DNA of 64,000 bases from Bacteroidales bacterium (GTDB lineage: Bacteria > Bacteroidota > Bacteroidia > Bacteroidales > M50B96). The stretch is from assembly GCA_021740905.1 (NCBI GenBank), contig JAIOYV010000032.1:1-64000 (forward strand), read 5' to 3'. Below, piece after piece: positions 1 through 64,000 of this stretch (position 1 is its first letter; each line of letters opens with the position of its first letter). The notes below the pieces were generated by a model. The model searched no databases, was not told where the DNA came from, and worked only from the letters and a program-made list of their open reading frames with translations. A program made the translations under genes and the position numbers.

Positions 1-453
1 ATTCCTTCCTTTGCTTTCCTAATAAATTTTTTTCATATCCTTGTCAAAGAACTTTCTAATCTAAAGTATTTCCCGTTTTACGGGGCGGCAAAGATAAACC
101 CTTTTTTATTCTCCCGCAATACTTTCTTTCAATCTTTTTTCGCTTTCTTTCCACTCGATCATCCCACACTTATTTTCTTCCTTCAAAAGCGGCTGCAAAG
201 ATAAATACTTTATTCCCCCTTTTCCTAATAATTCTATACCTTTTTTTGAAGTTTTTTATCCCCTCGGGTCAATAGCCTGAAAACCTGTTTGTTTATTTGA
301 CTTGCCACTTCCTGTATTGACGTATTACATTCCGCTATCGACAAAATTTCACTAAAATTAGATCAAAAATCTTCGAATTGAACTATAAGTTTACTGCAAT
401 TTCCGTCTAAATTCTGAAAATTCTTACCAAAACGCTACTGATTTGATCTTTCA
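1..453. other. Intergenic region with two -7-like promoter motifs
   Basis: No gene is seen. On the minus strand the octamer TATCTTTG occurs at 196-203 and again at 89-96, both followed by GC-rich bases. This matches the Bacteroidota -7 element TAnnTTTG, so leftward promoters for a gene beyond the window edge are plausible, although no convincing TTTG -33 element is placed at the right distance. A short hairpin CCCGT-TTT-ACGGG lies at 72-84. The region is rich in T tracts on the plus strand. Confidence 0.4.
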
Positions 454-3400
454 TTACGGATTGGCAGGATAATAAAATGAAGCTGGATTGGCCATTTTTA
501 TCTGATAACCCTTTCCTGACTTCATATTACCGATGGCGTTTAAAGAAAATGCCGGCCAGAATACCAATCCGTCTTCATCTTTCATAATGATAATATTGGA
601 GACAACGGAAGCCATCATATCGGTTGCCAGACCCGGAACATTTCTAAGATACCCAATTATGCTCCAATTAGAAGGTATATCTAAGGTTGTGTATTGAGGA
701 AAAACAGGGCTACCGGTAACAAACAAAGTATCTGCGACAATCATTTTATATTGATACCCTTCGCCAATTGTATGATTCCCAATCATGTTCAAATTAAAAT
801 TCGGCCAATAAACCAGGCCGTTCCCATTTTTTAGAATTGTCAGATTGCTATTCACATTCGCTAAAACTGAATCCAAAAGCGGTTGCACTGGATCGATATA
901 AGAGGACATAATCCCCCATCCTATATGTAAAGGGATTGCCTGGGTTTGCGAAAAGCCCGTTCCGGTCACATACACATCGTCGACTGCAAAACCAGAAGCC
1001 CAACTACCATTGTCGTTGTGAAGAAAAGCAATCTTTACACTGGAATATCCTGAGTATACACCTAAATCGATATTGATATTTTGCCAAAGGGCAGGATTTC
1101 CAGAAACGTACGAAACCAGATCCCAGGTGAACCCACAATCGGTGCTGGCCAGCACACTGCCGCTCGAATTAAGACCACCTGTAAGATAGGATTCGAACGA
1201 TAGGTTTATGGTGGCATATTGGCTAAAATCGAAAGCTGGGGTAATAAGCTTGTCATCGCTCATATCGCAAAAGCATGTGTCATCGTTTGATGAAGCATAA
1301 GTGGTGTGTGGAGGAACCGGAAAATATAAACTACTATTATCGCTGCTTATTAACCAACCATCCGATCCGGGAGCCTGACTTCGGGACCACCCCTCAGGAA
1401 GAATGCCTGCCTGGAAGTTTTCATAGTAAGGCAACTCTTTTGAAAGCGTAAAATTCAAAGCAACTGTGAGGGTATCGTTGAAAGCTGCCTGATCGCCGGT
1501 ATCGTTCAGGCTAAGGAAAAAGCTCTTTAATCCTGTTGAAGAAAGATCAACAGGCGTAGAGAAGGTGTGCCAGATACTGCTATCGGCAGGGATCGACGTG
1601 GACACAAAGTCGGTAACCGGGATATTATTATTGAGTTGATAAGTAAGATCAAAACCAGAAACCGGGTTCAACCCAAAATTACGTACTTCAACCACAACAG
1701 GCTCTGAATTGCTCATTGTACAATCGCCTGTTGGGTATACCAGGGCAGTAATCCCTATATCGTGGCCCTGGATGTCGAAGATGCGGAAATTATCGAAAGC
1801 AAATCCTTCAAGGGCATTAAAATTCTCGGTAGATCCAAAAAAGAAACGAAACCTGACTCCTTGCTGTCCACTTAAAAAGGACAAATCGAAACCCGTTTGC
1901 TGCCAGCTTGAATAGGGATTCTGTGACCACCCATTGTAGGTGCCAAGTGAGACTAACCCCGTTACCCAAGAACTGTTGTACCATGTTGGGTTGGATCCGA
2001 CAACACCCAATGTAGTCCAGGTAGAGCCCTCGTTGGTAGAGTATTGAAAGCAAGCACCATCTTCGAAATCTTCACATTCGAACAAAATATCGAAGGCCAT
2101 TTCCGGGGAAGTCAAATTGCTGAAATCGAACACCGGACTTCTTACCCACGATGCTTCGTACATATTGTAGCTTCCCGATAGGTTGGTGACCCATGCCTTT
2201 TGTCCTTGAGAAGCCGAAGATATGAAAGATCCTGTCGGGATTCCATTTGCCCAGGATGAATTGGCCCCCCCTGATGTCCAATAATTAGTTGTTTCGAATG
2301 ATTGTAAATAGGGAAAGCTTGTAATGGTAGGATAAGTAGATACGAGCAATACTTGGAGGGTATCGTTCATTAAGTTAATGTCGTACGCTTTTACTGCCCA
2401 AGCAGTAAATGTATTGTTGCCAGGAAGCGACATATTGGCCGTTTGCGTGAAATAGTAATCGAGGCTGTCGTTTGGTAAAACGCTGCTTAGGATTGTATCG
2501 GTATATGCAAATCCTCCATTTAGCTGAAAACCAACCTGAAAGTTTGAAACACTTATCGAGGAATAATTCTTTATTCTGATGCCAATAGGCTCGTTTGCTC
2601 CAAATTGAGGAGATGGAGTCGGACTTATCAAAGTCGAAACACCAATATCGTGCGTAGCCAAACTGCTGCCGGCAAGGGAAAAATGATCGATAGCCAGGAG
2701 CGATGAGAGATCATCCTGGTCGGAATTGGAAAAGGCAATTCTTGTGAGGTTGATGCCTGCGAACTGCGAAATATCCAACGAAATGTTCTCCCAGCCCGAA
2801 GTAGATGTTTGTTGGAGAATTGTGTCGTTCCAATTTTCGCCCACACCTGTGCTAACAAGAACAGCAAAGGGATGATCGGCAAACACATCAAAATTGAGAT
2901 GAACCGTATCGAGGCTCTCGAAATTAAAATAAGGCGAAATCAGTTTCGAAACCGCCAAAGCTGTATCGTTGGGATAATTGATCGAGGCCATGTAAAAGCC
3001 ATGTGGGGGAATTCCGAGATTAGAAAAATCTCCAGGCTGCCAACCAAAAGAAAAACTATCGGGACAACTTACCCACGAGGATGGGAACCAAGTAGAGTCA
3101 AAATTCTGTGTATATGGCAGGGTAAGGGACAAAGCGGTATTGTTGTAAATAATCCGGATATCATCAATAATAACCTGGTCCAGATTCGCATAGCGGCACG
3201 ATGACTGGAGACTAAGGATAAAATCCTGCCCGCCATAATCGCTCAAGTCGAAAATGGCCGACTGGTAAATATCGTTGTTGAAGCTCACTGGATGAAAGTT
3301 AGTCCGTCCACAATTGTCGCTTTGCTGCACGCCATTGGCCAACACCCTGAACCAGGAATACATGACAGATGAACTGGCAGTTTGCCGAAACTTTACCTGC

Positions 3401-3702
3401 AGTTCGATGGCATTGTAGTTTGTTGCATCGATATAAGTACTGAGCGATGCCCTATATTGTATATTATCGGCCCAGGCATTTACCGGTGTAGTTGCATTTC
3501 CATTGCCCACCCAGGTAGTTCCGGTGCCTCCCGTAAAAGTGGCCACCTGATTGTTGATTAACAACATAGATTGCTGCACAAAATAAGACTGGAAATAATT
3601 TGAATACCCGAGCGAAAAATCTTCGTGGAGTATTACTTCCTGCGAAGCAAGGGGCAGCCAGGCCGCCAATACAATCACTAAACTGAATATGTTCTTTTTC
3701 AT
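454..3702 (-). CDS. Large secreted protein with choice-of-anchor J/MAM-like domains
   Basis: Secreted multidomain protein, about 1082 residues. I chose the ATG at 3702, since MKKNIFSLVIVLAAW followed by a small-residue cleavage region is a clean signal peptide; an in-frame start 9 codons upstream would spoil it. At least three modules beginning P-Y-x-x-(N/S)-F, with S/T-W-G aromatic patterns and D(F/Y)S turns, look like choice-of-anchor J (MAM-like lectin) domains. They alternate with CARDB-like stretches (DIGI-x-x-L-x-x-P-T). The last 170 residues are two copies of a roughly 70-residue module (GW-I-x-x-Y then YWP, LN-x-IGN, GYQ-x-KM) also present in the giant island protein. The protein ends at the second module with two consecutive stops and has no T9SS sorting domain, so its surface anchoring is unclear. 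An adhesive or carbohydrate-binding role is inference. Confidence 0.75.
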   Translation of the reverse strand: MKKNIFSLVIVLAAWLPLASQEVILHEDFSLGYSNYFQSYFVQQSMLLINNQVATFTGGTGTTWVGNGNATTPVNAWADNIQYRASLSTYIDATNYNAIELQVKFRQTASSSVMYSWFRVLANGVQQSDNCGRTNFHPVSFNNDIYQSAIFDLSDYGGQDFILSLQSSCRYANLDQVIIDDIRIIYNNTALSLTLPYTQNFDSTWFPSSWVSCPDSFSFGWQPGDFSNLGIPPHGFYMASINYPNDTALAVSKLISPYFNFESLDTVHLNFDVFADHPFAVLVSTGVGENWNDTILQQTSTSGWENISLDISQFAGINLTRIAFSNSDQDDLSSLLAIDHFSLAGSSLATHDIGVSTLISPTPSPQFGANEPIGIRIKNYSSISVSNFQVGFQLNGGFAYTDTILSSVLPNDSLDYYFTQTANMSLPGNNTFTAWAVKAYDINLMNDTLQVLLVSTYPTITSFPYLQSFETTNYWTSGGANSSWANGIPTGSFISSASQGQKAWVTNLSGSYNMYEASWVRSPVFDFSNLTSPEMAFDILFECEDFEDGACFQYSTNEGSTWTTLGVVGSNPTWYNSSWVTGLVSLGTYNGWSQNPYSSWQQTGFDLSFLSGQQGVRFRFFFGSTENFNALEGFAFDNFRIFDIQGHDIGITALVYPTGDCTMSNSEPVVVEVRNFGLNPVSGFDLTYQLNNNIPVTDFVSTSIPADSSIWHTFSTPVDLSSTGLKSFFLSLNDTGDQAAFNDTLTVALNFTLSKELPYYENFQAGILPEGWSRSQAPGSDGWLISSDNSSLYFPVPPHTTYASSNDDTCFCDMSDDKLITPAFDFSQYATINLSFESYLTGGLNSSGSVLASTDCGFTWDLVSYVSGNPALWQNINIDLGVYSGYSSVKIAFLHNDNGSWASGFAVDDVYVTGTGFSQTQAIPLHIGWGIMSSYIDPVQPLLDSVLANVNSNLTILKNGNGLVYWPNFNLNMIGNHTIGEGYQYKMIVADTLFVTGSPVFPQYTTLDIPSNWSIIGYLRNVPGLATDMMASVVSNIIIMKDEDGLVFWPAFSLNAIGNMKSGKGYQIKMANPASFYYPANP

Positions 3703-3966
3703 ACTAATTTTGGTGTTTTTGAATTTCAATTTATAAACAATTGAGCTGATGATTAGTTGCTCAACTAATGTTTATGTGCTGTTTTAGTTGATCTATTCTA
3801 ATATCTTATTCCTACTAATTATCTTCTTCTTTTTGATATTCATTTTTCTGATTTGCAAATCGGACAAGTTTTATTCATGTTAACTATTTTAGCTGTTTAA
3901 TTCTTAATTAATAATAGCACATAACTTTCAATATAAAACCAACAAAATTGAATTCTTCAATCTGTG

Positions 3967-4007
3967 AATCTGTGGCTATTTATATGATATAGATTAAGCC
4001 ACAGATT
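3967..4007 (-). terminator. Hairpin downstream of the S41 peptidase gene
   Basis: A perfect 11-bp inverted repeat, AATCTGTGGCT at 3967-3977 and AGCCACAGATT at 3997-4007, encloses a 19-nt AT-rich loop. It lies about 60 bp beyond the stop of the leftward S41 peptidase gene and before the next leftward gene, so it probably ends or attenuates that transcript. There is no strong U tract, so it may not be a classic intrinsic terminator. The rest of 3730-4070 is AT-rich and shows nothing else. Confidence 0.45.
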
Positions 4008-4070
4008 GAAACACCATCCAAAATTACAAAAGATTTATCAATCTAAAGATTGATTTTCAGGTGGCAATTT

Positions 4071-5678
4071 TTACTTCTCCAGCTCAATAATCTCTATGGC
4101 CTTTTTCAAAGTCATGTCAACATCCTGGATGATGGGATAGAAGCCTTCGTCGTTGAAAATATTTCGGACAATTTGGCCAATTATCAGGGTATTTATCAAT
4201 TCTGTTGAATATCGAATATCGTCAGGTTTCCCTTTTACACCCTTCTTTTCGGTGTATGCCACAAATTCGTTGAGCAACTTTTTGCGTTTCAGATACTTTG
4301 CCAGCTCCTTGTAGTTTTTGAATTCCGACAATTTTTCGCGGTGTTGGTCGGCATAATCGAAAGCAAATTGATAGATATAGCCACGGTTTCGCACTCTTGT
4401 AAAATAATCGGAGATGCCCGAAGTATCAACAGGTACAAAAATATCGGGTATAATACCTCCCCCGCCGTAAACAACTTTTCCTTTTGGTGTAAAATATTTC
4501 AGGCTGTCGGCTACCCGGATACTGTCGGCATCGTAGAATTCACCTTGTTCGAAACGGCCAACCACTTCGTGGTAATAATCGAACGTGCCATTACCGTAAG
4601 GTCGTTGGATGCAGCGACCCGTTGGGGTATAGTAGCGGGCTACTGTAAGACGCAAGGCCGATCCATCGGGAAACTGGGTTTGTTCCTGTACCAGGCCTTT
4701 GCCAAAGGAACGACGGCCAACAATAATTCCACGGTCGTTGTCTTGCAAGGCTCCGGCAAGTATTTCGCTGGCCGATGCCGATTGCTCATCGATCAACACC
4801 ACTAATTTATTGTTGATGCACATACCGTTGGCATTGGAAAAGGATTCCCTTTTGGGACGGGCTTTCCCCTCGTGGTACACAATCAGTTTTCCGGCATCGA
4901 GGAATTCGTTGCTGATATTCACTGCGACATCGAGGAAACCACCGCCATTGCCCCGAAGGTCGAGGATCAGGTTTTGCATCCCTCCGGCTTTTAGTTTTTT
5001 AATGGCATCGATAAATTCTTCATACGTATTTTTCGAGAACTTGCTCATTTTAAGATAGCCGGTACTATCGTCGACCATATAGGCAACATCGACACTAAAC
5101 ATGGGTATTTTGTCGCGGATAATTTCGAAGTCGATGATTTCCGGCTCGTTTTTCCGCATTATCCCCACTTTTACTTTAGTTCCACCGGGGCCTTTCAACA
5201 ATTTCACAACATCGTTCGAGCTTAACCCAATACCGGCAATCAACGAATCGTCAACCATAACAATTCGGTCGCCAGCCATTAAGCCTACTTTTTCGGAAGG
5301 ACCGCCCACAATGGTGTTTATCACAATTACCGTGTCGGTTAGAATGTTGAACTCGATACCGATGCCATCGAAATTTCCCTGGAGGCTCTCGTTGGTTTCC
5401 TGTAGATCTTCGGCAGGGATATATACCGAATGAGGATCAAGCTCTTCAAGGATTACCGGGATGGCTCCTTCTATCAACTTGTTCTTCGACACCGAATCGA
5501 CATATTCTTCTTCGATATAATTGAGGAGTGCGTTAAGTTTATTGGTCTGGGGATAGATAAAAAACTGGCTGCTTTCGTTTTCAACCTTCAATCCATTTCC
5601 AATATAAATGCCCACCACTAGCATAAGTGCCAGAATGATTGGCATTATAATGACCCACTTTTTATTCTGTTTTTCCAT
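4071..5678 (-). CDS. S41 family C-terminal processing peptidase
   Basis: Membrane-anchored serine protease of the CtpA/Prc type, 535 residues, acting in the periplasm on C-terminal tails of misfolded or precursor proteins. The ATG at 5678 gives MEKQNKKW followed by one hydrophobic anchor (residues about 9-27); the upstream in-frame ATG at 5747 would add an unlikely extension. A PDZ domain follows (about residues 90-165, with GPSEKVGL and LKGPGGTKV). The S41 core carries the catalytic Ser in SASASE near residue 300 and the catalytic Lys in SFGKG near residue 325, so the Ser-Lys dyad is intact. The C-terminal 150 residues are the helical tail common in Bacteroidota homologues. The gene is separated from the upstream divergent DUF134 gene by a palindromic repeat element. 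The family is certain; the substrate is unknown. Confidence 0.92.
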   Translation of the reverse strand: MEKQNKKWVIIMPIILALMLVVGIYIGNGLKVENESSQFFIYPQTNKLNALLNYIEEEYVDSVSKNKLIEGAIPVILEELDPHSVYIPAEDLQETNESLQGNFDGIGIEFNILTDTVIVINTIVGGPSEKVGLMAGDRIVMVDDSLIAGIGLSSNDVVKLLKGPGGTKVKVGIMRKNEPEIIDFEIIRDKIPMFSVDVAYMVDDSTGYLKMSKFSKNTYEEFIDAIKKLKAGGMQNLILDLRGNGGGFLDVAVNISNEFLDAGKLIVYHEGKARPKRESFSNANGMCINNKLVVLIDEQSASASEILAGALQDNDRGIIVGRRSFGKGLVQEQTQFPDGSALRLTVARYYTPTGRCIQRPYGNGTFDYYHEVVGRFEQGEFYDADSIRVADSLKYFTPKGKVVYGGGGIIPDIFVPVDTSGISDYFTRVRNRGYIYQFAFDYADQHREKLSEFKNYKELAKYLKRKKLLNEFVAYTEKKGVKGKPDDIRYSTELINTLIIGQIVRNIFNDEGFYPIIQDVDMTLKKAIEIIELEK

Positions 5679-5753
5679 GATATTAATTAAAGCCTCAAAG
5701 ATGCTAAATAAATGAATAATGTTGAATGCAAAAAGTGTGTACGACAAATTCCA

Positions 5754-5826
5754 TGGAGTATGATATTGGAGTGTTGGAGTATTAGGTGTTGCTTTGCCAA
5801 TACCTCCCCAATACTCCAGTACTCCA
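5754..5826. repeat. Palindromic element made of GGAGTNNT units
   Basis: An imperfect inverted repeat built from 8-bp units. The left arm (5767-5790) reads TTGGAGTGTTGGAGTATT and the right arm (5803-5826) contains CCAATACTCCAGTACTCC. A closely related but more perfect copy lies at 62051-62126 on the other side of the tRNA island. It sits between the divergent S41 and DUF134 genes and could fold as a long hairpin. I interpret it as a dispersed REP/MITE-like element. Confidence 0.6.
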
Positions 5827-5862
5827 AAAAAAACTTAGTTTTCCTGAATATATTTTTTATTA

Positions 5863-5885
5863 TGAGAATATTCTCAGTAAATTTG
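5863..5885 (+). promoter_or_regulatory. Palindromic operator overlapping a -7 box, upstream of DUF134/cyd
   Basis: The perfect 14-bp palindrome TGAGAATATTCTCA (5863-5876) is followed one base later by TAAATTTG (5878-5885), an exact TAnnTTTG Bacteroidota -7 element. The ATG of the DUF134 gene is at 5902, giving a short leader. The palindrome fills the part of the spacer next to the -7 box, where a bound repressor would block the polymerase. Autoregulation by the DUF134 protein is my inference. Confidence 0.6.
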
Positions 5886-5901
5886 CGACAAAATTATACT
5901 A

Positions 5902-6309
5902 ATGCCACGACGGAAAAGAGTAAGAAAAGTAGTTGCACCTCCTCTATTTAGAGGCTACAAACCCTATGGCGTTTCGGGGAATAAACCGGAAGCAGTAGAG
6001 TTGCTCTATGAAGAATACGAAGCCATTAAACTAGCTGACTATGACTTGATGAACCACCAGGAGGCTTGTGTGTTGATGGGGGTGTCGCGGCCCACTTTTG
6101 CCCGGATTTATGAATCGGCCCGACGAAAAATTGCCCTGGCACTGGTGGAGGCCAGAGAAATAAAATCGGTGTATGGCAATGCCCATCTCGATAAAAGCTG
6201 GCTGTTGTGTGTGGCTTGCCATGCACGGTTTACCATTCCGGGGCCAAACCATCAGGTGCTTTGCCCTATTTGCAAATCAATCCATGTTGAATCAATAAAT
6301 GGCCTGTGA
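5902..6309 (+). CDS. DUF134 (UPF0251) family DNA-binding protein
   Basis: Predicted regulator, 135 residues. The N-terminus MPRRKRVRKV and the motif GVSRPTFARIYESARRKIA are characteristic of the DUF134/UPF0251 family, whose helix-turn-helix resembles sigma-70 region 4. The C-terminus adds a CxxC-x(n)-CxxC pair (CVAC ... CPIC, about residues 101-125) that could bind zinc or iron-sulfur, or act as a thiol switch. The gene starts 16 bp after a -7 element overlapped by a 14-bp palindrome, and lies 66 bp upstream of cydA in the same direction. A role in controlling cydAB in response to redox or metal state fits the arrangement but is inference. No function is established for most family members. 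Confidence 0.85.
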   Translation: MPRRKRVRKVVAPPLFRGYKPYGVSGNKPEAVELLYEEYEAIKLADYDLMNHQEACVLMGVSRPTFARIYESARRKIALALVEAREIKSVYGNAHLDKSWLLCVACHARFTIPGPNHQVLCPICKSIHVESINGL

Positions 6310-6375
6310 TTGTTGTTTGATAAAGTGTGTTCGATTAAATTTGTTCAGAAGCTAATTTGAAAATTTAAATACAAA

Positions 6376-7707
6376 ATGGAAGATATGATTTTTTACGATA
6401 GGTTGCAATTCGCATTCACTATCTCGTTTCATTACATATTTCCCCAGTTAACAATGGGCTTGTCTTTATTGATTGTCTATTTCAAATGGAAATTTTTAAG
6501 GACAAAAGTAGATATGTATAATGATGCTGCTAAGTTTTTTATGAAAATATTTGCTGTAAATTTCACATTGGGAGTTGTTACTGGTATTCCAATGGAATTT
6601 CAGTTTGGAACCAACTGGGCTAAATTCTCGGAGCTTACAGGTGGAATAATCGGACAGACATTAGCTATGGAGGGAATATTTTCATTCTTTTTAGAATCTG
6701 CCTTTTTGGCCCTCTTTATTTTTGGCGAAAAGATAATAGGGCAAAAATTGCACTTCATAACAGGATTTTTAGTTTTTCTGGGATCGTGGGCAAGTGGATA
6801 TTTAATATTGGCAACCAATGCCTGGATGCAACATCCGGTTGGGTACGAAATTGTAGAAAATGGAAAATATGTATTAAAAAATTTTTCTGCCCTTTTTTCA
6901 AATCCCTGGCTTATCCCAGCATTCCTGCATAATCAATTTGCATCCCTTGTTACTGCTTCTTTTGTTGTGGCCGGTGTTGGGGCATTTTATGTGTTAAGGC
7001 AAAAGAATATTGAACACGGGAAAATATTTTTGAAAACAGGGGTTGTCTTTGGTTTTATATCCAGTTTGTTGGTGGCTTTCCCTACCGGCGATTGGAACGC
7101 AAAGAATGTGGCCAAATATCAGCCTGCATCGTTTGCCGCCATGGAAGGCATTTTTGAAACCGAAGAAGCCGGGGCAGAAATAATACTTGTGGGGCAACCC
7201 AATATGGTTGAGAAAAAACTGGACAATAAGATAGCCGTGCCCAATGTGCTGAGCTTCCTTACGTATCAAAATTGGAACGCTCAAATTCCAGGAATGGACC
7301 AATTTACAAAAGAGGAATTACCCGATAATATCCCGGCACTTTATTATTCTTATCATATCATGGTGGGTTTAGGGACTATTTTTATTGGCCTATTGGGATT
7401 GGCATTTTTCTTCTTATGGAGAAAGAAACTATTCGACATCAAGTCCTTGCTTTGGGGCATTTTGCTCTTGCTACCGTTTCCTTATATAGCTAATATAACA
7501 GGTTGGTATGTGGCGGAATTAGGAAGGCAACCTTTTCTGGTATATGGCTTATTAAAAACAACTAATGGCATCTCGCCTACTGTGTCGTCTGGCAATACCT
7601 TGTTCACACTTTTAGGATTTGCAGGCTTATATTTGTTATTAGGACTTTTGTTTTTACTCTTGATAGGTAAGATTATAAACGACGGACCCAAACTCCAAAA
7701 ACAATAA
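6376..7707 (+). CDS. cydA: Cytochrome bd ubiquinol oxidase subunit I
   Basis: Haem-bearing subunit of the bd-type terminal oxidase, which oxidises quinol and reduces O2 to water in the inner membrane. The start at 6376 places the conserved haem-ligand His at residue 19 (RLQFAFTISFHYIFP), as in the Escherichia coli protein. The sequence has about nine hydrophobic segments, the GxWxGRQP-like signature as GRQPFLVYGLL, and a Met in YHIMVGLG suited to the b558 axial ligand. At 443 residues it is short: the long Q-loop of enterobacterial CydA is absent, as is usual in Bacteroidota. cydB follows after 3 bp, so the two are translationally coupled. High-affinity O2 use suits a microaerobic or nanaerobic lifestyle. 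Confidence 0.95.
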   Translation: MEDMIFYDRLQFAFTISFHYIFPQLTMGLSLLIVYFKWKFLRTKVDMYNDAAKFFMKIFAVNFTLGVVTGIPMEFQFGTNWAKFSELTGGIIGQTLAMEGIFSFFLESAFLALFIFGEKIIGQKLHFITGFLVFLGSWASGYLILATNAWMQHPVGYEIVENGKYVLKNFSALFSNPWLIPAFLHNQFASLVTASFVVAGVGAFYVLRQKNIEHGKIFLKTGVVFGFISSLLVAFPTGDWNAKNVAKYQPASFAAMEGIFETEEAGAEIILVGQPNMVEKKLDNKIAVPNVLSFLTYQNWNAQIPGMDQFTKEELPDNIPALYYSYHIMVGLGTIFIGLLGLAFFFLWRKKLFDIKSLLWGILLLLPFPYIANITGWYVAELGRQPFLVYGLLKTTNGISPTVSSGNTLFTLLGFAGLYLLLGLLFLLLIGKIINDGPKLQKQ

Positions 7708-7710
7708 ATT

Positions 7711-8787
7711 ATGGAACTATTTTGGTATATCACAATCGCTATTGTTTTAAGCGTTTTCTTCGTTTTAGATGGGTATGATTTTGGAACCGGCATCATTCAT
7801 TTGTTCTTGGCAAAAAAAGAAAAGGATAAGCAAGTAATAGCCAAGGCTGCGGGATTGTTTTGGGACTTTAACGAAGTTTGGCTTGTGGCTGGAGGAGGAT
7901 TGCTCTTTATGGCCTTTCCAACTTATTACGCATCCGTTTTTAGTGGTTTCTATCTTCCACTGATAATTGTTTTGTGGCTAACCGTTTTCAGGGCGATAGG
8001 ATTGGAGTTCAGGAGTCAATTTAAGTATCAGATGTGGAAAGATATCTGGGATAAAGCCTTTGGTATTTCCAGCCTGTTGTTGGCTCTCTTTTTTGGTACT
8101 GCTTTGGGAAATATTATCAGAGGCGTAAACCTGGGTGGTGTTGCGAATGGCATTTCGATCTATGAAAAACATTACTTTTTCTTGCCCCTGTGGAACGGCA
8201 GCTTTAGTCCCCTACACGAAAACCCCGGGGTAATCGACTGGTTTACTCTAATTATTGGGATTATTGCGGTAGTAACATTAGCAATACATGGGGCAAATTG
8301 GATACTATTAAAAACTAATTCTTCGATAAACACTCAATTAAAATCACTAATTTTTAAACTGAATACTGCCCTGTTTATATTAACTATTTTTTCACTAATC
8401 GTATGGTTTATAATCAATCCGGATGCTTTGCTTAATTATGCTCACAAGCCCTATTTGATTGTCTTTCCTTTCCTTTATTTGATGGGCTTGACGGGCTTGT
8501 TTTTTATTAAAAGGATAAAAAAAGATGTCCATGGCTTTTACTTATCAAGCTTACTGATAATTGGCGGAATAACTTCTTCCCTGGCATCTATGTTTCCTAT
8601 TATTTTACCCTCCACCAACCAAGTAAATGAATCTCTTACCATATATAATACTGCTGCATCGGAATATGGACTATCTGTTGCTTTAGGCTGGGGAATAATT
8701 GGGATGATACTCGTAGTTGTTTATTTAGTTGTTCAAAAACGACTTATGGCAGGCAAAATCGATAAAATGGATTACGGGGAACATTGA
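7711..8787 (+). CDS. cydB: Cytochrome bd ubiquinol oxidase subunit II
   Basis: Second integral subunit of the bd oxidase, 358 residues with eight or nine membrane spans. The N-terminal block VFFVLDGYDFGTGIIH and the following WDFNEVWLVAGGG and FRAIGLEFRS motifs are diagnostic for CydB. It starts 3 bp after cydA and ends in TGA. The next gene (CGGC protein) starts 26 bp downstream, so a four-gene unit DUF134-cydA-cydB-CGGC is likely. No cydX-like small ORF was recognised after cydB, and the cydDC assembly transporter is not in the window. Confidence 0.95.
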   Translation: MELFWYITIAIVLSVFFVLDGYDFGTGIIHLFLAKKEKDKQVIAKAAGLFWDFNEVWLVAGGGLLFMAFPTYYASVFSGFYLPLIIVLWLTVFRAIGLEFRSQFKYQMWKDIWDKAFGISSLLLALFFGTALGNIIRGVNLGGVANGISIYEKHYFFLPLWNGSFSPLHENPGVIDWFTLIIGIIAVVTLAIHGANWILLKTNSSINTQLKSLIFKLNTALFILTIFSLIVWFIINPDALLNYAHKPYLIVFPFLYLMGLTGLFFIKRIKKDVHGFYLSSLLIIGGITSSLASMFPIILPSTNQVNESLTIYNTAASEYGLSVALGWGIIGMILVVVYLVVQKRLMAGKIDKMDYGEH

Positions 8788-8813
8788 TCCTCTAAAACGG
8801 TAAACTTTTGGGA

Positions 8814-9263
8814 ATGGAAAAGAAAACAAAAATCGGGATTATTATCTGCGACAGGTATCGGAACTGCGCAGGTGGCAAGTGTTTTAGGGCATTGCATAAC
8901 AGGGAAGGTGCTTTCGACCAGTATGGGAAAGATGAATATGTAGAATTGGTGGGATACACATCGTGTGGTGGATGCCCGGGTGGCAACATCGAATATGCAC
9001 CGGAAGAAATGAAAAATAATGAAGCCGAGGTGGTCCACCTTGCCACAGGATTTTTGGTTGGCTATCCCCCGTGTCCGTACATCGATCATTTTAAAAATCT
9101 AATAGTTGAGAAACATGGGATGAAAGTAGTGGTTGGCACACATCCTATTCCTGAAAAATACCTGATCACCCATACAAAATTGGGCACGTGGAAGGCTCCC
9201 GAATGGAAGGAGAGGATAAAACCTACTATGGCCAACGAAAGCATCAGGTTGGCCTATAATTGA
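8814..9263 (+). CDS. CGGC domain-containing protein
   Basis: Small cysteine-rich protein, about 149 residues. I chose the ATG at 8814 over a TTG two codons upstream. It contains an early GIIICDRYRNCAGGKC cluster and a central YTSCGGCPGG motif that names the CGGC domain family, and a later PPCPYID. At least six cysteines suggest binding of a metal or iron-sulfur cluster; the biochemical role is not established. Its place as last gene of the cyd unit, before a strong bidirectional terminator at 9459-9496, suggests a link to respiration, redox sensing or metal supply. Confidence 0.8.
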   Translation: MEKKTKIGIIICDRYRNCAGGKCFRALHNREGAFDQYGKDEYVELVGYTSCGGCPGGNIEYAPEEMKNNEAEVVHLATGFLVGYPPCPYIDHFKNLIVEKHGMKVVVGTHPIPEKYLITHTKLGTWKAPEWKERIKPTMANESIRLAYN

Positions 9264-9291
9264 AGCTGATCGGGTTTCATAATAATCATAA

Positions 9292-9347
9292 GTTGTCGGA
9301 TGGTTCTCAGAAAATAGTCAGACTGTTGTCAGATGATTGTCAGAAAT
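9292..9347. repeat. Two imperfect 23-bp direct repeats
   Basis: Copies at 9292-9314 (GTTGTCGGATGGTTCTCAGA) and 9325-9347 (GTTGTCAGATGATTGTCAGA) are spaced 33 bp apart, and further TTGTCA words lie nearby. They are in the 3' region between the convergent CGGC and T9SS genes. No coding role is seen. Confidence 0.5.
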
Positions 9348-9458
9348 TGTCAATTAAAAAGGGAAAACGATTAACCACCCTCTACTACCGCACATTTTCG
9401 TAGTTAAAATATTAGCTTAACCCGGATTTTCCTGGATGTTCATAAATGTGGATTCAAT

Positions 9459-9496
9459 AACTCAAGCCAGCTTTAAAATGGCAGCTGGCTTGAGTT
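9459..9496. terminator. Bidirectional terminator hairpin
   Basis: A perfect 13-bp inverted repeat, AACTCAAGCCAGC (9459-9471) and GCTGGCTTGAGTT (9484-9496), encloses a 12-nt loop. It lies between the convergent cyd/CGGC unit, which ends at 9263, and the leftward T9SS gene, which ends at 9531. Short T runs flank it, so it can serve both directions. Confidence 0.75.
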
Positions 9497-9530
9497 TATG
9501 TTCTTGATCCTACAAACTATTTTGCTATAT

Positions 9531-11540
9531 CTACCTGCTTATGATGAACTTTTTAACAAGAATATCATCATTATAATATAGTTTGCAAAAATATATTCCG
9601 TTTGCAAAGTCACTTATGTTGAAATCCAAGGTATGATTTCCATCACTGAGTTTTTGATCTAATACAGTTTCAATATGCTGTCCTTGTGCATTCATAATAT
9701 CTAAACTCACATTCGATTTTTGGCTTAATGAGAAACTGATAGAGACATTTACACTAGCAGGATTTGGAAATATTTGGAGATCGCTTTTGGTGGAAATTAC
9801 CTGGTTATTGGAAAGAGCAAAACATATTGGAGGAGTATAGGCTTGTATATCGGGCCAATAGTAACTGATACTTGCAGGATCCATAAAGGCATCTTCACAA
9901 ATTTGTGCATCCACACCCAAATAATGGAAGAAGGCTGAATCAAGTGGATCTCCAGTCGACATTTCAGCAAAAACAATAGGCAGGTTCCATCGACCATTTT
10001 GCTCAATTACTTCGGGTGCCATTGTTGGAGATATAATTTTACCGTCCCAGTTGGCATCGCCATGTGTCACAAAAATAGGATAGGTTTGGTAATCATTCGC
10101 AATATTCAGTGCAGCAATAGCAAGGTTAGGGAATTCATTTTCGGAGGAACCAAAAAAACCGCCGGTAGTATCAGAATCAACCCAGCTAAAGAAGATTTTA
10201 GTTCCATCAGGATTCCTCGCAATTTGAAGTTGATTATCAAGACTAAGAGACTCAGAAGCTCCAATATATGTATGACGAAAAGATAAGACCGGCGAAATAT
10301 ATTTAGGTGTCCAGGTTGTACCTCCATTAGGTGTAGTCAAATCGCAAGTAAATTTTTCAAAGCCGGAAAAGATTGAATAAGAGGGAGGCATTGTGTTTCC
10401 ATTAAAATCGGCAGAGCCAACTACCAGGAGCAAGTGCGGATTACCCTGTGAGTCGACCGTTAAATCACACTCAAAAGTTGCAGTTGCTAAGCCGGTAGAC
10501 GCCGGTGTGCCAAGTGAATCGATTACCCAAAATTTTTGTAAGGAATCGGCTACCCATTGTTCAGTATTCAGATCGTATTCGTATGGAGATCCCCAGCTTG
10601 CTCCCCCATCGGTTGATTTAATAAAACAGGGAGAAACCACACTATCCCGTCCTCCTTCCAAATCACCTAAGAATGAAATCCATCCGGTTTGTCCATCGGG
10701 CGAAAAACAAATATTGAGGCTCATAATAGATGCAATAAAGCTTTGGGAGTAACTACTAAGCGTTGCGTTAATCGAGTTGTTTTCAGTCCAGGTAATGTCG
10801 GTACCATTATGACTTCCTTTAAAAACTTTGATAGCCCCTGTAAACCATCCGTTTGCATTTAACGATGGAATGACAAACCAATATTCTCCATTTATCCTTT
10901 TGCAGATTCCACTCATACCATAATACTGATCGGTCTGACTCGAATAAAATTCAGCGGGACTGGGATCACCATTTTCTGATATAGCCGCAAAAGAACTCAT
11001 AAATCCTTTCCACAAATTGTTATTTATTGTAGGTCCGATTACAACGGCTTTTTGTCCGGTTGGAGAAGAAACTCCATCAGGTTTAAACAAGGCAATATTC
11101 GGATATCTTGCCAATTCGGTTTGAAGAGGATTTATGGGTCCAATATCATTGTGCCAGGACAATCCAAAATCGGTTGAAAAATCGTAGCGTAAATGACCTG
11201 AGTTTCCTCCAAATTTGTTGTGGTTATTTCGATGGACAAACACAACAAGTCCTGTGGAATTATCTACAGCAATCTGGTTTTGATCCGGGTCAATTATTGT
11301 CCATACGTTGGTTGCACTACCTAAGGCAATCGGGTTTACTGAACTCAATGTAGATTTTGTTTTTCTTACATCATTTATTTTTCTTTCTGAAGAGGAAAAG
11401 TTTGACAATTTTAAATCATTCAATTTTGTTGGGATTGCCTGATCTTTTGAAATAATAAATTGTTTTCGATTGGTTTGTGAGTATGTATTAGCAATTAGAA
11501 GTGACACACACATCAACGAAAGTAAAATATTTAATTTCAT
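9531..11540 (-). CDS. T9SS-exported protein with sialidase/BNR-like propeller pattern
   Basis: Secreted protein, 669 residues. It starts with a signal peptide (MKLNILLSLMCVSLLIANTYS) and ends with a type A T9SS sorting domain (about residues 588-669), with the hallmark FPNPAS and a final VKKFIISR. Through the middle, repeated S-x-D-x-G-x-x-W (Asp-box-like) motifs such as STDGGASWG and STDFGLSWH indicate a beta-propeller of the sialidase/BNR superfamily fold. The catalytic arginine triad of sialidases was not identified, so enzymatic activity is not claimed. It is transcribed alone toward the bidirectional terminator. Surface or extracellular location is expected from the sorting signal. Confidence 0.8.
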   Translation of the reverse strand: MKLNILLSLMCVSLLIANTYSQTNRKQFIISKDQAIPTKLNDLKLSNFSSSERKINDVRKTKSTLSSVNPIALGSATNVWTIIDPDQNQIAVDNSTGLVVFVHRNNHNKFGGNSGHLRYDFSTDFGLSWHNDIGPINPLQTELARYPNIALFKPDGVSSPTGQKAVVIGPTINNNLWKGFMSSFAAISENGDPSPAEFYSSQTDQYYGMSGICKRINGEYWFVIPSLNANGWFTGAIKVFKGSHNGTDITWTENNSINATLSSYSQSFIASIMSLNICFSPDGQTGWISFLGDLEGGRDSVVSPCFIKSTDGGASWGSPYEYDLNTEQWVADSLQKFWVIDSLGTPASTGLATATFECDLTVDSQGNPHLLLVVGSADFNGNTMPPSYSIFSGFEKFTCDLTTPNGGTTWTPKYISPVLSFRHTYIGASESLSLDNQLQIARNPDGTKIFFSWVDSDTTGGFFGSSENEFPNLAIAALNIANDYQTYPIFVTHGDANWDGKIISPTMAPEVIEQNGRWNLPIVFAEMSTGDPLDSAFFHYLGVDAQICEDAFMDPASISYYWPDIQAYTPPICFALSNNQVISTKSDLQIFPNPASVNVSISFSLSQKSNVSLDIMNAQGQHIETVLDQKLSDGNHTLDFNISDFANGIYFCKLYYNDDILVKKFIISR

Positions 11541-12257
11541 AGTTTTAGTTTAATTTAGTTTAGTTAAATAATTGTTCCTCCAAGAACATGTTTTTAACTC
11601 TATGGAAAGGTTATACATTAGTAAACAATAGTATATCCCGATTGGTTTGCAGAGTAGAGAATACTTCAACTATTTAGCCGACTATTCTGAGTTGAATATA
11701 AATTAATCAAAAATTACAAATCAGCCATTTTTCCAATGCAGTCAAGCATTAATGGGTTTTTAATTTTCCGCTTAGGTATTATCTGTATAAATTAAATATA
11801 AATAAAAAGAAAATTAATAGATATTCAGGCATAATGTCCTCCGGGCAAAATTGGTATTACGAAGGCTTGCCCTGAGGGCATTAAGCTCAGTAAATACCAA
11901 TGACAGTGTTTTGTAAGGGGCTGGTTGATAGTATTATTGGGAATCACTAATGAAAAACAATAGTTGAACCCTTTCCGGGTTCTATTCTCGTGTTGTCCAG
12001 TAACCATGCACTGCGTACATGGCTATTCATGTTTAATCCCCTATAAGTATCACGCGATTGGGCAGGTTACTGAAAAGCCTGTTCGTTTTGAAATCCGTAT
12101 GTTTAATATGATGAATGGGCACCAAAAAGAAGGTTTTGTAGATGAAAAAGGCCGGGAATTCTTTAGGGATAAAAGCCATCACGCTGGCATGAATTTGCAA
12201 TTCTTGCCTCACTCATGGTAAACTCTTCACTCTCTTGATCGGATTCGTAATTCGTAC
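11541..12257. other. 717-bp intergenic region with nested inverted repeats
   Basis: No convincing gene. At 11832-11848 and 11867-11883 lies a 17-bp inverted repeat with two mismatches (TAATGTCCTCCGGGCAA against TTGCCCTGAGGGCATTA). Its loop contains ATTGGTATT (11850-11858), which is exactly complementary to AATACCAAT at 11893-11901, so the two helices would form a pseudoknot or be mutually exclusive. A weak 85-codon plus-strand reading frame at 11964-12221 contains a plausible peptide but no recognisable family, and I do not call it. The left part (11541-11830) is AT-rich and probably holds the promoter of the leftward T9SS gene. Confidence 0.4.
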
Positions 12258-13754
12258 CTAAATCGTCAACCTCCCATACACCTTCGTCATCTTTGCCATT
12301 CTCTTTGCCAACCCTTTTGTCAAATCGCCTTTTTGAAAACGCCATTTCCAATTCCCCTGTGTAGTGCCGGGCAGGTTCATGCGGGCATCGTTTCCCAGGT
12401 TGAGCAAATCCTGTAAAGGGATAACCGACATATTTGCTGTTGATGAATGGGCCAGACGGATAAAATCCCAAGCTCCCTGTTCAGGTTTGTGGCCGAGGTA
12501 TTCGCGTACCGATTTTTTATTCTCGATGGAAGCTAACTTGTACCAGCTTGAAACAGTATCGTTGTCGTGGGTGCCGGTGTATACTACAAAATTCTTGTTG
12601 TAGGTGTGGGGCAGGTAGTCGTTGTCTTCGTCGGAGTCGAAAGCAAATTGGAGGATCTTCATGCCGGGGAAATCAAACTTTTCGCGCAAAGCTGTCACCT
12701 CGTCTGTAATTACCCCCAGGTCTTCGGCTATGATGGGCAATTCGCCAAATTCATCTTTTAAGGAAGTGAAAAGTTCATCGCCGGGGCAGGGCAGCCATTC
12801 GCCATTCATGGCGGTTTCTTCGCCATAAGGTACGGCCCAAAATTCAGAGAAGCCCCTGAAATGGTCGATGCGCACTATATCAAAAAGCTCGAGGTTGGCT
12901 TTTATACGATCTTTCCACCAGGCAAAATTGGTCGATTTGTGGTACTCCCAATCGTAAATGGGGTTGCCCCATAACTGGCCGGTTTTGCTAAAATAATCGG
13001 GGGGTACACCGGCTACTTTTTCGGGATTATTCTTTTCATCGAAAAGAAAAATTTCAGGACGGGTCCAGGTTTCTACACTATCGCCGGATATATAGATGGG
13101 GATGTCGCCAATGATTTTAATGCTTTTTGAATTGGCGTATTCTTTAATAGTGTTCCACTGTCTGAAAAACAGCCATTGAATAAACCGTCGGAAATCAATT
13201 TCATCGGTATGGGTTTTTGAAAACTCAGCCAATGCTTCCGGTTCGCGGTTGACAAAATCCGATTCCCATTCCTGCCAAGCGACTTGATGGTGTGTGCCTT
13301 TCAGAGCCATGAACAAAGCATAATCTTCGATCCAGTGGGCATTTTCTGAACAGAACGTGGCAAAATCCTTTTTCAAATCCCCATTTACTGATCCCTGAAA
13401 ATTGGAGTACGCTCGTTTCAATTTTCCAAACTTATAGGGAATCACATATTCGTAATCCACCTCAGCATCTAAAAGATTGGGACTCGATTTTAAATCCTTG
13501 TTGGATAGAAATCCTTGCTCGACTAGTCTTTCAAGATTGATCAATAGTGGGTTTCCGGCCACTGACGAAAAACACTGGTAAGGCGAATCGCCATAACCGG
13601 TTGGGCCAAGGGGAAGGATTTGCCACAATTTTTGCCCTGCCTCGACAAGGAAGTCGATAAATTGAAAAGCTTCTTTCCCGAAGGAGCCAATGCCATGTTT
13701 TCCCGGTAGGGATGTTGGATGAAGCAAAATGCCTGAGCTGCGTTGTATGTTCAT
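12258..13754 (-). CDS. malQ: 4-alpha-glucanotransferase (amylomaltase, GH77)
   Basis: Cytoplasmic disproportionating enzyme that transfers glucan segments between maltodextrins and releases glucose. The 498-residue length and the N-terminus RSSGILLHPTSLPGKHGIG followed by WQILPLGPTGYGDSPYQ are typical of the short bacterial GH77 class. Later motifs include YISGDSVETW, the nucleophile-region IVRIDHFRGF, the acid/base-region IIAEDLGVIT and the substrate-binding YTGTHDNDTV. It is the last gene of the leftward Sus unit, downstream of the sugar transporter, which fits import followed by cytoplasmic processing of maltooligosaccharides. The 475-bp gap to the transporter gene is full of short repeats and may carry a separate promoter. 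Confidence 0.95.
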   Translation of the reverse strand: MNIQRSSGILLHPTSLPGKHGIGSFGKEAFQFIDFLVEAGQKLWQILPLGPTGYGDSPYQCFSSVAGNPLLINLERLVEQGFLSNKDLKSSPNLLDAEVDYEYVIPYKFGKLKRAYSNFQGSVNGDLKKDFATFCSENAHWIEDYALFMALKGTHHQVAWQEWESDFVNREPEALAEFSKTHTDEIDFRRFIQWLFFRQWNTIKEYANSKSIKIIGDIPIYISGDSVETWTRPEIFLFDEKNNPEKVAGVPPDYFSKTGQLWGNPIYDWEYHKSTNFAWWKDRIKANLELFDIVRIDHFRGFSEFWAVPYGEETAMNGEWLPCPGDELFTSLKDEFGELPIIAEDLGVITDEVTALREKFDFPGMKILQFAFDSDEDNDYLPHTYNKNFVVYTGTHDNDTVSSWYKLASIENKKSVREYLGHKPEQGAWDFIRLAHSSTANMSVIPLQDLLNLGNDARMNLPGTTQGNWKWRFQKGDLTKGLAKRMAKMTKVYGRLTI

Positions 13755-14229
13755 GTTATGGAGTTAAAAAGTTCTGAGTTCAAAGTTCTGAGTTCAAAAG
13801 TTCCGAGTTGAAAAAGTTCAAAGTTCTGAGTTGATTCTGAGTAACTGAATGTAGAGACGCATGGCATGCGTCTGTTCCAAGCCTCCCAAAGTTTAAGAAT
13901 GGTCTGCATAGATATTGTATTTCAAGTTTTAATGCCAAATTTCCACTTTCTAAAATATTATTCCCGATGTTTCGCCCGGAGCAAAGAATCTTCTTTCTAA
14001 TACTTTTCTCTTCCGGCGATTTTATATTTGTTTACTTAACCCGCCATTTCGTTTCGCTGCATACCCGGTTATTGATATTGCACCCCTGCGGGGCTTTTAC
14101 ACCATGCTCATTTTCTTACTCGACTCTATCTTACTGTGTTCGCACCAATTTATTTGCCGACTGCCTACTGCCTACTTCGGACTGGAGACTGCCCTACTAC
14201 GCTGAAGCTTAGTAGGGTAAACCGCCTGC
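13755..14229. repeat. Repeat-rich spacer between malQ and the transporter gene
   Basis: Three kinds of short repeat occupy this 475-bp spacer. Four tandem copies of AAGTTCTGAGTTCAA or close variants lie at 13769-13783, 13783-13797, 13798-13812 and 13821-13834. A 19-bp palindrome, AGACGCATG-G-CATGCGTCT, lies at 13855-13873. A degenerate run of CTGCCTACTG words spans about 14156-14250 and contains the hairpin CCCTACTA/TAGTAGGG (14192-14199 and 14210-14217). The last run overlaps the 3' end of the transporter gene and encodes its final residues. No gene is seen. Confidence 0.6.
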
Positions 14230-15552
14230 CTACTGCTGACTGCCTACTGAAGACTTTCTTTCGTCTGCAACGAAAATAGTGCTTATTGCCCCAAGTATCA
14301 TTAACACGCCTGCCATGACCAGCGAAAGCATGGCATCGTCGTGGAAAAATTTCTCAAGGATGATCCCGCCAAAAATTCCATTCACAATTTGGGGAATGGT
14401 AATCGACATGTTGAACAGCCCCATAAACATTCCCATTTGTTTTGGTGGGATTGAGCTGGCAAGCATGGCGTAGGGCATGGCCAGGATACTTCCCCAGGCA
14501 ATACCAATCCCAACCATTGGGATTATCAACAAGGTTGGGTTGGGGATAATGAGGAATGAAATAAAGGAAAACCCACCAATGGCGAGGGCCAGTGCATGGG
14601 TCGATTTACGGCCAATGCGTTTGGCTATTTTGGGCAACGACAAAGCTATGATGGCCGATACACCATTATATATACCGAACAATATTCCGACCCAGTCGCC
14701 GGCAGTTTGGAACTCTACGGAGTTGGGATCGTTAGATCCATAGAAATGGGCGGCCACTGCCGGGGTGGTAAAAACCCACATCGAAAACAAGGCAAACCAG
14801 GAGAAAAACTGAACCAGCAACAATTGCCACATTGTTTTTGGGATCCTGAATTTTGCCTTAGGTTCGATGGATTTTGCTTTTTCCTCTTCGTAAAATTCAG
14901 GAGGATATTCTTTGGTCGAGACAATGGTCCAGATGATGGACGCCAGCAAAACAAAAGCCCCAAAGTAAAACGACCAGGTTACATTGGGGGCAATAAGACC
15001 TTCCCTGGCTGGTTCGTTGGAAACGCCTATCCAATTACTCAATATGTAGGGTAGCCATGAGCCAACCACTGCACCAATCCCAATCAGCAAAGTTTGCATC
15101 GAAAAACCCAGTGCAAGTTGGTCGTCGGGCAGTTTGTCGGCTACCAGTGCCCTGAAGGGTTCCATGGCAATGTTGATAGAGGCATCCATGATCATTAGCA
15201 TACCACCACCAATAAACATAGGTGCAATAAAACTGGCCAGGTGTGGAGAGTTGGGCATGAGGATAAGAGCAGTACTGGTAAGCATTGCCCCAACTAAAAA
15301 GTAAGGCCGTCGTCGGCCAAGCCGGTTCCAGGTACGGTCGCTAAAATAACCGATAATGGGCTGAACGATCATCCCGGTAATTGGTGCAACCAGCCAAAAC
15401 CACGAAAGTTGGTGAACATCGGCCCCAAAGGACATCAATATCCGCGAGGCATTGCCATTCTGTAAGGCAAAACCAAACTGGATGCCGAGGAAACCGAAAC
15501 TCATGTTCCAGATTTGCCAAAACGATAATCGTGGTTTGCCTCGTGCTATCAT
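14230..15552 (-). CDS. MFS transporter, SLC45/GPH-like sugar permease
   Basis: Inner-membrane sugar transporter, 440 residues with about 12 hydrophobic segments. The N-terminal pattern LSFWQIWNMSFGFLGIQFGF followed by LSWFWLVAPITGMIVQP and YFSDRTWNRLGRRRPY is typical of the SLC45/GPH branch of the major facilitator superfamily that moves maltose and other disaccharides. It sits 15 bp after the SusF-like gene and before malQ, so the likely cargo is maltose or maltodextrin passed on from the SusCD complex. The last residues (SSVGSQQ) are encoded by a CTGCCTACTG-type repeat, which suggests the original C-terminus was replaced or extended by the repeat. Confidence 0.85.
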   Translation of the reverse strand: MIARGKPRLSFWQIWNMSFGFLGIQFGFALQNGNASRILMSFGADVHQLSWFWLVAPITGMIVQPIIGYFSDRTWNRLGRRRPYFLVGAMLTSTALILMPNSPHLASFIAPMFIGGGMLMIMDASINIAMEPFRALVADKLPDDQLALGFSMQTLLIGIGAVVGSWLPYILSNWIGVSNEPAREGLIAPNVTWSFYFGAFVLLASIIWTIVSTKEYPPEFYEEEKAKSIEPKAKFRIPKTMWQLLLVQFFSWFALFSMWVFTTPAVAAHFYGSNDPNSVEFQTAGDWVGILFGIYNGVSAIIALSLPKIAKRIGRKSTHALALAIGGFSFISFLIIPNPTLLIIPMVGIGIAWGSILAMPYAMLASSIPPKQMGMFMGLFNMSITIPQIVNGIFGGIILEKFFHDDAMLSLVMAGVLMILGAISTIFVADERKSSVGSQQ

Positions 15553-15567
15553 TTTTGGAATATTATT

Positions 15568-17415
15568 TTAGTTTGTTGAAATTGTACCAACGTGATTAAT
15601 AAAATTCAAGTTAATGGTATGGTTACCAGCTGTTACAGGAACTGCAGCCATGTCACCACCAGTTCCACGGAATTCAATCATATTGTTATATATATTGAAT
15701 TCAGCTTGCCACCAATCGGCTGCAAGGGTAGTAGCAGCAGCATACATACGTAGATTCCCAGCCGCTAAGTTTTTAGTGATAGTAATAACTTCATTACCAT
15801 TGTCAACAGTCAATAATGCATCGGGATCCAGCGCATCCCACGACCCTACACAATCTCCAATCAAATATACAGTTGGTTGATTTATTTCGATGGTTGCATT
15901 ATCAAAGTCAACAACTACCATGTAGTAACCAGAAGTAGCAGGCCCAGGAACGTTATCGCTGCCTTTTGCCCATACACCGTTGGTTGGGTCACCATATACC
16001 CCGAAATCGTCTATCCATTCTCTGCCTGGGGCAAACTTAATCCCTTCGTTAGCAATGCCAGCTTCCATCCATACAATTTTCCAGAATAATTCAGGATGAC
16101 TGTGTACAGCAACCATTGGAAGATCGATAGTAGCCCAATCCCAACCACCAACAGTAGCACCAATCATATAAAGTTCCTCTGGGTAAGGGCTTGTGATAAT
16201 ATTGCCTGTTTTGGTCATGGTGGCCGAATATCCACTTTCGAGTGACCAGTTCATGGTTGCTGAATAGATGCCAGGTACAGTATTGGCAAAATTGGCACCC
16301 CCTGGTATAAGATTATCAATAGAACCGCCTAAGTTGCAATTTACCTTTATTCCTTGATTTCCAAAACCTAAGTCGAAATCAGGATCAAGAATTACTTTCC
16401 ATGCTCCTGAATATCGGAACTTGAATTCGTTATTTATCATTTCCACATTCTCAACAGAAAATGTCATGCTGTTGGGACTGAATGTTCCAGGTAACATTTT
16501 TGTGTCGTCAGACCATCCATTTGGTGTTGCACCACCAATCAAACCCCAATATTCAACCGGGACAATAACAATCTTCTCTACTTCCAGGTCAAGAGCAATA
16601 TGGTACAAGCCATTTTCAGGAACTAAAAACACTGTACTGGTTTCGATGAAAGAGCCTCGGCTATATGTGACTTGTGGCTCATCAATTGTTGGATTATTGA
16701 CGACATCAAAATCGGGTCCCGGACCATAATAAGTATATGTGCCGCCATTTACCCGAAGGATATTGAACCCACCCAACCCGGCTTGTAACGTAATATACTT
16801 TTCAAAAAGCTGAGGCCTTATTTCCTGTGTTACTTCATTCCTGGTGTTTGCCATCTTAACTAATAATGGGTCGGTTGTTGGGGTAGCCAAACCCACAATG
16901 TAGAGACCATCGGTATATTGCACTGTAACTTCTTTCGTGTTGCTGCAATTGTTAGCATCGGTAACAGTTACCGACCATGCACCCTGGTTTTCATAGGGCA
17001 GGGACGACATTGTAGTCCCATCGTGCCAAAGGAAGGTATAAGGACTTGTGCCGCCACTTACTTTAATGTACAAAGTATTGTTAGCTATACTGTCTTCAAT
17101 AATTATTTCTGTCCCTTCTTCAATAAGAATGGTTTCTGAAAGATATTCGGCCTTGTTATCGGTAATGGTTACCGAGTAGCTTCCTGCCTGAAGTGAATCG
17201 ATATCCTCGCTTGTTGCACCGTTCGACCAGATAAAGGAATAGGGCGAAACCGCTCCCGTGACAGTAAGATTGATCATACCCGTATTGGCATTGTTGCAAA
17301 GCGCATCGGCTTTTGTGTATTGCACATCCAATGGTGCGGGGTCGTTGTCTTTTTTGCAGCTAATTATTACCAAAGCAATGAAAAACAGGTAAAGCCAATG
17401 TCGGGTTGTTTTCAT
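15568..17415 (-). CDS. SusF-like outer-membrane lipoprotein with SprB-like N-terminus
   Basis: Surface glycan-binding lipoprotein, 615 residues. Its signal peptide ends in a lipobox (VIISC, Cys at residue 20). Residues about 35-165 contain two SprB-like repeats (SPYSFIWSNGATSEDI and SPYTFLWHDGTT), unusual in this position. The remaining 440 residues are SusE/SusF-type starch-binding modules with the pattern LYMIG-x-x-VGGW. From about residue 340 onward it is closely similar to the neighbouring SusE-like protein, including the near-identical stretch around WATIDLPMVAVHSHPELFWK. It follows the SusE-like gene after 105 bp, with an A/T-flanked hairpin between them. Starch or maltodextrin binding is inferred from family and operon. 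Confidence 0.85.
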   Translation of the reverse strand: MKTTRHWLYLFFIALVIISCKKDNDPAPLDVQYTKADALCNNANTGMINLTVTGAVSPYSFIWSNGATSEDIDSLQAGSYSVTITDNKAEYLSETILIEEGTEIIIEDSIANNTLYIKVSGGTSPYTFLWHDGTTMSSLPYENQGAWSVTVTDANNCSNTKEVTVQYTDGLYIVGLATPTTDPLLVKMANTRNEVTQEIRPQLFEKYITLQAGLGGFNILRVNGGTYTYYGPGPDFDVVNNPTIDEPQVTYSRGSFIETSTVFLVPENGLYHIALDLEVEKIVIVPVEYWGLIGGATPNGWSDDTKMLPGTFSPNSMTFSVENVEMINNEFKFRYSGAWKVILDPDFDLGFGNQGIKVNCNLGGSIDNLIPGGANFANTVPGIYSATMNWSLESGYSATMTKTGNIITSPYPEELYMIGATVGGWDWATIDLPMVAVHSHPELFWKIVWMEAGIANEGIKFAPGREWIDDFGVYGDPTNGVWAKGSDNVPGPATSGYYMVVVDFDNATIEINQPTVYLIGDCVGSWDALDPDALLTVDNGNEVITITKNLAAGNLRMYAAATTLAADWWQAEFNIYNNMIEFRGTGGDMAAVPVTAGNHTINLNFINHVGTISTN

Positions 17416-17471
17416 AGTTGTAACTATTTTATTGATAATTGGAATGGTAATCGAATTTTAAAAAGAATCAA

Positions 17472-17501
17472 AAAAAAGGAATGTTTTCACATTCCTTTTT
17501 T
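17472..17501 (-). terminator. Intercistronic hairpin between susE-like and susF-like genes
   Basis: The stem GGAATGT (17478-17484) and ACATTCC (17489-17495) has a 4-nt loop and is extended by six A:T pairs. Read leftward it ends in a T run, like an intrinsic terminator. It is located inside an otherwise continuous operon and may cause partial termination or protect the upstream mRNA segment. Confidence 0.6.
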
Positions 17502-17520
17502 CTGTGTATATTATTTCATT

Positions 17521-18978
17521 TTAGTTCGTGGTGATTGTCCCAGCGTGGTTAATGAAATTCAGGTTAATGGTGTAGTTGCCAGCAGCAAGTGTTACTGGAT
17601 CCTGATCTCCACCAGTTGCGCGGAATTCAATCACATCACTAAAGATATTGAATTCAGCTTGCCACCAGTCGGCTGCAAGGGTTGTGGCAGCAGCATACAT
17701 ACGTACATTACCAGCAACCAAGTCTTTGGTAATAGTAACCACTTTGTTTACATTGTCAACAGTAAATAATCCGTCTGGATTTAGAGCATCCCATGAACCA
17801 ATGCAGTCGCCAATCAAATATACAGTAGGTACGTTGACTTCAACAGTTTCATTTTCGAGGTCAACCACTACCATGTAGTAACCCGAAACGGCTGGTCCTG
17901 GAACATTTTCAGCACCTTTAGCCCATACACCGTTTGTAGCATCACCTGTTTTTCCGAAATCGCCAACCCATTCTTTGGCAGGAGCAAACTTGATCCCTTC
18001 GTCAGCAACACCAGCTTCCATCCAAACAATTTTCCAGAAAAGCTCAGGATGGCTGTGTACAGCGACCATTGGAAGGTCAATAGTAGCCCAATCCCAACCA
18101 CCAACTGTTGCACCAATCATATAGAGGTTTTCAGGGTATTCTGGTAATGGCTCTGCATCGCTTTCCCAAACCGAAGTTGCAGTATAAGCAGCACCCAAGG
18201 TCCAATTCAATGTAACGGTATAATTAGCATAAACAGCATTGGCAATGTTGCCACCACCTGCAACCAGTGCATCAATAGCACCGCCCAAGTTCGTATTTAC
18301 TTTAATTCCGGTTGTACCACCACCTAAGTCATAATCCGCATCCAAAATAATTTTCCAACCATTTGAATAACGGAATTTCCATTCGTTCTCAAGGATTGTA
18401 ACCGAAGGAATCGAAAAGGACATCGCATTCAGATCAAAACCCGAAGAAGTTAAAGGTGTATTGTCGCTCCATCCACCTGGAGTTGCACCCCCAATAATTC
18501 CCCATTCCACTTTTGCAATTGCACCAATCATTAATTCGGTATCATACATAAAATGGTATAATCCATCTTCTGCCACTGTAAAAGGAGTCGTTGTCTCGAT
18601 GATAGAACCACGCCATAAACCGGCTTTTGGCTCTTCAACATCAAGTGAAGCAGCATCAACTTCTGCGAAATCAGGACCAGGACCATAAGTAACTTGTTCG
18701 GTTCCGGCAACAGTAACGATATTAAAACCGTCAGCACCCCCTTTAACAGCGATGTAAATTTCTTTAAGTTCGGCACGAGGCTCTTGTGTTACTTCATTGT
18801 TTGCTGTTTTCAGCAAACCTTTAATGTCGAAACCGGTAAGGGCTGTTCCAGCACCTTTTACATACATTCCATCTTCAACAGTGACAACAGGATCGTCGTC
18901 GTCGTCTTTTTTACATGCACTAAAAACCAATAGTGCAGCCATCAAAATCCATGATAATTTTAAAATGTTCTTTTTCAT
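17521..18978 (-). CDS. SusE-like outer-membrane glycan-binding lipoprotein
   Basis: Surface lipoprotein, 485 residues, with a lipobox in VFSACKKDDDDD (Cys near residue 21). The acidic run after the Cys is a typical lipoprotein surface-export signal in Bacteroidota. The body comprises SusE/SusF modules with repeated WG(I/L)IGGATPGGWSD and LYMIGATVGGWDW motifs. The C-terminal half is almost the same as that of the next gene, pointing to duplication within the operon. It is 50 bp downstream of susD. Its expected role is capture of starch or maltooligosaccharides at the cell surface beside SusCD. Confidence 0.88.
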   Translation of the reverse strand: MKKNILKLSWILMAALLVFSACKKDDDDDPVVTVEDGMYVKGAGTALTGFDIKGLLKTANNEVTQEPRAELKEIYIAVKGGADGFNIVTVAGTEQVTYGPGPDFAEVDAASLDVEEPKAGLWRGSIIETTTPFTVAEDGLYHFMYDTELMIGAIAKVEWGIIGGATPGGWSDNTPLTSSGFDLNAMSFSIPSVTILENEWKFRYSNGWKIILDADYDLGGGTTGIKVNTNLGGAIDALVAGGGNIANAVYANYTVTLNWTLGAAYTATSVWESDAEPLPEYPENLYMIGATVGGWDWATIDLPMVAVHSHPELFWKIVWMEAGVADEGIKFAPAKEWVGDFGKTGDATNGVWAKGAENVPGPAVSGYYMVVVDLENETVEVNVPTVYLIGDCIGSWDALNPDGLFTVDNVNKVVTITKDLVAGNVRMYAAATTLAADWWQAEFNIFSDVIEFRATGGDQDPVTLAAGNYTINLNFINHAGTITTN

Positions 18979-19028
18979 AACTAATCGTTTAAAAATTAAA
19001 AAAAATTATTTTATTAATATACTGTAAT

Positions 19029-20501
19029 TTAGCTTGCTAGATTTGGATTGGTGTCGATCACCCATTGAGGTATGGGGAAGGTTTTCCTGTCGCTTGTTGA
19101 AGCGGCTTTTTCCCACCAGGCATTGTTGAATTTTCCAAATCGTATTAGATCTTGTCGTCGATGTGCTTCCCAAAACATTTCCCTTCCTCTTTCTTCTAAT
19201 AAATCATCAAGTGTTGCACTACTGATGGACGAAAGGCCCGCACGGTTGCGTATCAGATTAATTAAATCATCCCCATTTCCGCCTAAACGGATTTGGGTTT
19301 CTGCCTTCATCAATAAAATATCGGCATATCTGAACAGAGGAAAATCATTGCTGAGATTGTCAGAGGCACCCATTGCTATTTCAAATTTGGATATTCGTGC
19401 ACCCGACATTCTTATTTCTTGTAAGGTATAGGTAGCATCCATAGTAAGCGCCGGAATATTGGGGGTAAGTACCACGGGCGAGCCGGCGGTATTGTCCATT
19501 AATACAGCACCACTGCTGGTGTACTGCGGCCCAACGAGGAATCCTTCGCGTCGAAGGTCCGTGAGGTCGTAGGTGTTGAAATGGTTTTCCATAACGCAGA
19601 AACCATTCCATGGCCCAACTGTCATATCGAAGGTTAGGTTATGCGCATAATGCAAAGTACGCATGTGAAGGTTGTTGCCTTTGTAGGTATCCCTGTCGTA
19701 TGGAATGGTGAAAATATTTTCGGGCGACGAACTGTTTTCCGTAACAAATGGAGCCAATGGATTGCTCTCTAATGAATATACACCCATGTCGATAATACTG
19801 TCGCAAACCCGTTGTGCGTCTTCCCATCTAGGAGTTCCACTGTACACTTCAGCATTAAGATACAGTTTGGACAAAACACTAAATGCCATGCCTCTGGTTA
19901 CCGATGTTTTGGATGTTGAACTTTTAAGATTGCCTATATTATCTTCAATTTCCTGGACGATATTATCGAAAATAACTGCCCGATCATCTTTCATTGGGTT
20001 TTCTTCGGCCAGTGCAAACAAGGTTACATAGGGTACGTCGCCATAATTATCGATAAGCAAATAGTAGTAATAGGCCCGCATAATTCGAAGTTGCGCCTGA
20101 ATTGCTAATAAATCGGGGGTTTGTGGAGCATCCTGGTATTTTTCCAAAAGAAGGTTTATTTTTCCGATACCTTCGTAAAACCGACCCCACATGGCGGCTA
20201 TGGCTTCCGTAGTGTTTGTCCATGTGTGTTGATGTAAGGCACGCCATTTTCCGGCATCGTCCCAGTCGGTCGACCTTGTTGGACAGGTCATTTCATCCGA
20301 TGTGACTTCCTGACAAAACCACCATCCACCATTATCAATAAAATCCTGGAGGGGACGGTACATTGGGGCAGCCTCAAGGGCTATTTGCAGAGCATTCTCA
20401 GGATATTGATCTCCTGGGATCTTATCATAAAATTCTTCATCCAGATTAGTACAGGACGATAATATTACGGTAACTAAAAGTAGTCTAAATATATTTTTCA
20501 T
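19029..20501 (-). CDS. susD: SusD-like substrate-binding lipoprotein
   Basis: Outer-membrane lipoprotein that forms the lid of the SusC channel, 490 residues. The lipobox is ILSSC (Cys near residue 17). The mostly helical sequence has SusD hallmarks: YRPLQDF near the N-terminus, TPR-like AQLRIMRAYYYYLLIDNYGDVPYV, and the C-terminal LFRYADILLMKAETQIRLGG followed by NLIRNRAGL and EERGREMFWEAHRRQDLIRFGKF. It starts 12 bp after susC, the invariant order of these pairs. The gene symbol is used in the family sense; a maltodextrin substrate is inferred from malQ and the SLC45-type transporter in the same unit. Confidence 0.93.
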   Translation of the reverse strand: MKNIFRLLLVTVILSSCTNLDEEFYDKIPGDQYPENALQIALEAAPMYRPLQDFIDNGGWWFCQEVTSDEMTCPTRSTDWDDAGKWRALHQHTWTNTTEAIAAMWGRFYEGIGKINLLLEKYQDAPQTPDLLAIQAQLRIMRAYYYYLLIDNYGDVPYVTLFALAEENPMKDDRAVIFDNIVQEIEDNIGNLKSSTSKTSVTRGMAFSVLSKLYLNAEVYSGTPRWEDAQRVCDSIIDMGVYSLESNPLAPFVTENSSSPENIFTIPYDRDTYKGNNLHMRTLHYAHNLTFDMTVGPWNGFCVMENHFNTYDLTDLRREGFLVGPQYTSSGAVLMDNTAGSPVVLTPNIPALTMDATYTLQEIRMSGARISKFEIAMGASDNLSNDFPLFRYADILLMKAETQIRLGGNGDDLINLIRNRAGLSSISSATLDDLLEERGREMFWEAHRRQDLIRFGKFNNAWWEKAASTSDRKTFPIPQWVIDTNPNLAS

Positions 20502-20513
20502 GACAATAAATTT

Positions 20514-23492
20514 TTAAAATGTAGCATTGATACCAAATGCAAATGTTCTGGTTTTTGGATAGACATTGAATTTATCTACACCAAAGTCCAAACCATCATA
20601 ACTAATTTCAGGATCAAGCCCCGAATACTTAGTAAATGTGTACAAGTTATTTGACACAACATAGATCCTGAATTTCGATAACCAGTTTAGTTTATCCACG
20701 TCGAATGTGTAGCCAATCGATAAATTGTCGATTTTTAGATACGAAGCATCTTCGAGGTAATAACTGCTTATCGTGGGTTGCGTGTTAAGCCCTTTGTCAA
20801 TTTCATCCATAACTTCGGATAGTGCATTGTAAGTAGGTAGCACTTTGGGGTTCGAAAATATCATCCGGGTATTGTTCATGATCATCCCTCCAATTACAGC
20901 CCTCATCGACAGGTTAATGTCGAAGTTAAAGAAAGTAAAATAGTTTGACCAACCTAATTCAAAATCTGGCTCGGCACTACCAACAACTCTGCGCTCGGCA
21001 TCGTCTAAATTGCGGGTTACCCCTCCAGCAGCAGTGTGAAACAAAAATACACCATCGTCGGAGATTCCTGCAAATTCGGGCATATAGAAAGTACCAACCC
21101 CTTCGTTTTCTTGTAACAATGTAGTCCAGTTCTCATTTCCTACTAAGCCCCTGCCTTGTAACCATCCGCGTTTACGATCAGCATCGCTCCATTCAAAAGT
21201 GCCATCCGTGCTTTTAAGGGATTCAATTTTCTGGATATTTTTCGAGAAAGCAATTGTAGACTTCCAGTCAAATCTTTTTTTATCCATCACAATCAACTGC
21301 AAATTAAGCTCAACTCCTTTGTTGCTTATTTCACCGGCATTTGCCCATGTTGTTGGGAAAATATTAGGGGGAACATCCACGGCAAAAGGAGCTACTAAAT
21401 CGTAGGTGCGTTTGTCGTATACTTCGAGCGAACCGGAAATCCGATTGTTTAGGATTCCAAAATCAATCCCGATGTTAAGCTCGCTGTTTTCTTCCCACTT
21501 TAAATTAGGGTTGGCATTGTGCCGGACATCAAAAAGGATAGCATCCTGTCCAGTTTCGGGGTCAATCCCTGTTGAATAGGGTGTTGCGTAAATTTGGGAA
21601 CGATAATTATCAATTTCCTGATTTCCTGACAGACCATAGCTTACACGCAATTTAAGGGTCTCGATAAAATCGACATCTTCAAGGAAAGCTTCCCTGCTAA
21701 TGTTCCAGCCTACACTGGCTGAAGGAAACCAACCCCATTTGTGATTATTCCCGAAGCGGGAGGAACCATCGCGGCGAAGTGTGGCCGTCAGATAATATTT
21801 GGTGTCGTAATTATACACTGCTCGTCCGAAGAACGAAATTAATCGGTTCGATTCTTTATAAGATGATATATCCTGTGGGTTGACATTCAACAATGATCCC
21901 AGGTTGTCGGATTGCAAGAAATTTGAGTAAGGCGATTTACCTTGTGCTTTCAATCCGTCTTTGCCATCTTCCTGGAAGGAATATCCTCCGATTAGATTAA
22001 TATTGTGTTTTTCATTGAACGTTTTGTCGTACCGCAACAAGGCCTCAAGTACCTTTGATTCGAAATTGTTGTACTCTCTTTTTCCATATCCTTCGTGCTT
22101 CGACGAAAGGATGGTTGTGGGCTCGAAATAGAACGACTCATCATCATTCCTTGTATAACCAAGATTAAGCGAGGCTGTTAACGATTTAGTGACTTCAAAA
22201 TCGGCTTTCATGTTGGCCAACAATCGCTTGGCTGCCCGATCGTTCTGCACCTCTTCGGCCAACGATACCGGGTTGTTGTACTGGAAATCCCTCTCTATTT
22301 CATAATAGTCCTTCCCGTCTTCGGTGTAGACAGGATCGGTTGGGTTTCTCGAAAATGCCTGATATAAAACATCCTGTGGACCATTCCCATCATACTTCAC
22401 ATAATTGTTTTTTTCGATTGTCCCCGATAATGTGGTACTCAAAGTCAGCCTGTCGTTTATCCCTTTTTGTTGAAGGTTGATCCTGGCAATAGTTCTTTCT
22501 TTGTCGGAATTGAGAATTACACCTTGATGTTTTGAATGAGTAAGAGATGCCCTGTATGTAGAGTTATCGTCTCCTCCCGAAGCTGCCAAATTATACGATT
22601 GCGACATTCCCCTACGATAAATGGCATCCTGCCAATCGGTATTGGCGCCACCATCCAGAAAATTTAAGTTGTTATCGGCCACATATTTCCGCAGGTCATC
22701 GGCAGAAAGCATATCCAACCGGTTGGCCACATAATCAAACGAATTGTACAGATTCAATTCGATTTTATTTTCAGAATTGTATTTTCCGCTTTTTGTTTCA
22801 ATCAGGATTACCCCATTCGCTCCCCGTGCTCCATAAATGGCTGTCGATCCGGCATCTTTTAAAATGTTGTAGGAGGCAATATCTTCGGGCGAAATAGTTG
22901 TTGGGTCAACTCCGGGTACCCCATCCACAACATAAAGCGGGTTGGTGCCTGAGAAAAATCCCGACTGGCCCCGTATCTTAACAGCAAAACCGCCATTGGG
23001 ATCACCGCCAGGTTTGGTAATGGTAACACCGGCAGACTTTCCTTGCAAAGCTTGCATCGGGTCGGTAAGTACACCCCCATTTAACTCTTCGGCCTTTACA
23101 TTTGCAACTGCACCCGTTTTATCAGTTTTCTTCTGAGTGCCGTAACCAATCACAACCAGCTCTTCGATCATCTCGGAATCTTCGGTGAGTTCGAAGTTTA
23201 CGGTTGCGCCATCGGTCGTAACTGTAATGGGTTTAAGCTCTTTCTGGAATCCAATGAATGAAGCTTCCAAAGTAATAGAGCCGGTGCTGATGCCGGGCAG
23301 TTCGTATCCGCCGTCGAGGTTGGTCGATGCCCCAATGGTTGTCCCCTGAACAATCACCGATGCCCCAATCAGTGGCTCACCTGTGTTCTTGTCGGTAATC
23401 TTGCCTTTTATTGTACCTGTTTGTGCTGATGCAGAAACGGCAACAAAGGTAAATAGCCCAAGAAATAATAATAAACGTAGATTTTTTGCCAT
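20514..23492 (-). CDS. susC: SusC-like TonB-dependent outer-membrane transporter
   Basis: TonB-dependent channel of the starch-utilisation type, about 992 residues. I favour the ATG at 23492 (MAKNLRLLLFLGLF, signal peptide ending SASAQ) over one two codons upstream. A carboxypeptidase-D-like regulatory domain (GTIKGKITDKNTGEPLIGASV, about residues 26-100) precedes the TonB box region and the plug (ALQGKSAGVTI, NPLYVVDGVPG, SIYGARGANGVILIETKSG). The rest is a 22-strand barrel ending in AFGINATF with a terminal Phe. No N-terminal STN domain is present, so it is not the anti-sigma-transducing subtype. First gene of the leftward Sus unit. Confidence 0.95.
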   Translation of the reverse strand: MAKNLRLLLFLGLFTFVAVSASAQTGTIKGKITDKNTGEPLIGASVIVQGTTIGASTNLDGGYELPGISTGSITLEASFIGFQKELKPITVTTDGATVNFELTEDSEMIEELVVIGYGTQKKTDKTGAVANVKAEELNGGVLTDPMQALQGKSAGVTITKPGGDPNGGFAVKIRGQSGFFSGTNPLYVVDGVPGVDPTTISPEDIASYNILKDAGSTAIYGARGANGVILIETKSGKYNSENKIELNLYNSFDYVANRLDMLSADDLRKYVADNNLNFLDGGANTDWQDAIYRRGMSQSYNLAASGGDDNSTYRASLTHSKHQGVILNSDKERTIARINLQQKGINDRLTLSTTLSGTIEKNNYVKYDGNGPQDVLYQAFSRNPTDPVYTEDGKDYYEIERDFQYNNPVSLAEEVQNDRAAKRLLANMKADFEVTKSLTASLNLGYTRNDDESFYFEPTTILSSKHEGYGKREYNNFESKVLEALLRYDKTFNEKHNINLIGGYSFQEDGKDGLKAQGKSPYSNFLQSDNLGSLLNVNPQDISSYKESNRLISFFGRAVYNYDTKYYLTATLRRDGSSRFGNNHKWGWFPSASVGWNISREAFLEDVDFIETLKLRVSYGLSGNQEIDNYRSQIYATPYSTGIDPETGQDAILFDVRHNANPNLKWEENSELNIGIDFGILNNRISGSLEVYDKRTYDLVAPFAVDVPPNIFPTTWANAGEISNKGVELNLQLIVMDKKRFDWKSTIAFSKNIQKIESLKSTDGTFEWSDADRKRGWLQGRGLVGNENWTTLLQENEGVGTFYMPEFAGISDDGVFLFHTAAGGVTRNLDDAERRVVGSAEPDFELGWSNYFTFFNFDINLSMRAVIGGMIMNNTRMIFSNPKVLPTYNALSEVMDEIDKGLNTQPTISSYYLEDASYLKIDNLSIGYTFDVDKLNWLSKFRIYVVSNNLYTFTKYSGLDPEISYDGLDFGVDKFNVYPKTRTFAFGINATF

Positions 23493-23498
23493 AATCAC

Positions 23499-23880
23499 AA
23501 GAGTTTGCTTATCTTTAAATAATCAGTTAATATGCAATTAATTCATCCTTATCAAATCATTAAATGTAAGAAAGCATCAAAGGTAAGAAAAATACTTTTA
23601 CAAATATTAAATATTATTCGTAAATATGTAAATATAAGTAAGTTGAATGATGATATTCGTCACATTTTACTTATTTCAAACGTTTGCGATTTGGACATTC
23701 TTTTTTTTGAAAAAGTGCGTTTCTGTACAAAATGGGGATGAAAAGGACACAATTACAAGATGTTTGCTTGTTGATTGTGAGTGTTTGGAGGAGGATTATT
23801 AAGAGAGGGCAACCTAAACGGAGCTTAGGATTTAATGATGGGCAAGGTAATTTAAGGAGATTCCTCACCTGAAAGCAATT
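23499..23880 (-). promoter_or_regulatory. susC upstream region
   Basis: A 382-bp gap between the susC start and the 3' end of the small membrane-protein gene. On the minus strand TACCTTTG (23578-23585) matches the TAnnTTTG -7 element about 90 bp before susC; the nearest TTTG (23601-23604) is only 15 bp further upstream, shorter than usual, so the assignment is tentative. The region 23600-23660 is very AT-rich. No gene or clear Sus regulator site is seen. Confidence 0.35.
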
Positions 23881-24225
23881 TTAATCATCTCCTCCTTCAT
23901 CCTTCTTAGGTCGACACCATTTCTCCTCAAACCGGCTTTTCATCTTTTCCTTTTCTTCAGGGCTTAGTTTATGAAACTTCGACATAAAGTGATCGCGCAT
24001 TGTTGAATGATGCGACTCGCCAGGGCCGTGTTTGTGGAAACCCGAAAAAAGGATTTTCGACAAAACAAGCAATCCAAGGGCTTGCCAGAAAGTGATGACG
24101 GGACCACTAAATAAAACGGGGATCAGCCAATTCCAAAGCAGCAGGGTAACAAAACTAAAAGCGGCAATGGCTAAAAGGCCAAAAAAGGCCATGCGGATAA
24201 AAAATATTGATTTTGTGTTTCTCAT
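23881..24225 (-). CDS. Small membrane protein encoded with the sigma factor
   Basis: Protein of 114 residues with two hydrophobic segments (about residues 9-35 and 40-60) followed by a charged, His-rich tail (FHKHGPGESHHS) and a C-terminal helix KLSPEEKEKMKSRFEEKW resembling the helix of Spy/CpxP-like proteins. It starts 4 bp after the sigma factor gene, so the two are co-transcribed and translationally coupled. Co-occurrence suggests a regulator of, or response to, that sigma factor, for example a membrane stress or metal sensor; this is inference. I know of no assigned function. Confidence 0.7.
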   Translation of the reverse strand: MRNTKSIFFIRMAFFGLLAIAAFSFVTLLLWNWLIPVLFSGPVITFWQALGLLVLSKILFSGFHKHGPGESHHSTMRDHFMSKFHKLSPEEKEKMKSRFEEKWCRPKKDEGGDD

Positions 24226-24229
24226 GATT

Positions 24230-24793
24230 TTAGGTGTTTAATTCGTTATACATTTCTGTTAATTGTTCCCTGAGGTAGAGTATGGCGTAGCGTTTTCGCG
24301 AAATGAGGGTGTTGACACCAATACCGGTTGCGGCCGCAATTTCTTTAAAACTCATGTCGTCGAACTCGTGCATCACAAACACATCGTGTTGCTCGCTTGG
24401 CAACTCGTTCAGGGCTATATCCAGCTTTTCGCTTATCAGCGAACGGAAATATTCATCTTCGGGTGTATTGCCAAAGGCTGGCAAAATATCTTCCAGCATC
24501 AGGCTTTTGTCCCCCTCCGAATAGGGGTTTATGTTTCTTTGATCCTCCAATAACACGGGTTTCATCTTCCGGTACATATCCGTGATTTTGTTCCGGGCTA
24601 CGGTGTAAAGCCACGATTGGACCCGCTCGATAGAATGGATGCTATCGATGGAAACCAACAATTGCATCCACACATCATGAAGGATATCCTCACCATCGAC
24701 CGACCGGGGAATGCGACTGTTTATAAAGTTCAATAAGGATTGTCGCTCCTTTTGGATGGCCCCTTCGATGATATGTTGCTGTTGTACGGTCAT
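24230..24793 (-). CDS. ECF-type RNA polymerase sigma factor
   Basis: Sigma-70 family factor of the extracytoplasmic-function size class, 187 residues from the ATG at 24793 (a TTG four codons upstream is less likely). Region 2 is seen in RSVDGEDILHDVWMQL and the promoter-melting segment VQSWLYTVARNKITDMYRK. Region 4 is seen in LPSEQHDVFVMHEFDDMSFKEIA followed by GIGVNTLISRKRYAILYLREQ. No FecR-type anti-sigma gene follows; instead a small two-span membrane protein lies 4 bp downstream. Targets are unknown; nothing indicates that it controls the adjacent Sus operon. Confidence 0.9.
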   Translation of the reverse strand: MTVQQQHIIEGAIQKERQSLLNFINSRIPRSVDGEDILHDVWMQLLVSIDSIHSIERVQSWLYTVARNKITDMYRKMKPVLLEDQRNINPYSEGDKSLMLEDILPAFGNTPEDEYFRSLISEKLDIALNELPSEQHDVFVMHEFDDMSFKEIAAATGIGVNTLISRKRYAILYLREQLTEMYNELNT

Positions 24794-25003
24794 TAATAAT
24801 CCCAAAGTTAAATCATTTAAGTTGGGAGACGAATGGGTATGAAGAATATTTTATAGCATTATGAATTGGAAATGGTTGAATAGGTTTCGGAAGAGGGTGT
24901 TTTGTGAATCCAACTCAATTACGCAGCATTGCGTTAGGCAGTGTTGTTTAATTGAATTATGATACTGATTGGAAAATTCAAATTGGGATATTTTTCCACA
25001 TTG

Positions 25004-25507
25004 TCAATTAGTTTGCCCGGCTTCCCCTACCGTCTCAACGTTTGCATTAAAAATATTCGCCAGTACCATCAATGTCTTAAAGTAGATTCCGGGGAAGGTG
25101 CTTTCCCGGTTTCCTGCAATATTTAATGTGCGAAAATTCCCCGTCAGCAACCATGCCCTGGCAGAATCTAACTGGTTTTCCGCATTATCGAAAAGGTCGA
25201 ATATGAAGTGTTCCTTTTGATGATGTTGGCAAAGGTCTATGCACAGTTTGGTTCCGGGGTCGATGGATTGCTTGCCGGTAAAGATTAAAGTAGCATCCGA
25301 ATCCATCACATTTTTTTCGGTTCGCACCGAATATTGCGTACTGCTGGTTTCGATGAGCGGATACATCCGGGCAATTGTCCCCGACTCATTCAGCCGGCCC
25401 TTTGGGCACCAACCCCCCAACGAAATATTGTTCCGTAGTGCAAAGTCAAGCCCGGCAAGGTCTGCGCCGGTTTGGCCACCCGATATCATCTTGTTGATCC
25501 CAAACAT
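25004..25507 (-). CDS. Putative molybdenum carrier protein
   Basis: Protein of 167 residues from the ATG at 25507 (MFGINKMISGGQTGADLAGL); a start six codons upstream is possible. The motif KMISGGQTGADLAGLDFAL, followed by GGWCPKGR and YSVRTEKNVMDSDATLIF, is typical of the putative molybdenum-carrier family (pfam-type MoCo_carrier), a Rossmann-like fold related to lysine-decarboxylase-like and DprA-type nucleotide-binding proteins. Binding of molybdenum cofactor is reported for related proteins, but the cellular role is not settled. It is the last backbone gene before the island; the island's left att repeat starts 66 bp upstream of this start. Confidence 0.82.
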   Translation of the reverse strand: MFGINKMISGGQTGADLAGLDFALRNNISLGGWCPKGRLNESGTIARMYPLIETSSTQYSVRTEKNVMDSDATLIFTGKQSIDPGTKLCIDLCQHHQKEHFIFDLFDNAENQLDSARAWLLTGNFRTLNIAGNRESTFPGIYFKTLMVLANIFNANVETVGEAGQTN

Positions 25508-25572
25508 ACTTTTACAAGAAAACAAAAAGCCGCTTGCAATTATTTGATTTGCGGGCGGCTATATTTACTTTG

Positions 25573-25595
25573 AGTGATCCCACCAAGAATCGAAC
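25573..25595. other. Left attachment site (tRNA 3'-end copy)
   Basis: Identical over 23 bp to 61863-61885. It contains only the 3' part of the tRNA-Arg gene (acceptor 3' strand, T-stem 3' strand and most of the T-loop); the sequence on its right has no further similarity to the tRNA. This is the expected remnant after integration. Confidence 0.8.
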
Positions 25596-25745
25596 CCCAC
25601 CTGTAATTACCTCTGTTTAAGTTGCGTTAATTTATGACATTACAATTAAGTCTCGCTGTGGTCTCGAATTAATACAAACAAAATTCACAAATTTGCTATC
25701 ATATTCTACTTTTGCAAAACTAAAATAATAAACCGATCAATAAGT

Positions 25746-26657
25746 ATGACTGAGGAACAAATTCATAATTTTCAAAGAATATTATCAACCTTAGATATTA
25801 GAATGTACGATTCTGAGAATCCATCAGATCCTAATTGGAGATCGGGTAAGACGATTGCTTCAATAAATAATATAACCAGTTTTGATGTGCATCTCGAAAT
25901 CTTGCATAAGAGCAAAAATGAATATTTAGAATGGCTAAAGGATATTGCATGGGGATTTGAATTTAAAGAAGAAGCTCTATTGTTTTTGAAAAAACAACAA
26001 AGGTCTTTTGAAGACATTCAAAATTTTTATACTTATCGTCATGAAATAGCCGGCTCTGGTGGACGAGAAAATTTGAGTTTTGAATTATTTAAAAATGATG
26101 CCAGCAAAGAATTACTATACCACCGATATCATACCTTTTCTGAAATAAAGGTATTTAGGGAGATTTTCGACCTACAAAAAAAACTTATTGAAAATATAAT
26201 TGCTTCAATTAAGGATTTGGTTAGTGATGTCAATATACATTCAAATGAAAGTTGGGCTAAGAAAAAGAAATACGATGGGAGTAATCCATGGATTATAATA
26301 GGGGAAAACTTTAAATTAACCGACCCAGACGCCAATTTTAAATGTGCAATTGATAGACACCAAGCTGTATTACTTTTTGACTATTTTCAAAAAGCGGGAG
26401 TTTTCTTTCCATACAAGAAAGCGAAGGATATTAGCACTTTAAGATATTATCTTACGGGCCATTCAGATGATTTTTTCAGAAAAAATGTGGATGCTGATTC
26501 AATAAACAGCATGAAAAAGGATGGCTTGAAGAACAATAGAAAGAAAAACGAATCCGGTGTTAATCTATCAGGCCTTCACGAATTACTATCCTATGTATTG
26601 TTGATGATTGAAGAAGATCAAGAGCTATTCAAAGAAAAAATTAAAACCAATAATTAA
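25746..26657 (+). CDS. Hypothetical protein at the island left end
   Basis: Soluble, charged and mostly helical protein of 303 residues that I do not recognise. It has no signal peptide or membrane segment. Features visible: an YRHEIAGSGGRENLSF segment near residue 97, a long helix around residues 130-160, and a C-terminal half with YFQKAGVFFPYKKAKDI and YYLTGHSDDFFRK. The start follows a TACTTTTG -7-like box at 25707-25714. As the first island gene inside the left att site, in the same direction as the HTH/primase genes, it may act in excision or replication control; the position of its C-terminal helices loosely recalls RteC-type excision regulators, but the similarity is too weak to name it. 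Confidence 0.6.
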   Translation: MTEEQIHNFQRILSTLDIRMYDSENPSDPNWRSGKTIASINNITSFDVHLEILHKSKNEYLEWLKDIAWGFEFKEEALLFLKKQQRSFEDIQNFYTYRHEIAGSGGRENLSFELFKNDASKELLYHRYHTFSEIKVFREIFDLQKKLIENIIASIKDLVSDVNIHSNESWAKKKKYDGSNPWIIIGENFKLTDPDANFKCAIDRHQAVLLFDYFQKAGVFFPYKKAKDISTLRYYLTGHSDDFFRKNVDADSINSMKKDGLKNNRKKNESGVNLSGLHELLSYVLLMIEEDQELFKEKIKTNN

Positions 26658-26682
26658 TAAGCATGTTCTATGCTACCAAAAT

Positions 26683-26822
26683 TTGGGAGCTTTCAAGGCC
26701 TAAATTGAGTGACTTGCAACTTTACCAATTCGCATTCACTTCTAAACTTTTCATATTCAGGCACTAGAATTCCTTTCCATTATAAAGTGACTTAATTGGG
26801 AGCTTTCAAACACCTCCCAATT
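26683..26822. repeat. Direct repeat pair and hairpin upstream of the HTH gene
   Basis: TTGGGAGCTTTCAA occurs at 26683-26696 and 26796-26809. The second copy forms a 9-bp inverted repeat with CTCCCAATT at 26814-26822 (stem AATTGGGAG from 26794, 11-nt loop). It lies between the 303-residue gene and the HTH gene. It could be an operator or replication-control site, or a terminator for the upstream gene. Confidence 0.5.
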
Positions 26823-26951
26823 CGCTATTATACTGCATTATACACAATTTTACTTTTTCCTTTGTACGGAAGATTATGTCCAAGTTTTACCCTTATACCT
26901 GGCTTAATCGAAAAGGGACGTAACCAAAGTGAAACGTAAAAAAGCAAATGA

Positions 26952-27272
26952 ATGACAGAAAACAAATTACCAAGTACCCAGGAAGCCTTCACCAAAATCT
27001 TGACCCGGCTTGACCAGATTGAAAAGAAAGTATTGAATCCAAGTACCCAATTAAGGAAGGAGTGGATCGACAGCCAGGAAGTTTGTGAAATGCTGCATAT
27101 TAGCAAGCGCACCCTGCAAAATTATCGAGACCAAAAGAGGATTCCATTTAGTTCTATCGATGGAAAGATGTACTATAAGTATGAGGATATTTCTTCTATT
27201 TTAGAAATGAACTACACGCCCATTAAGACCAAAAATGCGAATAAAGCAAGGTGCTATGGAAGCAGGAGATAA
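26952..27272 (+). CDS. Helix-turn-helix protein, excisionase-like
   Basis: Small DNA-binding protein of 106 residues. After an N-terminal helix (ILTRLDQIEKKV) it has the HTH_17/MerR-like block WIDSQEVCEMLHISKRTLQ followed by NYRDQKRIPFSSIDGKMYYK and a terminal YEDISSIL. This layout is standard for the excisionase/replication-accessory HTH proteins of Bacteroidota mobile elements. The 3' end overlaps the primase gene by up to 38 bp in another frame, which couples their translation. It probably controls excision or the replication genes; the direct repeats just upstream are candidate sites. Confidence 0.8.
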   Translation: MTENKLPSTQEAFTKILTRLDQIEKKVLNPSTQLRKEWIDSQEVCEMLHISKRTLQNYRDQKRIPFSSIDGKMYYKYEDISSILEMNYTPIKTKNANKARCYGSRR

Positions 27273-28776
27273 GGGCAACAAAACAACTTCATCTAATGGT
27301 AACAAGAATACTGGTAGCAAGGCTAAGACCTTGCACCAGTTTGCCAATGATTCAAGTTTTCCATCTGAATTAATGAAGCATATTTCTGAGCTTACTACAT
27401 CTACACCTACGACATCCCATGACCATATTTTATCTGAACTTCTCAGTAAAATTGAAACCATTGATTTTCGTGACAGGGCGGGACTTGCAGACGATGAAAA
27501 GCCAAAACAAAGCCACTTCCTAATTATTACTATCGAGGAAATTCTTTGCCTTGCTAAAAAGTACGATTGGGGAATATGCCGAAAGCACGATTTTATATAC
27601 TTGTACAATGGAGCCTATTGGAAGAAAATTGACACGGATGATCTAAAATCGTTCCTGGGTGCAGCTTCTGAAAAGTTTGGAGTTGAATCGTTTAAGTCAA
27701 GGCACTATAAGTTCAGGGATGAACTCTATAAACAGTTTATGACCACAGCTGTACTGCCTTCCATGCAAGAATCCGATTCGGTAAAGATCAACCTGGAAAA
27801 TGGAACTTTTGAAGTTGTGAGTGGGCAGATTAAGTTAAAGCCATTCGACAGAAGCGACTTCTTAACCTATCAACTTCCTTTCGAATATGATCCCAATGCA
27901 AGTGCTCCAATATTTATGAACTACTTAAACAGAGTGCTGCCCGATACTGAATTGCAAAACGTAGTATCGGAATACCTGGGCTACATTTTCATTTCACAAA
28001 AGGTATTAAAGCTCGAAAAGGTAATGCTAATTTATGGGACAGGTGCAAACGGGAAAAGCGTTTTGTTCGATATTATCAATGCCATATTCGGAAAGGAAAA
28101 CTTGAGCTCCTATTCCCTTCAAAGTTTAACCGATGAAAAGGGATACCATAGGGCGAAGTTAGCCGATAAGCTAATCAATTATGCCAGTGAGATAAATGGA
28201 AAACTGGAAACCTCCCTTTTTAAACAATTGGTATCGGGCGAGCCAGTAGAAGCAAGGCTGCCCCATCGTGAGCCTTTCATAATGGAAAAATATGCCAAGT
28301 TGCTGTTCAATACAAACGAATTACCTACTAATGTGGAACACACTCATGCCTATTTTAGAAGATTTCTGATCGTGCCTTTTAACGTCACTATTCCTGATGA
28401 AGAACAAGATAAGTACTTAGCTGAAAAGATTATTAAAAATGAATTATCGGGTGTCTACAATTGGATTCTTGCTGGAATGAAACGATTGTTGGCACAGAAT
28501 GATTTTTCAACTTGTACAGCATCTGAAAGAGAAGTATCTGAATTTAAAACTCAGTCGGACAGTGTGAAAATGTTTCTGGATGAACATGGCTATCAAAAAG
28601 ATATAGACATGTATTTCCTACTTAAAGATTTGTATAGAGAGTACAGTATGTTTTGTTCAGAGGATGGTTACTCAAGGACGAGTAAGAAAAGTTTTAGAAA
28701 ACGACTTGAAGGTATTGGGATCGACATCAAAAGGAAAAGCGAGGGAAATGTAGTATTCGTCAGAAAAAAAATATAA
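27235..28776 (+). CDS. P4-type primase/helicase (D5-like ATPase)
   Basis: Replication protein of 513 residues of the phage/plasmid primase P4 family. The superfamily 3 helicase core carries Walker A GTGANGKS (about residue 269), the D5-N type preceding region, and later LFNTNELPT and FRRFLIVPF motifs (SF3 motif C and arginine finger region). The N-terminal 130 residues hold no Toprim or archaeo-eukaryotic primase motif that I can see, so priming may be supplied by the next gene. Start at 27235 or at the ATG seven codons later. It suggests that the island replicates after excision, as in satellites and some mobilisable elements. Confidence 0.88.
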   Translation: MRIKQGAMEAGDKGNKTTSSNGNKNTGSKAKTLHQFANDSSFPSELMKHISELTTSTPTTSHDHILSELLSKIETIDFRDRAGLADDEKPKQSHFLIITIEEILCLAKKYDWGICRKHDFIYLYNGAYWKKIDTDDLKSFLGAASEKFGVESFKSRHYKFRDELYKQFMTTAVLPSMQESDSVKINLENGTFEVVSGQIKLKPFDRSDFLTYQLPFEYDPNASAPIFMNYLNRVLPDTELQNVVSEYLGYIFISQKVLKLEKVMLIYGTGANGKSVLFDIINAIFGKENLSSYSLQSLTDEKGYHRAKLADKLINYASEINGKLETSLFKQLVSGEPVEARLPHREPFIMEKYAKLLFNTNELPTNVEHTHAYFRRFLIVPFNVTIPDEEQDKYLAEKIIKNELSGVYNWILAGMKRLLAQNDFSTCTASEREVSEFKTQSDSVKMFLDEHGYQKDIDMYFLLKDLYREYSMFCSEDGYSRTSKKSFRKRLEGIGIDIKRKSEGNVVFVRKKI

Positions 28777-28811
28777 TTGTTTTCAAATTCACTTTTTACA
28801 CCTTTTTCACG

Positions 28812-30050
28812 ATGAATGATTTTCAATACCAATTAGAACCGGGAAGTAGAAAACACATTTGCCCCTCCTGCGGAAAAAGAAAGTTCGTCAGATTTATTGA
28901 CAAGCAAACAGGCCATTACATGCTTTCGGAGTATGGGCGGTGTGATAGGGAAGACAGTTGTGGCTATTTCAAAATTCCTAAGGGAGTGTCAAAGCAAGGT
29001 TTTCCTATTATTACAGCGCAACCATCGATTAATAGAAGGAAAACCGTAATGTCTAATAGATCATATATTCCAGGCAACATTCTGGATCAAACTTGTATTG
29101 ATTGGCAAGAATCATCATTTGTAAAGAACCTCTTGGAAAGAATACCCTATCCATTTTTATTAAGCGACATTGAAAAAGTAATGGCACTCTACCGTGTTGG
29201 TAGTGTAAAAAATGGCTACCGGAAGGGTGCTGTTACTTTTCCTTTTATTGATGAAAATTCAAATGTCCACGCCATTCAAGTAAAGCTATTCGACCACGCC
29301 AACCACACTTTAGCCACAGATGCTATTCATTCGATAATTGAGAAGCACCACAAGCGGAAAGGTACTGCCCTGCCTGATTGGTTATCTCAGTATCTGCAAA
29401 ACGAGAAAAAATTCACATGCCTTTTCGGGGAACATCTCCTACAAAAGTATCCTACGAATCCAATTGCTCTTGTCGAAGCACCCAAGACAGCAATAGTAGC
29501 GACACTTTATTTTGGCTTACCTGATAATCCAAAGAATTTCCTTTGGTTGGCTGTGTACAACAAATCATCGCTTAATGCAAAGAAATGTTGGCCACTAAAA
29601 AATCGTATAGTGGTTTTGTTTCCCGATTTGGGTGCATACAACGATTGGGAGAAAAAGGCAAGCATTATTGAGTCAGAGTTCCCGAATTTCCATTTGAAGA
29701 CTTCTGACTTCCTTGAAACCAGAGCTCCAGATATTGAACATAAAAATGGTCTCGACTTAGCTGACTACCTGATCAAATACGATTGGCGCAGCTTTCAACA
29801 AGACCTACCACAAATTCAAATCTGTGAAAAAAGTGAAAAAAGTGTAGCTGAAAAAAAACATTTTTTTTTTCAGGAGGACTTACAAGCGAAAGCAAAAAAA
29901 GTGATCGGAGAGCAAAACTGCCTCTCAAAGTTACAAATATTGAAACATTTGGAAGATGCTGCATTTGAGTCAATGCTAAAAGACAATATCATTACATCTG
30001 CAATCCCATTATCCGATTTTTACTACCTATCCTATTCGACTCCTTTCTAA
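28812..30050 (+). CDS. DUF6371 (primase-associated zinc-finger/Toprim-like) protein
   Basis: Protein of 412 residues with an N-terminal zinc ribbon (CPSCGKRKF ... CDREDSCGYF, residues about 17-56) like those of DnaG-type and mobile-element primases. Downstream segments ALVEAPKTAIVAT and IVVLFPDLGAYNDW resemble the nucleotide-binding parts of a Toprim fold (E then DxD-like DLG), so it may be the primase partner of the preceding helicase. The DUF6371 assignment is from memory of the family. Codons near residue 347 contain an A8 run and a T10 run two bases apart (29851-29870), a potential slippage site before the final 60 residues. Confidence 0.75.
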   Translation: MNDFQYQLEPGSRKHICPSCGKRKFVRFIDKQTGHYMLSEYGRCDREDSCGYFKIPKGVSKQGFPIITAQPSINRRKTVMSNRSYIPGNILDQTCIDWQESSFVKNLLERIPYPFLLSDIEKVMALYRVGSVKNGYRKGAVTFPFIDENSNVHAIQVKLFDHANHTLATDAIHSIIEKHHKRKGTALPDWLSQYLQNEKKFTCLFGEHLLQKYPTNPIALVEAPKTAIVATLYFGLPDNPKNFLWLAVYNKSSLNAKKCWPLKNRIVVLFPDLGAYNDWEKKASIIESEFPNFHLKTSDFLETRAPDIEHKNGLDLADYLIKYDWRSFQQDLPQIQICEKSEKSVAEKKHFFFQEDLQAKAKKVIGEQNCLSKLQILKHLEDAAFESMLKDNIITSAIPLSDFYYLSYSTPF

Positions 30051-30077
30051 AATGGAATTTTGCAGGAATGAGAAAAC

Positions 30078-30112
30078 GTTGGAGACTATTTTACGCTAAA
30101 AGTCGCTCCAAC
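30078..30112. terminator. Hairpin at convergent gene ends
   Basis: GTTGGAG (30078-30084) pairs with CTCCAAC (30106-30112); three more pairs (ACT/AGT) extend the stem with a small internal bulge. It lies where the rightward DUF6371 gene meets the leftward metallopeptidase gene and overlaps the 3' end of the latter. Confidence 0.45.
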
Positions 30113-30786
30113 TTCATTTTCCATTTTTCCCAGTCGGGCATTTCTTTCGTTTGCAGATCAAGAAACTTTTGGGTGTGGTCGTGATGTATTAAATGGCAAA
30201 GTTCGTGAATGATCACATACTCAATACAGCCCTTTGGAGCCTTAATTAATTCAGGATTTAAGATGATCTTACCTCTGGGTGTGCAGCTGCCCCAACGGGT
30301 TGGCATATCCCTTAATATAATAGAACCTGGCTCCACTTTGTGTTTTTTAAACTTTTCAATTAGAGGTAAGGCAAGCATGTGAAACTTCTTCTTTGCATTC
30401 AGTAGATACCAGTCGTTCACCAAATTCTTTACTCTGGATTTGTCGTGAGTGGATACCTCTAAAAACCGTCCTTTTAGTTTTACCGAATCAATTTCACTTT
30501 CGACAATTTTAAGACGATATTGTCTACCCATGTATAAATGAGTTTCGCCACTCAGGTATTTTCGAGCCGGGGTCTTTGGATGAAAAGAAAGAAAGAAGCT
30601 TTGTTGCCGGATTATCCAGGGAGCTCTTTTTCTGAGTTTCTCTTTTATTTTTTCGAGGGGCGTGTCTTGGGGTGCTTTAACCAACACGGCTAAGTCAGGT
30701 GAAACAGTAATACCGAGTGTTTTCCTATCGGTAAAGGTCACCTTGAAATTAATCTGTTTCGAGCCAAACTGAATTACTTGGGTCAT
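30091..30786 (-). CDS. YgjP-like M48-type metallopeptidase (DUF45)
   Basis: Zinc metallopeptidase-fold protein, 231 residues. The zinc site is the HELCHLIHHDHT segment (HExxH plus a downstream His), preceded by the family signature MPTRWGSCTPRGKIILNPELI. These are marks of the YgjP/DUF45 (SprT-like) group. It follows hsdR with a 1-bp TAATG overlap and is the last gene of the leftward cluster. Such proteins are recurrently encoded beside hsdR in type I R-M loci; proteolytic control of HsdR or another cluster member is a plausible but unproven role. Confidence 0.88.
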   Translation of the reverse strand: MTQVIQFGSKQINFKVTFTDRKTLGITVSPDLAVLVKAPQDTPLEKIKEKLRKRAPWIIRQQSFFLSFHPKTPARKYLSGETHLYMGRQYRLKIVESEIDSVKLKGRFLEVSTHDKSRVKNLVNDWYLLNAKKKFHMLALPLIEKFKKHKVEPGSIILRDMPTRWGSCTPRGKIILNPELIKAPKGCIEYVIIHELCHLIHHDHTQKFLDLQTKEMPDWEKWKMKLERLLA

Positions 30787-33700
30787 TACTTGTAGCGGAT
30801 TTTAGCAACTTCAATACACTTGTTGGCTATTTCATCCATTTCACCAAATGAAAGATTGATGTGGTATTTGTCCCGGACTTCATCAATTAAATAATCGCCA
30901 ATATCAATTTGCAGTTTACCAGTGATGTTCGTTTTGTATTGCCAGTCAATAATTGGTTGACCATTATCTAAAACGGCACTTTGAATCATTTCATCAATTT
31001 GCAAGGCTGTCTGTGTTGATACCTCCTTTTTGACAATATCATCCTGCAATTTTTCGTTTAATGATTCTACTGTCAAACCATAAAAAGCTTTCGCCACATC
31101 TTTATTTATCAGTGCTTCCGGTATATCTGAGTCAGTATGTGCTAACACATTGTTCATTATTTCCTGAACCTTATTCAGATAATGTGCTTCGCCAATTCTA
31201 TGTGCTTCGTAGTCGGCAATCGTTTCTCTCAACATTTGTGAGAACTTTTTGTAGAAGGCTGGATCCTCTTCCATTTTTTCAGAAATGTGTTTTGAGGTAC
31301 GGCTTGCAATCTTGTCAGCTTTGGCCGCCTTTCCTATCGTATTCTCAACCTCCTCCTGGAATTTTTCCTGATCAAAAATATTGACCAGCTCGGTAATGAT
31401 CTCAACCTTTTCCGTTGTAATATGCGTGTCAATCAATTTCTGAATCTGGCCTTCGTATTTTTTGTAATCAATATCATCCGAGTACCTTTCTACTACAGCT
31501 TTCCGAAGTTTCAGGAACATGGTCAAATCCTCTTTGTAGCGGTCGATAGTTTTTTCATCCTCTTCTTTGTGAAACTGAATAGCCGACAGAGCCAGCTTCA
31601 ATGCTTTTGCATAAGCTGCCAGCTTATCATAAAACAAAACCCGGATAGCTTCATCTTTTAATAAGAGCTGATAAGCCTCTGCATCCCGTTTGTTTGCAAT
31701 GGTTTTAAAGATGTCCCACAACTCCGAATGTTTCTGTGGCAGCTTTTTAATTTCTTCGTTTATGTTGACCAAAGTGCCTTCTAAATCATCTGCATCGAAA
31801 TCTTCGAACGAAGAATACAATTCCAAGGCATCGTCCAGGTTTTCTATCACACCATAATAGTCGACAATGTAACCAAATTCCTTGTCTGGATAAATACGGT
31901 TTACCCTCGCAATGGCCTGTAACAGCTTATGGCTTTGCAAATTTCTGGTGAGGTATAAAATAGTGTTCTTTGGCTCGTCAAAACCGGTAAGGAGTTTGTC
32001 CACCACAATGATGATTTCCGGGTCTCTCTGGTTTTTAAATCGGCTGATAAGGTTCTTCTCATACTTTTTAGAATTGCCGTGTTCATCGATCATCTTTTTC
32101 CAAAAGCGATTTTCTCTTTCCGACGATTTTTCATACGCACTATCCTCACCCTCTCGCTCGTCGATTGAGGAGATCAGTACTTCACTGGTAACTATTCCAA
32201 TCTCATCCAAAAACTCCTTGTATCGGATGGCATTCACTTTTTTATCGCACACCAATTGTGCTTTGAATGGAGTGCCTTGCCAATTGTCGCGAAAGTGCAT
32301 ACTAATGTTCCATGCAATCGCATAGATTTTTTGTTCGGCTCCATTCAACTGGTCAGCCCTACTGAATTTCTTTTTAAAATCTGCCTTTTGATAGTCAGTC
32401 AATGGCTCGGTCACCATGCTGAAAAATGTATCAATGGGATTGGCATTTACTTCCTGAATGGCCAATCTTCCTTCATACAACAAGGGTACAACGGCTTTGT
32501 CTTTGACTGCCTGATCAACGGTGTAAGCATCAATGATACCTCCGAATTTGGCTGCCGTGCTTTTGTCTTTTTTGAAAAGCGGCGTTCCTGTCATGGCAAT
32601 GAAACAGGCGTTGGGAAGTGTCTTTTGCATTTCAATATTGAACGTTCCATGCTGTGTGCGGTGTCCTTCATCCACTAATACAAATATGTCGTGGCTCTCC
32701 AGAGGCTTGCTAATTTTTTTCATGGCAGCCACAAACTTGTTAATTATGGTGGTAACAACAGCATCGCTTTTGCTTTGTAGCAATTCAACCAATCTCTGTC
32801 CTGTGGAGGCATTCTCAACAAACATACCGCACTTGCGAAATGTACCTGTGATCTGATTATCCAAATCTGCCCGATCGGTGACCAGGACTATTTTGGGGTT
32901 GCGAATCGATTTCTCCAATGCTATGGCTTGGGCCAACATAACCATGGTTAAAGATTTTCCACTACCCTGGGTATGCCAGACAACACCACCTTTTCGTCTT
33001 CCTGCTTCATGCTGAAGAATGCGCTGCATGGATTTTTTAATGGCAAAAAACTGCTGATAGCGGGCAATCTTTTTTTCGCCATTGTCGAACAGGATGAAGT
33101 TGAAAACAATATCCATCAACCTTTCCGGTCGGCACAAACTATATAAGTATTCATCCTGAACAGTAGGATGGATATTCTCCTCTTCCAAAGCATCAAAGTA
33201 CTGCCTTACATACCGAAACCGGTCGGCGAATAGTTTGTCTTTCTGATCTGTAGGTAAAGCCTTGTTTTTTAATTCCTGTAGATTGTTTCTGTAGATGTCT
33301 TCCCCTGTGGCTGAATTGAATTTTTCATGCCAGCTCGACCAAAATTTTTCGGGGGTGGCATTGGTGGCGAAAGCTGCTTCCTGTGTAGCAATGCTAAGTG
33401 TAAGTTGCGAATATACATACAGACTACGGATGCCATCTTCCTGCTGGTTGCGCAAATGCTGACTGATGGCCTGTTTCAATGGTTCTTTCATGTCAGGACG
33501 TTTGCACTCAATAATGCAAAAGGGAATACCATTTACGAACAATACCAAATCGGGACGATAATGCTCCTTGCTGGTGCTTCGCATTACACTGTATTCTTCG
33601 CTCACATGAAAAACATTGTTCTCCAGGTTTTTCCAGTCAACATATTGCAGGGTAAAACTTTTTTGGTCACCATCCACATTTTGCTCCAGTGCTTTGCCTA

Positions 33701-34013
33701 AGGTAATCAGGTTGTAGGCCGTTTCGCAAGCAGCAATGTAGCCCTCGTTCATGGGTAGCTCTTTCAGGGCACGGATACCGTTTTCAATATTAGCATTGCT
33801 TATGTATGTGGTTTTTGTGGAGCTGATCCTTTTTTCCGAATTGATTTCTTTTAATTGATTCCGCAAAATATCATCCAGTAAAACATTGCTTGTTTTGCCC
33901 CCACGAAGTTTTTCAGCCTCAGCCGGACTGAGATAGGTATAGCCCAACTTTTGCAGCATTTGCAAAGCTGGTATCTGGCTAATATGGTCTTCTTTGAATG
34001 ATGGTGTATCCAT
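30786..34013 (-). CDS. hsdR: Type I restriction endonuclease subunit R
   Basis: Restriction and DNA-translocation subunit, 1075 residues. The N-terminal nuclease domain has the PD-(D/E)xK pattern RPDLVLFVNG ... IIECKRP (about residues 155-172). The SF2 motor has Walker A THTQGSGKSLTM (near residue 350), motif II FVLVDEGHRTQ, motif III MTGTPLF, and motif VI QAIARVNRIYP. A helical C-terminal region that contacts HsdM/HsdS completes the protein. All catalytic motifs are intact. It is separated from the upstream genes of the cluster by a 340-bp AT-rich gap, which may provide its own promoter, and is coupled to the metallopeptidase gene downstream. Confidence 0.95.
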   Translation of the reverse strand: MDTPSFKEDHISQIPALQMLQKLGYTYLSPAEAEKLRGGKTSNVLLDDILRNQLKEINSEKRISSTKTTYISNANIENGIRALKELPMNEGYIAACETAYNLITLGKALEQNVDGDQKSFTLQYVDWKNLENNVFHVSEEYSVMRSTSKEHYRPDLVLFVNGIPFCIIECKRPDMKEPLKQAISQHLRNQQEDGIRSLYVYSQLTLSIATQEAAFATNATPEKFWSSWHEKFNSATGEDIYRNNLQELKNKALPTDQKDKLFADRFRYVRQYFDALEEENIHPTVQDEYLYSLCRPERLMDIVFNFILFDNGEKKIARYQQFFAIKKSMQRILQHEAGRRKGGVVWHTQGSGKSLTMVMLAQAIALEKSIRNPKIVLVTDRADLDNQITGTFRKCGMFVENASTGQRLVELLQSKSDAVVTTIINKFVAAMKKISKPLESHDIFVLVDEGHRTQHGTFNIEMQKTLPNACFIAMTGTPLFKKDKSTAAKFGGIIDAYTVDQAVKDKAVVPLLYEGRLAIQEVNANPIDTFFSMVTEPLTDYQKADFKKKFSRADQLNGAEQKIYAIAWNISMHFRDNWQGTPFKAQLVCDKKVNAIRYKEFLDEIGIVTSEVLISSIDEREGEDSAYEKSSERENRFWKKMIDEHGNSKKYEKNLISRFKNQRDPEIIIVVDKLLTGFDEPKNTILYLTRNLQSHKLLQAIARVNRIYPDKEFGYIVDYYGVIENLDDALELYSSFEDFDADDLEGTLVNINEEIKKLPQKHSELWDIFKTIANKRDAEAYQLLLKDEAIRVLFYDKLAAYAKALKLALSAIQFHKEEDEKTIDRYKEDLTMFLKLRKAVVERYSDDIDYKKYEGQIQKLIDTHITTEKVEIITELVNIFDQEKFQEEVENTIGKAAKADKIASRTSKHISEKMEEDPAFYKKFSQMLRETIADYEAHRIGEAHYLNKVQEIMNNVLAHTDSDIPEALINKDVAKAFYGLTVESLNEKLQDDIVKKEVSTQTALQIDEMIQSAVLDNGQPIIDWQYKTNITGKLQIDIGDYLIDEVRDKYHINLSFGEMDEIANKCIEVAKIRYK

Positions 34014-34353
34014 TATGTTTTAGCTTTTAGATGATTCTATATTTTGCACTATTTTTCAAATACACAGTACATCTTCTAATATTCCTTCTAATAATTCTTC
34101 TAATTCTTTCTTATTCACTCCTACATTATATTAGAAGGTTCTTACTTAAAACTATTGATAAACAATAATTTAATAATGTGTCATTTGGGATTCCTCTCTT
34201 AAATCTTTTTTATTTTCTATTACAGTGCATTCTTTAATTATTCGTGTTGTTTTGGCCATTTCTATTTCCTCCAACTTGTTGATAATTATTAACAATGCTG
34301 TTAATAACTCAACATTTCTGGCCAATTTCTGGCCAATTTCTGGCCAATTAGTA
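34014..34353. other. AT-rich gap upstream of hsdR with an 11-bp tandem repeat
   Basis: Contains three tandem copies of TTTCTGGCCAA at 34316-34348, just past the stop of the broken AlbA_2 gene, and a run of TTCTAAT-type words at 34072-34110. It probably holds the hsdR promoter. No gene is seen. Confidence 0.45.
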
Positions 34354-36090
34354 TTAGGTTATTTCACCCGTATCCTTCATGTGCTTTATGCCTATACCAA
34401 TGGCTTTCGATAAAATCTGCATGGTTTGTAAGAAGTTTTCCCCTATTGAGTAAATAGTTGCTTTTGCTTCCCCTTCTCTTTTTAAATCATTTTTTTCAAC
34501 GAGCTTGTCGACCATATAACGAACTTGCTTTCTAGTTAATCTACCATCAAATAGATCTACGAAATCGTTCATCTTTGCTTGTTCAAATTTCTGTAGATGC
34601 TGTAAGATAATGTAGAACATTTGTCTTTCGTCCCAGTCGGTGGCTTTACTATATTTACCTTTTTCATCGATAAATTCATAATAGGCCCTGGATAAAACGT
34701 AATATGTCCCTTTGGTTTTTCCATGCTTTTCTATCAGTCCCTCCTGTTCCAATTTGTAAAGAATGGCGGAATCAAGTTTCGTCTTTTTTATGCCCTGACG
34801 AACTCCATTAAGAGTGAGAACTTCCTGAACACTGATTTTTTCATGATGCTTTCTTTCTTGCTGAATTTGATGTATAAATAAAGCAAAGGCTTTATCTTGA
34901 ACAATGGCAGAAAGTCGTAATTCTACCTGAAAATTATCTGACTTAGTATAATCCGGTGCTGGTTTAGACTCTGAAATAGTTTGATAAAATATTTTATCAA
35001 TTCCTTGTCCCGATCGCTCAACAACACCTGTTTTAGCCATTACATCAGCAAGTAAACGATTTCGGGGCGTGCTGTTCACAGTTAAAAGATTATCAAGTGT
35101 CACACCTAGTGGGAAGCCGCCTGGATTTACAATATGCATTGCATTGGGAAATTGTTTAATCACAACTTCACTTGCTTTTCGGTAATCTCTATGAGCAATG
35201 GCGTTGTTAATAGCCTCTCTGATTACTTCTTTATTAAAAAACGGAATATCGAAAATATAAGGTCCTTGTTGAACCGGAATTTTTCCGTTTCGTTGGTTAA
35301 TAAACTCCCAAAGACTTTCAATAGCCAGATAATAGGGCTCGGAAAATATATGACGATTGTCAAAATTTATTTGAGTAGGTGTGTTTCGATATTCCAGGTG
35401 TACGGCTGATTGGGGAAGAAACTTCTCAATAGACGCTCTTTTGCCAATTAATACTAAGGCAGCGTAAGTTATTCCAGAAGTAGTAATTAAGCCTAAATCT
35501 GAAAGTGCTTGCTCATTTTTTAATGTTAGAAATTGAGGGTTCTCTTGCTTTTTTGAATAGGCCTCCTTCAATTTAGCTATGGCATTTTCATCTAAATCAG
35601 TGAGATTAAGGTCTGGGCATATTTTGGATGAAAAGTCCGGTTCTTGTTCAGATAAAATGGCAAACATCTCTTCATCACTCATATTTCGAAGACTTTCACC
35701 AACTCTCATTAAGGGAACGCCTTCAAATTTTAGCATTTTGCCAACAGGACGCCCCTGAATATGAACAACTAAAACCCTTTTGCTATTTTCAAATAATTCT
35801 TCCATCTGGACACGGATGCCCAAACGGGTATATGTCTCGTCTTCCAATTCTCCCAGTTTACCTTGGCCAAAATCGCTACCAACTACATCATGTGGCATAC
35901 TATCTGTCATGCCTAAAACCAACATCCCTCATCCCTCATTGGCAAATGCAACAATATAACCCAGAAAACATTTACGTCTTTCTTCCTGTGATGTATGAGA
36001 ACCACCAGCAAAAGGGTAGTTATGCTGTGCCTTTTTAAACTCAACCTTGTCTTCGCTTTCTTTTAGGTATTTTAGTTCTTCTATCGTCAT
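34354..36090 (-). pseudogene. AlbA_2/ATP-binding (Schlafen-type) protein with in-frame TGA
   Basis: The intact reading frame begins at the ATG at 36090 and runs 53 codons (MTIEELKYLKESEDKVEFKK ... IVAFANEG) to a TGA at 35929-35931. It then continues in the same frame as GMLVLGMTD to the stop at 34354. Family members read ANxxGGxLxxG here, so a glycine codon GGA appears to have become TGA. The downstream part includes the HATPase_c_4 region (INNAIAHRDYR ... GQGIDKIF) and winged helices at the C-terminus. An ATG two codons after the stop (35925) could restart a 523-residue product lacking the start of the AlbA_2 domain. It is located between the winged-helix nucleotidyltransferase and hsdR genes. 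Confidence 0.85.
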
Positions 36091-36095
36091 AATTA

Positions 36096-36788
36096 TTAAT
36101 TTTTCTCATCTCTTTGAAATACAATTTTGCTTACTGTTTTGCTGAAAACATCATCAATTTCAATATCATGGAGACTTAGACCTCTTTTTTTTGCTTTAAG
36201 TGCTTTGACAATTTCATCGCGAGGCCATGCTAATTTTTCAACAAAATTATTGAAATGCCTACCTGTGTTTTCTGCTATCTTAATTCTTGCCTGATTATAT
36301 AAGGTAAATTCTCTACCTTTATATTTTGAGATAAGTTTGTATCCTATATCCAGATCACCCAAAGTATCTTTGTCTGATAAAAAGCTTCCAAAGACCCTCA
36401 GACAGTCCACATAATAAACCAAGTCATCTCTTGCATTTATTACTTTTGCTCGTTCAATTAAATCAGACAGAAGTTGATTTGCCTTTTGTCTGGTTATAAC
36501 CGATGCTGCCGATGCCAGTCCAAATTGGCTGCCTTTACTGCCTACAGTTAACTCGAATTGAGTTTCCCCTCTGGAGCTATGTCTCATAAGTTTCAGATAA
36601 CTCCCATCAATTAACTGCTCGACTACTTTTTTAGCCTGTTCGGGGTTCGTTTTTAGTATTACTGAAATTTTTTTACAAATTTCGTTTTCATTTGTACCCC
36701 ACAATTTTTCTTGCATTGCACTACGGATCACTTCCCTGATTTTTAAAACAGGTTGCCCAAAAAGTATGTCTTTTGAATTTAGTCTCAT
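36096..36788 (-). CDS. Winged-helix/nucleotidyltransferase-fold protein
   Basis: Protein of 230 residues. The first 80 residues look like a winged helix (EICKKISVILKTNPEQAKKVVEQL followed by a LKLMRHSS wing). The second half has the nucleotidyltransferase-fold signature VFGSFLSDKDTLGDLDIGY, i.e. hGS-x(n)-DhD, as in minimal nucleotidyltransferases of MNT/HEPN-type modules. No third catalytic Asp or separate HEPN partner was identified. It overlaps hsdS by 4 bp (ATGA) and lies 5 bp before the broken AlbA_2 gene, so it is co-translated with the R-M specificity subunit. A role in AMPylation-type control or defence is inference. Confidence 0.65.
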   Translation of the reverse strand: MRLNSKDILFGQPVLKIREVIRSAMQEKLWGTNENEICKKISVILKTNPEQAKKVVEQLIDGSYLKLMRHSSRGETQFELTVGSKGSQFGLASAASVITRQKANQLLSDLIERAKVINARDDLVYYVDCLRVFGSFLSDKDTLGDLDIGYKLISKYKGREFTLYNQARIKIAENTGRHFNNFVEKLAWPRDEIVKALKAKKRGLSLHDIEIDDVFSKTVSKIVFQRDEKN

Positions 36789-37981
36789 ACTATTTTTAAT
36801 CTCTTTTTCCCCGTCAACAACACCTGCATCATTCCTTTCTTTTGCTCCCGCAATTTTTCGGTTTTGGTTTTGAGTAGTTGGATTTCTTTATCGGCTGCTT
36901 GAAGTACCTGGGCAATAGCGGTTTGTTCTTCCTTTGGTGGGTAAATAGTTCTTAGGTTAAAAAAATCGTCTTTGTTAACATTTAGCAAACCATCTCCCCT
37001 CGCTCCAGAAGTGATAATCCTCTTTAATTGTCTGTCCAATCCATGGGCAAGAAACCAATGCTTGTAGTATTTTGGATCAACTAGATCTGTCGGACTAAAG
37101 CAAATGTAAACAAATGGAACTAATGCGCTTTCCTCGTCTTCAAGTTGATAAACACAACCCATTTGGTATGTTTTTGAATTTCCTTTATTATAGGCAAAAT
37201 CTCCTTTACGAAGTTGAGTATATTTCTTCAAGCTATCCCCTGCAATTATTCGATCAAATTTATCTTGTTGGGAAATCAAACCTAATTTTGCAGAGATAGT
37301 CATTACCGAATGACCATTACCTCCATCATTAACATATTTAATTTGTGTAAAAAGTTGACCAAGTTTTACTTTTTTCCATTCCCCACGATACCCTTTCAGC
37401 CGTTTTTTTCCGGTCAATAAATTTTGCATCAGCCATTTTTTGTGGAGTTCTTTTTGGGCAATGAGCTGGTTGTTTTTGTTGATGGTGGTGTCCATTAAAC
37501 TTAGGACGTGGGCAATGGCGTGTTGTTCGGGGATATCTTTTGGTATAACTACCTTATGAATTGCAATGGGACCTTGGCTGATTAGTGGTTGTCCCCCTTT
37601 GTTTCTAAGTCTTGATAAGTTTTCTTTCTGGAGTTTGAAGACTAGAAATCTAGTGTCAATTTCCTTTAAGAATTTTTTTGTGTACAGTGCATTATCTGTC
37701 ACCCAACATTTCTCGTTTACAAATCGAGTAATACCACAGTATTCACCAACTCTTCCTATCAGAATATTATCACCAATTGAGTTGTATTCAGAAGCATATC
37801 CCATAATTCCATTCCCTCCATAAACAGGAAAAATATTTTCGCCCTTTGGTTCAGAGACCAAAATACATGGCTTTGTTTTCCCAGAAGTCAACTTAAAAAC
37901 CTTCCCCAAATGGACTTCCTCCCAATCACTCGGAATAGTTGTATTATAAAAGGGTTTTATATTGCGATTCTCCTTGCTCAT
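36785..37981 (-). CDS. hsdS: Type I restriction-modification specificity subunit (full size)
   Basis: DNA-recognition subunit, 398 residues from the ATG at 37981 (MSKENRN); the frame is open further upstream into a repeat region, which I do not treat as coding. Two target-recognition domains begin at WEEVHLGKVFKLTSG and WKKVKLGQLFTQI. Each is followed by a conserved helix (EQHAIAHVLSLMD and EQTAIAQVLQAAD), and both end in a near-identical LLTGKKRLK. This is the classic two-TRD HsdS layout. Unlike most loci it is separated from hsdM by four genes and is preceded by a dense cluster of TTGCAA sites. Confidence 0.93.
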   Translation of the reverse strand: MSKENRNIKPFYNTTIPSDWEEVHLGKVFKLTSGKTKPCILVSEPKGENIFPVYGGNGIMGYASEYNSIGDNILIGRVGEYCGITRFVNEKCWVTDNALYTKKFLKEIDTRFLVFKLQKENLSRLRNKGGQPLISQGPIAIHKVVIPKDIPEQHAIAHVLSLMDTTINKNNQLIAQKELHKKWLMQNLLTGKKRLKGYRGEWKKVKLGQLFTQIKYVNDGGNGHSVMTISAKLGLISQQDKFDRIIAGDSLKKYTQLRKGDFAYNKGNSKTYQMGCVYQLEDEESALVPFVYICFSPTDLVDPKYYKHWFLAHGLDRQLKRIITSGARGDGLLNVNKDDFFNLRTIYPPKEEQTAIAQVLQAADKEIQLLKTKTEKLREQKKGMMQVLLTGKKRLKIV

Positions 37982-38014
37982 GCTCTTTTCAAGTTTGTAT
38001 TTTCTGCAAACGGG

Positions 38015-38213
38015 TTTGCAAACGGGAATTTTGTAAATACTTGGCAATCAAAGTGATTTTCTTTGCAAGTCGTTTGCAAAAGTACTTGGGGTTGCAAAGA
38101 AGATTGCAAACGGCAATTGCATGACAGTATACCGCTAAGTTGCCATTTTTGCAAAGAAGATTGCAAAGAAGAAATTATTAATCGACTGATAATCATGCAT
38201 ATTTTCTTTGCAA
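38015..38213 (-). promoter_or_regulatory. Cluster of eight TTGCAA sites upstream of hsdS
   Basis: TTGCAA, mostly within the 8-bp palindrome TTTGCAAA, occurs at 38016-38021, 38063-38068, 38074-38079, 38092-38097, 38104-38109, 38149-38154, 38161-38166 and 38208-38213. The arrangement TTGCAAAGAAGATTGCAAA is present twice (38092-38110 and 38149-38167), placing sites 12 bp apart. The cluster fills the gap between the nucleotidyltransferase gene (ends 38279) and hsdS (starts 37981). It is probably an operator array for a cluster regulator. Confidence 0.6.
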
Positions 38214-38278
38214 TCATGCCTTGAGTTTGTAGGTTCGTTGGTTGTGTTTTATCTCTTTTGCCATTTCTATAAAACCTT

Positions 38279-39052
38279 TTAGTTATCTTTCAGCTTAAAA
38301 TTTTTAATGATTTGGTTTAGTACGTTTTCCACTGAAATATTACCCAGCCCCATGCCTTTAAAGAGTTCTTTGCCTGGCAAATCAGCAACAATGGCATCAA
38401 CAAAAACCTGTAAATCTGTTTTAATACTTTGGGGCAATTCAAACCAATCGTTTGCGGCAAGCATTACGGCCAAACGAAAGACATCGCCTTTGTGCTTGCG
38501 AAGCTTTTTCTTGTCCTCATTTTCACCTTTTGCAATCCGGCCAGCAATATCGAGGTAAGCCTTCGCTTTCAAGCATATCAAGGCTTCTGTTTTGGCCAGA
38601 TGGATTCCATTTTCTATAACACTATGCTCAAGCATATAGTTGTAGTAATCATCGTTCAACAATATGGCCGAAAGACTACTTAAATCATCCCCAACGGGAA
38701 TTGGTGTAAGGTGTGTGGCTTCATCCAAATCCAATAAATCGGGGTTGCGGGAAAAGAGTTCAATTTGAAATGGAAAATCAATGTTCGCGGGTTGAATAAA
38801 GCGATAATATTTGCGTTCATCCTCACTTTTTTCATTGCGATCGAAATTACCGTCTTTAATAAACTGCCAGAATTGTTTTACAAACTCAGTACTAAGGGCT
38901 TCGACAACCAAAATAATGTCTATGTCTTTGGTTGCACGGGGCACAAATCCTGCTTCGTGGATAATCAAATCGCAAGCAGTACCGCCAATAATAATGTAAT
39001 TATCGCTGTATGCTTCAAAGTATTTTTTAAATATGTCTATTCCTCTTACCAT
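38279..39052 (-). CDS. AbiEii-like nucleotidyltransferase (putative toxin)
   Basis: Protein of 257 residues with the nucleotidyltransferase signature IIGGTACDLI ... RATKDIDIIL, the GGxA-x(n)-TxDxD pattern of the AbiEii/AbiGii toxin group and related DUF-type nucleotidyltransferases. Later segments TEALICLKAKAYLDI and KHKGDVFRLA match the helical second half of that group. It overlaps the upstream winged-helix gene by 7 bp, the normal antitoxin-toxin arrangement in type IV (AbiE) modules. I infer an abortive-infection or growth-control pair lodged inside the R-M locus; toxicity is not shown by sequence. Confidence 0.72.
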   Translation of the reverse strand: MVRGIDIFKKYFEAYSDNYIIIGGTACDLIIHEAGFVPRATKDIDIILVVEALSTEFVKQFWQFIKDGNFDRNEKSEDERKYYRFIQPANIDFPFQIELFSRNPDLLDLDEATHLTPIPVGDDLSSLSAILLNDDYYNYMLEHSVIENGIHLAKTEALICLKAKAYLDIAGRIAKGENEDKKKLRKHKGDVFRLAVMLAANDWFELPQSIKTDLQVFVDAIVADLPGKELFKGMGLGNISVENVLNQIIKNFKLKDN

Positions 39053-40056
39053 CCTTTGTTTTCAAGTATTTGTTCTAAAGCCATTTGCACCCTCTCGTCA
39101 TTATCTTCTTTGAGTGTGAGATATAAAGAGAGTGGGTCTACATATTCATTATTCGCCAAAATTGCAGGAGGGTACTTCCATGTTTCAATGCTATATTTTC
39201 CATCGTAATCGCTGTACCTTTTTATTTTTCCTTCTTTATGCAGCTTTCTGAATAAATCCTGGTGTATGGCAAAGTGCAATTGCTTATCATCGTTTAAGTC
39301 TGTATAATGAGCCAATGCGTTTATGTTGCTTTTGAAAAGTATTTCATTTGTAATCTCGTCATCAATAAATATATTTTTCACAACGGGATTTCTCATAGAC
39401 TCAAATGCTTTTTCCCATAATTCTTTCTTCTCAAACTCAAAATAAACAGTTTTCTCTTTGCTGCCCTCAACCTTACAAAGCCCTAATGTTTTAAGATTCT
39501 CTACTGCTCTGCTTATGGTCAAATAAGGGTAGTTTAGTTTAGCTGCGAGCTGCTTGTAATTACATTGGTTTAGCTCTTCTTTTTGTAAATGAAACAGGAT
39601 CAGGCATTGTGCTGCGGGTTGCAAATACTCTTTCCTTTGTGGTTTTAGTGCATATTCCTTTATGTCAAATGCTAATCCGGGAATGAAAATTTGCTTGTTG
39701 CCTATCACAAAGTTTATTCGTTTTTGAATCAATCTATTTCTATTATAAGTTTCGAGATCGGACAACACAAAAACTACCACCTTGTCAAAGTTTCGTTCGA
39801 GCAATTCCTGTTGCTTTTTATATTGGTCGGGAGTGAAATGTTCAGGAGTAAGCTTTTTTGCAAAAACGATATTTCTATCCAGTAAATTTCCTTCCCAAAA
39901 TGTATATTCTTTTGTAATGTAAAAAGGTAAAACATTTGTCTGTTCTTTTAGAATTTCGGTAAAAACCGGTGTGTCTCCAAAAACTTCCCGTATGTAATTT
40001 ATTGCGCCCTTCATTGTTATCTTTTTTAAATTATCATTTACATTGCAAGTTATCAT
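39046..40056 (-). CDS. Winged-helix regulator, AbiEi-like putative antitoxin
   Basis: Protein of 336 residues (or 322 from a second ATG at 40014, MKGAINYIREVFG). A central winged helix is visible in NYKQLAAKLNYPYLTISRAVENLKTLGLCKVEG (about residues 165-200, quoted here in two parts in the family sense: QLAAKLNYPYLTISRAV and LKTLGLCKV). The N-terminal 130 residues resemble a small alpha/beta domain, and the C-terminal part is unassigned. Position and overlap with the nucleotidyltransferase gene suggest the antitoxin/repressor of a type IV-like pair. It could bind the TTGCAA cluster located beyond its partner gene. Family naming is tentative (often annotated MarR-like). Confidence 0.62.
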   Translation of the reverse strand: MITCNVNDNLKKITMKGAINYIREVFGDTPVFTEILKEQTNVLPFYITKEYTFWEGNLLDRNIVFAKKLTPEHFTPDQYKKQQELLERNFDKVVVFVLSDLETYNRNRLIQKRINFVIGNKQIFIPGLAFDIKEYALKPQRKEYLQPAAQCLILFHLQKEELNQCNYKQLAAKLNYPYLTISRAVENLKTLGLCKVEGSKEKTVYFEFEKKELWEKAFESMRNPVVKNIFIDDEITNEILFKSNINALAHYTDLNDDKQLHFAIHQDLFRKLHKEGKIKRYSDYDGKYSIETWKYPPAILANNEYVDPLSLYLTLKEDNDERVQMALEQILENKGW

Positions 40057-40107
40057 TGTGCTTTGAAAACTTGCAAATATAGTGATAATATATTGAATAT
40101 AAATATA

Positions 40108-40866
40108 TCATAAACAGTATGTAGCATTGTTGTTAAAATTTTTATTCTCATTATATTGTACATAGCCCAATTGATTGGTTAGCATTTGTGTCTTGCCAAT
40201 TAAGAAATCGGGAGTATTACTATGATGATGTCCATAAATCCAGAGATTGGGTTCGTTGGTTTCAATAAGGTCAAATAGTTCTACACCAAAAGCCTCATTC
40301 AATACATCGCCTATGTATTGTTCAGGATAGTTTAAAAAAGTGGGGACGTGGTGGGTAACTACTACTGTTTTACCTTTGTAGTTCTTATGTAGTTCCTGTT
40401 TAACAAAGTATAAGTTTTCGTCATGCTGTTGATTAAAATGCTCGGCAGAAAAACGATCTCCTTTATTTTTGATGACCTGAAAATCACTTATACTTCTTTC
40501 TATCAGCCACTGATTGGAAATATTAATCTTCGACCAAAGAGTAGAGAAAATGAAGCGAATGGCATTGAGATGAACAGTTAAATTATTAATTAAATGGACA
40601 TTGCTTCGGATATTTTCATTAAATGTTCCACATTTCGCAGATATGTCATAATAGTAATATTCATGGTTGCCGGGAATCCAGTAAGTAGTTTGAAAATTGT
40701 CGGAAACATAGCTAAAAAAATCCTTGTGTTTATCCAATACAACGAAAGGAACAATATCGCCCGCCAACAATAATACGTTTCCCTTGGGTAGTAAGGGATT
40801 TGCTTTAAGGAATACCTTATTTTCAGGAAATTCCAGGTGAAGGTCGGACGCGTATTGTATGGTCAT
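40108..40866 (-). CDS. Calcineurin-like metallophosphoesterase
   Basis: Phosphoesterase of 252 residues with the complete metal-binding series: YASDLHLEF, LLAGDIV, PGNHEYYYY, VVTHHVP and YGHHHSN. There is no signal peptide, so it is cytoplasmic. The gene starts 1 bp after the hsdM stop, so translation is coupled to hsdM. Metallophosphoesterases of this type are seen as R-M or defence accessories; a nuclease or nucleotide-phosphodiesterase activity could be involved, possibly counteracting products of the neighbouring nucleotidyltransferases, but that is inference. Confidence 0.88.
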   Translation of the reverse strand: MTIQYASDLHLEFPENKVFLKANPLLPKGNVLLLAGDIVPFVVLDKHKDFFSYVSDNFQTTYWIPGNHEYYYYDISAKCGTFNENIRSNVHLINNLTVHLNAIRFIFSTLWSKINISNQWLIERSISDFQVIKNKGDRFSAEHFNQQHDENLYFVKQELHKNYKGKTVVVTHHVPTFLNYPEQYIGDVLNEAFGVELFDLIETNEPNLWIYGHHHSNTPDFLIGKTQMLTNQLGYVQYNENKNFNNNATYCL

Positions 40867-40867
40867 A

Positions 40868-42436
40868 TCAGGCTCCCAGTTCCTTTATATATTTTCCCAT
40901 TTCTGCCTGTACTGTTTTCAGTTCATCTTCCAGTTTTTCAATTTCCTGTTGCACGGCTGCAATGTCTACTTCTGCTTCTTCCTCAAAGGTATCCACATAA
41001 CGGGGTATGTTCAGGTTGAATTCGTTTTCCTGAATTTCCTCAAAGGTAGCCACATAACTGAATTTTTCTTCCAACACACCTGCTTGCAGTTTGCCTTCAT
41101 TAAACTGGCGATACGTGTTAACAATATGTTGGATGTCGGATTCACGCAGCTTGTTTTGGTTTTTGGCCGATTCGTAATGCTGGCTGGAATCAATGAATAA
41201 GACATTCGTATTTTCGGCCTTGCCTTTGTTAAATACCAAAATAGCCGCCGGGATTCCCGTTCCGAAAAACAAATTGGCAGGTAGGCCAATCACTGCTTCC
41301 AGGATGTTTTCTTCGATGGTTTTTTGGCGTATTTTCCCTTCGCTCGCACCACGAAACAAAACTCCATGTGGTACTACAACGCCTACCTTCCCTTTGCCTT
41401 CGTAAGTGGTTTCAATCATGTGGCTGATAAATGCCCAATCGCCTTTGCTCTTGGGTGGTGTGCCTCTCCAAAAGCGATTGTATCTGTCGGTTTCGGGGTC
41501 GAAGCTGTCGCTGGCTTTGTTCTCTTCTTTATCATCACTCTTTCCCCATTTGTCGAGCGAGAAAGGTGGATTGGCTACTACTGTGTCAAACTTCATCAGG
41601 GCATCACCTTCTTTCAGTTTTGGATTTCTTATGGTATCGCCCCACCGAATGGTTGCTTTGTCGAAGCCGTGCAAGAACATATTCATCACCGCTAAAGCCC
41701 AGGTGCTTCCATTGGCCTCCTGTCCGTAAAGCGAAAAGTTATCTGAACCCACTTCCTCTCCGGCTTTAATCAAAAGGGATGCAGAACCACAAGTTGGATC
41801 GCATATCCGGGAGCCGGGTTTTGATTTTGTGAGCTTGGCAATTACAGTGGAAACTTCTTTGGGGGTAAAAAATTCACCGGCTTTTTTTCCTGCATCGCTG
41901 GCAAAGTTCTCAATCAGGTACATATATGCACCACCAATAATATCTGTGCCCTCAAGATGTGATGGCCTCAGATCCAAACTCTCCTTATTGAAATCGAGAA
42001 GGAGGTTTTTCAAGCGGGTGTTTTTGTCTTTTGTGTCACCTAATACACTGCTATTGAAATTAATGTTCTGGAAAATCCCGGCTCCGTCTTCGCTGTACAG
42101 CTTTTCACGGTTGGCTTCCACCAGGTCTTCCAGGGCAATATCAATTAACTCCCCAATATTAAGTTCGTTGCGGTGCTCGTATAAATAATTGAAATGGCTG
42201 TGTTCGGGCACCACAAAGCGTTCATGTTTCATGGCACGCTCGGCTCGCTCTTTGTCGCCATTGTATTTCTCCAAATGCGCTTCATATTTATCATCGTGCA
42301 CATCGCTCAGGTATTTCACGAAAAGCATAGTCAGCACATAGTCTTTATACACGCTGGGATCAATGCTCCCGCGAAAGGTGTCACATGCTTTCCAGACTGC
42401 ATTGTTTATGTCTTGCTGTGTTATTTTTTTAGCCAT
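40868..42436 (-). CDS. hsdM: Type I restriction-modification DNA methyltransferase subunit M
   Basis: N6-adenine methyltransferase subunit, 522 residues. The N-terminal helical domain (AVWKACDTFRGSIDPSVYKD) precedes the methyltransferase core with GEFFTPKEVS, SAM-binding motif I DPTCGSASLLIKAG (near residue 213) and catalytic motif IV NPPFSLDKW (near residue 289). All motifs are intact. The C-terminus ends in a coiled-coil-like helix (IEKLEDELKTVQAEMGKYI). A half-size specificity gene ends 5 bp upstream and the metallophosphoesterase starts 1 bp downstream. Confidence 0.96.
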   Translation of the reverse strand: MAKKITQQDINNAVWKACDTFRGSIDPSVYKDYVLTMLFVKYLSDVHDDKYEAHLEKYNGDKERAERAMKHERFVVPEHSHFNYLYEHRNELNIGELIDIALEDLVEANREKLYSEDGAGIFQNINFNSSVLGDTKDKNTRLKNLLLDFNKESLDLRPSHLEGTDIIGGAYMYLIENFASDAGKKAGEFFTPKEVSTVIAKLTKSKPGSRICDPTCGSASLLIKAGEEVGSDNFSLYGQEANGSTWALAVMNMFLHGFDKATIRWGDTIRNPKLKEGDALMKFDTVVANPPFSLDKWGKSDDKEENKASDSFDPETDRYNRFWRGTPPKSKGDWAFISHMIETTYEGKGKVGVVVPHGVLFRGASEGKIRQKTIEENILEAVIGLPANLFFGTGIPAAILVFNKGKAENTNVLFIDSSQHYESAKNQNKLRESDIQHIVNTYRQFNEGKLQAGVLEEKFSYVATFEEIQENEFNLNIPRYVDTFEEEAEVDIAAVQQEIEKLEDELKTVQAEMGKYIKELGA

Positions 42437-42441
42437 CCTGT

Positions 42442-43008
42442 TTATAGTATTGAATTGATTAATTGTTGTTGAATATATTTCTCTTTAAGTGTTGAAATCT
42501 GTTTAACTAATTTATCCTCTTCACCCTTTAATCCGGCAATCTTTAGAATAGTCTTCTGCTTCTGAATTTCAGGAATCACAATTTCCAGGTCTCCAAGTAC
42601 AACTTTTGAAATAGAGGCCATAGAAGAACCTCTGGCTTTGCCCTTCAAAATTTTCTGCGATGTCGGATGGTTGATAAACCATGCCAAATATTCAGGTATC
42701 AGTTTGTCAAATATACTTTCATGAAGTCGGATTACAAAGAAAGCAGTGGAAGCAACTGCTGCTTCGTTTTCACTTTGGAATACCGCAGCAAAATTCTTAG
42801 TTCCTTTTGCTGAAAATAGAATGTCTCCAGGATGCAGTAAATGTCGATCTTTAATACTGTCAGCCTTTAGATCTGGAAAGAGCTGGGATATAAGCTTACC
42901 ATTCTCATCAAAATGTTTGGCTTGCAGATATACAATTTCACCCTTTGAAGTGGGCTTTGCGAATACTCCTGTTTGAATGTTTCCTAAAGAACTTAGCTTT
43001 GTTTTCAA
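42442..43008 (-). CDS. Half-size HsdS: single-TRD specificity protein
   Basis: Protein of 188 residues with one target-recognition domain (LSSLGNIQTGVFAKP at the start, HPGDILFSAKGT in the middle, ISKVVLGDLEIVIPEIQKQKTI before the helix) and one conserved helix. This is exactly half of a normal HsdS. Such half subunits can dimerise to give palindromic recognition. It is the first gene of the leftward cluster and lies 5 bp upstream of hsdM. With the full-size hsdS further along, the island encodes three recognition domains. The protein is complete at both ends relative to a half subunit, so it does not look like a random truncation. Confidence 0.85.
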   Translation of the reverse strand: MKTKLSSLGNIQTGVFAKPTSKGEIVYLQAKHFDENGKLISQLFPDLKADSIKDRHLLHPGDILFSAKGTKNFAAVFQSENEAAVASTAFFVIRLHESIFDKLIPEYLAWFINHPTSQKILKGKARGSSMASISKVVLGDLEIVIPEIQKQKTILKIAGLKGEEDKLVKQISTLKEKYIQQQLINSIL

Positions 43009-43033
43009 ATTATATTATTAAGTAATGAGGCTA

Positions 43034-43065
43034 CAAAGTTAAAAGCAAAATACTAAATATCCAAA
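43034..43065 (-). promoter_or_regulatory. Promoter of the R-M cluster
   Basis: On the minus strand TTTG (43062-43065) and TAACTTTG (43034-43041) are separated by 20 bp, matching the Bacteroidota -33/-7 consensus. The expected start of transcription is near 43029, about 20 bp before the ATG of the half-size hsdS gene. The remainder of 43066-43531 is AT-rich intergenic sequence; a 52-codon frame at 43411-43569 is not supported. Confidence 0.65.
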
Positions 43066-43531
43066 TTACGCATCATCTATTTACTAAGTATTCGGTCTAC
43101 AAATTCAAAATTTAGATTAATTATGAACTAGTTTTCATGTAATTTGGCTCTGCACATCCGAAATTACTGCACGGTGTACCACGTTGCTATTTTCTATAAA
43201 TGGTGAATTATCCTTAGTAAAAGCTTGTTTTTTGCTTACTTTCACAGAAACAACTTTGAATTATTTTTTATAGGCAACGATTAAATTCAGGATTGATTAA
43301 AATAAACACGCATAGAGTCTACAAAAAGTACAGTTTGCCCTTCACGCTGCTTTTTGCTTCGGGTGAGTTTCTAAAGTTTCTAATACCGATCAAGTATAAA
43401 ATGTCGCAAAATGAAAAGAACAACAATAGTTGATAATATAGCTTCAATAATCGGCAATCAACCCCTTGCATTAGCTATTCATAATTCTGTGTCTTCCGCC
43501 ATTCGTTGCCCATTTATTCATCAGATTGAAG

Positions 43532-44635
43532 ATGAAACGGCTTTGGGATATCTTCAACCAATCACTTGATGCAGCAATCCGGGATATAGAGGACCATCCG
43601 CGAGGGAAACTTTTTCGTCGATTGATTGAATTTGGGCCGCATAATCCCAGCGAATCTGAAATCTTAATTGATAACAAGGAAACAACTTTGTCGGATTCTG
43701 AATGCGGATCGTGTTTGGAATTTATTTTCTCCTTTATGATAAATCGTTTCAAAGGCGAATTGGCCGAGTTGCTTGCATTAGATCCCTGTATAAAACTTGT
43801 TCAACAACTTCAACAAAATGGTTCGTTGCCATCGGGCAATCAGTTCTTTTGGGGCGATGCAATTCAGGAACGTCGGAAACTAAGAAAAGATAATGATGTC
43901 GAAATGGGTTGGGGGAATTTCACGAAAGGTGCTGATGCCTTACTTGTCAAACAAGAGAAAAGCCCAGAAAGCAAATCTCAAAACCGGCTAAAAATCCTGG
44001 GCGTATTTGAAGTAAAGTCCATGATGGTCTCAAAAAGGAAAGTAATCACTCAAATAAATAGGCATGTTACCAGACTTTATGGAGGAGTTAAACTTGCTGA
44101 AAAAGAATGGAGTTCATATAATCTTAATATTCCTCCTTGTGGAACAACAGAGAAGGATGAATCTGACCTACTACGTGTCATGATAATGCCTTCAATCTGG
44201 AAGCTAAGTCGCAACTGGTTTAGTGTTGAAACGGAATGGGGAAGGTCAATGGAATTTCCAAAGCCCTCTGATCCACCGGTGCAATCAGAAATGATAGAAT
44301 TGGAACCCAATTTGTGGAAAATCAAACTGGCCTGGTCACAAGAAGCATTGAATCAAGCCGCATACGAGATGACTTTTTGGTATATGTCTCAGGTAGGCAA
44401 GCGGGTATATCATACGAAAAAAATGCCTAAAGACTGGGAGAATAAGACACCTGAACAAGCTGGTTACAACGCAATAAAGATGATGCTTTATTACATTCTA
44501 ATGAGTTGTTCCACAAAGCGACACAAGCGACTTGCAACAAGACTTTATAATGTATATAGTTTTGGTTATCCTTTGGGGGTGGACAGTAAAGTAATGCTAT
44601 GGCCAGAGGACTTTCCCTATGAGGATGAGAAATAG
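43532..44635 (+). CDS. Putative PD-(D/E)xK nuclease, uncharacterised
   Basis: Protein of about 367 residues from the ATG at 43532 (MKRLWDIFNQ); a TTG two codons upstream is less likely. I do not recognise the family. The middle part carries FKGELAELLALDP, then KGADALLVK, then LGVFEVKSMM, which matches the E ... D ... ExK series of PD-(D/E)xK nucleases (Glu near residue 77, Asp near 130, ExK near 155). Downstream is a Trp-rich alpha/beta region (SIWKLSRNWFSVETEW). No membrane segments. It is transcribed away from the R-M cluster across a shared 520-bp intergenic region and converges with a zinc-finger gene 17 bp downstream. A restriction or anti-phage nuclease is the best guess. Confidence 0.6.
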   Translation: MKRLWDIFNQSLDAAIRDIEDHPRGKLFRRLIEFGPHNPSESEILIDNKETTLSDSECGSCLEFIFSFMINRFKGELAELLALDPCIKLVQQLQQNGSLPSGNQFFWGDAIQERRKLRKDNDVEMGWGNFTKGADALLVKQEKSPESKSQNRLKILGVFEVKSMMVSKRKVITQINRHVTRLYGGVKLAEKEWSSYNLNIPPCGTTEKDESDLLRVMIMPSIWKLSRNWFSVETEWGRSMEFPKPSDPPVQSEMIELEPNLWKIKLAWSQEALNQAAYEMTFWYMSQVGKRVYHTKKMPKDWENKTPEQAGYNAIKMMLYYILMSCSTKRHKRLATRLYNVYSFGYPLGVDSKVMLWPEDFPYEDEK

Positions 44636-44652
44636 ATTGGCAATTTTTCGGT

Positions 44653-44946
44653 TTATTGCATTAACCGCATATTCAATTCATTCAGCACCTTTCGTTCAGC
44701 CTGCAATTGACCAATTTTTATTTCATACTCCTTGCATTTTTGCATAGCATATTTGTGAGAAGATTGTAAACTTATATAGTCTTCTTGAAGTTCTTCCAAT
44801 CTTGTCAGGTCTTCTTCTTGCCAGGCATATTTCAAATTTCTTTTTCGCCATGCCACCGACCTACACGCTCCAGAACAGTATGTCCCTTTATTATTTGCTG
44901 CGAAAAAGGGATTTCCGCACACAACACATTGTTTTTCTAATTTCAT
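44653..44946 (-). CDS. Zinc-finger plus coiled-coil small protein
   Basis: Protein of 97 residues. The N-terminus has a treble-clef-like pair CVVCGNPFFAANNKGTYC followed by SGACRSVAWRKRN (four cysteines in CxxC ... CxxxC), as in small zinc proteins of Bacteroidota mobile elements. From about residue 45 it is a continuous coiled coil (LEELQEDYISLQSSHKYAMQ and onward). It starts 30 bp from a 31-bp tandem repeat array, to which it may bind. Convergent with the putative nuclease gene. Function unknown. Confidence 0.7.
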   Translation of the reverse strand: MKLEKQCVVCGNPFFAANNKGTYCSGACRSVAWRKRNLKYAWQEEDLTRLEELQEDYISLQSSHKYAMQKCKEYEIKIGQLQAERKVLNELNMRLMQ

Positions 44947-44975
44947 ATTGCTATTTTTTAGGTTAATTTTTGAAC

Positions 44976-45141
44976 ATCATAACTAATCCGTAACAGATTT
45001 CCCATATATTTTTACCCATCATTACGGAATCGTGACTCATTTTTCCAAATCATCGCCGAATCGTAACACTTTTTCCCAGATCATCACAGAAACGTTTCAT
45101 TTTTTTTCTAATCGTCACCGTATCGTGGCAAAACATTTCTG
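44976..45141. repeat. Iteron-like 31-bp tandem repeat array
   Basis: Four contiguous degenerate 31-bp units begin at 45018, 45049, 45080 and 45111, each starting ATC(A/G)TYRC and carrying (A/T)ATCGT about 10 bases later. A fifth, more diverged unit lies at 44976-45006, followed by 11 extra bases. The array is intergenic, directly upstream of the zinc-finger/coiled-coil gene. Units are contiguous without spacers, so this is not a CRISPR. Confidence 0.7.
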
Positions 45142-45308
45142 TATCGTATCAGACTGTTTCTTAATTGTATCAAAGTTGGGGAAATCATTGCTCAAATGGA
45201 AATAATGGGATGACTTTGCCGCATTGTGCATTGATGTTCATTGGGTACAAAAAGAAAAACCCACTTAAGGTGAGAGAAATGGGTTTAGTCTTTCTATTAT
45301 AAAGTGTT

Positions 45309-45657
45309 TTACTTCACAATGACCATCTTTTTGGTTTCGGAATATTCCAGAGTTTCAAGCTTGAAATAGTAGATACCAGCATTTAGGTTTTTGGTTTGAT
45401 ATTTCAGACTGTGTTTTCCTGCATTCACTTCTTCTGAAATCAATATTTCAATTATTTCACTGAGCATGTTAAGTACTGTAAACTCAACTTGGATTCTTTC
45501 TGGTATGTTATAACTGAACTCTATTTATTGGGTAGATGGATTGGGTGTGTTTTGGAATAGCTTGTAGGAATCTTTGTTGATGATTCTTACCTTATCTGCA
45601 ATAGCTATATTGTTAGTTTCATATTTGCCATTACATTCGAGCCGTGGATAAATTAGC
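45309..45657 (-). pseudogene. Remnant of a T9SS cargo C-terminus
   Basis: Leftward translation gives YKLFQNTPNPSTQ, then an in-frame TAA, then IEFSYNIPERIQVEF and onward through NAGIYYFKLETLEYSETKKM to VIVK and stop. This is a type A T9SS sorting domain with an internal stop in its conserved N-terminal motif. The frame closes upstream near 45657, and no exported body precedes it. It is a decayed cargo gene. 45658-45978 shows nothing recognisable, and 45142-45308 also no gene. Confidence 0.8.
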
Positions 45658-45978
45658 TACAATGAACAGAAAAGGGAAAGATAGTTTTATGTTTTACCTG
45701 GTAAAATCACATTTTTCCGAGGTGCTTTTAAAAGTTTGAAATTCGACCAATAGGATAGGAGGTGATTGCATAACTTCCGAAAATTGCCTCTTACTGTTAA
45801 TCAAGGGATCCTATGTGGCTGCACTGCAGAAAATACCATGTAAATAATTACCATAATTCTAAATTGGAGACCGAACACATCATCAAAAAAAAATAGATAT
45901 TAAAGTTAATATTTTGAAAGTTTTATTATTTTTATAGGTTCTGAAACAATTCTAAGATTTTGAAAACTGGGACAAATC

Positions 45979-46350
45979 ATGAAAATAATTAAAAGTAATC
46001 AAATGCCTGAAGCAAATGGACATTATTCCACTTGTATCGAGCATAATGGAATACTCTATATTTCCGGACAGCTGCCTTTTGAACCTACGACCAGAACCTT
46101 GCCTGTAGGCATTAAGATGCAAACCGATCAAGTACTTAAGAATATAGAAAGTATTCTTTCTGCAGCAGGGAGTAACAAAAATAAAGTGATTCAGGTTCGA
46201 CTTTACCTTTCTGATATAAATAACTGGGATACTGTGAATCAGATTTATTCTCTTTTTTTTGGAGATCACAAACCCGTACGTTGTGTTGTTCCGGTGACTA
46301 CTCTTCATTTTGGGGCATTAATAGAAGTTGAAGTCACTGCAGCTCAATAA
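45979..46350 (+). CDS. ridA: RidA family protein
   Basis: RidA/YjgF/UK114 family protein, 123 residues. Members of the RidA subgroup hydrolyse reactive enamine/imine intermediates such as 2-aminoacrylate. The pattern YISGQLPF near residue 28, MQTDQVLKNIESILSAAG in the middle, and the catalytic-region Arg in KPVRCVVPV followed by ALIEVEVTA at the end are typical. It is slightly shorter than usual but appears complete. It stands alone in the island between a decayed T9SS gene and the giant surface-protein gene, with no metabolic partner near; symbol used in the family sense. Confidence 0.88.
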   Translation: MKIIKSNQMPEANGHYSTCIEHNGILYISGQLPFEPTTRTLPVGIKMQTDQVLKNIESILSAAGSNKNKVIQVRLYLSDINNWDTVNQIYSLFFGDHKPVRCVVPVTTLHFGALIEVEVTAAQ

Positions 46351-46560
46351 ATAATTTCTAATAGAAACAAGTATACAATTCAAGAAAATTCACAACCCAT
46401 AATAAATAGAAATAGGCACAATCCGGTCTTTTCTGTATTTCGACTGCCTGATATAATTAGTCATACCTTCAAAGTCAACAGGGTGAAATACAAAGAAAGG
46501 CCGCCTTTCAGGACAGCCTCGCTCAATATATACTAAACTAACTAAACTATAATAAACACT

Positions 46561-49500
46561 CTATTGGATGTTCATTACCTTGGTATCTGTAAATTTGTCG
46601 CATACTATTTTATAGAAATAAGTTCCCGATGATAAATTCCCTGTTTCGAATTGAACACTATATTTCCCGGCATCGTACCGGGCCGAAACCAATTCTTCGA
46701 TTATTTCGCCCAGTGCATTGTACACACTCAATCTTACGTGGCTTGCCTCGGGTAGGTTGAAAGATATTTCGGTCGCATCACGGAATGGGTTAGGAACGTT
46801 TTGATACAGTTTGAAACCGTCAAATTCCTCTCCAATAACTTTCAACTTCTCGATTACCGAAATAGCATCCTTACCATATTGGTCATTCCCCTGGAGCCAA
46901 CTTTCAACCACCAGTTCTTGTTCGGTGTTTCTCGTGAAACTCCATAATTTCAGTGTAAATACATCGCCGTTTGCGATGCCTTCGGTCCTATCTTCGGTAA
47001 AGCTGTCGTCGCCCCAGATAGTAATCGCATTGAAACCATCCTGGTATACGGTGCTACCGATCAATTCGCCCTTAGCATTGTAAACCCCAATCTCGTCGTC
47101 TACTTGTGGGGCAGCGTTCCAAGCATCTTCAAGGATCCCGAGGCTCATGTTGTGCCCGGTGTTTTTCACTTTGTTGTATTTTTCGGGTTGAACAAGCATT
47201 CCATTGCTTTTTGTAGGTGCAGCGGTGTTGGCTGGGAAAGTAAATGATTGCAGGCTGAGCATCTTGATCTGATAACCATGACCTGGCACCATATTGCCAA
47301 TGGTGTTCAAACCATATAGAGGCCAATAAATCTGGCCACCCCCGCTCTTCACAATAATTATTTGCGAAACAATGGGTGACATAACGGTGGCTGCATTCAT
47401 TGGTGTGGTACGCAGATACCCCATAATGCTCCATCCGCCCGGGATGTTGATCGGGCTGACAACAGGATCGATCTGCAATCCTTGTACATGAAGTATTTTG
47501 GCAGTGCTCATTTTTATCTGGTATCCCTGGCCCATCACAGCATTTCCTATGGTGTTCAGGTTATACAGTGGCCAATAGATTGTGCCCGACCCACTCTTCA
47601 CGATAGTTACATTGCTGGCAATAGAATCGAAAATAGCTACCATGTTCGGGTTAACCGGGTCGACATACGTTGACCAAATACTCCAGCCCAAAGGCAGGTC
47701 GATTGGCTGCAAGATGATCGATTGTGCATTCAGGCAGTTGATACCGCTAAAACCACCGGTAATGTAGGTCCCCTGGTTCGGATAGCTGGCAATGTAACAA
47801 GCCGGGCCGCCATATTCTACTCCAAGTGCAGCTTCATAAAGCCTCCATGTAAATGTTTCACCAGGATTGAAGCCGTTGTCCTGGCCTGTTGTTGAACCAT
47901 AAGCAGTAAGAGAAGTCGACATGCCTGACCAATAAGTCCAACCTCCGCACACCATAGTACCATTCGAATTGTAGAATACACCAAGCAAACTGCCATAAGC
48001 TGCATTCATACCATCAAGCATAATGGATGAATTTTGGTCAACAATAATCAAATGTGAATTTGTTGTCGGCGTTACTGTCCAGCCTGGGGGCAATGGTGAG
48101 TTAATAGTAATCACTTCTTCTATTGAACAGCCATTGGCGTCATAAACAATTAGGGTATAAATACCGGCATGTATTGAATCAAGATTTTGAGTTGATGCAC
48201 CATTCGACCAAACAAACGTATAAGGTGATGTACCACCTGAAATTGTAGCAGTTATTGTTCCATCCTGACCACCTAAAGTAGTTACATCTGATCCGGCAAG
48301 TGACAATGACAAAGCAGGTGGTTCAGTTATCGTAACCGATTCCACCTGTGAAATTCCCTGGCCATCGGTAATCGTCAGCGTATAGGTTCCGGGTCCGAGG
48401 CCGTTCAGGGCTAATCCGGTAGCGCCGGTCGACCATTCATAAGTCAATGGAAGTGTTGCGCCCGGAATGATTGGGGCCACTGAAGCTACTACAGAACCAT
48501 TTGCAGCACCATTACATTGAATGTTACTTACCGAGAAGTTGGCAACAGCTATGTCAGCGAAAGTTCCGGTAATTTCCAATACGTAATCGCCATATTCACC
48601 CTGGAATCCGTATACCTTAGCATAATAAGTACCAGCAGATAGCATATTGAAATGGACATTCGATTGTTGCCCACAAGAATTATTGTTATAGCCAAGGTAT
48701 GAACTTGTCAGGAAACTATTTACAGGACATTGATCGTGAACTTCCAATTTGGTATCGAATAGGGAACCACAAAGGCTTACATCTACATCAATGGCATCAA
48801 CCGGCAATTCAAATCTCCACCACTGACGGTCGTAGGGGTGTATCGTAGTTTGGTATACAGGTGGATCATTTAATGCCAAATAGGGGAAGGCTGTAGCACA
48901 GGATTCCCCATTTCCATCCCAGTTGGAGAAGACTGTACAGTACTCGTTGTTGGCAGGATAACCATCGCCGGAAACCTCGGTACTGGCACAAATGGAATAA
49001 GTCCCGAATACCGAAACGTTCACACTGTCGGTAAAGGTAAAGCTATACACCTGTCCAGGTACAATTGTAGCAGTAACCAATTGAGTAACCGGAGCACCAC
49101 CATTCAATGTATATTGAACATTGAAGCTGGAGAGATCAAGTAAGCCATTATTGTAAATGTCGATGGTAACCGCTGCATTGTTCATATTACTGGCCGAAAC
49201 AGGCGAAGTAATGTCTAAAACAGCTCCGTCGTAGATAGCATATTGCACATTGACATTAACCGGGGTTAGATCGCTTCCACAACCGGCAGCCCCGGCTGAG
49301 TAAAATACTGTTCCGTTAAATACCCTGGGTGTATTGGTTAGGTTGAAATATGAGCCACCATGACCACATTCGATTTTCATGTCATTATTTTGATAAATCT
49401 CATTAATCCCATTTCCATTCGTGTAATTTTTACCTGAACCGGTAACATAGGTAATATAGATGCCGTATGTCTCGCCCGCAGGAATTGTAATACCACCTAT

Positions 49501-52500
49501 CGTTAAAAGTGAATTCGCAGTAGTACCCGCAAACTGCACATTAGCACTACCGGCAAGGGTCCATGCAGATTGTGTATTTTGGAATCCCAAATAGGCACCC
49601 TCTTTATACCAAACCTCCATGATTCCGACGTTGTCGCAATTTATAAAGAAACTGTCAATAGTAAGTTCATCGAAAGCAGTAACATCAAACATTACGCCTG
49701 ATGATCCATTGCCTGAAGCCATTGTTGTGAAAAGCTCGTTCGACTCCAAAGTGTTGGAAGAAGCTTGAACGAAGTAGCTTGTTGTGTCGAACAATACAGG
49801 TGTAGTAAAGAAAGTCTCGGTTCCCATTGATACATTAGTTGCATCGAACCACTCATAATTTAATGTAGAATCTGGATTGATAACATTTAATGTTCCTGAA
49901 GTACCTGCCCATATAGTAATGTCGTTTGCCATAGGTGCGGCAGGGCTAACATCCGAAAGTAGGGTAGCAAATGCAGTATCGTTAGTTTGAATGGGATCGC
50001 CGGTATAACTGAGCCAGGCCGAGATTGCAAATTCAGTTTGGAGAGCAACTGCCAGGTCAATCTGCGTTGAAAAGGTATATGTTGCCGTATCACCGGGATT
50101 CAATATACCTGTATAGGTTTCGGTAACCGGACTTACCATACCGGGTTCGTAATACGAAACAGGAATGTTTCCAAATATGGTATCGGCTATATTTACAAAA
50201 GTAATAGTAACATCTTCCAAACCTAAATCACAACCTTCAATCGGAGCAACGATGTTCAACATGGCCAGGTCGAATTGTGGATCTGCAAATAAGGTTGTAC
50301 AGGTAGCATCATTCAAAGTGTTACTGTCGTTTATTAAAACAGTATAGGCACAAAGTTCAAAATTCCCGCCAGGTACAATCAAATTGCCCAGTGATAAAGT
50401 ATCCGATTCAAAGGATGGTAATGCTCCAATGTAAGCGGTAGTAACAGGGTTTAGCCCGTTAACTGTGTAAACCACATCCATACTGTAAATGGTATCGGTC
50501 CCATAGTTATTCACTACCACTTCCACAAGATGGGATGTGTTTTCCAATAAATAGACAGTCGGCGAAAGAATAGCAATTGCCCCGGCATCGGTAGCATAAG
50601 GTGGCTGTACGAATACCTGGTAATCCTCTGTTTCACCGTATGTGTAACTCCCACATGGCACAACTCCTGTTGCAGATGTAGTTTGTTCCAATACCACACG
50701 CATACTATGGTTTCCAAGAGCAGCAGATGTTGGGACGCTCAACATTCCGGTAACTGTTTGTGAAGAAGTGATGGCCGAACTGAGGGCCGTTTCCTGTGGT
50801 TCAGTGTAAACACCATCGTTATTCCAATCTACATACACTTCGACCCAGCAAGAGTATTGTGTTGAACTGCCAGGAGCAAAACCGGAGGTTATACTGATAG
50901 GATGTGCATTTCCAAGAACCAATGCCCCAGGTGCAACCGAATTGTTGTAATTCGAATACAAGGAACCGGATGGGAAAGAATAATTGCTGATATTGCTTAA
51001 ATCAACCTGCACAATTTCTTCGTTTCCATTATTAGTAGCTCCTGACGAACAGAAAACAGGAGGCAAGTTGACCACTGTGAATGAAAGTGTGTCATTGGCA
51101 GGAAAGCCATCACTAAATAATTGGGTATATACATCGAAATGATAGGCCCCGTAAGCAGATAGATCAGTAGGTGTGTTAAACGTGAATGTAGAGGAAGTAC
51201 CACTGGCAATAGGTGTCGTAAAAGCTACTAATTCTGTAACTGTACTCGAAGTAGTACCAGTAATGTCGTAAGTTATTTGAAAGAGGTTGGCAGGCAGACT
51301 ACCCCAGTTGTTAATTTCAACAGATACAATTTCAGCATTGCCAAGGTTTGTTGCAGAAACCGGCGAGTAAGCCCCAACAACGCCTATATCATTAGCCGGA
51401 ATATTTACCACATAAGCAGTAACAGGAACCATGTCACTCGTACAAGAACCAAAAGAGGTGGAAATGTTCATACCCACATTGGGAAATCCTAGGTCGTCGG
51501 TTGTTGGGTTTGTCCAGTCTGCCACAACATCGTCATCGTAGTTTATCCTTCTTAGGAAAGGGTTCGGATAGTTCATCATGGCATCACCGTTCCAGGCTGA
51601 ACTAGGATTGACCGCGAAACCATTAATAGTAGGTGTCCATGCAGCAATTTCAGCAGCAGTCCAGCCCCAAATCATCATGTCCACTATTTCGCCCTGGCCA
51701 TCAACAATCATGGCCCAACCCCGGAAAGTTGGTGGTGCTCCCTGATTCCAGTACATATTACCTCCCCAATAGTCCAGTGAACCTGACTGATCGGTTCTAA
51801 TTTGTACTTCGTCGGCAGCAAATACACCTAAATTCCAATAAGTCGAATTGATAGCTGTTATATCGGTATAGCTGTCACTGATTGCAACAACCCACCCTGT
51901 AGCATCTAATGTAGAACCGGTTAAATTTTGGATTTCAATAACATCATAAGTACCCATATCCATTTCTGTAATGGCCAATCCACTGGAACCACTGCCACCG
52001 GCTTGGGCGTAAAAAATAGCTGTATCGAACAATGGCCCGATGGTCAAGTTGTTTCCAGATGCTAATGGAGTGGTGGATAGTGGATCGTCGTACCATGAAA
52101 TGGAATCGGTAGAAATTACACTTATTGTGGCCATGCTACCATACAAAACTGTTGTGTTTACTGCAACGGGGGCAGAAGGCTGATAGAGCGACTCGACAGT
52201 TGCAAAGGCTGTATCATTATTCTGATTCAGGTCGCCGGTTAGGGTAACCCATGCCGTTAAGTTAAAGATAGAATCCGAAGTTACCGTTAAGTCGACCGGG
52301 GTGGTAAAGCTAAATAGTAATGTATCATTCGATAATAGGGTATTTGTTACAGCTTGCGAAACAACCGTGTTATTGTTCAATTGATAGTAAGCAGTGAGGT
52401 TCCCAGAAATTGTGTTCGATCCAAAGTTATGGATTTTAATGGTAACAGGCTCCACGCCTAATCCACAATCACCAAGTGGTTCGGGAATCGAAACGCAAGC

Positions 52501-55500
52501 TGCATCCCACGGTGCAGGATCGGTTGTGGTAGCTTTGATCATCCAACGACGATCGTTTGTAAATTCTGTCAGGTTTGAACCATTCAGATCTGAATAATAG
52601 TAGGCATCCCAGCGCATGGGAATTTCATCCTGATATCCGATCGGCTGATAATTCCCGGCTACCGGTGGTATTTGTGCAAAACCAGCCTGAAATTCAGTAT
52701 TCGACATGGTAGTGGCTGCCGGATTTGTGATAGGCAGTGTGAGCCATGTATTATAATGGCTGGCATCCAAAACAATGGTATCACCGTTTGCAAGGATGTT
52801 GTGGTTTGCATCTAAAACAACTCCATATACACTGTTCCCGGCATTGTTAGGATCATCGGTAATATACACCTGGATAGCATTGATTTGCTTCAGGCCGTTC
52901 AAATAATACTTGGTTTGATAGATACGACCTGTTTGTGCACCACCATAACCAACGCTTCCACTGGTATCGGCATAAGCAAAGGTATTTTGCGTAGCCTGGT
53001 GGATACCTGTCAATTGGTTGTTTGAATTGTCGGCATCGTTGGGTACACTTACCACAAGACTGTCGAAACCAACAATGGTAGGTGTAAATGGTGCAAAGTA
53101 AACCGTATCGACCGCACCCGAAGTTAGCAAGGGTAAAGTAATCGTGCTTGCAAAGGTGTTGGCCCCTGTAATAGTTAAAGTAACCGGTAGGTTTACCTGA
53201 TCTGCCGAACCAACATTGGTAACTAATACAGAAACTACCTCAGCACCACCTTCAATAGGTACTTCCCCATAATAATATAATCGTTCGATGGCGATATCGT
53301 TGGGAGGTAGTAAAAGGTTGAATTCATCGGCTCCAATATCAGGAGTAAGCGGGTTACGTGGATTGGCATCAATATCGGTGGTCACTTCTGGTACAGGTGT
53401 AGCAGAGGCATTTAGGTAAAGCGAGAAGGTATGCAGGTCGTTGGCCGAAATGTGTTCAGGATCCACACTTAACACATCGCCCGGTGAAACAGTTTGCCAG
53501 TCGGATAATGTAGGATAATCTGCGGTGAAATAACAAAGGCTGTTTCCGGTTGTATAAAGGTTGTTGTTCGAACTGGTAATGCCTGGTAAAACTGCTGAAT
53601 TACCATACAAAGCACGGCCACCATCAAAATTAGCAATCGAATTATTTTTAAAGTCAAATATGCCTGAAGTGGCAGAACCGTAAAAATAGCAGGCAAACAC
53701 AGTACTACCCGTATAGATGGCTACTGAATTGTGGTATACATTGATATAGTTGCTATAATATAGATAGAGGCCATATACGTTCCCGGTATTTCCATTATTA
53801 CTGATCATGTTGTTGGCAACTAAAGCTGGTGCAGCCGAAGTAGCATCACAAGAATATATACGAATACCATAAAAGGTCGAGCCGGCATCATCGTAAATGA
53901 TATTGTTAACTGCTCGTATGGGTCCATCGCTATAGCGGAGATCTATACCATAATTCGTTGAATAACCATTCACTCTTTGATGAACTAAGTTGCCATCGAC
54001 ATTAACTTCGAATTCGTAATTGGTATATACACCATAGCTATAGTAGTCATGCATAGTGTTGTTGATAAGTGCATTTCCGTATTCCGGTGCACTCGAAGCA
54101 GCAAATAAGTATACTGAATAATAACCATCTTGAAAGTAATTCCCAATAAAAGTATTGTAATTATCGCACGAACTTGAATAGCTATATACACATGCATTTT
54201 TATTATTAGTATTGCTTTTTGATTTAATATAACAATTGCTAAAGGTGTTAAAATCGGAGCCTCCATCGAGTACAACTACATAGCCCTGGTTTGCCGTTCC
54301 ATAAGCCTCTAAGTAAATATTTTGAACGGTCACATAATCGGCACCATCCAACATAAATACCCAGTTGTCTGCATTACTTGAAGCACTATATTGAACCGTA
54401 ACATCATTATAATTACCTGTTGCTGACTGGAAAGTAATAGTATTAAAGGCTGATGCCCCGGGAATTTCAGGAATAGTGACTTGTTCATCATATGTGCCGG
54501 ATTCCACATTAACTATAACCGGACCGCATACTCCATTGGTGCTTATAAAATTAACGGCATCCCCAAAAGTGGTAAAATCGCCGGTTGCCCCAATGGTGAA
54601 ATTTCCTGAAACAGCTGTTGTTACACCTGTAACAATCAAACTATCGTTTCCGCTGTTTGGATCGATGCTGTTATTTGGGAGAGAAGACCAAACAGTAAAG
54701 TCGTAAGTGGTTCCGGCCAGCAGGTTGTAATTTCCAATAACCACATCCGCAGATCCACCAATCGGTATAGTTGTGGTATATGATAAAGGTGCTTGAAACA
54801 CCCCGTTTACCATCCAATTTATAACTACCGAGTTCAGGGCCACTAAACCATAATTTGACACGTTTGCTACAATATCGGTAACGCCCGGACAATTTGCATT
54901 TATCCCGGGCAAACCGGTAATGGCTGCATCGTTGTTGGCCAGTGTATATTCATCTGCCCCAACATCAGGTGTAAGCGGGTCGCGAGATTCTCCGTCAATA
55001 TCTGTGGTTACTTCGGAAACAGGTATGGCGGCACCATCCAAGTCCAGTGAATTGGAATGTAAATCAGTACTTGAAAGATAGCTTCCATCGGTATTTAAAA
55101 CATCACCTGGCGAAACAGCCTGCCAATCGGTAATAGTAGGATAATCGGAAGAAAAATAACACAGGCTTGCACCGGTTGTATACAGGTTATTGTTAGAACT
55201 TATGAGGCTGTTGATAATATTTGCTGTACCGTATAGTGCTCGCCCACCTGTCTTGTTTACAATACTATTATTCAAAAAGGTGTAATTACCTGATGAAGAA
55301 GAACCATAGATATATGCTCCATAAGTAGTTCCTCCCGAATTTATATTTACCGAATTATGGTACACATTTATGTAATTGCTATAGTATAAATATAATCCAT
55401 AGGTTGTACCGGTATTTCCATCGTTGTATACCCAATTATTGGCTACTAAACCAGGGGCTGTTGGGGTAGCATCACAATAATATATCCTCAAACCATAAAA

Positions 55501-57978
55501 AACCGTTCCTGCATCATCGAAAATTTTATTATTGGTAACTACAATGGGGCCATCGCAATAGGACACATAAAATGGATAATTGGAATTGTTCCCGTTTGGA
55601 TCTTGGTAAATATAGTTTCCTGAAATTGTAGTAGCATATTGATAATAATTGTACATTCCATAATAGTAGTACATATCAATGGTATTATTCAGGAACTGGT
55701 TTCCTTCTTCTAAGTTAGAGGAATTACTGTACCAGTAGATTCCATAGTAGCCACCAATTACAGTATTCCCACTTATGATATTAAATTCATCTTTAGAATC
55801 GCTATAACTTCGAATAGCCGCAGCATTAGAGTTTGTAGTATTGATACTCTCAATAATGTTACCATTAACAATATTATGGTTTGAAGTATTTTGGAAAATT
55901 ACAACGCGTCCGTAGTTCGTAGAGGTATTCGATTTAATGGTAATGTTTTGAACAATATTGTAATCGGCACCATCAAAGGCCCATACCCAGTTATCGTTAT
56001 TACCGGAAGCACTATATTGAACAATCACATCTGTGTTGTTACCTGTGGATGATTGCCATGTAACTGTATTGGTTGCATCAACGCCAGTTACTTCTACTAA
56101 ACTAACCTGCTCGTTGTATGTACCGGGCAAGATATTGAATACAACCGGGCCACATACACCATAGAGTTGGATAAACTGCTGTGCAGCTCCAATACTTATA
56201 AAATCACCGGTAGCACCGATCGTATAAGTGCCGGCAGCTGCCGTTTGGATACCGAGGTTTGAAGCTCCATCGTTTAGAGTATTCAGGTCAACTATGCCAT
56301 TTGGCATTGAAGTCGAACCCACCAAATCGTAAGTCATTCCCGAAAGGAAAGTATAAGTACCCATATTAAAATTTAAAGAACCACCCACCGAAATGGTATC
56401 GGTTACTAAAACGGATTGTTGGGCCACACCATTGACACTCCAGTCAACAGTAACCTGAGTAAGGTCTATTAACCCAAAGTTATTGATGGTGATAAAAATA
56501 TCAGTTGTACCTGGGCAAAGCACACCAAGTCCTACAAAACCTGACACACCTGCATCGACCATAAATAAGTCGAATTCGTCAGCACCAATAGATGGGTTCA
56601 GAGGGTCGCGGGCTTCGCCATCAATATCAAATTGAACTGAGGACAAAGGCTTGCCCGAAGTCATTAAAAATGGTGAATAGCAATGCAAGTTGGTAGGACT
56701 TGCAAATACAGGGCTCACCAGTTTTGAATGAGGTTCTATCAGGTTTAGGTTGGCAGGGGCCGAGGCATTCCATACACCAAACTGAACTGCAGTTGCACCA
56801 GTTGAAAAGTAGTTGTTGTAGTCAGAGTAAGTAATCATACCAGGACTCATGGCATTATCGGTTACATAAATTGCATACCCAATATTCGTATTGGCAAAAA
56901 TATTATTGGTCAGGCGGATATTTCCATATCCTGCTGTGGCCGGTTGATCTACGTAACAGGCAGCCGCCAATGCACTGCCACCGACCATGTTTACAGAGTT
57001 GTTGTATATATTTATGTGGCTTGAGTTTTCCACAAAAAAACCATAGCTACTACCCGTAGCACCGGTAACTGATATAAAATTATTTGCTATCAAACTTGGG
57101 TTGTTTGCTGTACCTATTGTGCCGGTTAACCGGATCCCCTGTACTTCTGCAATCCCGTCAATTACAAGGCGATTATTCTCAACCAACAACCCATCGTAGC
57201 AAGAGCCAAAGTCAAGAACATTTAACGTTGCACTTACAGAACTGCCATTGTGAACATAATTATTCCGGAAGGTCAGGTTTTCATGTTGGCTGGCTTGTAT
57301 CGCTTTACCATAAAAGCCATCCACAATATTATTCTCGATGGTAACATTTTCATGGTTCACAGTTGCAGAGCCAAGGTAGTAAATGGCATTCTTACCATTA
57401 AGCAATTTATTATTTGCTATGGTAACATTGGAACAAGCTCCATTTCCACCTTCTTGTGCTATAACGATGGCCGAAGTACCATCAGATGTTAGGGAAGGTC
57501 CTTGTAAAACATTGTTTAAGATGTTGATATGCGAGCTTCCATACAACCTGAATATCTGTCCATTATTTCCGGTTGAAGTGGATTTGATAGTAATGTTTTT
57601 TATGGTAACATAGTCACAGTGGTCAAGAATAAATATCATTAAGTCGGCGCCAGTATCTGTATTCCATTGCAAGGAAACAGAAGTACTATCACCATTTTGC
57701 GAAGTAATGGTAATGGTATTGATTGAATCAACTCCGGCAATGGTTGGAATAGTTACTTGTTCGGTATACGTTCCAGGGGCCACTTCAAATACAACCGGAC
57801 CCGAAACTCCATTTGCATTTAGCGAGTCTACTGCATCACCGAAGGTCAGATATCCGGGAGTTGAGCCAATCGTATAAATTCCAGCAAGAGGTCCTTGTGA
57901 AAAAGAGACCTTTCCAACAACAAAAATCAATAAAAGCAAAAAAAGGTGCTTCATTTTGAAGGTAAAATTTCGTTTCAT
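46561..57978 (-). CDS. Giant T9SS surface protein (3805 residues)
   Basis: Very large secreted protein. Signal peptide (FLLLLIFVVGKVSFS, about residues 12-28). Three tandem blocks of roughly 540 residues start at about residues 33, 588 and 1126. Each opens with YTIG-x-x-x-(D/G)(Y/F) and GPVVF-(E/N)-x-x-PGTY-x-EQV, contains a parallel beta-helix rich in NN turns and ends in a conserved DIDGE(A/S)RDPL-x-P-x-x-GADE motif plus a CARDB-like domain. Then come CARDB repeats, a lamin-tail-like domain (about 1996), a GEVED domain with YVDWNNDGVY (about 2378), a pre-peptidase C-terminal domain (about 3020-3140), SprB-like repeats (about 3146-3300), two copies of the YWP/LNTIGN/GYQIKM module (about 3423-3585) and a T9SS type A domain (about 3727-3805). 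Probably an adhesin. One uninterrupted frame of 11.4 kb. An upstream 7-bp inverted repeat lies at 58085-58113. Confidence 0.85.
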   Translation of the reverse strand: MKRNFTFKMKHLFLLLLIFVVGKVSFSQGPLAGIYTIGSTPGYLTFGDAVDSLNANGVSGPVVFEVAPGTYTEQVTIPTIAGVDSINTITITSQNGDSTSVSLQWNTDTGADLMIFILDHCDYVTIKNITIKSTSTGNNGQIFRLYGSSHINILNNVLQGPSLTSDGTSAIVIAQEGGNGACSNVTIANNKLLNGKNAIYYLGSATVNHENVTIENNIVDGFYGKAIQASQHENLTFRNNYVHNGSSVSATLNVLDFGSCYDGLLVENNRLVIDGIAEVQGIRLTGTIGTANNPSLIANNFISVTGATGSSYGFFVENSSHINIYNNSVNMVGGSALAAACYVDQPATAGYGNIRLTNNIFANTNIGYAIYVTDNAMSPGMITYSDYNNYFSTGATAVQFGVWNASAPANLNLIEPHSKLVSPVFASPTNLHCYSPFLMTSGKPLSSVQFDIDGEARDPLNPSIGADEFDLFMVDAGVSGFVGLGVLCPGTTDIFITINNFGLIDLTQVTVDWSVNGVAQQSVLVTDTISVGGSLNFNMGTYTFLSGMTYDLVGSTSMPNGIVDLNTLNDGASNLGIQTAAAGTYTIGATGDFISIGAAQQFIQLYGVCGPVVFNILPGTYNEQVSLVEVTGVDATNTVTWQSSTGNNTDVIVQYSASGNNDNWVWAFDGADYNIVQNITIKSNTSTNYGRVVIFQNTSNHNIVNGNIIESINTTNSNAAAIRSYSDSKDEFNIISGNTVIGGYYGIYWYSNSSNLEEGNQFLNNTIDMYYYYGMYNYYQYATTISGNYIYQDPNGNNSNYPFYVSYCDGPIVVTNNKIFDDAGTVFYGLRIYYCDATPTAPGLVANNWVYNDGNTGTTYGLYLYYSNYINVYHNSVNINSGGTTYGAYIYGSSSSGNYTFLNNSIVNKTGGRALYGTANIINSLISSNNNLYTTGASLCYFSSDYPTITDWQAVSPGDVLNTDGSYLSSTDLHSNSLDLDGAAIPVSEVTTDIDGESRDPLTPDVGADEYTLANNDAAITGLPGINANCPGVTDIVANVSNYGLVALNSVVINWMVNGVFQAPLSYTTTIPIGGSADVVIGNYNLLAGTTYDFTVWSSLPNNSIDPNSGNDSLIVTGVTTAVSGNFTIGATGDFTTFGDAVNFISTNGVCGPVIVNVESGTYDEQVTIPEIPGASAFNTITFQSATGNYNDVTVQYSASSNADNWVFMLDGADYVTVQNIYLEAYGTANQGYVVVLDGGSDFNTFSNCYIKSKSNTNNKNACVYSYSSSCDNYNTFIGNYFQDGYYSVYLFAASSAPEYGNALINNTMHDYYSYGVYTNYEFEVNVDGNLVHQRVNGYSTNYGIDLRYSDGPIRAVNNIIYDDAGSTFYGIRIYSCDATSAAPALVANNMISNNGNTGNVYGLYLYYSNYINVYHNSVAIYTGSTVFACYFYGSATSGIFDFKNNSIANFDGGRALYGNSAVLPGITSSNNNLYTTGNSLCYFTADYPTLSDWQTVSPGDVLSVDPEHISANDLHTFSLYLNASATPVPEVTTDIDANPRNPLTPDIGADEFNLLLPPNDIAIERLYYYGEVPIEGGAEVVSVLVTNVGSADQVNLPVTLTITGANTFASTITLPLLTSGAVDTVYFAPFTPTIVGFDSLVVSVPNDADNSNNQLTGIHQATQNTFAYADTSGSVGYGGAQTGRIYQTKYYLNGLKQINAIQVYITDDPNNAGNSVYGVVLDANHNILANGDTIVLDASHYNTWLTLPITNPAATTMSNTEFQAGFAQIPPVAGNYQPIGYQDEIPMRWDAYYYSDLNGSNLTEFTNDRRWMIKATTTDPAPWDAACVSIPEPLGDCGLGVEPVTIKIHNFGSNTISGNLTAYYQLNNNTVVSQAVTNTLLSNDTLLFSFTTPVDLTVTSDSIFNLTAWVTLTGDLNQNNDTAFATVESLYQPSAPVAVNTTVLYGSMATISVISTDSISWYDDPLSTTPLASGNNLTIGPLFDTAIFYAQAGGSGSSGLAITEMDMGTYDVIEIQNLTGSTLDATGWVVAISDSYTDITAINSTYWNLGVFAADEVQIRTDQSGSLDYWGGNMYWNQGAPPTFRGWAMIVDGQGEIVDMMIWGWTAAEIAAWTPTINGFAVNPSSAWNGDAMMNYPNPFLRRINYDDDVVADWTNPTTDDLGFPNVGMNISTSFGSCTSDMVPVTAYVVNIPANDIGVVGAYSPVSATNLGNAEIVSVEINNWGSLPANLFQITYDITGTTSSTVTELVAFTTPIASGTSSTFTFNTPTDLSAYGAYHFDVYTQLFSDGFPANDTLSFTVVNLPPVFCSSGATNNGNEEIVQVDLSNISNYSFPSGSLYSNYNNSVAPGALVLGNAHPISITSGFAPGSSTQYSCWVEVYVDWNNDGVYTEPQETALSSAITSSQTVTGMLSVPTSAALGNHSMRVVLEQTTSATGVVPCGSYTYGETEDYQVFVQPPYATDAGAIAILSPTVYLLENTSHLVEVVVNNYGTDTIYSMDVVYTVNGLNPVTTAYIGALPSFESDTLSLGNLIVPGGNFELCAYTVLINDSNTLNDATCTTLFADPQFDLAMLNIVAPIEGCDLGLEDVTITFVNIADTIFGNIPVSYYEPGMVSPVTETYTGILNPGDTATYTFSTQIDLAVALQTEFAISAWLSYTGDPIQTNDTAFATLLSDVSPAAPMANDITIWAGTSGTLNVINPDSTLNYEWFDATNVSMGTETFFTTPVLFDTTSYFVQASSNTLESNELFTTMASGNGSSGVMFDVTAFDELTIDSFFINCDNVGIMEVWYKEGAYLGFQNTQSAWTLAGSANVQFAGTTANSLLTIGGITIPAGETYGIYITYVTGSGKNYTNGNGINEIYQNNDMKIECGHGGSYFNLTNTPRVFNGTVFYSAGAAGCGSDLTPVNVNVQYAIYDGAVLDITSPVSASNMNNAAVTIDIYNNGLLDLSSFNVQYTLNGGAPVTQLVTATIVPGQVYSFTFTDSVNVSVFGTYSICASTEVSGDGYPANNEYCTVFSNWDGNGESCATAFPYLALNDPPVYQTTIHPYDRQWWRFELPVDAIDVDVSLCGSLFDTKLEVHDQCPVNSFLTSSYLGYNNNSCGQQSNVHFNMLSAGTYYAKVYGFQGEYGDYVLEITGTFADIAVANFSVSNIQCNGAANGSVVASVAPIIPGATLPLTYEWSTGATGLALNGLGPGTYTLTITDGQGISQVESVTITEPPALSLSLAGSDVTTLGGQDGTITATISGGTSPYTFVWSNGASTQNLDSIHAGIYTLIVYDANGCSIEEVITINSPLPPGWTVTPTTNSHLIIVDQNSSIMLDGMNAAYGSLLGVFYNSNGTMVCGGWTYWSGMSTSLTAYGSTTGQDNGFNPGETFTWRLYEAALGVEYGGPACYIASYPNQGTYITGGFSGINCLNAQSIILQPIDLPLGWSIWSTYVDPVNPNMVAIFDSIASNVTIVKSGSGTIYWPLYNLNTIGNAVMGQGYQIKMSTAKILHVQGLQIDPVVSPINIPGGWSIMGYLRTTPMNAATVMSPIVSQIIIVKSGGGQIYWPLYGLNTIGNMVPGHGYQIKMLSLQSFTFPANTAAPTKSNGMLVQPEKYNKVKNTGHNMSLGILEDAWNAAPQVDDEIGVYNAKGELIGSTVYQDGFNAITIWGDDSFTEDRTEGIANGDVFTLKLWSFTRNTEQELVVESWLQGNDQYGKDAISVIEKLKVIGEEFDGFKLYQNVPNPFRDATEISFNLPEASHVRLSVYNALGEIIEELVSARYDAGKYSVQFETGNLSSGTYFYKIVCDKFTDTKVMNIQ

Positions 57979-58265
57979 AATTATGAATTTTTAGTAGTTA
58001 GTATTTACTTTATAATTATCTTTCGAATACTAAGAGCAATGATAATTAAATGAATGAATTTGTCAGGCAGGCCTGGGCTTACAAAAGTCGTACAAGCATT
58101 AGCAACACGACTTATAAAAACCGTACAACATGATATATTTGAAACAATGCAGTAAAAATGCTTCTTTTTTAGGTTGATTGTGAACAGTATTAACCGTATA
58201 AGGATTGATAGAAACCGACTCCCCTGACTACCACAAATTGTATTACTATCTGCGTAAGGTCAATC

Positions 58266-60062
58266 TTAATCAACCTTATTTAGAAATTCGATTAAGTTCT
58301 CATAATTTTCCAGACCCAATTTTTTCCTGAGACGGTATCTTGCAACTTCTAAGCTATTGATAGATTGATAAGTAATCGCTGCAATTTCTTTTGTCGTCAA
58401 ATTAAGTTTAAGAAAGGCACATAACTTCAACTCATTTGGAGTAAGTGAGGGGGATTTTCTAATCAGTTTTTCATTAAAATCAACATGCACTTTATGAAAA
58501 CGAGTTTCAAAATCCTTCCAGTCAATTTCTGATGAGTTTTGGTATATCTCAGTGATAATCTCAGAGATATATTTTTGGTTATCTTGAGAGAGTTTCTCTA
58601 TGAAATCTTTTAGTTTCTCTCCAATGTTTTGAATAAATTCGCTTTTTTTTAATAGATACATTGTATTGGTTACCAATTCTTTGTCTTTATAGTCCAATTC
58701 AATTTGAAGATTCTTTTGAGTTAGCTCAGCTTGTTTTCTTTTCATCTCCGACTTTCTTTTCAGCGCATTCCTATAGCTTAGAAACAGGATTAATAGAATA
58801 AGAAAGACTCCTAATGATATTAGATTAATGACCAAGCTTCTCTTTTTCTGAAGTGTCACTGCAAGTCGATGTTCAATCTCCTGTTTTTCAATTTCTTTGT
58901 CGTACTTGTATTGGATCTCAAGACGAGTAGTTTCCCTGATATTCTCACTGTTAATTAAACTGTCGGAGATGTTGTTGTAAATCTTGTAATAGTAAAGAGC
59001 ACTATCGAATTTATTCTTTGTTTCATACGCCTTTGATAGACCTAAGGCAATTTGGCTATATAGAGAAGCAAAATTTTCATTTTCAATGTAGCCTTTAGCA
59101 AATTTAAAGTTTTTGATTGCCGAATCCTCGTTGCTTAGATTTAGGTAGGCATTTCCAATATTATCATAAGTGGCAGCTAAAAAATGCGATTTAGAGCCTG
59201 AATAAGAATTGTCAATTTGCTTGACAGCTTTCAGTGCCTGGTAATAAAATTTTAGGGCAGTTTCAAAATCCTCAAGTTTTAATTCCAATGCCCCTAATCT
59301 ATTGTATACATCTGCCTGGCTGGGACTACTGTTATAAGATTTTGAAAGCTCCAACGCTTTGTATAGATATTTTCGGGTGCTGTCTGTATAATCAAGATTC
59401 AAATAAGCTGACCCAATATTTGTTAAAGCTAATATTTGCAACGTAGTATCTTTAATCGCCTCAACTATTTCCAATGATTTCAGGTGGTATTCGAGGGCTT
59501 GAGCATTATCCTTCAACCTTGTGGATACAGCACCCATACTTATATTGATAGTTGCTAATAACACTGAATCTTTATTTTTTTCAAAAGCCGACAAACCTTT
59601 TTGAAAATATTGGATAGCTAAGGGATAATTTCCCTCCCAATTATAGATATTACCAAGCGTATGCCAAATGCGCGAGAATTCATGCTCAAACTCAGTTCCT
59701 TCAAAATATCCAAGGGCCAAGTTCAACTGTTTTTTTGCTTCGAGAAAGTTATCCTTCATAATTTCAATGCGAGCAAGTCGATTATACATCCATGCTATGC
59801 CTTTCGGATCGTTCATTAACTTTGCTTCCTGAAGGGCAAGGTTGGTATACCGTTTTGATGAATCAAGATTTTGAGATAAGTATAACTTGGTGATTTCTTT
59901 GTAAACGCGAATTCGCTGGTCATATTCAGTCAAATTGCTGTTTAGTAGCTGTTTTAGACTATCAAGTTCACTGGCGAACATTCTTGTACTTCCAATCAGA
60001 ACTACTAAAAAGAGTAGAACAGATGTAAGGAATTTAGTTCGAATATAAGATCGATGCGTCAT
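58266..60062 (-). CDS. Membrane TPR protein with LuxR-type HTH
   Basis: Transcription regulator of 598 residues. A signal-like hydrophobic N-terminus (SVLLFLVVLIGSTRMFA) is followed by about eight tetratricopeptide repeats (residues about 40-390), a coiled segment, one transmembrane helix near residue 420 (LVINLISLGVFLILLILFL) and a cytoplasmic coiled coil. The C-terminus is a LuxR/GerE-type HTH (SPSLTPNELKLCAFLKLNLT then TKEIAAITYQSINSLEVARYRLRKKLG). The topology places TPRs in the periplasm and the HTH in the cytoplasm. TATTTTTG (60097-60104, minus strand) is a -7-like box upstream. It is 287 bp upstream of the giant surface protein, which it may control. Confidence 0.85.
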   Translation of the reverse strand: MTHRSYIRTKFLTSVLLFLVVLIGSTRMFASELDSLKQLLNSNLTEYDQRIRVYKEITKLYLSQNLDSSKRYTNLALQEAKLMNDPKGIAWMYNRLARIEIMKDNFLEAKKQLNLALGYFEGTEFEHEFSRIWHTLGNIYNWEGNYPLAIQYFQKGLSAFEKNKDSVLLATINISMGAVSTRLKDNAQALEYHLKSLEIVEAIKDTTLQILALTNIGSAYLNLDYTDSTRKYLYKALELSKSYNSSPSQADVYNRLGALELKLEDFETALKFYYQALKAVKQIDNSYSGSKSHFLAATYDNIGNAYLNLSNEDSAIKNFKFAKGYIENENFASLYSQIALGLSKAYETKNKFDSALYYYKIYNNISDSLINSENIRETTRLEIQYKYDKEIEKQEIEHRLAVTLQKKRSLVINLISLGVFLILLILFLSYRNALKRKSEMKRKQAELTQKNLQIELDYKDKELVTNTMYLLKKSEFIQNIGEKLKDFIEKLSQDNQKYISEIITEIYQNSSEIDWKDFETRFHKVHVDFNEKLIRKSPSLTPNELKLCAFLKLNLTTKEIAAITYQSINSLEVARYRLRKKLGLENYENLIEFLNKVD

Positions 60063-60328
60063 TATCTTTCAGCTATAATTATTCACAATAGATATTCAAA
60101 AATAGTGAAAGAATTTTAGAGATGGCCAATTAATACCTTTGATTTTTTATGTCGGCTCGTGGGAATGATGGAATCATGAATAAGTTTTTAATGTATTAAG
60201 CGCATTTTAATGAATGTTGGATACAACATGCTGGCTATCAATTACAAAGTACTCCCTATGCACGATACATAATGAAATACCAATTTCTGAAGTGAGAAAA
60301 GGGTTTTATACTTCAATAGGGTAGCTGG

Positions 60329-60364
60329 TTATTTCACAATCACCGTCTTTTTGCCCTTCAAAAA
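60329..60364 (-). pseudogene. Tiny T9SS C-terminal remnant
   Basis: Leftward translation reads FLKGKKTVIVK then stop, matching the last strand of a type A T9SS domain (compare ETKKMVIVK at the 45309 remnant). A stop lies directly upstream, so only the tail remains. The surrounding 60063-60410 has no gene. Confidence 0.5.
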
Positions 60365-60410
60365 TCAACAGCTACCAGCGAAACTTCCATCTTGATATTT
60401 CATTCATTTA

Positions 60411-61628
60411 TCAATATTTACTTTCCAGTGTTTGCATCTGTTTTATCACTTCCATTTCATTTAGCTTTGTGTATGCCTCTGTCATCCGGGTACTTGAATG
60501 TCCGGCTATTGCCGCTGTGATGGGCTGAGTGATTCCATTTGATATGGCTACAGTAGTTATAAAAGTGTACCGTGAAATGTGACAGGTAACATTCTTATCA
60601 ATCTCCAGAATGGCGGCTATTTCTTTTAACATGTCATTCATCTTTTGATTGCTGATAACAGGTAGAAGAACTCCTTTTTGAATGCATTCAGGGTGGTTCT
60701 CATATTTTGCTAAAATCTTTCGGGATTCTGGTAAAAGATAAGCCACGTATTTCTGATCCGTTTTTGAACGGTTTCCCTTTATGATGGTCACATCATTGTC
60801 CAGGTAAAATAGATTGGCTTTGGTAAGATTCTTTACATCGACATACGATAAACCAGTAAGGCAGCAAAATACAAATATGTCTTTTACCCTGTTTAGCTTT
60901 TCCAGTTTGAATTCTTTCTTAATCAGTAATTGCAGTTCCTCGTCTGTAAGAGCCTCCTTGTTGGTGGCTTTATATCCAAGTTTCATTTTGTGAAAAGGAT
61001 TCTTGGTAATAAGGCCATCATTTAGGCACTCATTTACAATTTTCTTAAGCTGTTTTAAGTATTTTGTAGCAGTATTGTGATTGAGTCCTGAGTCTCTTCG
61101 CAAATAAACTTCATATTCCCTGATAAACCCTTGGTCTACTTTGTTAATGTGAATGTCGGAAGTTTGATAATTCAATTGAATAAATTTGATCAAATGTTGA
61201 TAAGCTGTATTAAAGCCCAGTCGCGTTTTTGGTGCATAACTTATCCCTTCCATTCTCTCCATATATTGTATATGAGCCTTATGCTTCTCTAATAAGTACA
61301 CCTCTTCATTTGTTGAAACACCCAAATATTTGTTTCGAATGTCGCTGACATCATAATTTGTACCCTCCCGATCCAATTCTCTTTTAATCTCCCTGACATA
61401 AGATATTTCATCTTCAATATACAAGTTCAGTTTTTTAGCACCGGGTCCTTTTACTCGCCTTACATTTTGATCCCAATTGTTCTTTGAAATCCAGTTATTC
61501 ATAGAAATTTCCGTACGCTGCCCGTCTAAAGTAATTCTCAGATAAAGAGGAACTTCACCGATTGTGTTTACCTTCGACATCTTTGTCGAAATACTGATTG
61601 CAAATAATCCTTTCATAATTGTCTCCAT
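60411..61628 (-). CDS. int: Tyrosine recombinase (island integrase)
   Basis: Site-specific integrase of the Bacteroidota IntDOT-like group, 405 residues from the ATG at 61628 (or 401 from 61616). Domains: an N-terminal arm-binding domain (VPLYLRITLDGQRTEISMNN), a SAM-like core-binding domain (residues about 105-200) and the catalytic domain. Catalytic residues: box I reads CLTGLSYVDVKNL, with Ser where most family members have Arg, as known for IntDOT; Lys in KGNRSKTDQ; HISR near residue 353; AGHSS; and the nucleophile Tyr in EAYTKL near residue 385. It points away from the tRNA target, its start 237 bp from the intact tRNA-Arg, and most likely integrated this island. Confidence 0.93.
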   Translation of the reverse strand: METIMKGLFAISISTKMSKVNTIGEVPLYLRITLDGQRTEISMNNWISKNNWDQNVRRVKGPGAKKLNLYIEDEISYVREIKRELDREGTNYDVSDIRNKYLGVSTNEEVYLLEKHKAHIQYMERMEGISYAPKTRLGFNTAYQHLIKFIQLNYQTSDIHINKVDQGFIREYEVYLRRDSGLNHNTATKYLKQLKKIVNECLNDGLITKNPFHKMKLGYKATNKEALTDEELQLLIKKEFKLEKLNRVKDIFVFCCLTGLSYVDVKNLTKANLFYLDNDVTIIKGNRSKTDQKYVAYLLPESRKILAKYENHPECIQKGVLLPVISNQKMNDMLKEIAAILEIDKNVTCHISRYTFITTVAISNGITQPITAAIAGHSSTRMTEAYTKLNEMEVIKQMQTLESKY

Positions 61629-61677
61629 TTTAAATTTAACATTATCAAAAGTAGAGATATGAAAGCGCACTTAAACT

Positions 61678-61845
61678 ACGCAAAATACTACATATCAGTG
61701 CATAATAACCAACAGCGAGACCTGTGTGAAAATTGTTCCCAAGGTCTCGCTCAGGTATCGCAACCTATTCATAAAGCTGCGTTATTCTGCTTAACACTCA
61801 GAAGATAAATTTTCTGTTATTCAGCGTTTTACGTAATTTTGCGTG
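61678..61845. promoter_or_regulatory. Integrase upstream region with inverted repeats (candidate att arm sites)
   Basis: Two inverted pairs lie between the integrase start and the att core: AGCGAGACC (61714-61722) with GGTCTCGCT (61743-61751), and ACGCAAAAT (61678-61686) with ATTTTGCGT (61837-61845). The hexamer GTCTCG of the first pair recurs twice just inside the left att site at 25650-25655 and 25661-25666. These are candidates for integrase arm sites or an int operator. Confidence 0.45.
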
Positions 61846-61862
61846 GTATTGCTTGGATAAAA

Positions 61863-61885
61863 AGTGATCCCACCAAGAATCGAAC
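61863..61885. other. Right attachment site within tRNA-Arg
   Basis: The 23-bp sequence identical to 25573-25595. Bases 61865-61885 are the 3' end of the tRNA-Arg gene, so the tRNA remains whole at this junction. Confidence 0.8.
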
Positions 61886-61936
61886 TTGGATCTACAGTTT
61901 AGGAAACTGCTATTCTATCCGTTGAACTATGGGACC
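61865..61936 (-). tRNA. tRNA-Arg (anticodon CCT)
   Basis: A 72-nt cloverleaf read leftward. The acceptor stem GGTCCCA pairs with TGGGATC (one G-T), discriminator A. The D-stem is GTTC/GAAT. The anticodon stem GCAGT/ACTGT closes the loop TTCCTAA with anticodon CCT. Variable loop AGAT, and T-arm CCAAG-TTCGATT-CTTGG. CCA is not encoded. It is the integration target of the island. Confidence 0.93.
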
Positions 61937-62050
61937 AAAATTTCAGGCTGCAAAAGTAGGAAATTTAACTTTTCATGCAAAGGGGAAATTTGCGGGCTTG
62001 AACCAAACATTTTTCAGACTTGAGAGATTGGATTTCTGAAAAACTTTTTT

Positions 62051-62126
62051 GGAGTACTGGAGTGATGGAGTGTTGGAGCGCAATAGGCAAACCAACCCCC
62101 AATCCTCCAACACTCCATCACTCCAA
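62051..62126. repeat. Long perfect palindrome of GGAGTNNT units
   Basis: TGGAGTGATGGAGTGTTGGA is the start of a 21-bp arm (62058-62078) exactly inverted at 62105-62125, with a 26-bp centre. One further GGAGTACT unit precedes it. Related to the element at 5754-5826. It lies between the tRNA-Arg and the AlbA_2 gene, outside the island. Confidence 0.7.
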
Positions 62127-62182
62127 TTTTTATACTTTTGCAGTGATTTAAATAGGGACAGAGATTCCAAAAAAACAGAACA

Positions 62183-62851
62183 GTGAGCCATTATATTAGA
62201 AACCTGATTGCGCAGGGCGAACATCAAAGGCAGGATTTTAAGTTCGAGATTTCGGACTCGAAAAAGATTGCCAAAAGCTTGTCGGCTTTTTCGAATACCG
62301 ACGGGGGCAAGCTATTGGTGGGCGTAAAGGACAATGGCTCTATTGCCGGGGTTCGGTCCGAAGAAGAATATTACATGATCGAAGCGGCGGCCCAGATGTA
62401 CTGTAAACCCGAAGTGTTTTTTACAAGCAAGCAGTGGAAAATCGACGGCAAGGACATCCTCGAAATCGACATCCCCAAAGACAAGGACAAACGCCCCGTA
62501 TTGGCGCAGGATGCCGAAGGGAAATGGTTGCCCTACCTCCGGGTGGCCGATCAAAACCTGGTGGTGAACCAGGTACTTTTAAAGGTGTGGGAAAAGCAGA
62601 AAAACTCAACCGGGGTTTTTATCAAATATTCAAAAGCAGAAAAAACCCTGCTCGAATACCTTGATGCCAATGGCATCATCAGCCTGACAAAATATTGCAA
62701 GATTGCCGGCATCCCGCACCGCCTGGCACAAAACATCCTGGTCAATTTTATCATGCTTGACATTATTGATATCGTCATCACCCAAAAACAAACCTATTAC
62801 CGGATAAACGAGAACTTTGATTTGAAAGAGATTGAGGATAAGTTTGGATGA
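62183..62851 (+). CDS. AlbA_2 domain-containing protein (putative DNA/RNA-binding)
   Basis: Protein of 222 residues from a GTG start at 62183, the only in-frame start giving the full domain. The AlbA_2 (Schlafen-type) domain is clear: QGEHQRQDFKFEISDSKKIA, then LSAFSNTDGGKLLVGVKDNG and IAGVRSEEE. The C-terminal 75 residues look like a winged helix (GIISLTKYCKIAGIPHRLAQ). It lacks the HATPase-type region of the larger broken relative at 34354-36090. A regulator or nucleic-acid-binding protein of unknown target; it stands alone in the backbone. Confidence 0.8.
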   Translation: MSHYIRNLIAQGEHQRQDFKFEISDSKKIAKSLSAFSNTDGGKLLVGVKDNGSIAGVRSEEEYYMIEAAAQMYCKPEVFFTSKQWKIDGKDILEIDIPKDKDKRPVLAQDAEGKWLPYLRVADQNLVVNQVLLKVWEKQKNSTGVFIKYSKAEKTLLEYLDANGIISLTKYCKIAGIPHRLAQNILVNFIMLDIIDIVITQKQTYYRINENFDLKEIEDKFG

Positions 62852-62909
62852 TAAAAAATTGGGATGAAGCTAACGAACGATAGAAGTCTTCTTGCCCTAA
62901 TATTACTAT

Positions 62910-64000
62910 CTACTCTACCTTCACTATTCTGAGCGTTTTTGTTAAGTTCTTCATCTTTATATTACATAGATATATCCCAGGTTTCCAGGAATCAACCTGA
63001 AGGTTAATAGTATGTTTTCCTTTATGGAAGATTCGATTCTTAACTAAATTATCAATTAATTTCCCTTCAATATCAAAGATGTCGATACTTATCCTCTCAT
63101 CTTTATTCAAGAAAAATTCAATATTTGTGTTCCGGTAAAAGGGGTTCGGGTAAATGGAGACAAAATGACCCGAAGAAACACTTTCCGTTTCAATCCATGT
63201 TGAACCTCCATTATACGTTTTAAATAAACTGGTTTGGTAAGGATTGGATTGACGAATTAAGATGCCATAGTTTTCATCCAGGAATTCTATTTCACGATTT
63301 CCAACATCCCCAGCATTAAATTGGCTTATCCAGGTAAGCCCACCATCTCCAGTAAACCAAATTTCGAAGGAATTCATAACCCAACCAGTATCCTCATTAA
63401 GATAAAATCCATCATTGATTCCATTATAACCAAAATTTATAGTTTCCCAAGTAAGCCCACCATCTATTGTCTTATAATGATCGTTTCCATACGCATAACC
63501 TACTTGCTGGTTTAAAAATTGAACACCTCGTATGATAGAAGAGCCAGGAAGATCAACCATACTCCATTGTATCCCTCCATCGGCGGTTCTATGAACACGA
63601 CCAGCAATCTCACAAAACCACCCATGCAACGAATCTATAAATTGCAAATCAGATGGAGTTGATGTGCTCCCTATTTCATAAGAAGTCCAGTTTTGCCAAC
63701 CATCAATAGTTCTTAAAACCCAATGCCCTCCTGAACTGTAGCGATAAATTGCCCAACTATGCAAACTATCTGTAAACTCCAGTTCAAGAAATGAGTATTG
63801 ATCATCAAGAAGGTCAACCTGGACATTCCAGCTAAGTCCGCCATCAATTGTTTTCAACAATCGACCATCATCCGTACCAGTCCACATAATATCTCTACTT
63901 TCCAACCAAACAACTCTACAATTTGGAAATCCACTTACCCCAGTTGTAGCTATATCAATATAGTTTTCACTATCATTTTCGGTAAAAACCAACTGGTTGC
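62910..64000 (-). CDS. T9SS-exported YCF48/BNR-like protein (5' end beyond window)
   Basis: Partial gene: the frame is open to the window edge, so the signal peptide and start are not seen. At least four repeats of the type TxDGGxxW (TIDGGLSWN, TADGGIQWS, TIDGGLTWE, TGDGGLTWI) show a YCF48/BNR beta-propeller. Residues after YPNPFYRNTNIEFF form a T9SS type A sorting domain ending TKTLRIVKVE. It is convergent with the AlbA_2 gene. Extracellular or surface location is expected; no enzymatic role is implied by the propeller. Confidence 0.8.
   Translation of the reverse strand, partial: NQLVFTENDSENYIDIATTGVSGFPNCRVVWLESRDIMWTGTDDGRLLKTIDGGLSWNVQVDLLDDQYSFLELEFTDSLHSWAIYRYSSGGHWVLRTIDGWQNWTSYEIGSTSTPSDLQFIDSLHGWFCEIAGRVHRTADGGIQWSMVDLPGSSIIRGVQFLNQQVGYAYGNDHYKTIDGGLTWETINFGYNGINDGFYLNEDTGWVMNSFEIWFTGDGGLTWISQFNAGDVGNREIEFLDENYGILIRQSNPYQTSLFKTYNGGSTWIETESVSSGHFVSIYPNPFYRNTNIEFFLNKDERISIDIFDIEGKLIDNLVKNRIFHKGKHTINLQVDSWKPGIYLCNIKMKNLTKTLRIVKVE

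Follow-up and report, generated by a model that had tools for sequence, protein, structure and literature searches.

Dockerin modules are built from a duplicated short unit, lie at the C-terminus, and are present in many copies on varied exported proteins. In T9SS bacteria, a C-terminal place is also taken by the type A sorting domain (PF18962/TIGR04183), a single, all-beta domain of ~75 amino acids. The choice-of-anchor families of NCBIfam (NF041895 and others), whose name we read as implying a variable C-terminal anchor, name the cargo and not the anchor. Finally, the T9SS type C signal (NF033708, ChiA) lies at the C-terminus and belongs to neither type A nor type B (PMC10202324).

Here we describe a paired module present in two proteins of a Bacteroidales bacterium, both encoded within a stretch of 64,000 nucleotides (the window). 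The pair has in common with dockerins the duplicated short unit, the C-terminal place, the many copies and the varied cargo, but no search result links the two. Like the type A domain, it is C-terminal, and within this genome the two share some cargo families; unlike that domain, with which it has no sequence match, it is made of two units, and where both are present the type A domain is a separate one that lies 3' of the pair. One protein that ends in the pair (L074) is a choice-of-anchor V protein, and no NCBIfam model matched the pair itself.

The paired module and its host proteins in the window

The features of the two host genes are listed below by their coordinates in the window.

454..3702 (-): backbone host protein, 1082 amino acids (ORF 454-3729, 1091 amino acids), with a signal peptide by eye and a Reelin-subrepeat-like region
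685..936 (-): unit 1 of the backbone-protein pair, from profile matches and pairwise alignment
457..684 (-): unit 2 of the backbone-protein pair, C-terminus FYYPANP, then stop
46561..57978 (-): giant host protein, 3805 amino acids, with beta-helix, CARDB, GEVED, Ig_7, SprB, pair, X' and sorting domain
47740..48087 (-), limits approximate: X-like domain 5' of the giant-protein pair, 34% identical to part of L079 (another source-genome locus; E 8e-15)
47446..47703 (-): unit 1 of the giant-protein pair, within ORF 46561-57978, from profile matches
47227..47445 (-): unit 2 of the giant-protein pair, last residues FTFPAN
46816..47163 (-): X' domain of the giant protein, between pair and sorting domain, all beta by model, motif NTGxNM...GDEIxVF...AITxWGDD
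46564..46815 (-): T9SS type A C-terminal sorting domain of the giant protein (PF18962/TIGR04183)

Each unit is ~75-80 residues long, and two stand side by side at 47227-47703 (-) and at 457-936 (-), in pairs that are 48% identical to each other. A first-pass annotation of this DNA had placed a tandem pair in both proteins, and its positions were right to within a few bases. It had also read the pair as the very C-terminus of the backbone protein. We found that a TAA, followed by a TGA, stands directly 3' of the second unit, and a search of Pfam and NCBIfam for a sorting domain in this protein returned none. For the giant protein, the claim that the pair precedes a T9SS domain needs one addition: the type A domain is indeed downstream, but X' (~116 amino acids) intervenes. 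Nor are the two host proteins wholly unrelated, as had been supposed, for they have a stretch of ~100 amino acids in common (39% identity, E 3e-10). The X-like domain on the other side of the giant-protein pair was not called by the X' profile.

Several other genes of the window were noted. The gene for an S41/CtpB-like peptidase with PDZ domains (4071-5747, -) adjoins the backbone gene, and two more type A sorting domains, at 9540-9773 and 62934-63155 (-), belong to proteins without the pair. Type I restriction-modification genes occupy 30786-42436 (-), with HsdR at 30786-34013, HsdS at 36785-38047 and HsdM at 40868-42436, and a RecG-C-like (HATPase_c_4) gene lies among them at 34354-35925 (-). 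A tyrosine integrase (Arm-DNA-bind_5, SAM-like, Phage_integrase) is encoded at 60411-61670 (-), near the giant gene, in line with an island.

Copy number and pairing in the source genome

A profile built on both window pairs recovered them at E 1e-95 and 2e-92. When we applied this profile at E <= 0.01 to the source genome, a 6.54-Mb draft in 160 contigs, it returned 90 matches, the window's two included; these two E values and the 88 additional places exclude a chance likeness. All matches beyond the window's two were extracted as stretches, their ORFs were read, and units were counted with a unit profile. We found exactly two units in 86 of the 90 ORFs and one unit in four, of which three (L140, L141 and L143) are short or cut and one (L144) is a divergent lone unit. 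In one two-unit ORF (L142) the units lie ~1000 residues apart, which leaves 85 adjacent pairs. The earlier description of the module as always paired thus fits 86 of 90 ORFs by count; it does not fit the four single-unit ORFs, the distant units of L142, or relatives in which single units occur (L185, L187, L191, L203 and L205).

Among the 83 pairs long enough to align, mean identity was 41% between first units and 45% between second units, versus 37% between the two units within a protein. The higher identity of like units suggests that the pair looks like an old duplication that spread as a pair. At least 80% of sequences keep residues that in unit 1 include W, S, Y, P, K, G, WP, N, IG, GYQ, G and P, and that in unit 2 are W, GYLR, K, G, YWP, N, IG, M, PG, GYQ, YP and N. 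The cargo of the pair-bearing proteins is varied: nuclease, CotH, cohesin-like, PKD, SprB and beta-helix.

Two endings: X' with a sorting domain, or a stop at the pair

Beyond the pair, 57 of the 90 ORFs continue for 200-235 residues (the tail), 25 have at most 17 residues left before the stop, three have a longer continuation, and five are fragments, a class set by a length rule. We refer to the first as tailed and to the second as pair-ended. All but two of the tails match the T9SS type A sorting domain (55 of 57; the two match the FISUMP domain), and in 54 of these 55 one fixed, Ig-like X' domain stands between the pair and the type A domain. Co-occurrence with T9SS domains, which had been proposed as a profile check, is therefore borne out, with the pair forming the C-terminus in 25 more ORFs. 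Strong matches to X' (E 3e-24 or better) numbered at least 57 in the source genome, where 150 of 178 candidates were scored: 53 lay in tailed pair ORFs, one in a fragment (L143), and three in ORFs without the pair, which consist of X' and a sorting domain. X' had no Pfam match at E 0.01 (39 members).

Some ORFs are organised differently. An ORF of 250 amino acids in the source genome (L359, C136:31000-34000) holds only a signal peptide (by eye), X' and a sorting domain. In five ORFs (L100, L102, L110, L113 and L117) the pair is internal and no sorting domain was found after it; FISUMP domains follow the pair in two, which judging from their ends are L102 and L110, and L100 and L117 have FISUMP-like ends by eye.

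The pair-ended proteins end cleanly. Past the pair profile, 14 of the 25 have no residue, four have one, two have two, two have five, and one each has 7, 11 and 17, so that 20 stop within two residues; the protein with 17 (L135) has a cut second unit and lies near a contig end. At E 0.01 none of the 25 matched TIGR04183 or another T9SS signal of NCBIfam (TIGR04131, or NF033708, the type C signal), and PF18962 was absent among the best 25 of the 30 Pfam families matched. We also searched downstream of the 25 genes (1200 bases for 23, and 453 and 83 bases for two) for remnants of X' or the sorting domain, and none was significant directly after the stop. Downstream of L130, X was matched ~725 bases away (E 0.001), and downstream of L119 the sorting domain was matched ~825 bases away (E 0.021); the remaining matches had E >= 1, and one of these, to X (E 1.3, chance level), immediately follows the L121 stop codon. 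By a crude rule, a signal peptide is present in 21 of the 25 pair-ended and 51 of 53 tailed ORFs; of the four pair-ended ORFs that the rule missed, three have starts that resemble signal peptides by eye, and L132 has none in its ORF.

The endings exchange on the same cargo

Within the source genome, the two endings exchange on the same cargo families. Of its three copies of Endonuclease I, those on contigs C7 and C19 end in the sorting domain and that on C144 ends in the pair. With a purpose-built profile, 28 of the 30 best-scoring Endonuclease I loci (C7 copy included) had the sorting domain, one ran off the stretch, and one had no call. Similarly, choice-of-anchor V is followed by the sorting domain on C4 and by the pair on C125. 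Among the 30 best choice-of-anchor V loci, 22 had the sorting domain, seven ran off the stretch, and for one the wrong frame was taken; one such locus (L268) has a single unit before its sorting domain. A short cargo recognised by eye (SWTxGE...TQGF) stands before the bare pair in L103; in L071 and L118 it is joined to the full series of pair, X' and sorting domain. Longer likenesses also cross the two classes: pair-ended L081 is 31% identical to tailed L068 over 2013 amino acids, and L129 is 45% identical to L057 over 868 residues, among the matches listed.

On a tree of 78 pairs, 24 of them pair-ended, the ending changes at least 19 times, compared with a mean of 20.6 after shuffling (118 of 500 shuffles were as low); the tree itself is weak, with seven of its 75 inner branches starred. 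Pair-ended and tailed pairs thus do not form groups on this tree, and their sequences are in line with one module that would serve both contexts.

The pair and its two endings in other genomes

In a sample of the phylum, the pair is present in 18 of 296 genomes, the source genome included. At the 26 loci from the other 17 genomes, the sorting domain follows the pair in 20, the protein ends at the pair in five, and one runs off; X' was called in 17 of the 20 loci with a sorting domain, and in one of the 20 a single unit was called. These counts agree with the first-pass annotation, which mentioned similar sequences before T9SS domains in other Bacteroidota. Within the order, 44 of 198 genomes, again with the source genome included, have the pair at E <= 1e-6, and in nine all 19 scored candidates matched. 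We read 10 high-scoring places, picked from the listing, in each of six order genomes and obtained 61 two-unit ORFs at 60 loci: 37 continue into X' and the sorting domain, 14 end at the pair, two are otherwise, and eight run off.

A third set, which partly overlaps the genomes of the other two, comprised 64 further loci from genome records that span Flavobacteriales, Bacteroidales, Ignavibacteria, KSB1 and Calditrichota MAGs. A two-unit ORF was present at 55 of these loci, and the 58 such ORFs divide into 23 with pair, X' and sorting domain, 21 pair-ended, nine with pair, X' and a short tail, one without X', two otherwise, and two cut. The nine short-tailed ORFs (L151, L154, L155, L167, L173, L174, L178, L179 and L182) belong to Flavobacteriales-type MAGs and have the pair and X', then a tail like LGRE...YNDGSVKK and no type A domain; this tail is possibly a shortened sorting signal. 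One record with a pair-X'-sorting-domain protein (L165) is from a Desulfobulbaceae MAG and may be a mis-binned contig.

Known families and fold

The pair of both host proteins matched no credible Pfam or NCBIfam family. We then considered 104 pairs (83 from the source genome and 21 from other genomes) singly. Against Pfam they gave scattered weak matches, none of them credible, among the best 25 of 34 families, with a best E of 8.5e-4 for one of the 104 members. PHROGs likewise gave weak matches only among the best 25 of 89 families (best E 9.6e-4); this value belongs to phrog_7448, which 13 of the 104 pairs matched weakly and which may or may not hold phage relatives. Sequence and profile searches of the PDB matched a designed 3fPizza propeller (E 9e-4, profile positions 35-146), with two weaker rows. 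We set this identity aside, as in our judgement the order of strands and helices predicted in the AlphaFold2 model does not resemble a propeller. A literature search found no description of the module, a weak negative given that sequence motifs are not searchable as text.

AlphaFold2, run on the 104-row alignment of pairs, gave a model with pLDDT 97.5 and pTM 0.90, in which the two like units, made of beta strands and one helical stretch, are predicted to form one knob. Foldseek found no solved relative of this model in the PDB (best E 0.32, TM 0.14), a result that, as the tool itself cautions, is no proof of a new fold, and VIA-align reached a best Z of 3.5 over 79 residues, with no clear fold among the matches listed. 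A model of pair, X' and sorting domain together had a pLDDT of 90.6; in it X' and the sorting domain are all beta, and its Foldseek rows are Ig-like and adhesin chains. The first-pass annotation gave no function for the module and named a match to a well-described domain as the outcome that would count against it; no such match arose among those listed in Pfam, NCBIfam, PHROGs or PDB sequence searches, and we reject a known-domain reading. From these results, we conclude that the pair is a widespread module without a name in the libraries searched.

Related units end viral proteins

A Foldseek search of BFVD returned one borderline relative, A0A8D9C8P8, from an uncultured marine phage (E 1.4e-3, TMq 0.57), and we therefore scanned viral contigs. 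These scans found five loci and then 12 loci on 12 contigs of uncultivated viruses, those five included; a scan with one relative's pair as the query found none, and cultured phages (INPHARED) gave no pair match by tblastn at E 1e-3. The 12 contigs hold 15 unit-bearing ORFs, 14 with two or three units and one with a single unit. Since the units are often apart or interrupted, and a third unit is present in two ORFs, the viral form appears looser. The last unit nevertheless ends within 16 residues of the stop in all 15 ORFs, and a sorting domain was called in none. Read from the first Met, 13 of the 15 have no signal peptide by eye; of the others, L381 is cut at its 5' end and L377 (5281-6252) has a short hydrophobic start. 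That viral proteins also end in these units indicates that the C-terminal place belongs to the module itself and does not stem from T9SS export.

The neighbour genes on seven of the 12 contigs were compared with PHROGs. Tail-fibre matches were present on three (best E 2.2e-8, 2.9e-24 and 1.4e-33), in each case one gene from the pair gene; a fourth contig had a weak tail-fibre-assembly match (2.3e-4), and three had none. On those three contigs the genes with the units resemble phage tail-region genes in setting, and a role in the virion would be putative. Four of the loci (L375, L376, L378 and L379) have a similar gene order: ~1050-amino-acid gene, ~200-amino-acid gene, pair gene, ~250-285-amino-acid gene and larger gene, the last tail-fibre-like where tested.

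Discussion

Our results suggest, tentatively, that the pair is an autonomous terminal binding module, which would attach bacterial proteins to a surface and give phages their contact with the host. The two like units would form one knob at the end of the chain. In T9SS bacteria, this knob would most likely tether exported proteins to some component, probably a glycan, of the surface of the producing cell or of a neighbouring one. Shorter exported proteins would end in the knob alone, and longer ones would carry the knob, X' and the type A sorting domain, the last of which would provide T9SS export. In phages, related units that end the products of genes near tail-fibre genes would probably touch a bacterial surface. 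A terminal binding knob could account for a module that occurs with and without a sorting domain, for its pairing and terminal place, for its many copies on varied cargo, and for its presence in viruses. The weakest step of this reading is how pair-ended proteins leave the cell, and whatever route they take would be an inferred one.

A rigid pair of repeats could equally act as a spacer or an assembly interface. In its full form, as a structural spacer, cap or oligomerisation module with no ligand, on proteins that stay in the periplasm or are passively released when they lack the sorting domain, this is a less likely account of the pair. The very regular paired fold that the high-confidence model predicts and the fixed order of pair, X' and sorting domain (54 of 55) fit such a role. 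So does length: pair-ended proteins have a median of 640 amino acids (n = 23), compared with 1885 for tailed proteins (n = 55; Mann-Whitney p 7e-8, with L132, L135 and the two FISUMP ORFs excluded), which would be in keeping with a need for export in large surface proteins only. However, a spacer need not sit at the last residues, and this reading leaves both the terminal place and the number two unexplained; the repeats of a spacer could differ in number, yet two units recur in 86 of 90 ORFs, with more variation in relatives and viruses. In addition, the YWP and GYQ positions are conserved in pair-ended and tailed proteins alike.

It is also rather unlikely, and to much the same degree, that the pair is an alternative C-terminal sorting signal, read by the T9SS or by another outer-membrane exporter, which would form a class beside types A, B and C. 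In favour of this idea, the pair and the type A domain replace each other on the same cargo and the pair-ended proteins end cleanly, and the type C signal, unlike both A and B (PMC10202324), offers a precedent. SprA (TIGR04189) was present in 18 of 18 pair-bearing genomes, but it was also found in 15 of 18 others tested, so that it hardly discriminates, and a T9SS link is consistent with these counts. Against a pure T9SS signal, related units end viral proteins that mostly have no signal peptide and carry no sorting domain, so the terminal place needs no T9SS; moreover, the 55 proteins with both pair and type A domain would be doubly signalled. No shuttle accompanies the pair either. Four tandem PorV-like genes, below the family cut-off, lie at C8:11994-17261 of the source genome; we rejected a PorV paralogue as the partner, as these four are unmatched at such scores in nine other pair-rich genomes. 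PorP/SprF, with 10 copies above the cut-off in the source genome, was rejected as well: by coordinates, only the C19 copy is near a pair-ended gene (~2 kb from L073) among those compared.

An improbable reading is that the pair is a dockerin-like docking module, whose many C-terminal copies would dock onto a small set of receptors on a surface scaffold: the abundance of copies, their place at the C-terminus, the doubled unit and the varied cargo would suit it, but the search that covered the PorV and PorP families gave no partner domain, and the phage copies would need the same partner. Least credible of all is that the pair-ended genes are artefacts of assembly or annotation, broken copies that lost their tail, for although the genome is a 160-contig draft and L135, one of the 25, lies close to the end of a contig with its second unit cut, 20 stop within two residues, no significant tail remnant follows directly, and pair-ended proteins recur at five of 26 phylum loci and in 14 of 61 ORFs of the six order genomes and 21 of 58 genome-record ORFs.

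This analysis adds four points to the first-pass annotation: the scale of the module (~85 adjacent pairs), X' as a fixed domain, cargo families that occur with either ending, and the units in viruses. In one genome, a domain left unnamed by the libraries searched is carried by about 85 proteins, most of which have a signal peptide, and 25 of these proteins end in it without a recognised sorting signal. As a terminal binding module, the pair appears to be a tip in wide use for surface binding or surface targeting. That it would at once be the surface tag of T9SS bacteria on proteins without a sorting domain and the host-recognition tip of phages, directed at the same surface component, is a more doubtful extension; viral-protein ends with the module would then point to a shared receptor, which would make the idea testable. 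Should the pair direct proteins to the surface or fasten them there, T9SS predictions based on the known signals would overlook one class of surface protein in this order and among its relatives.
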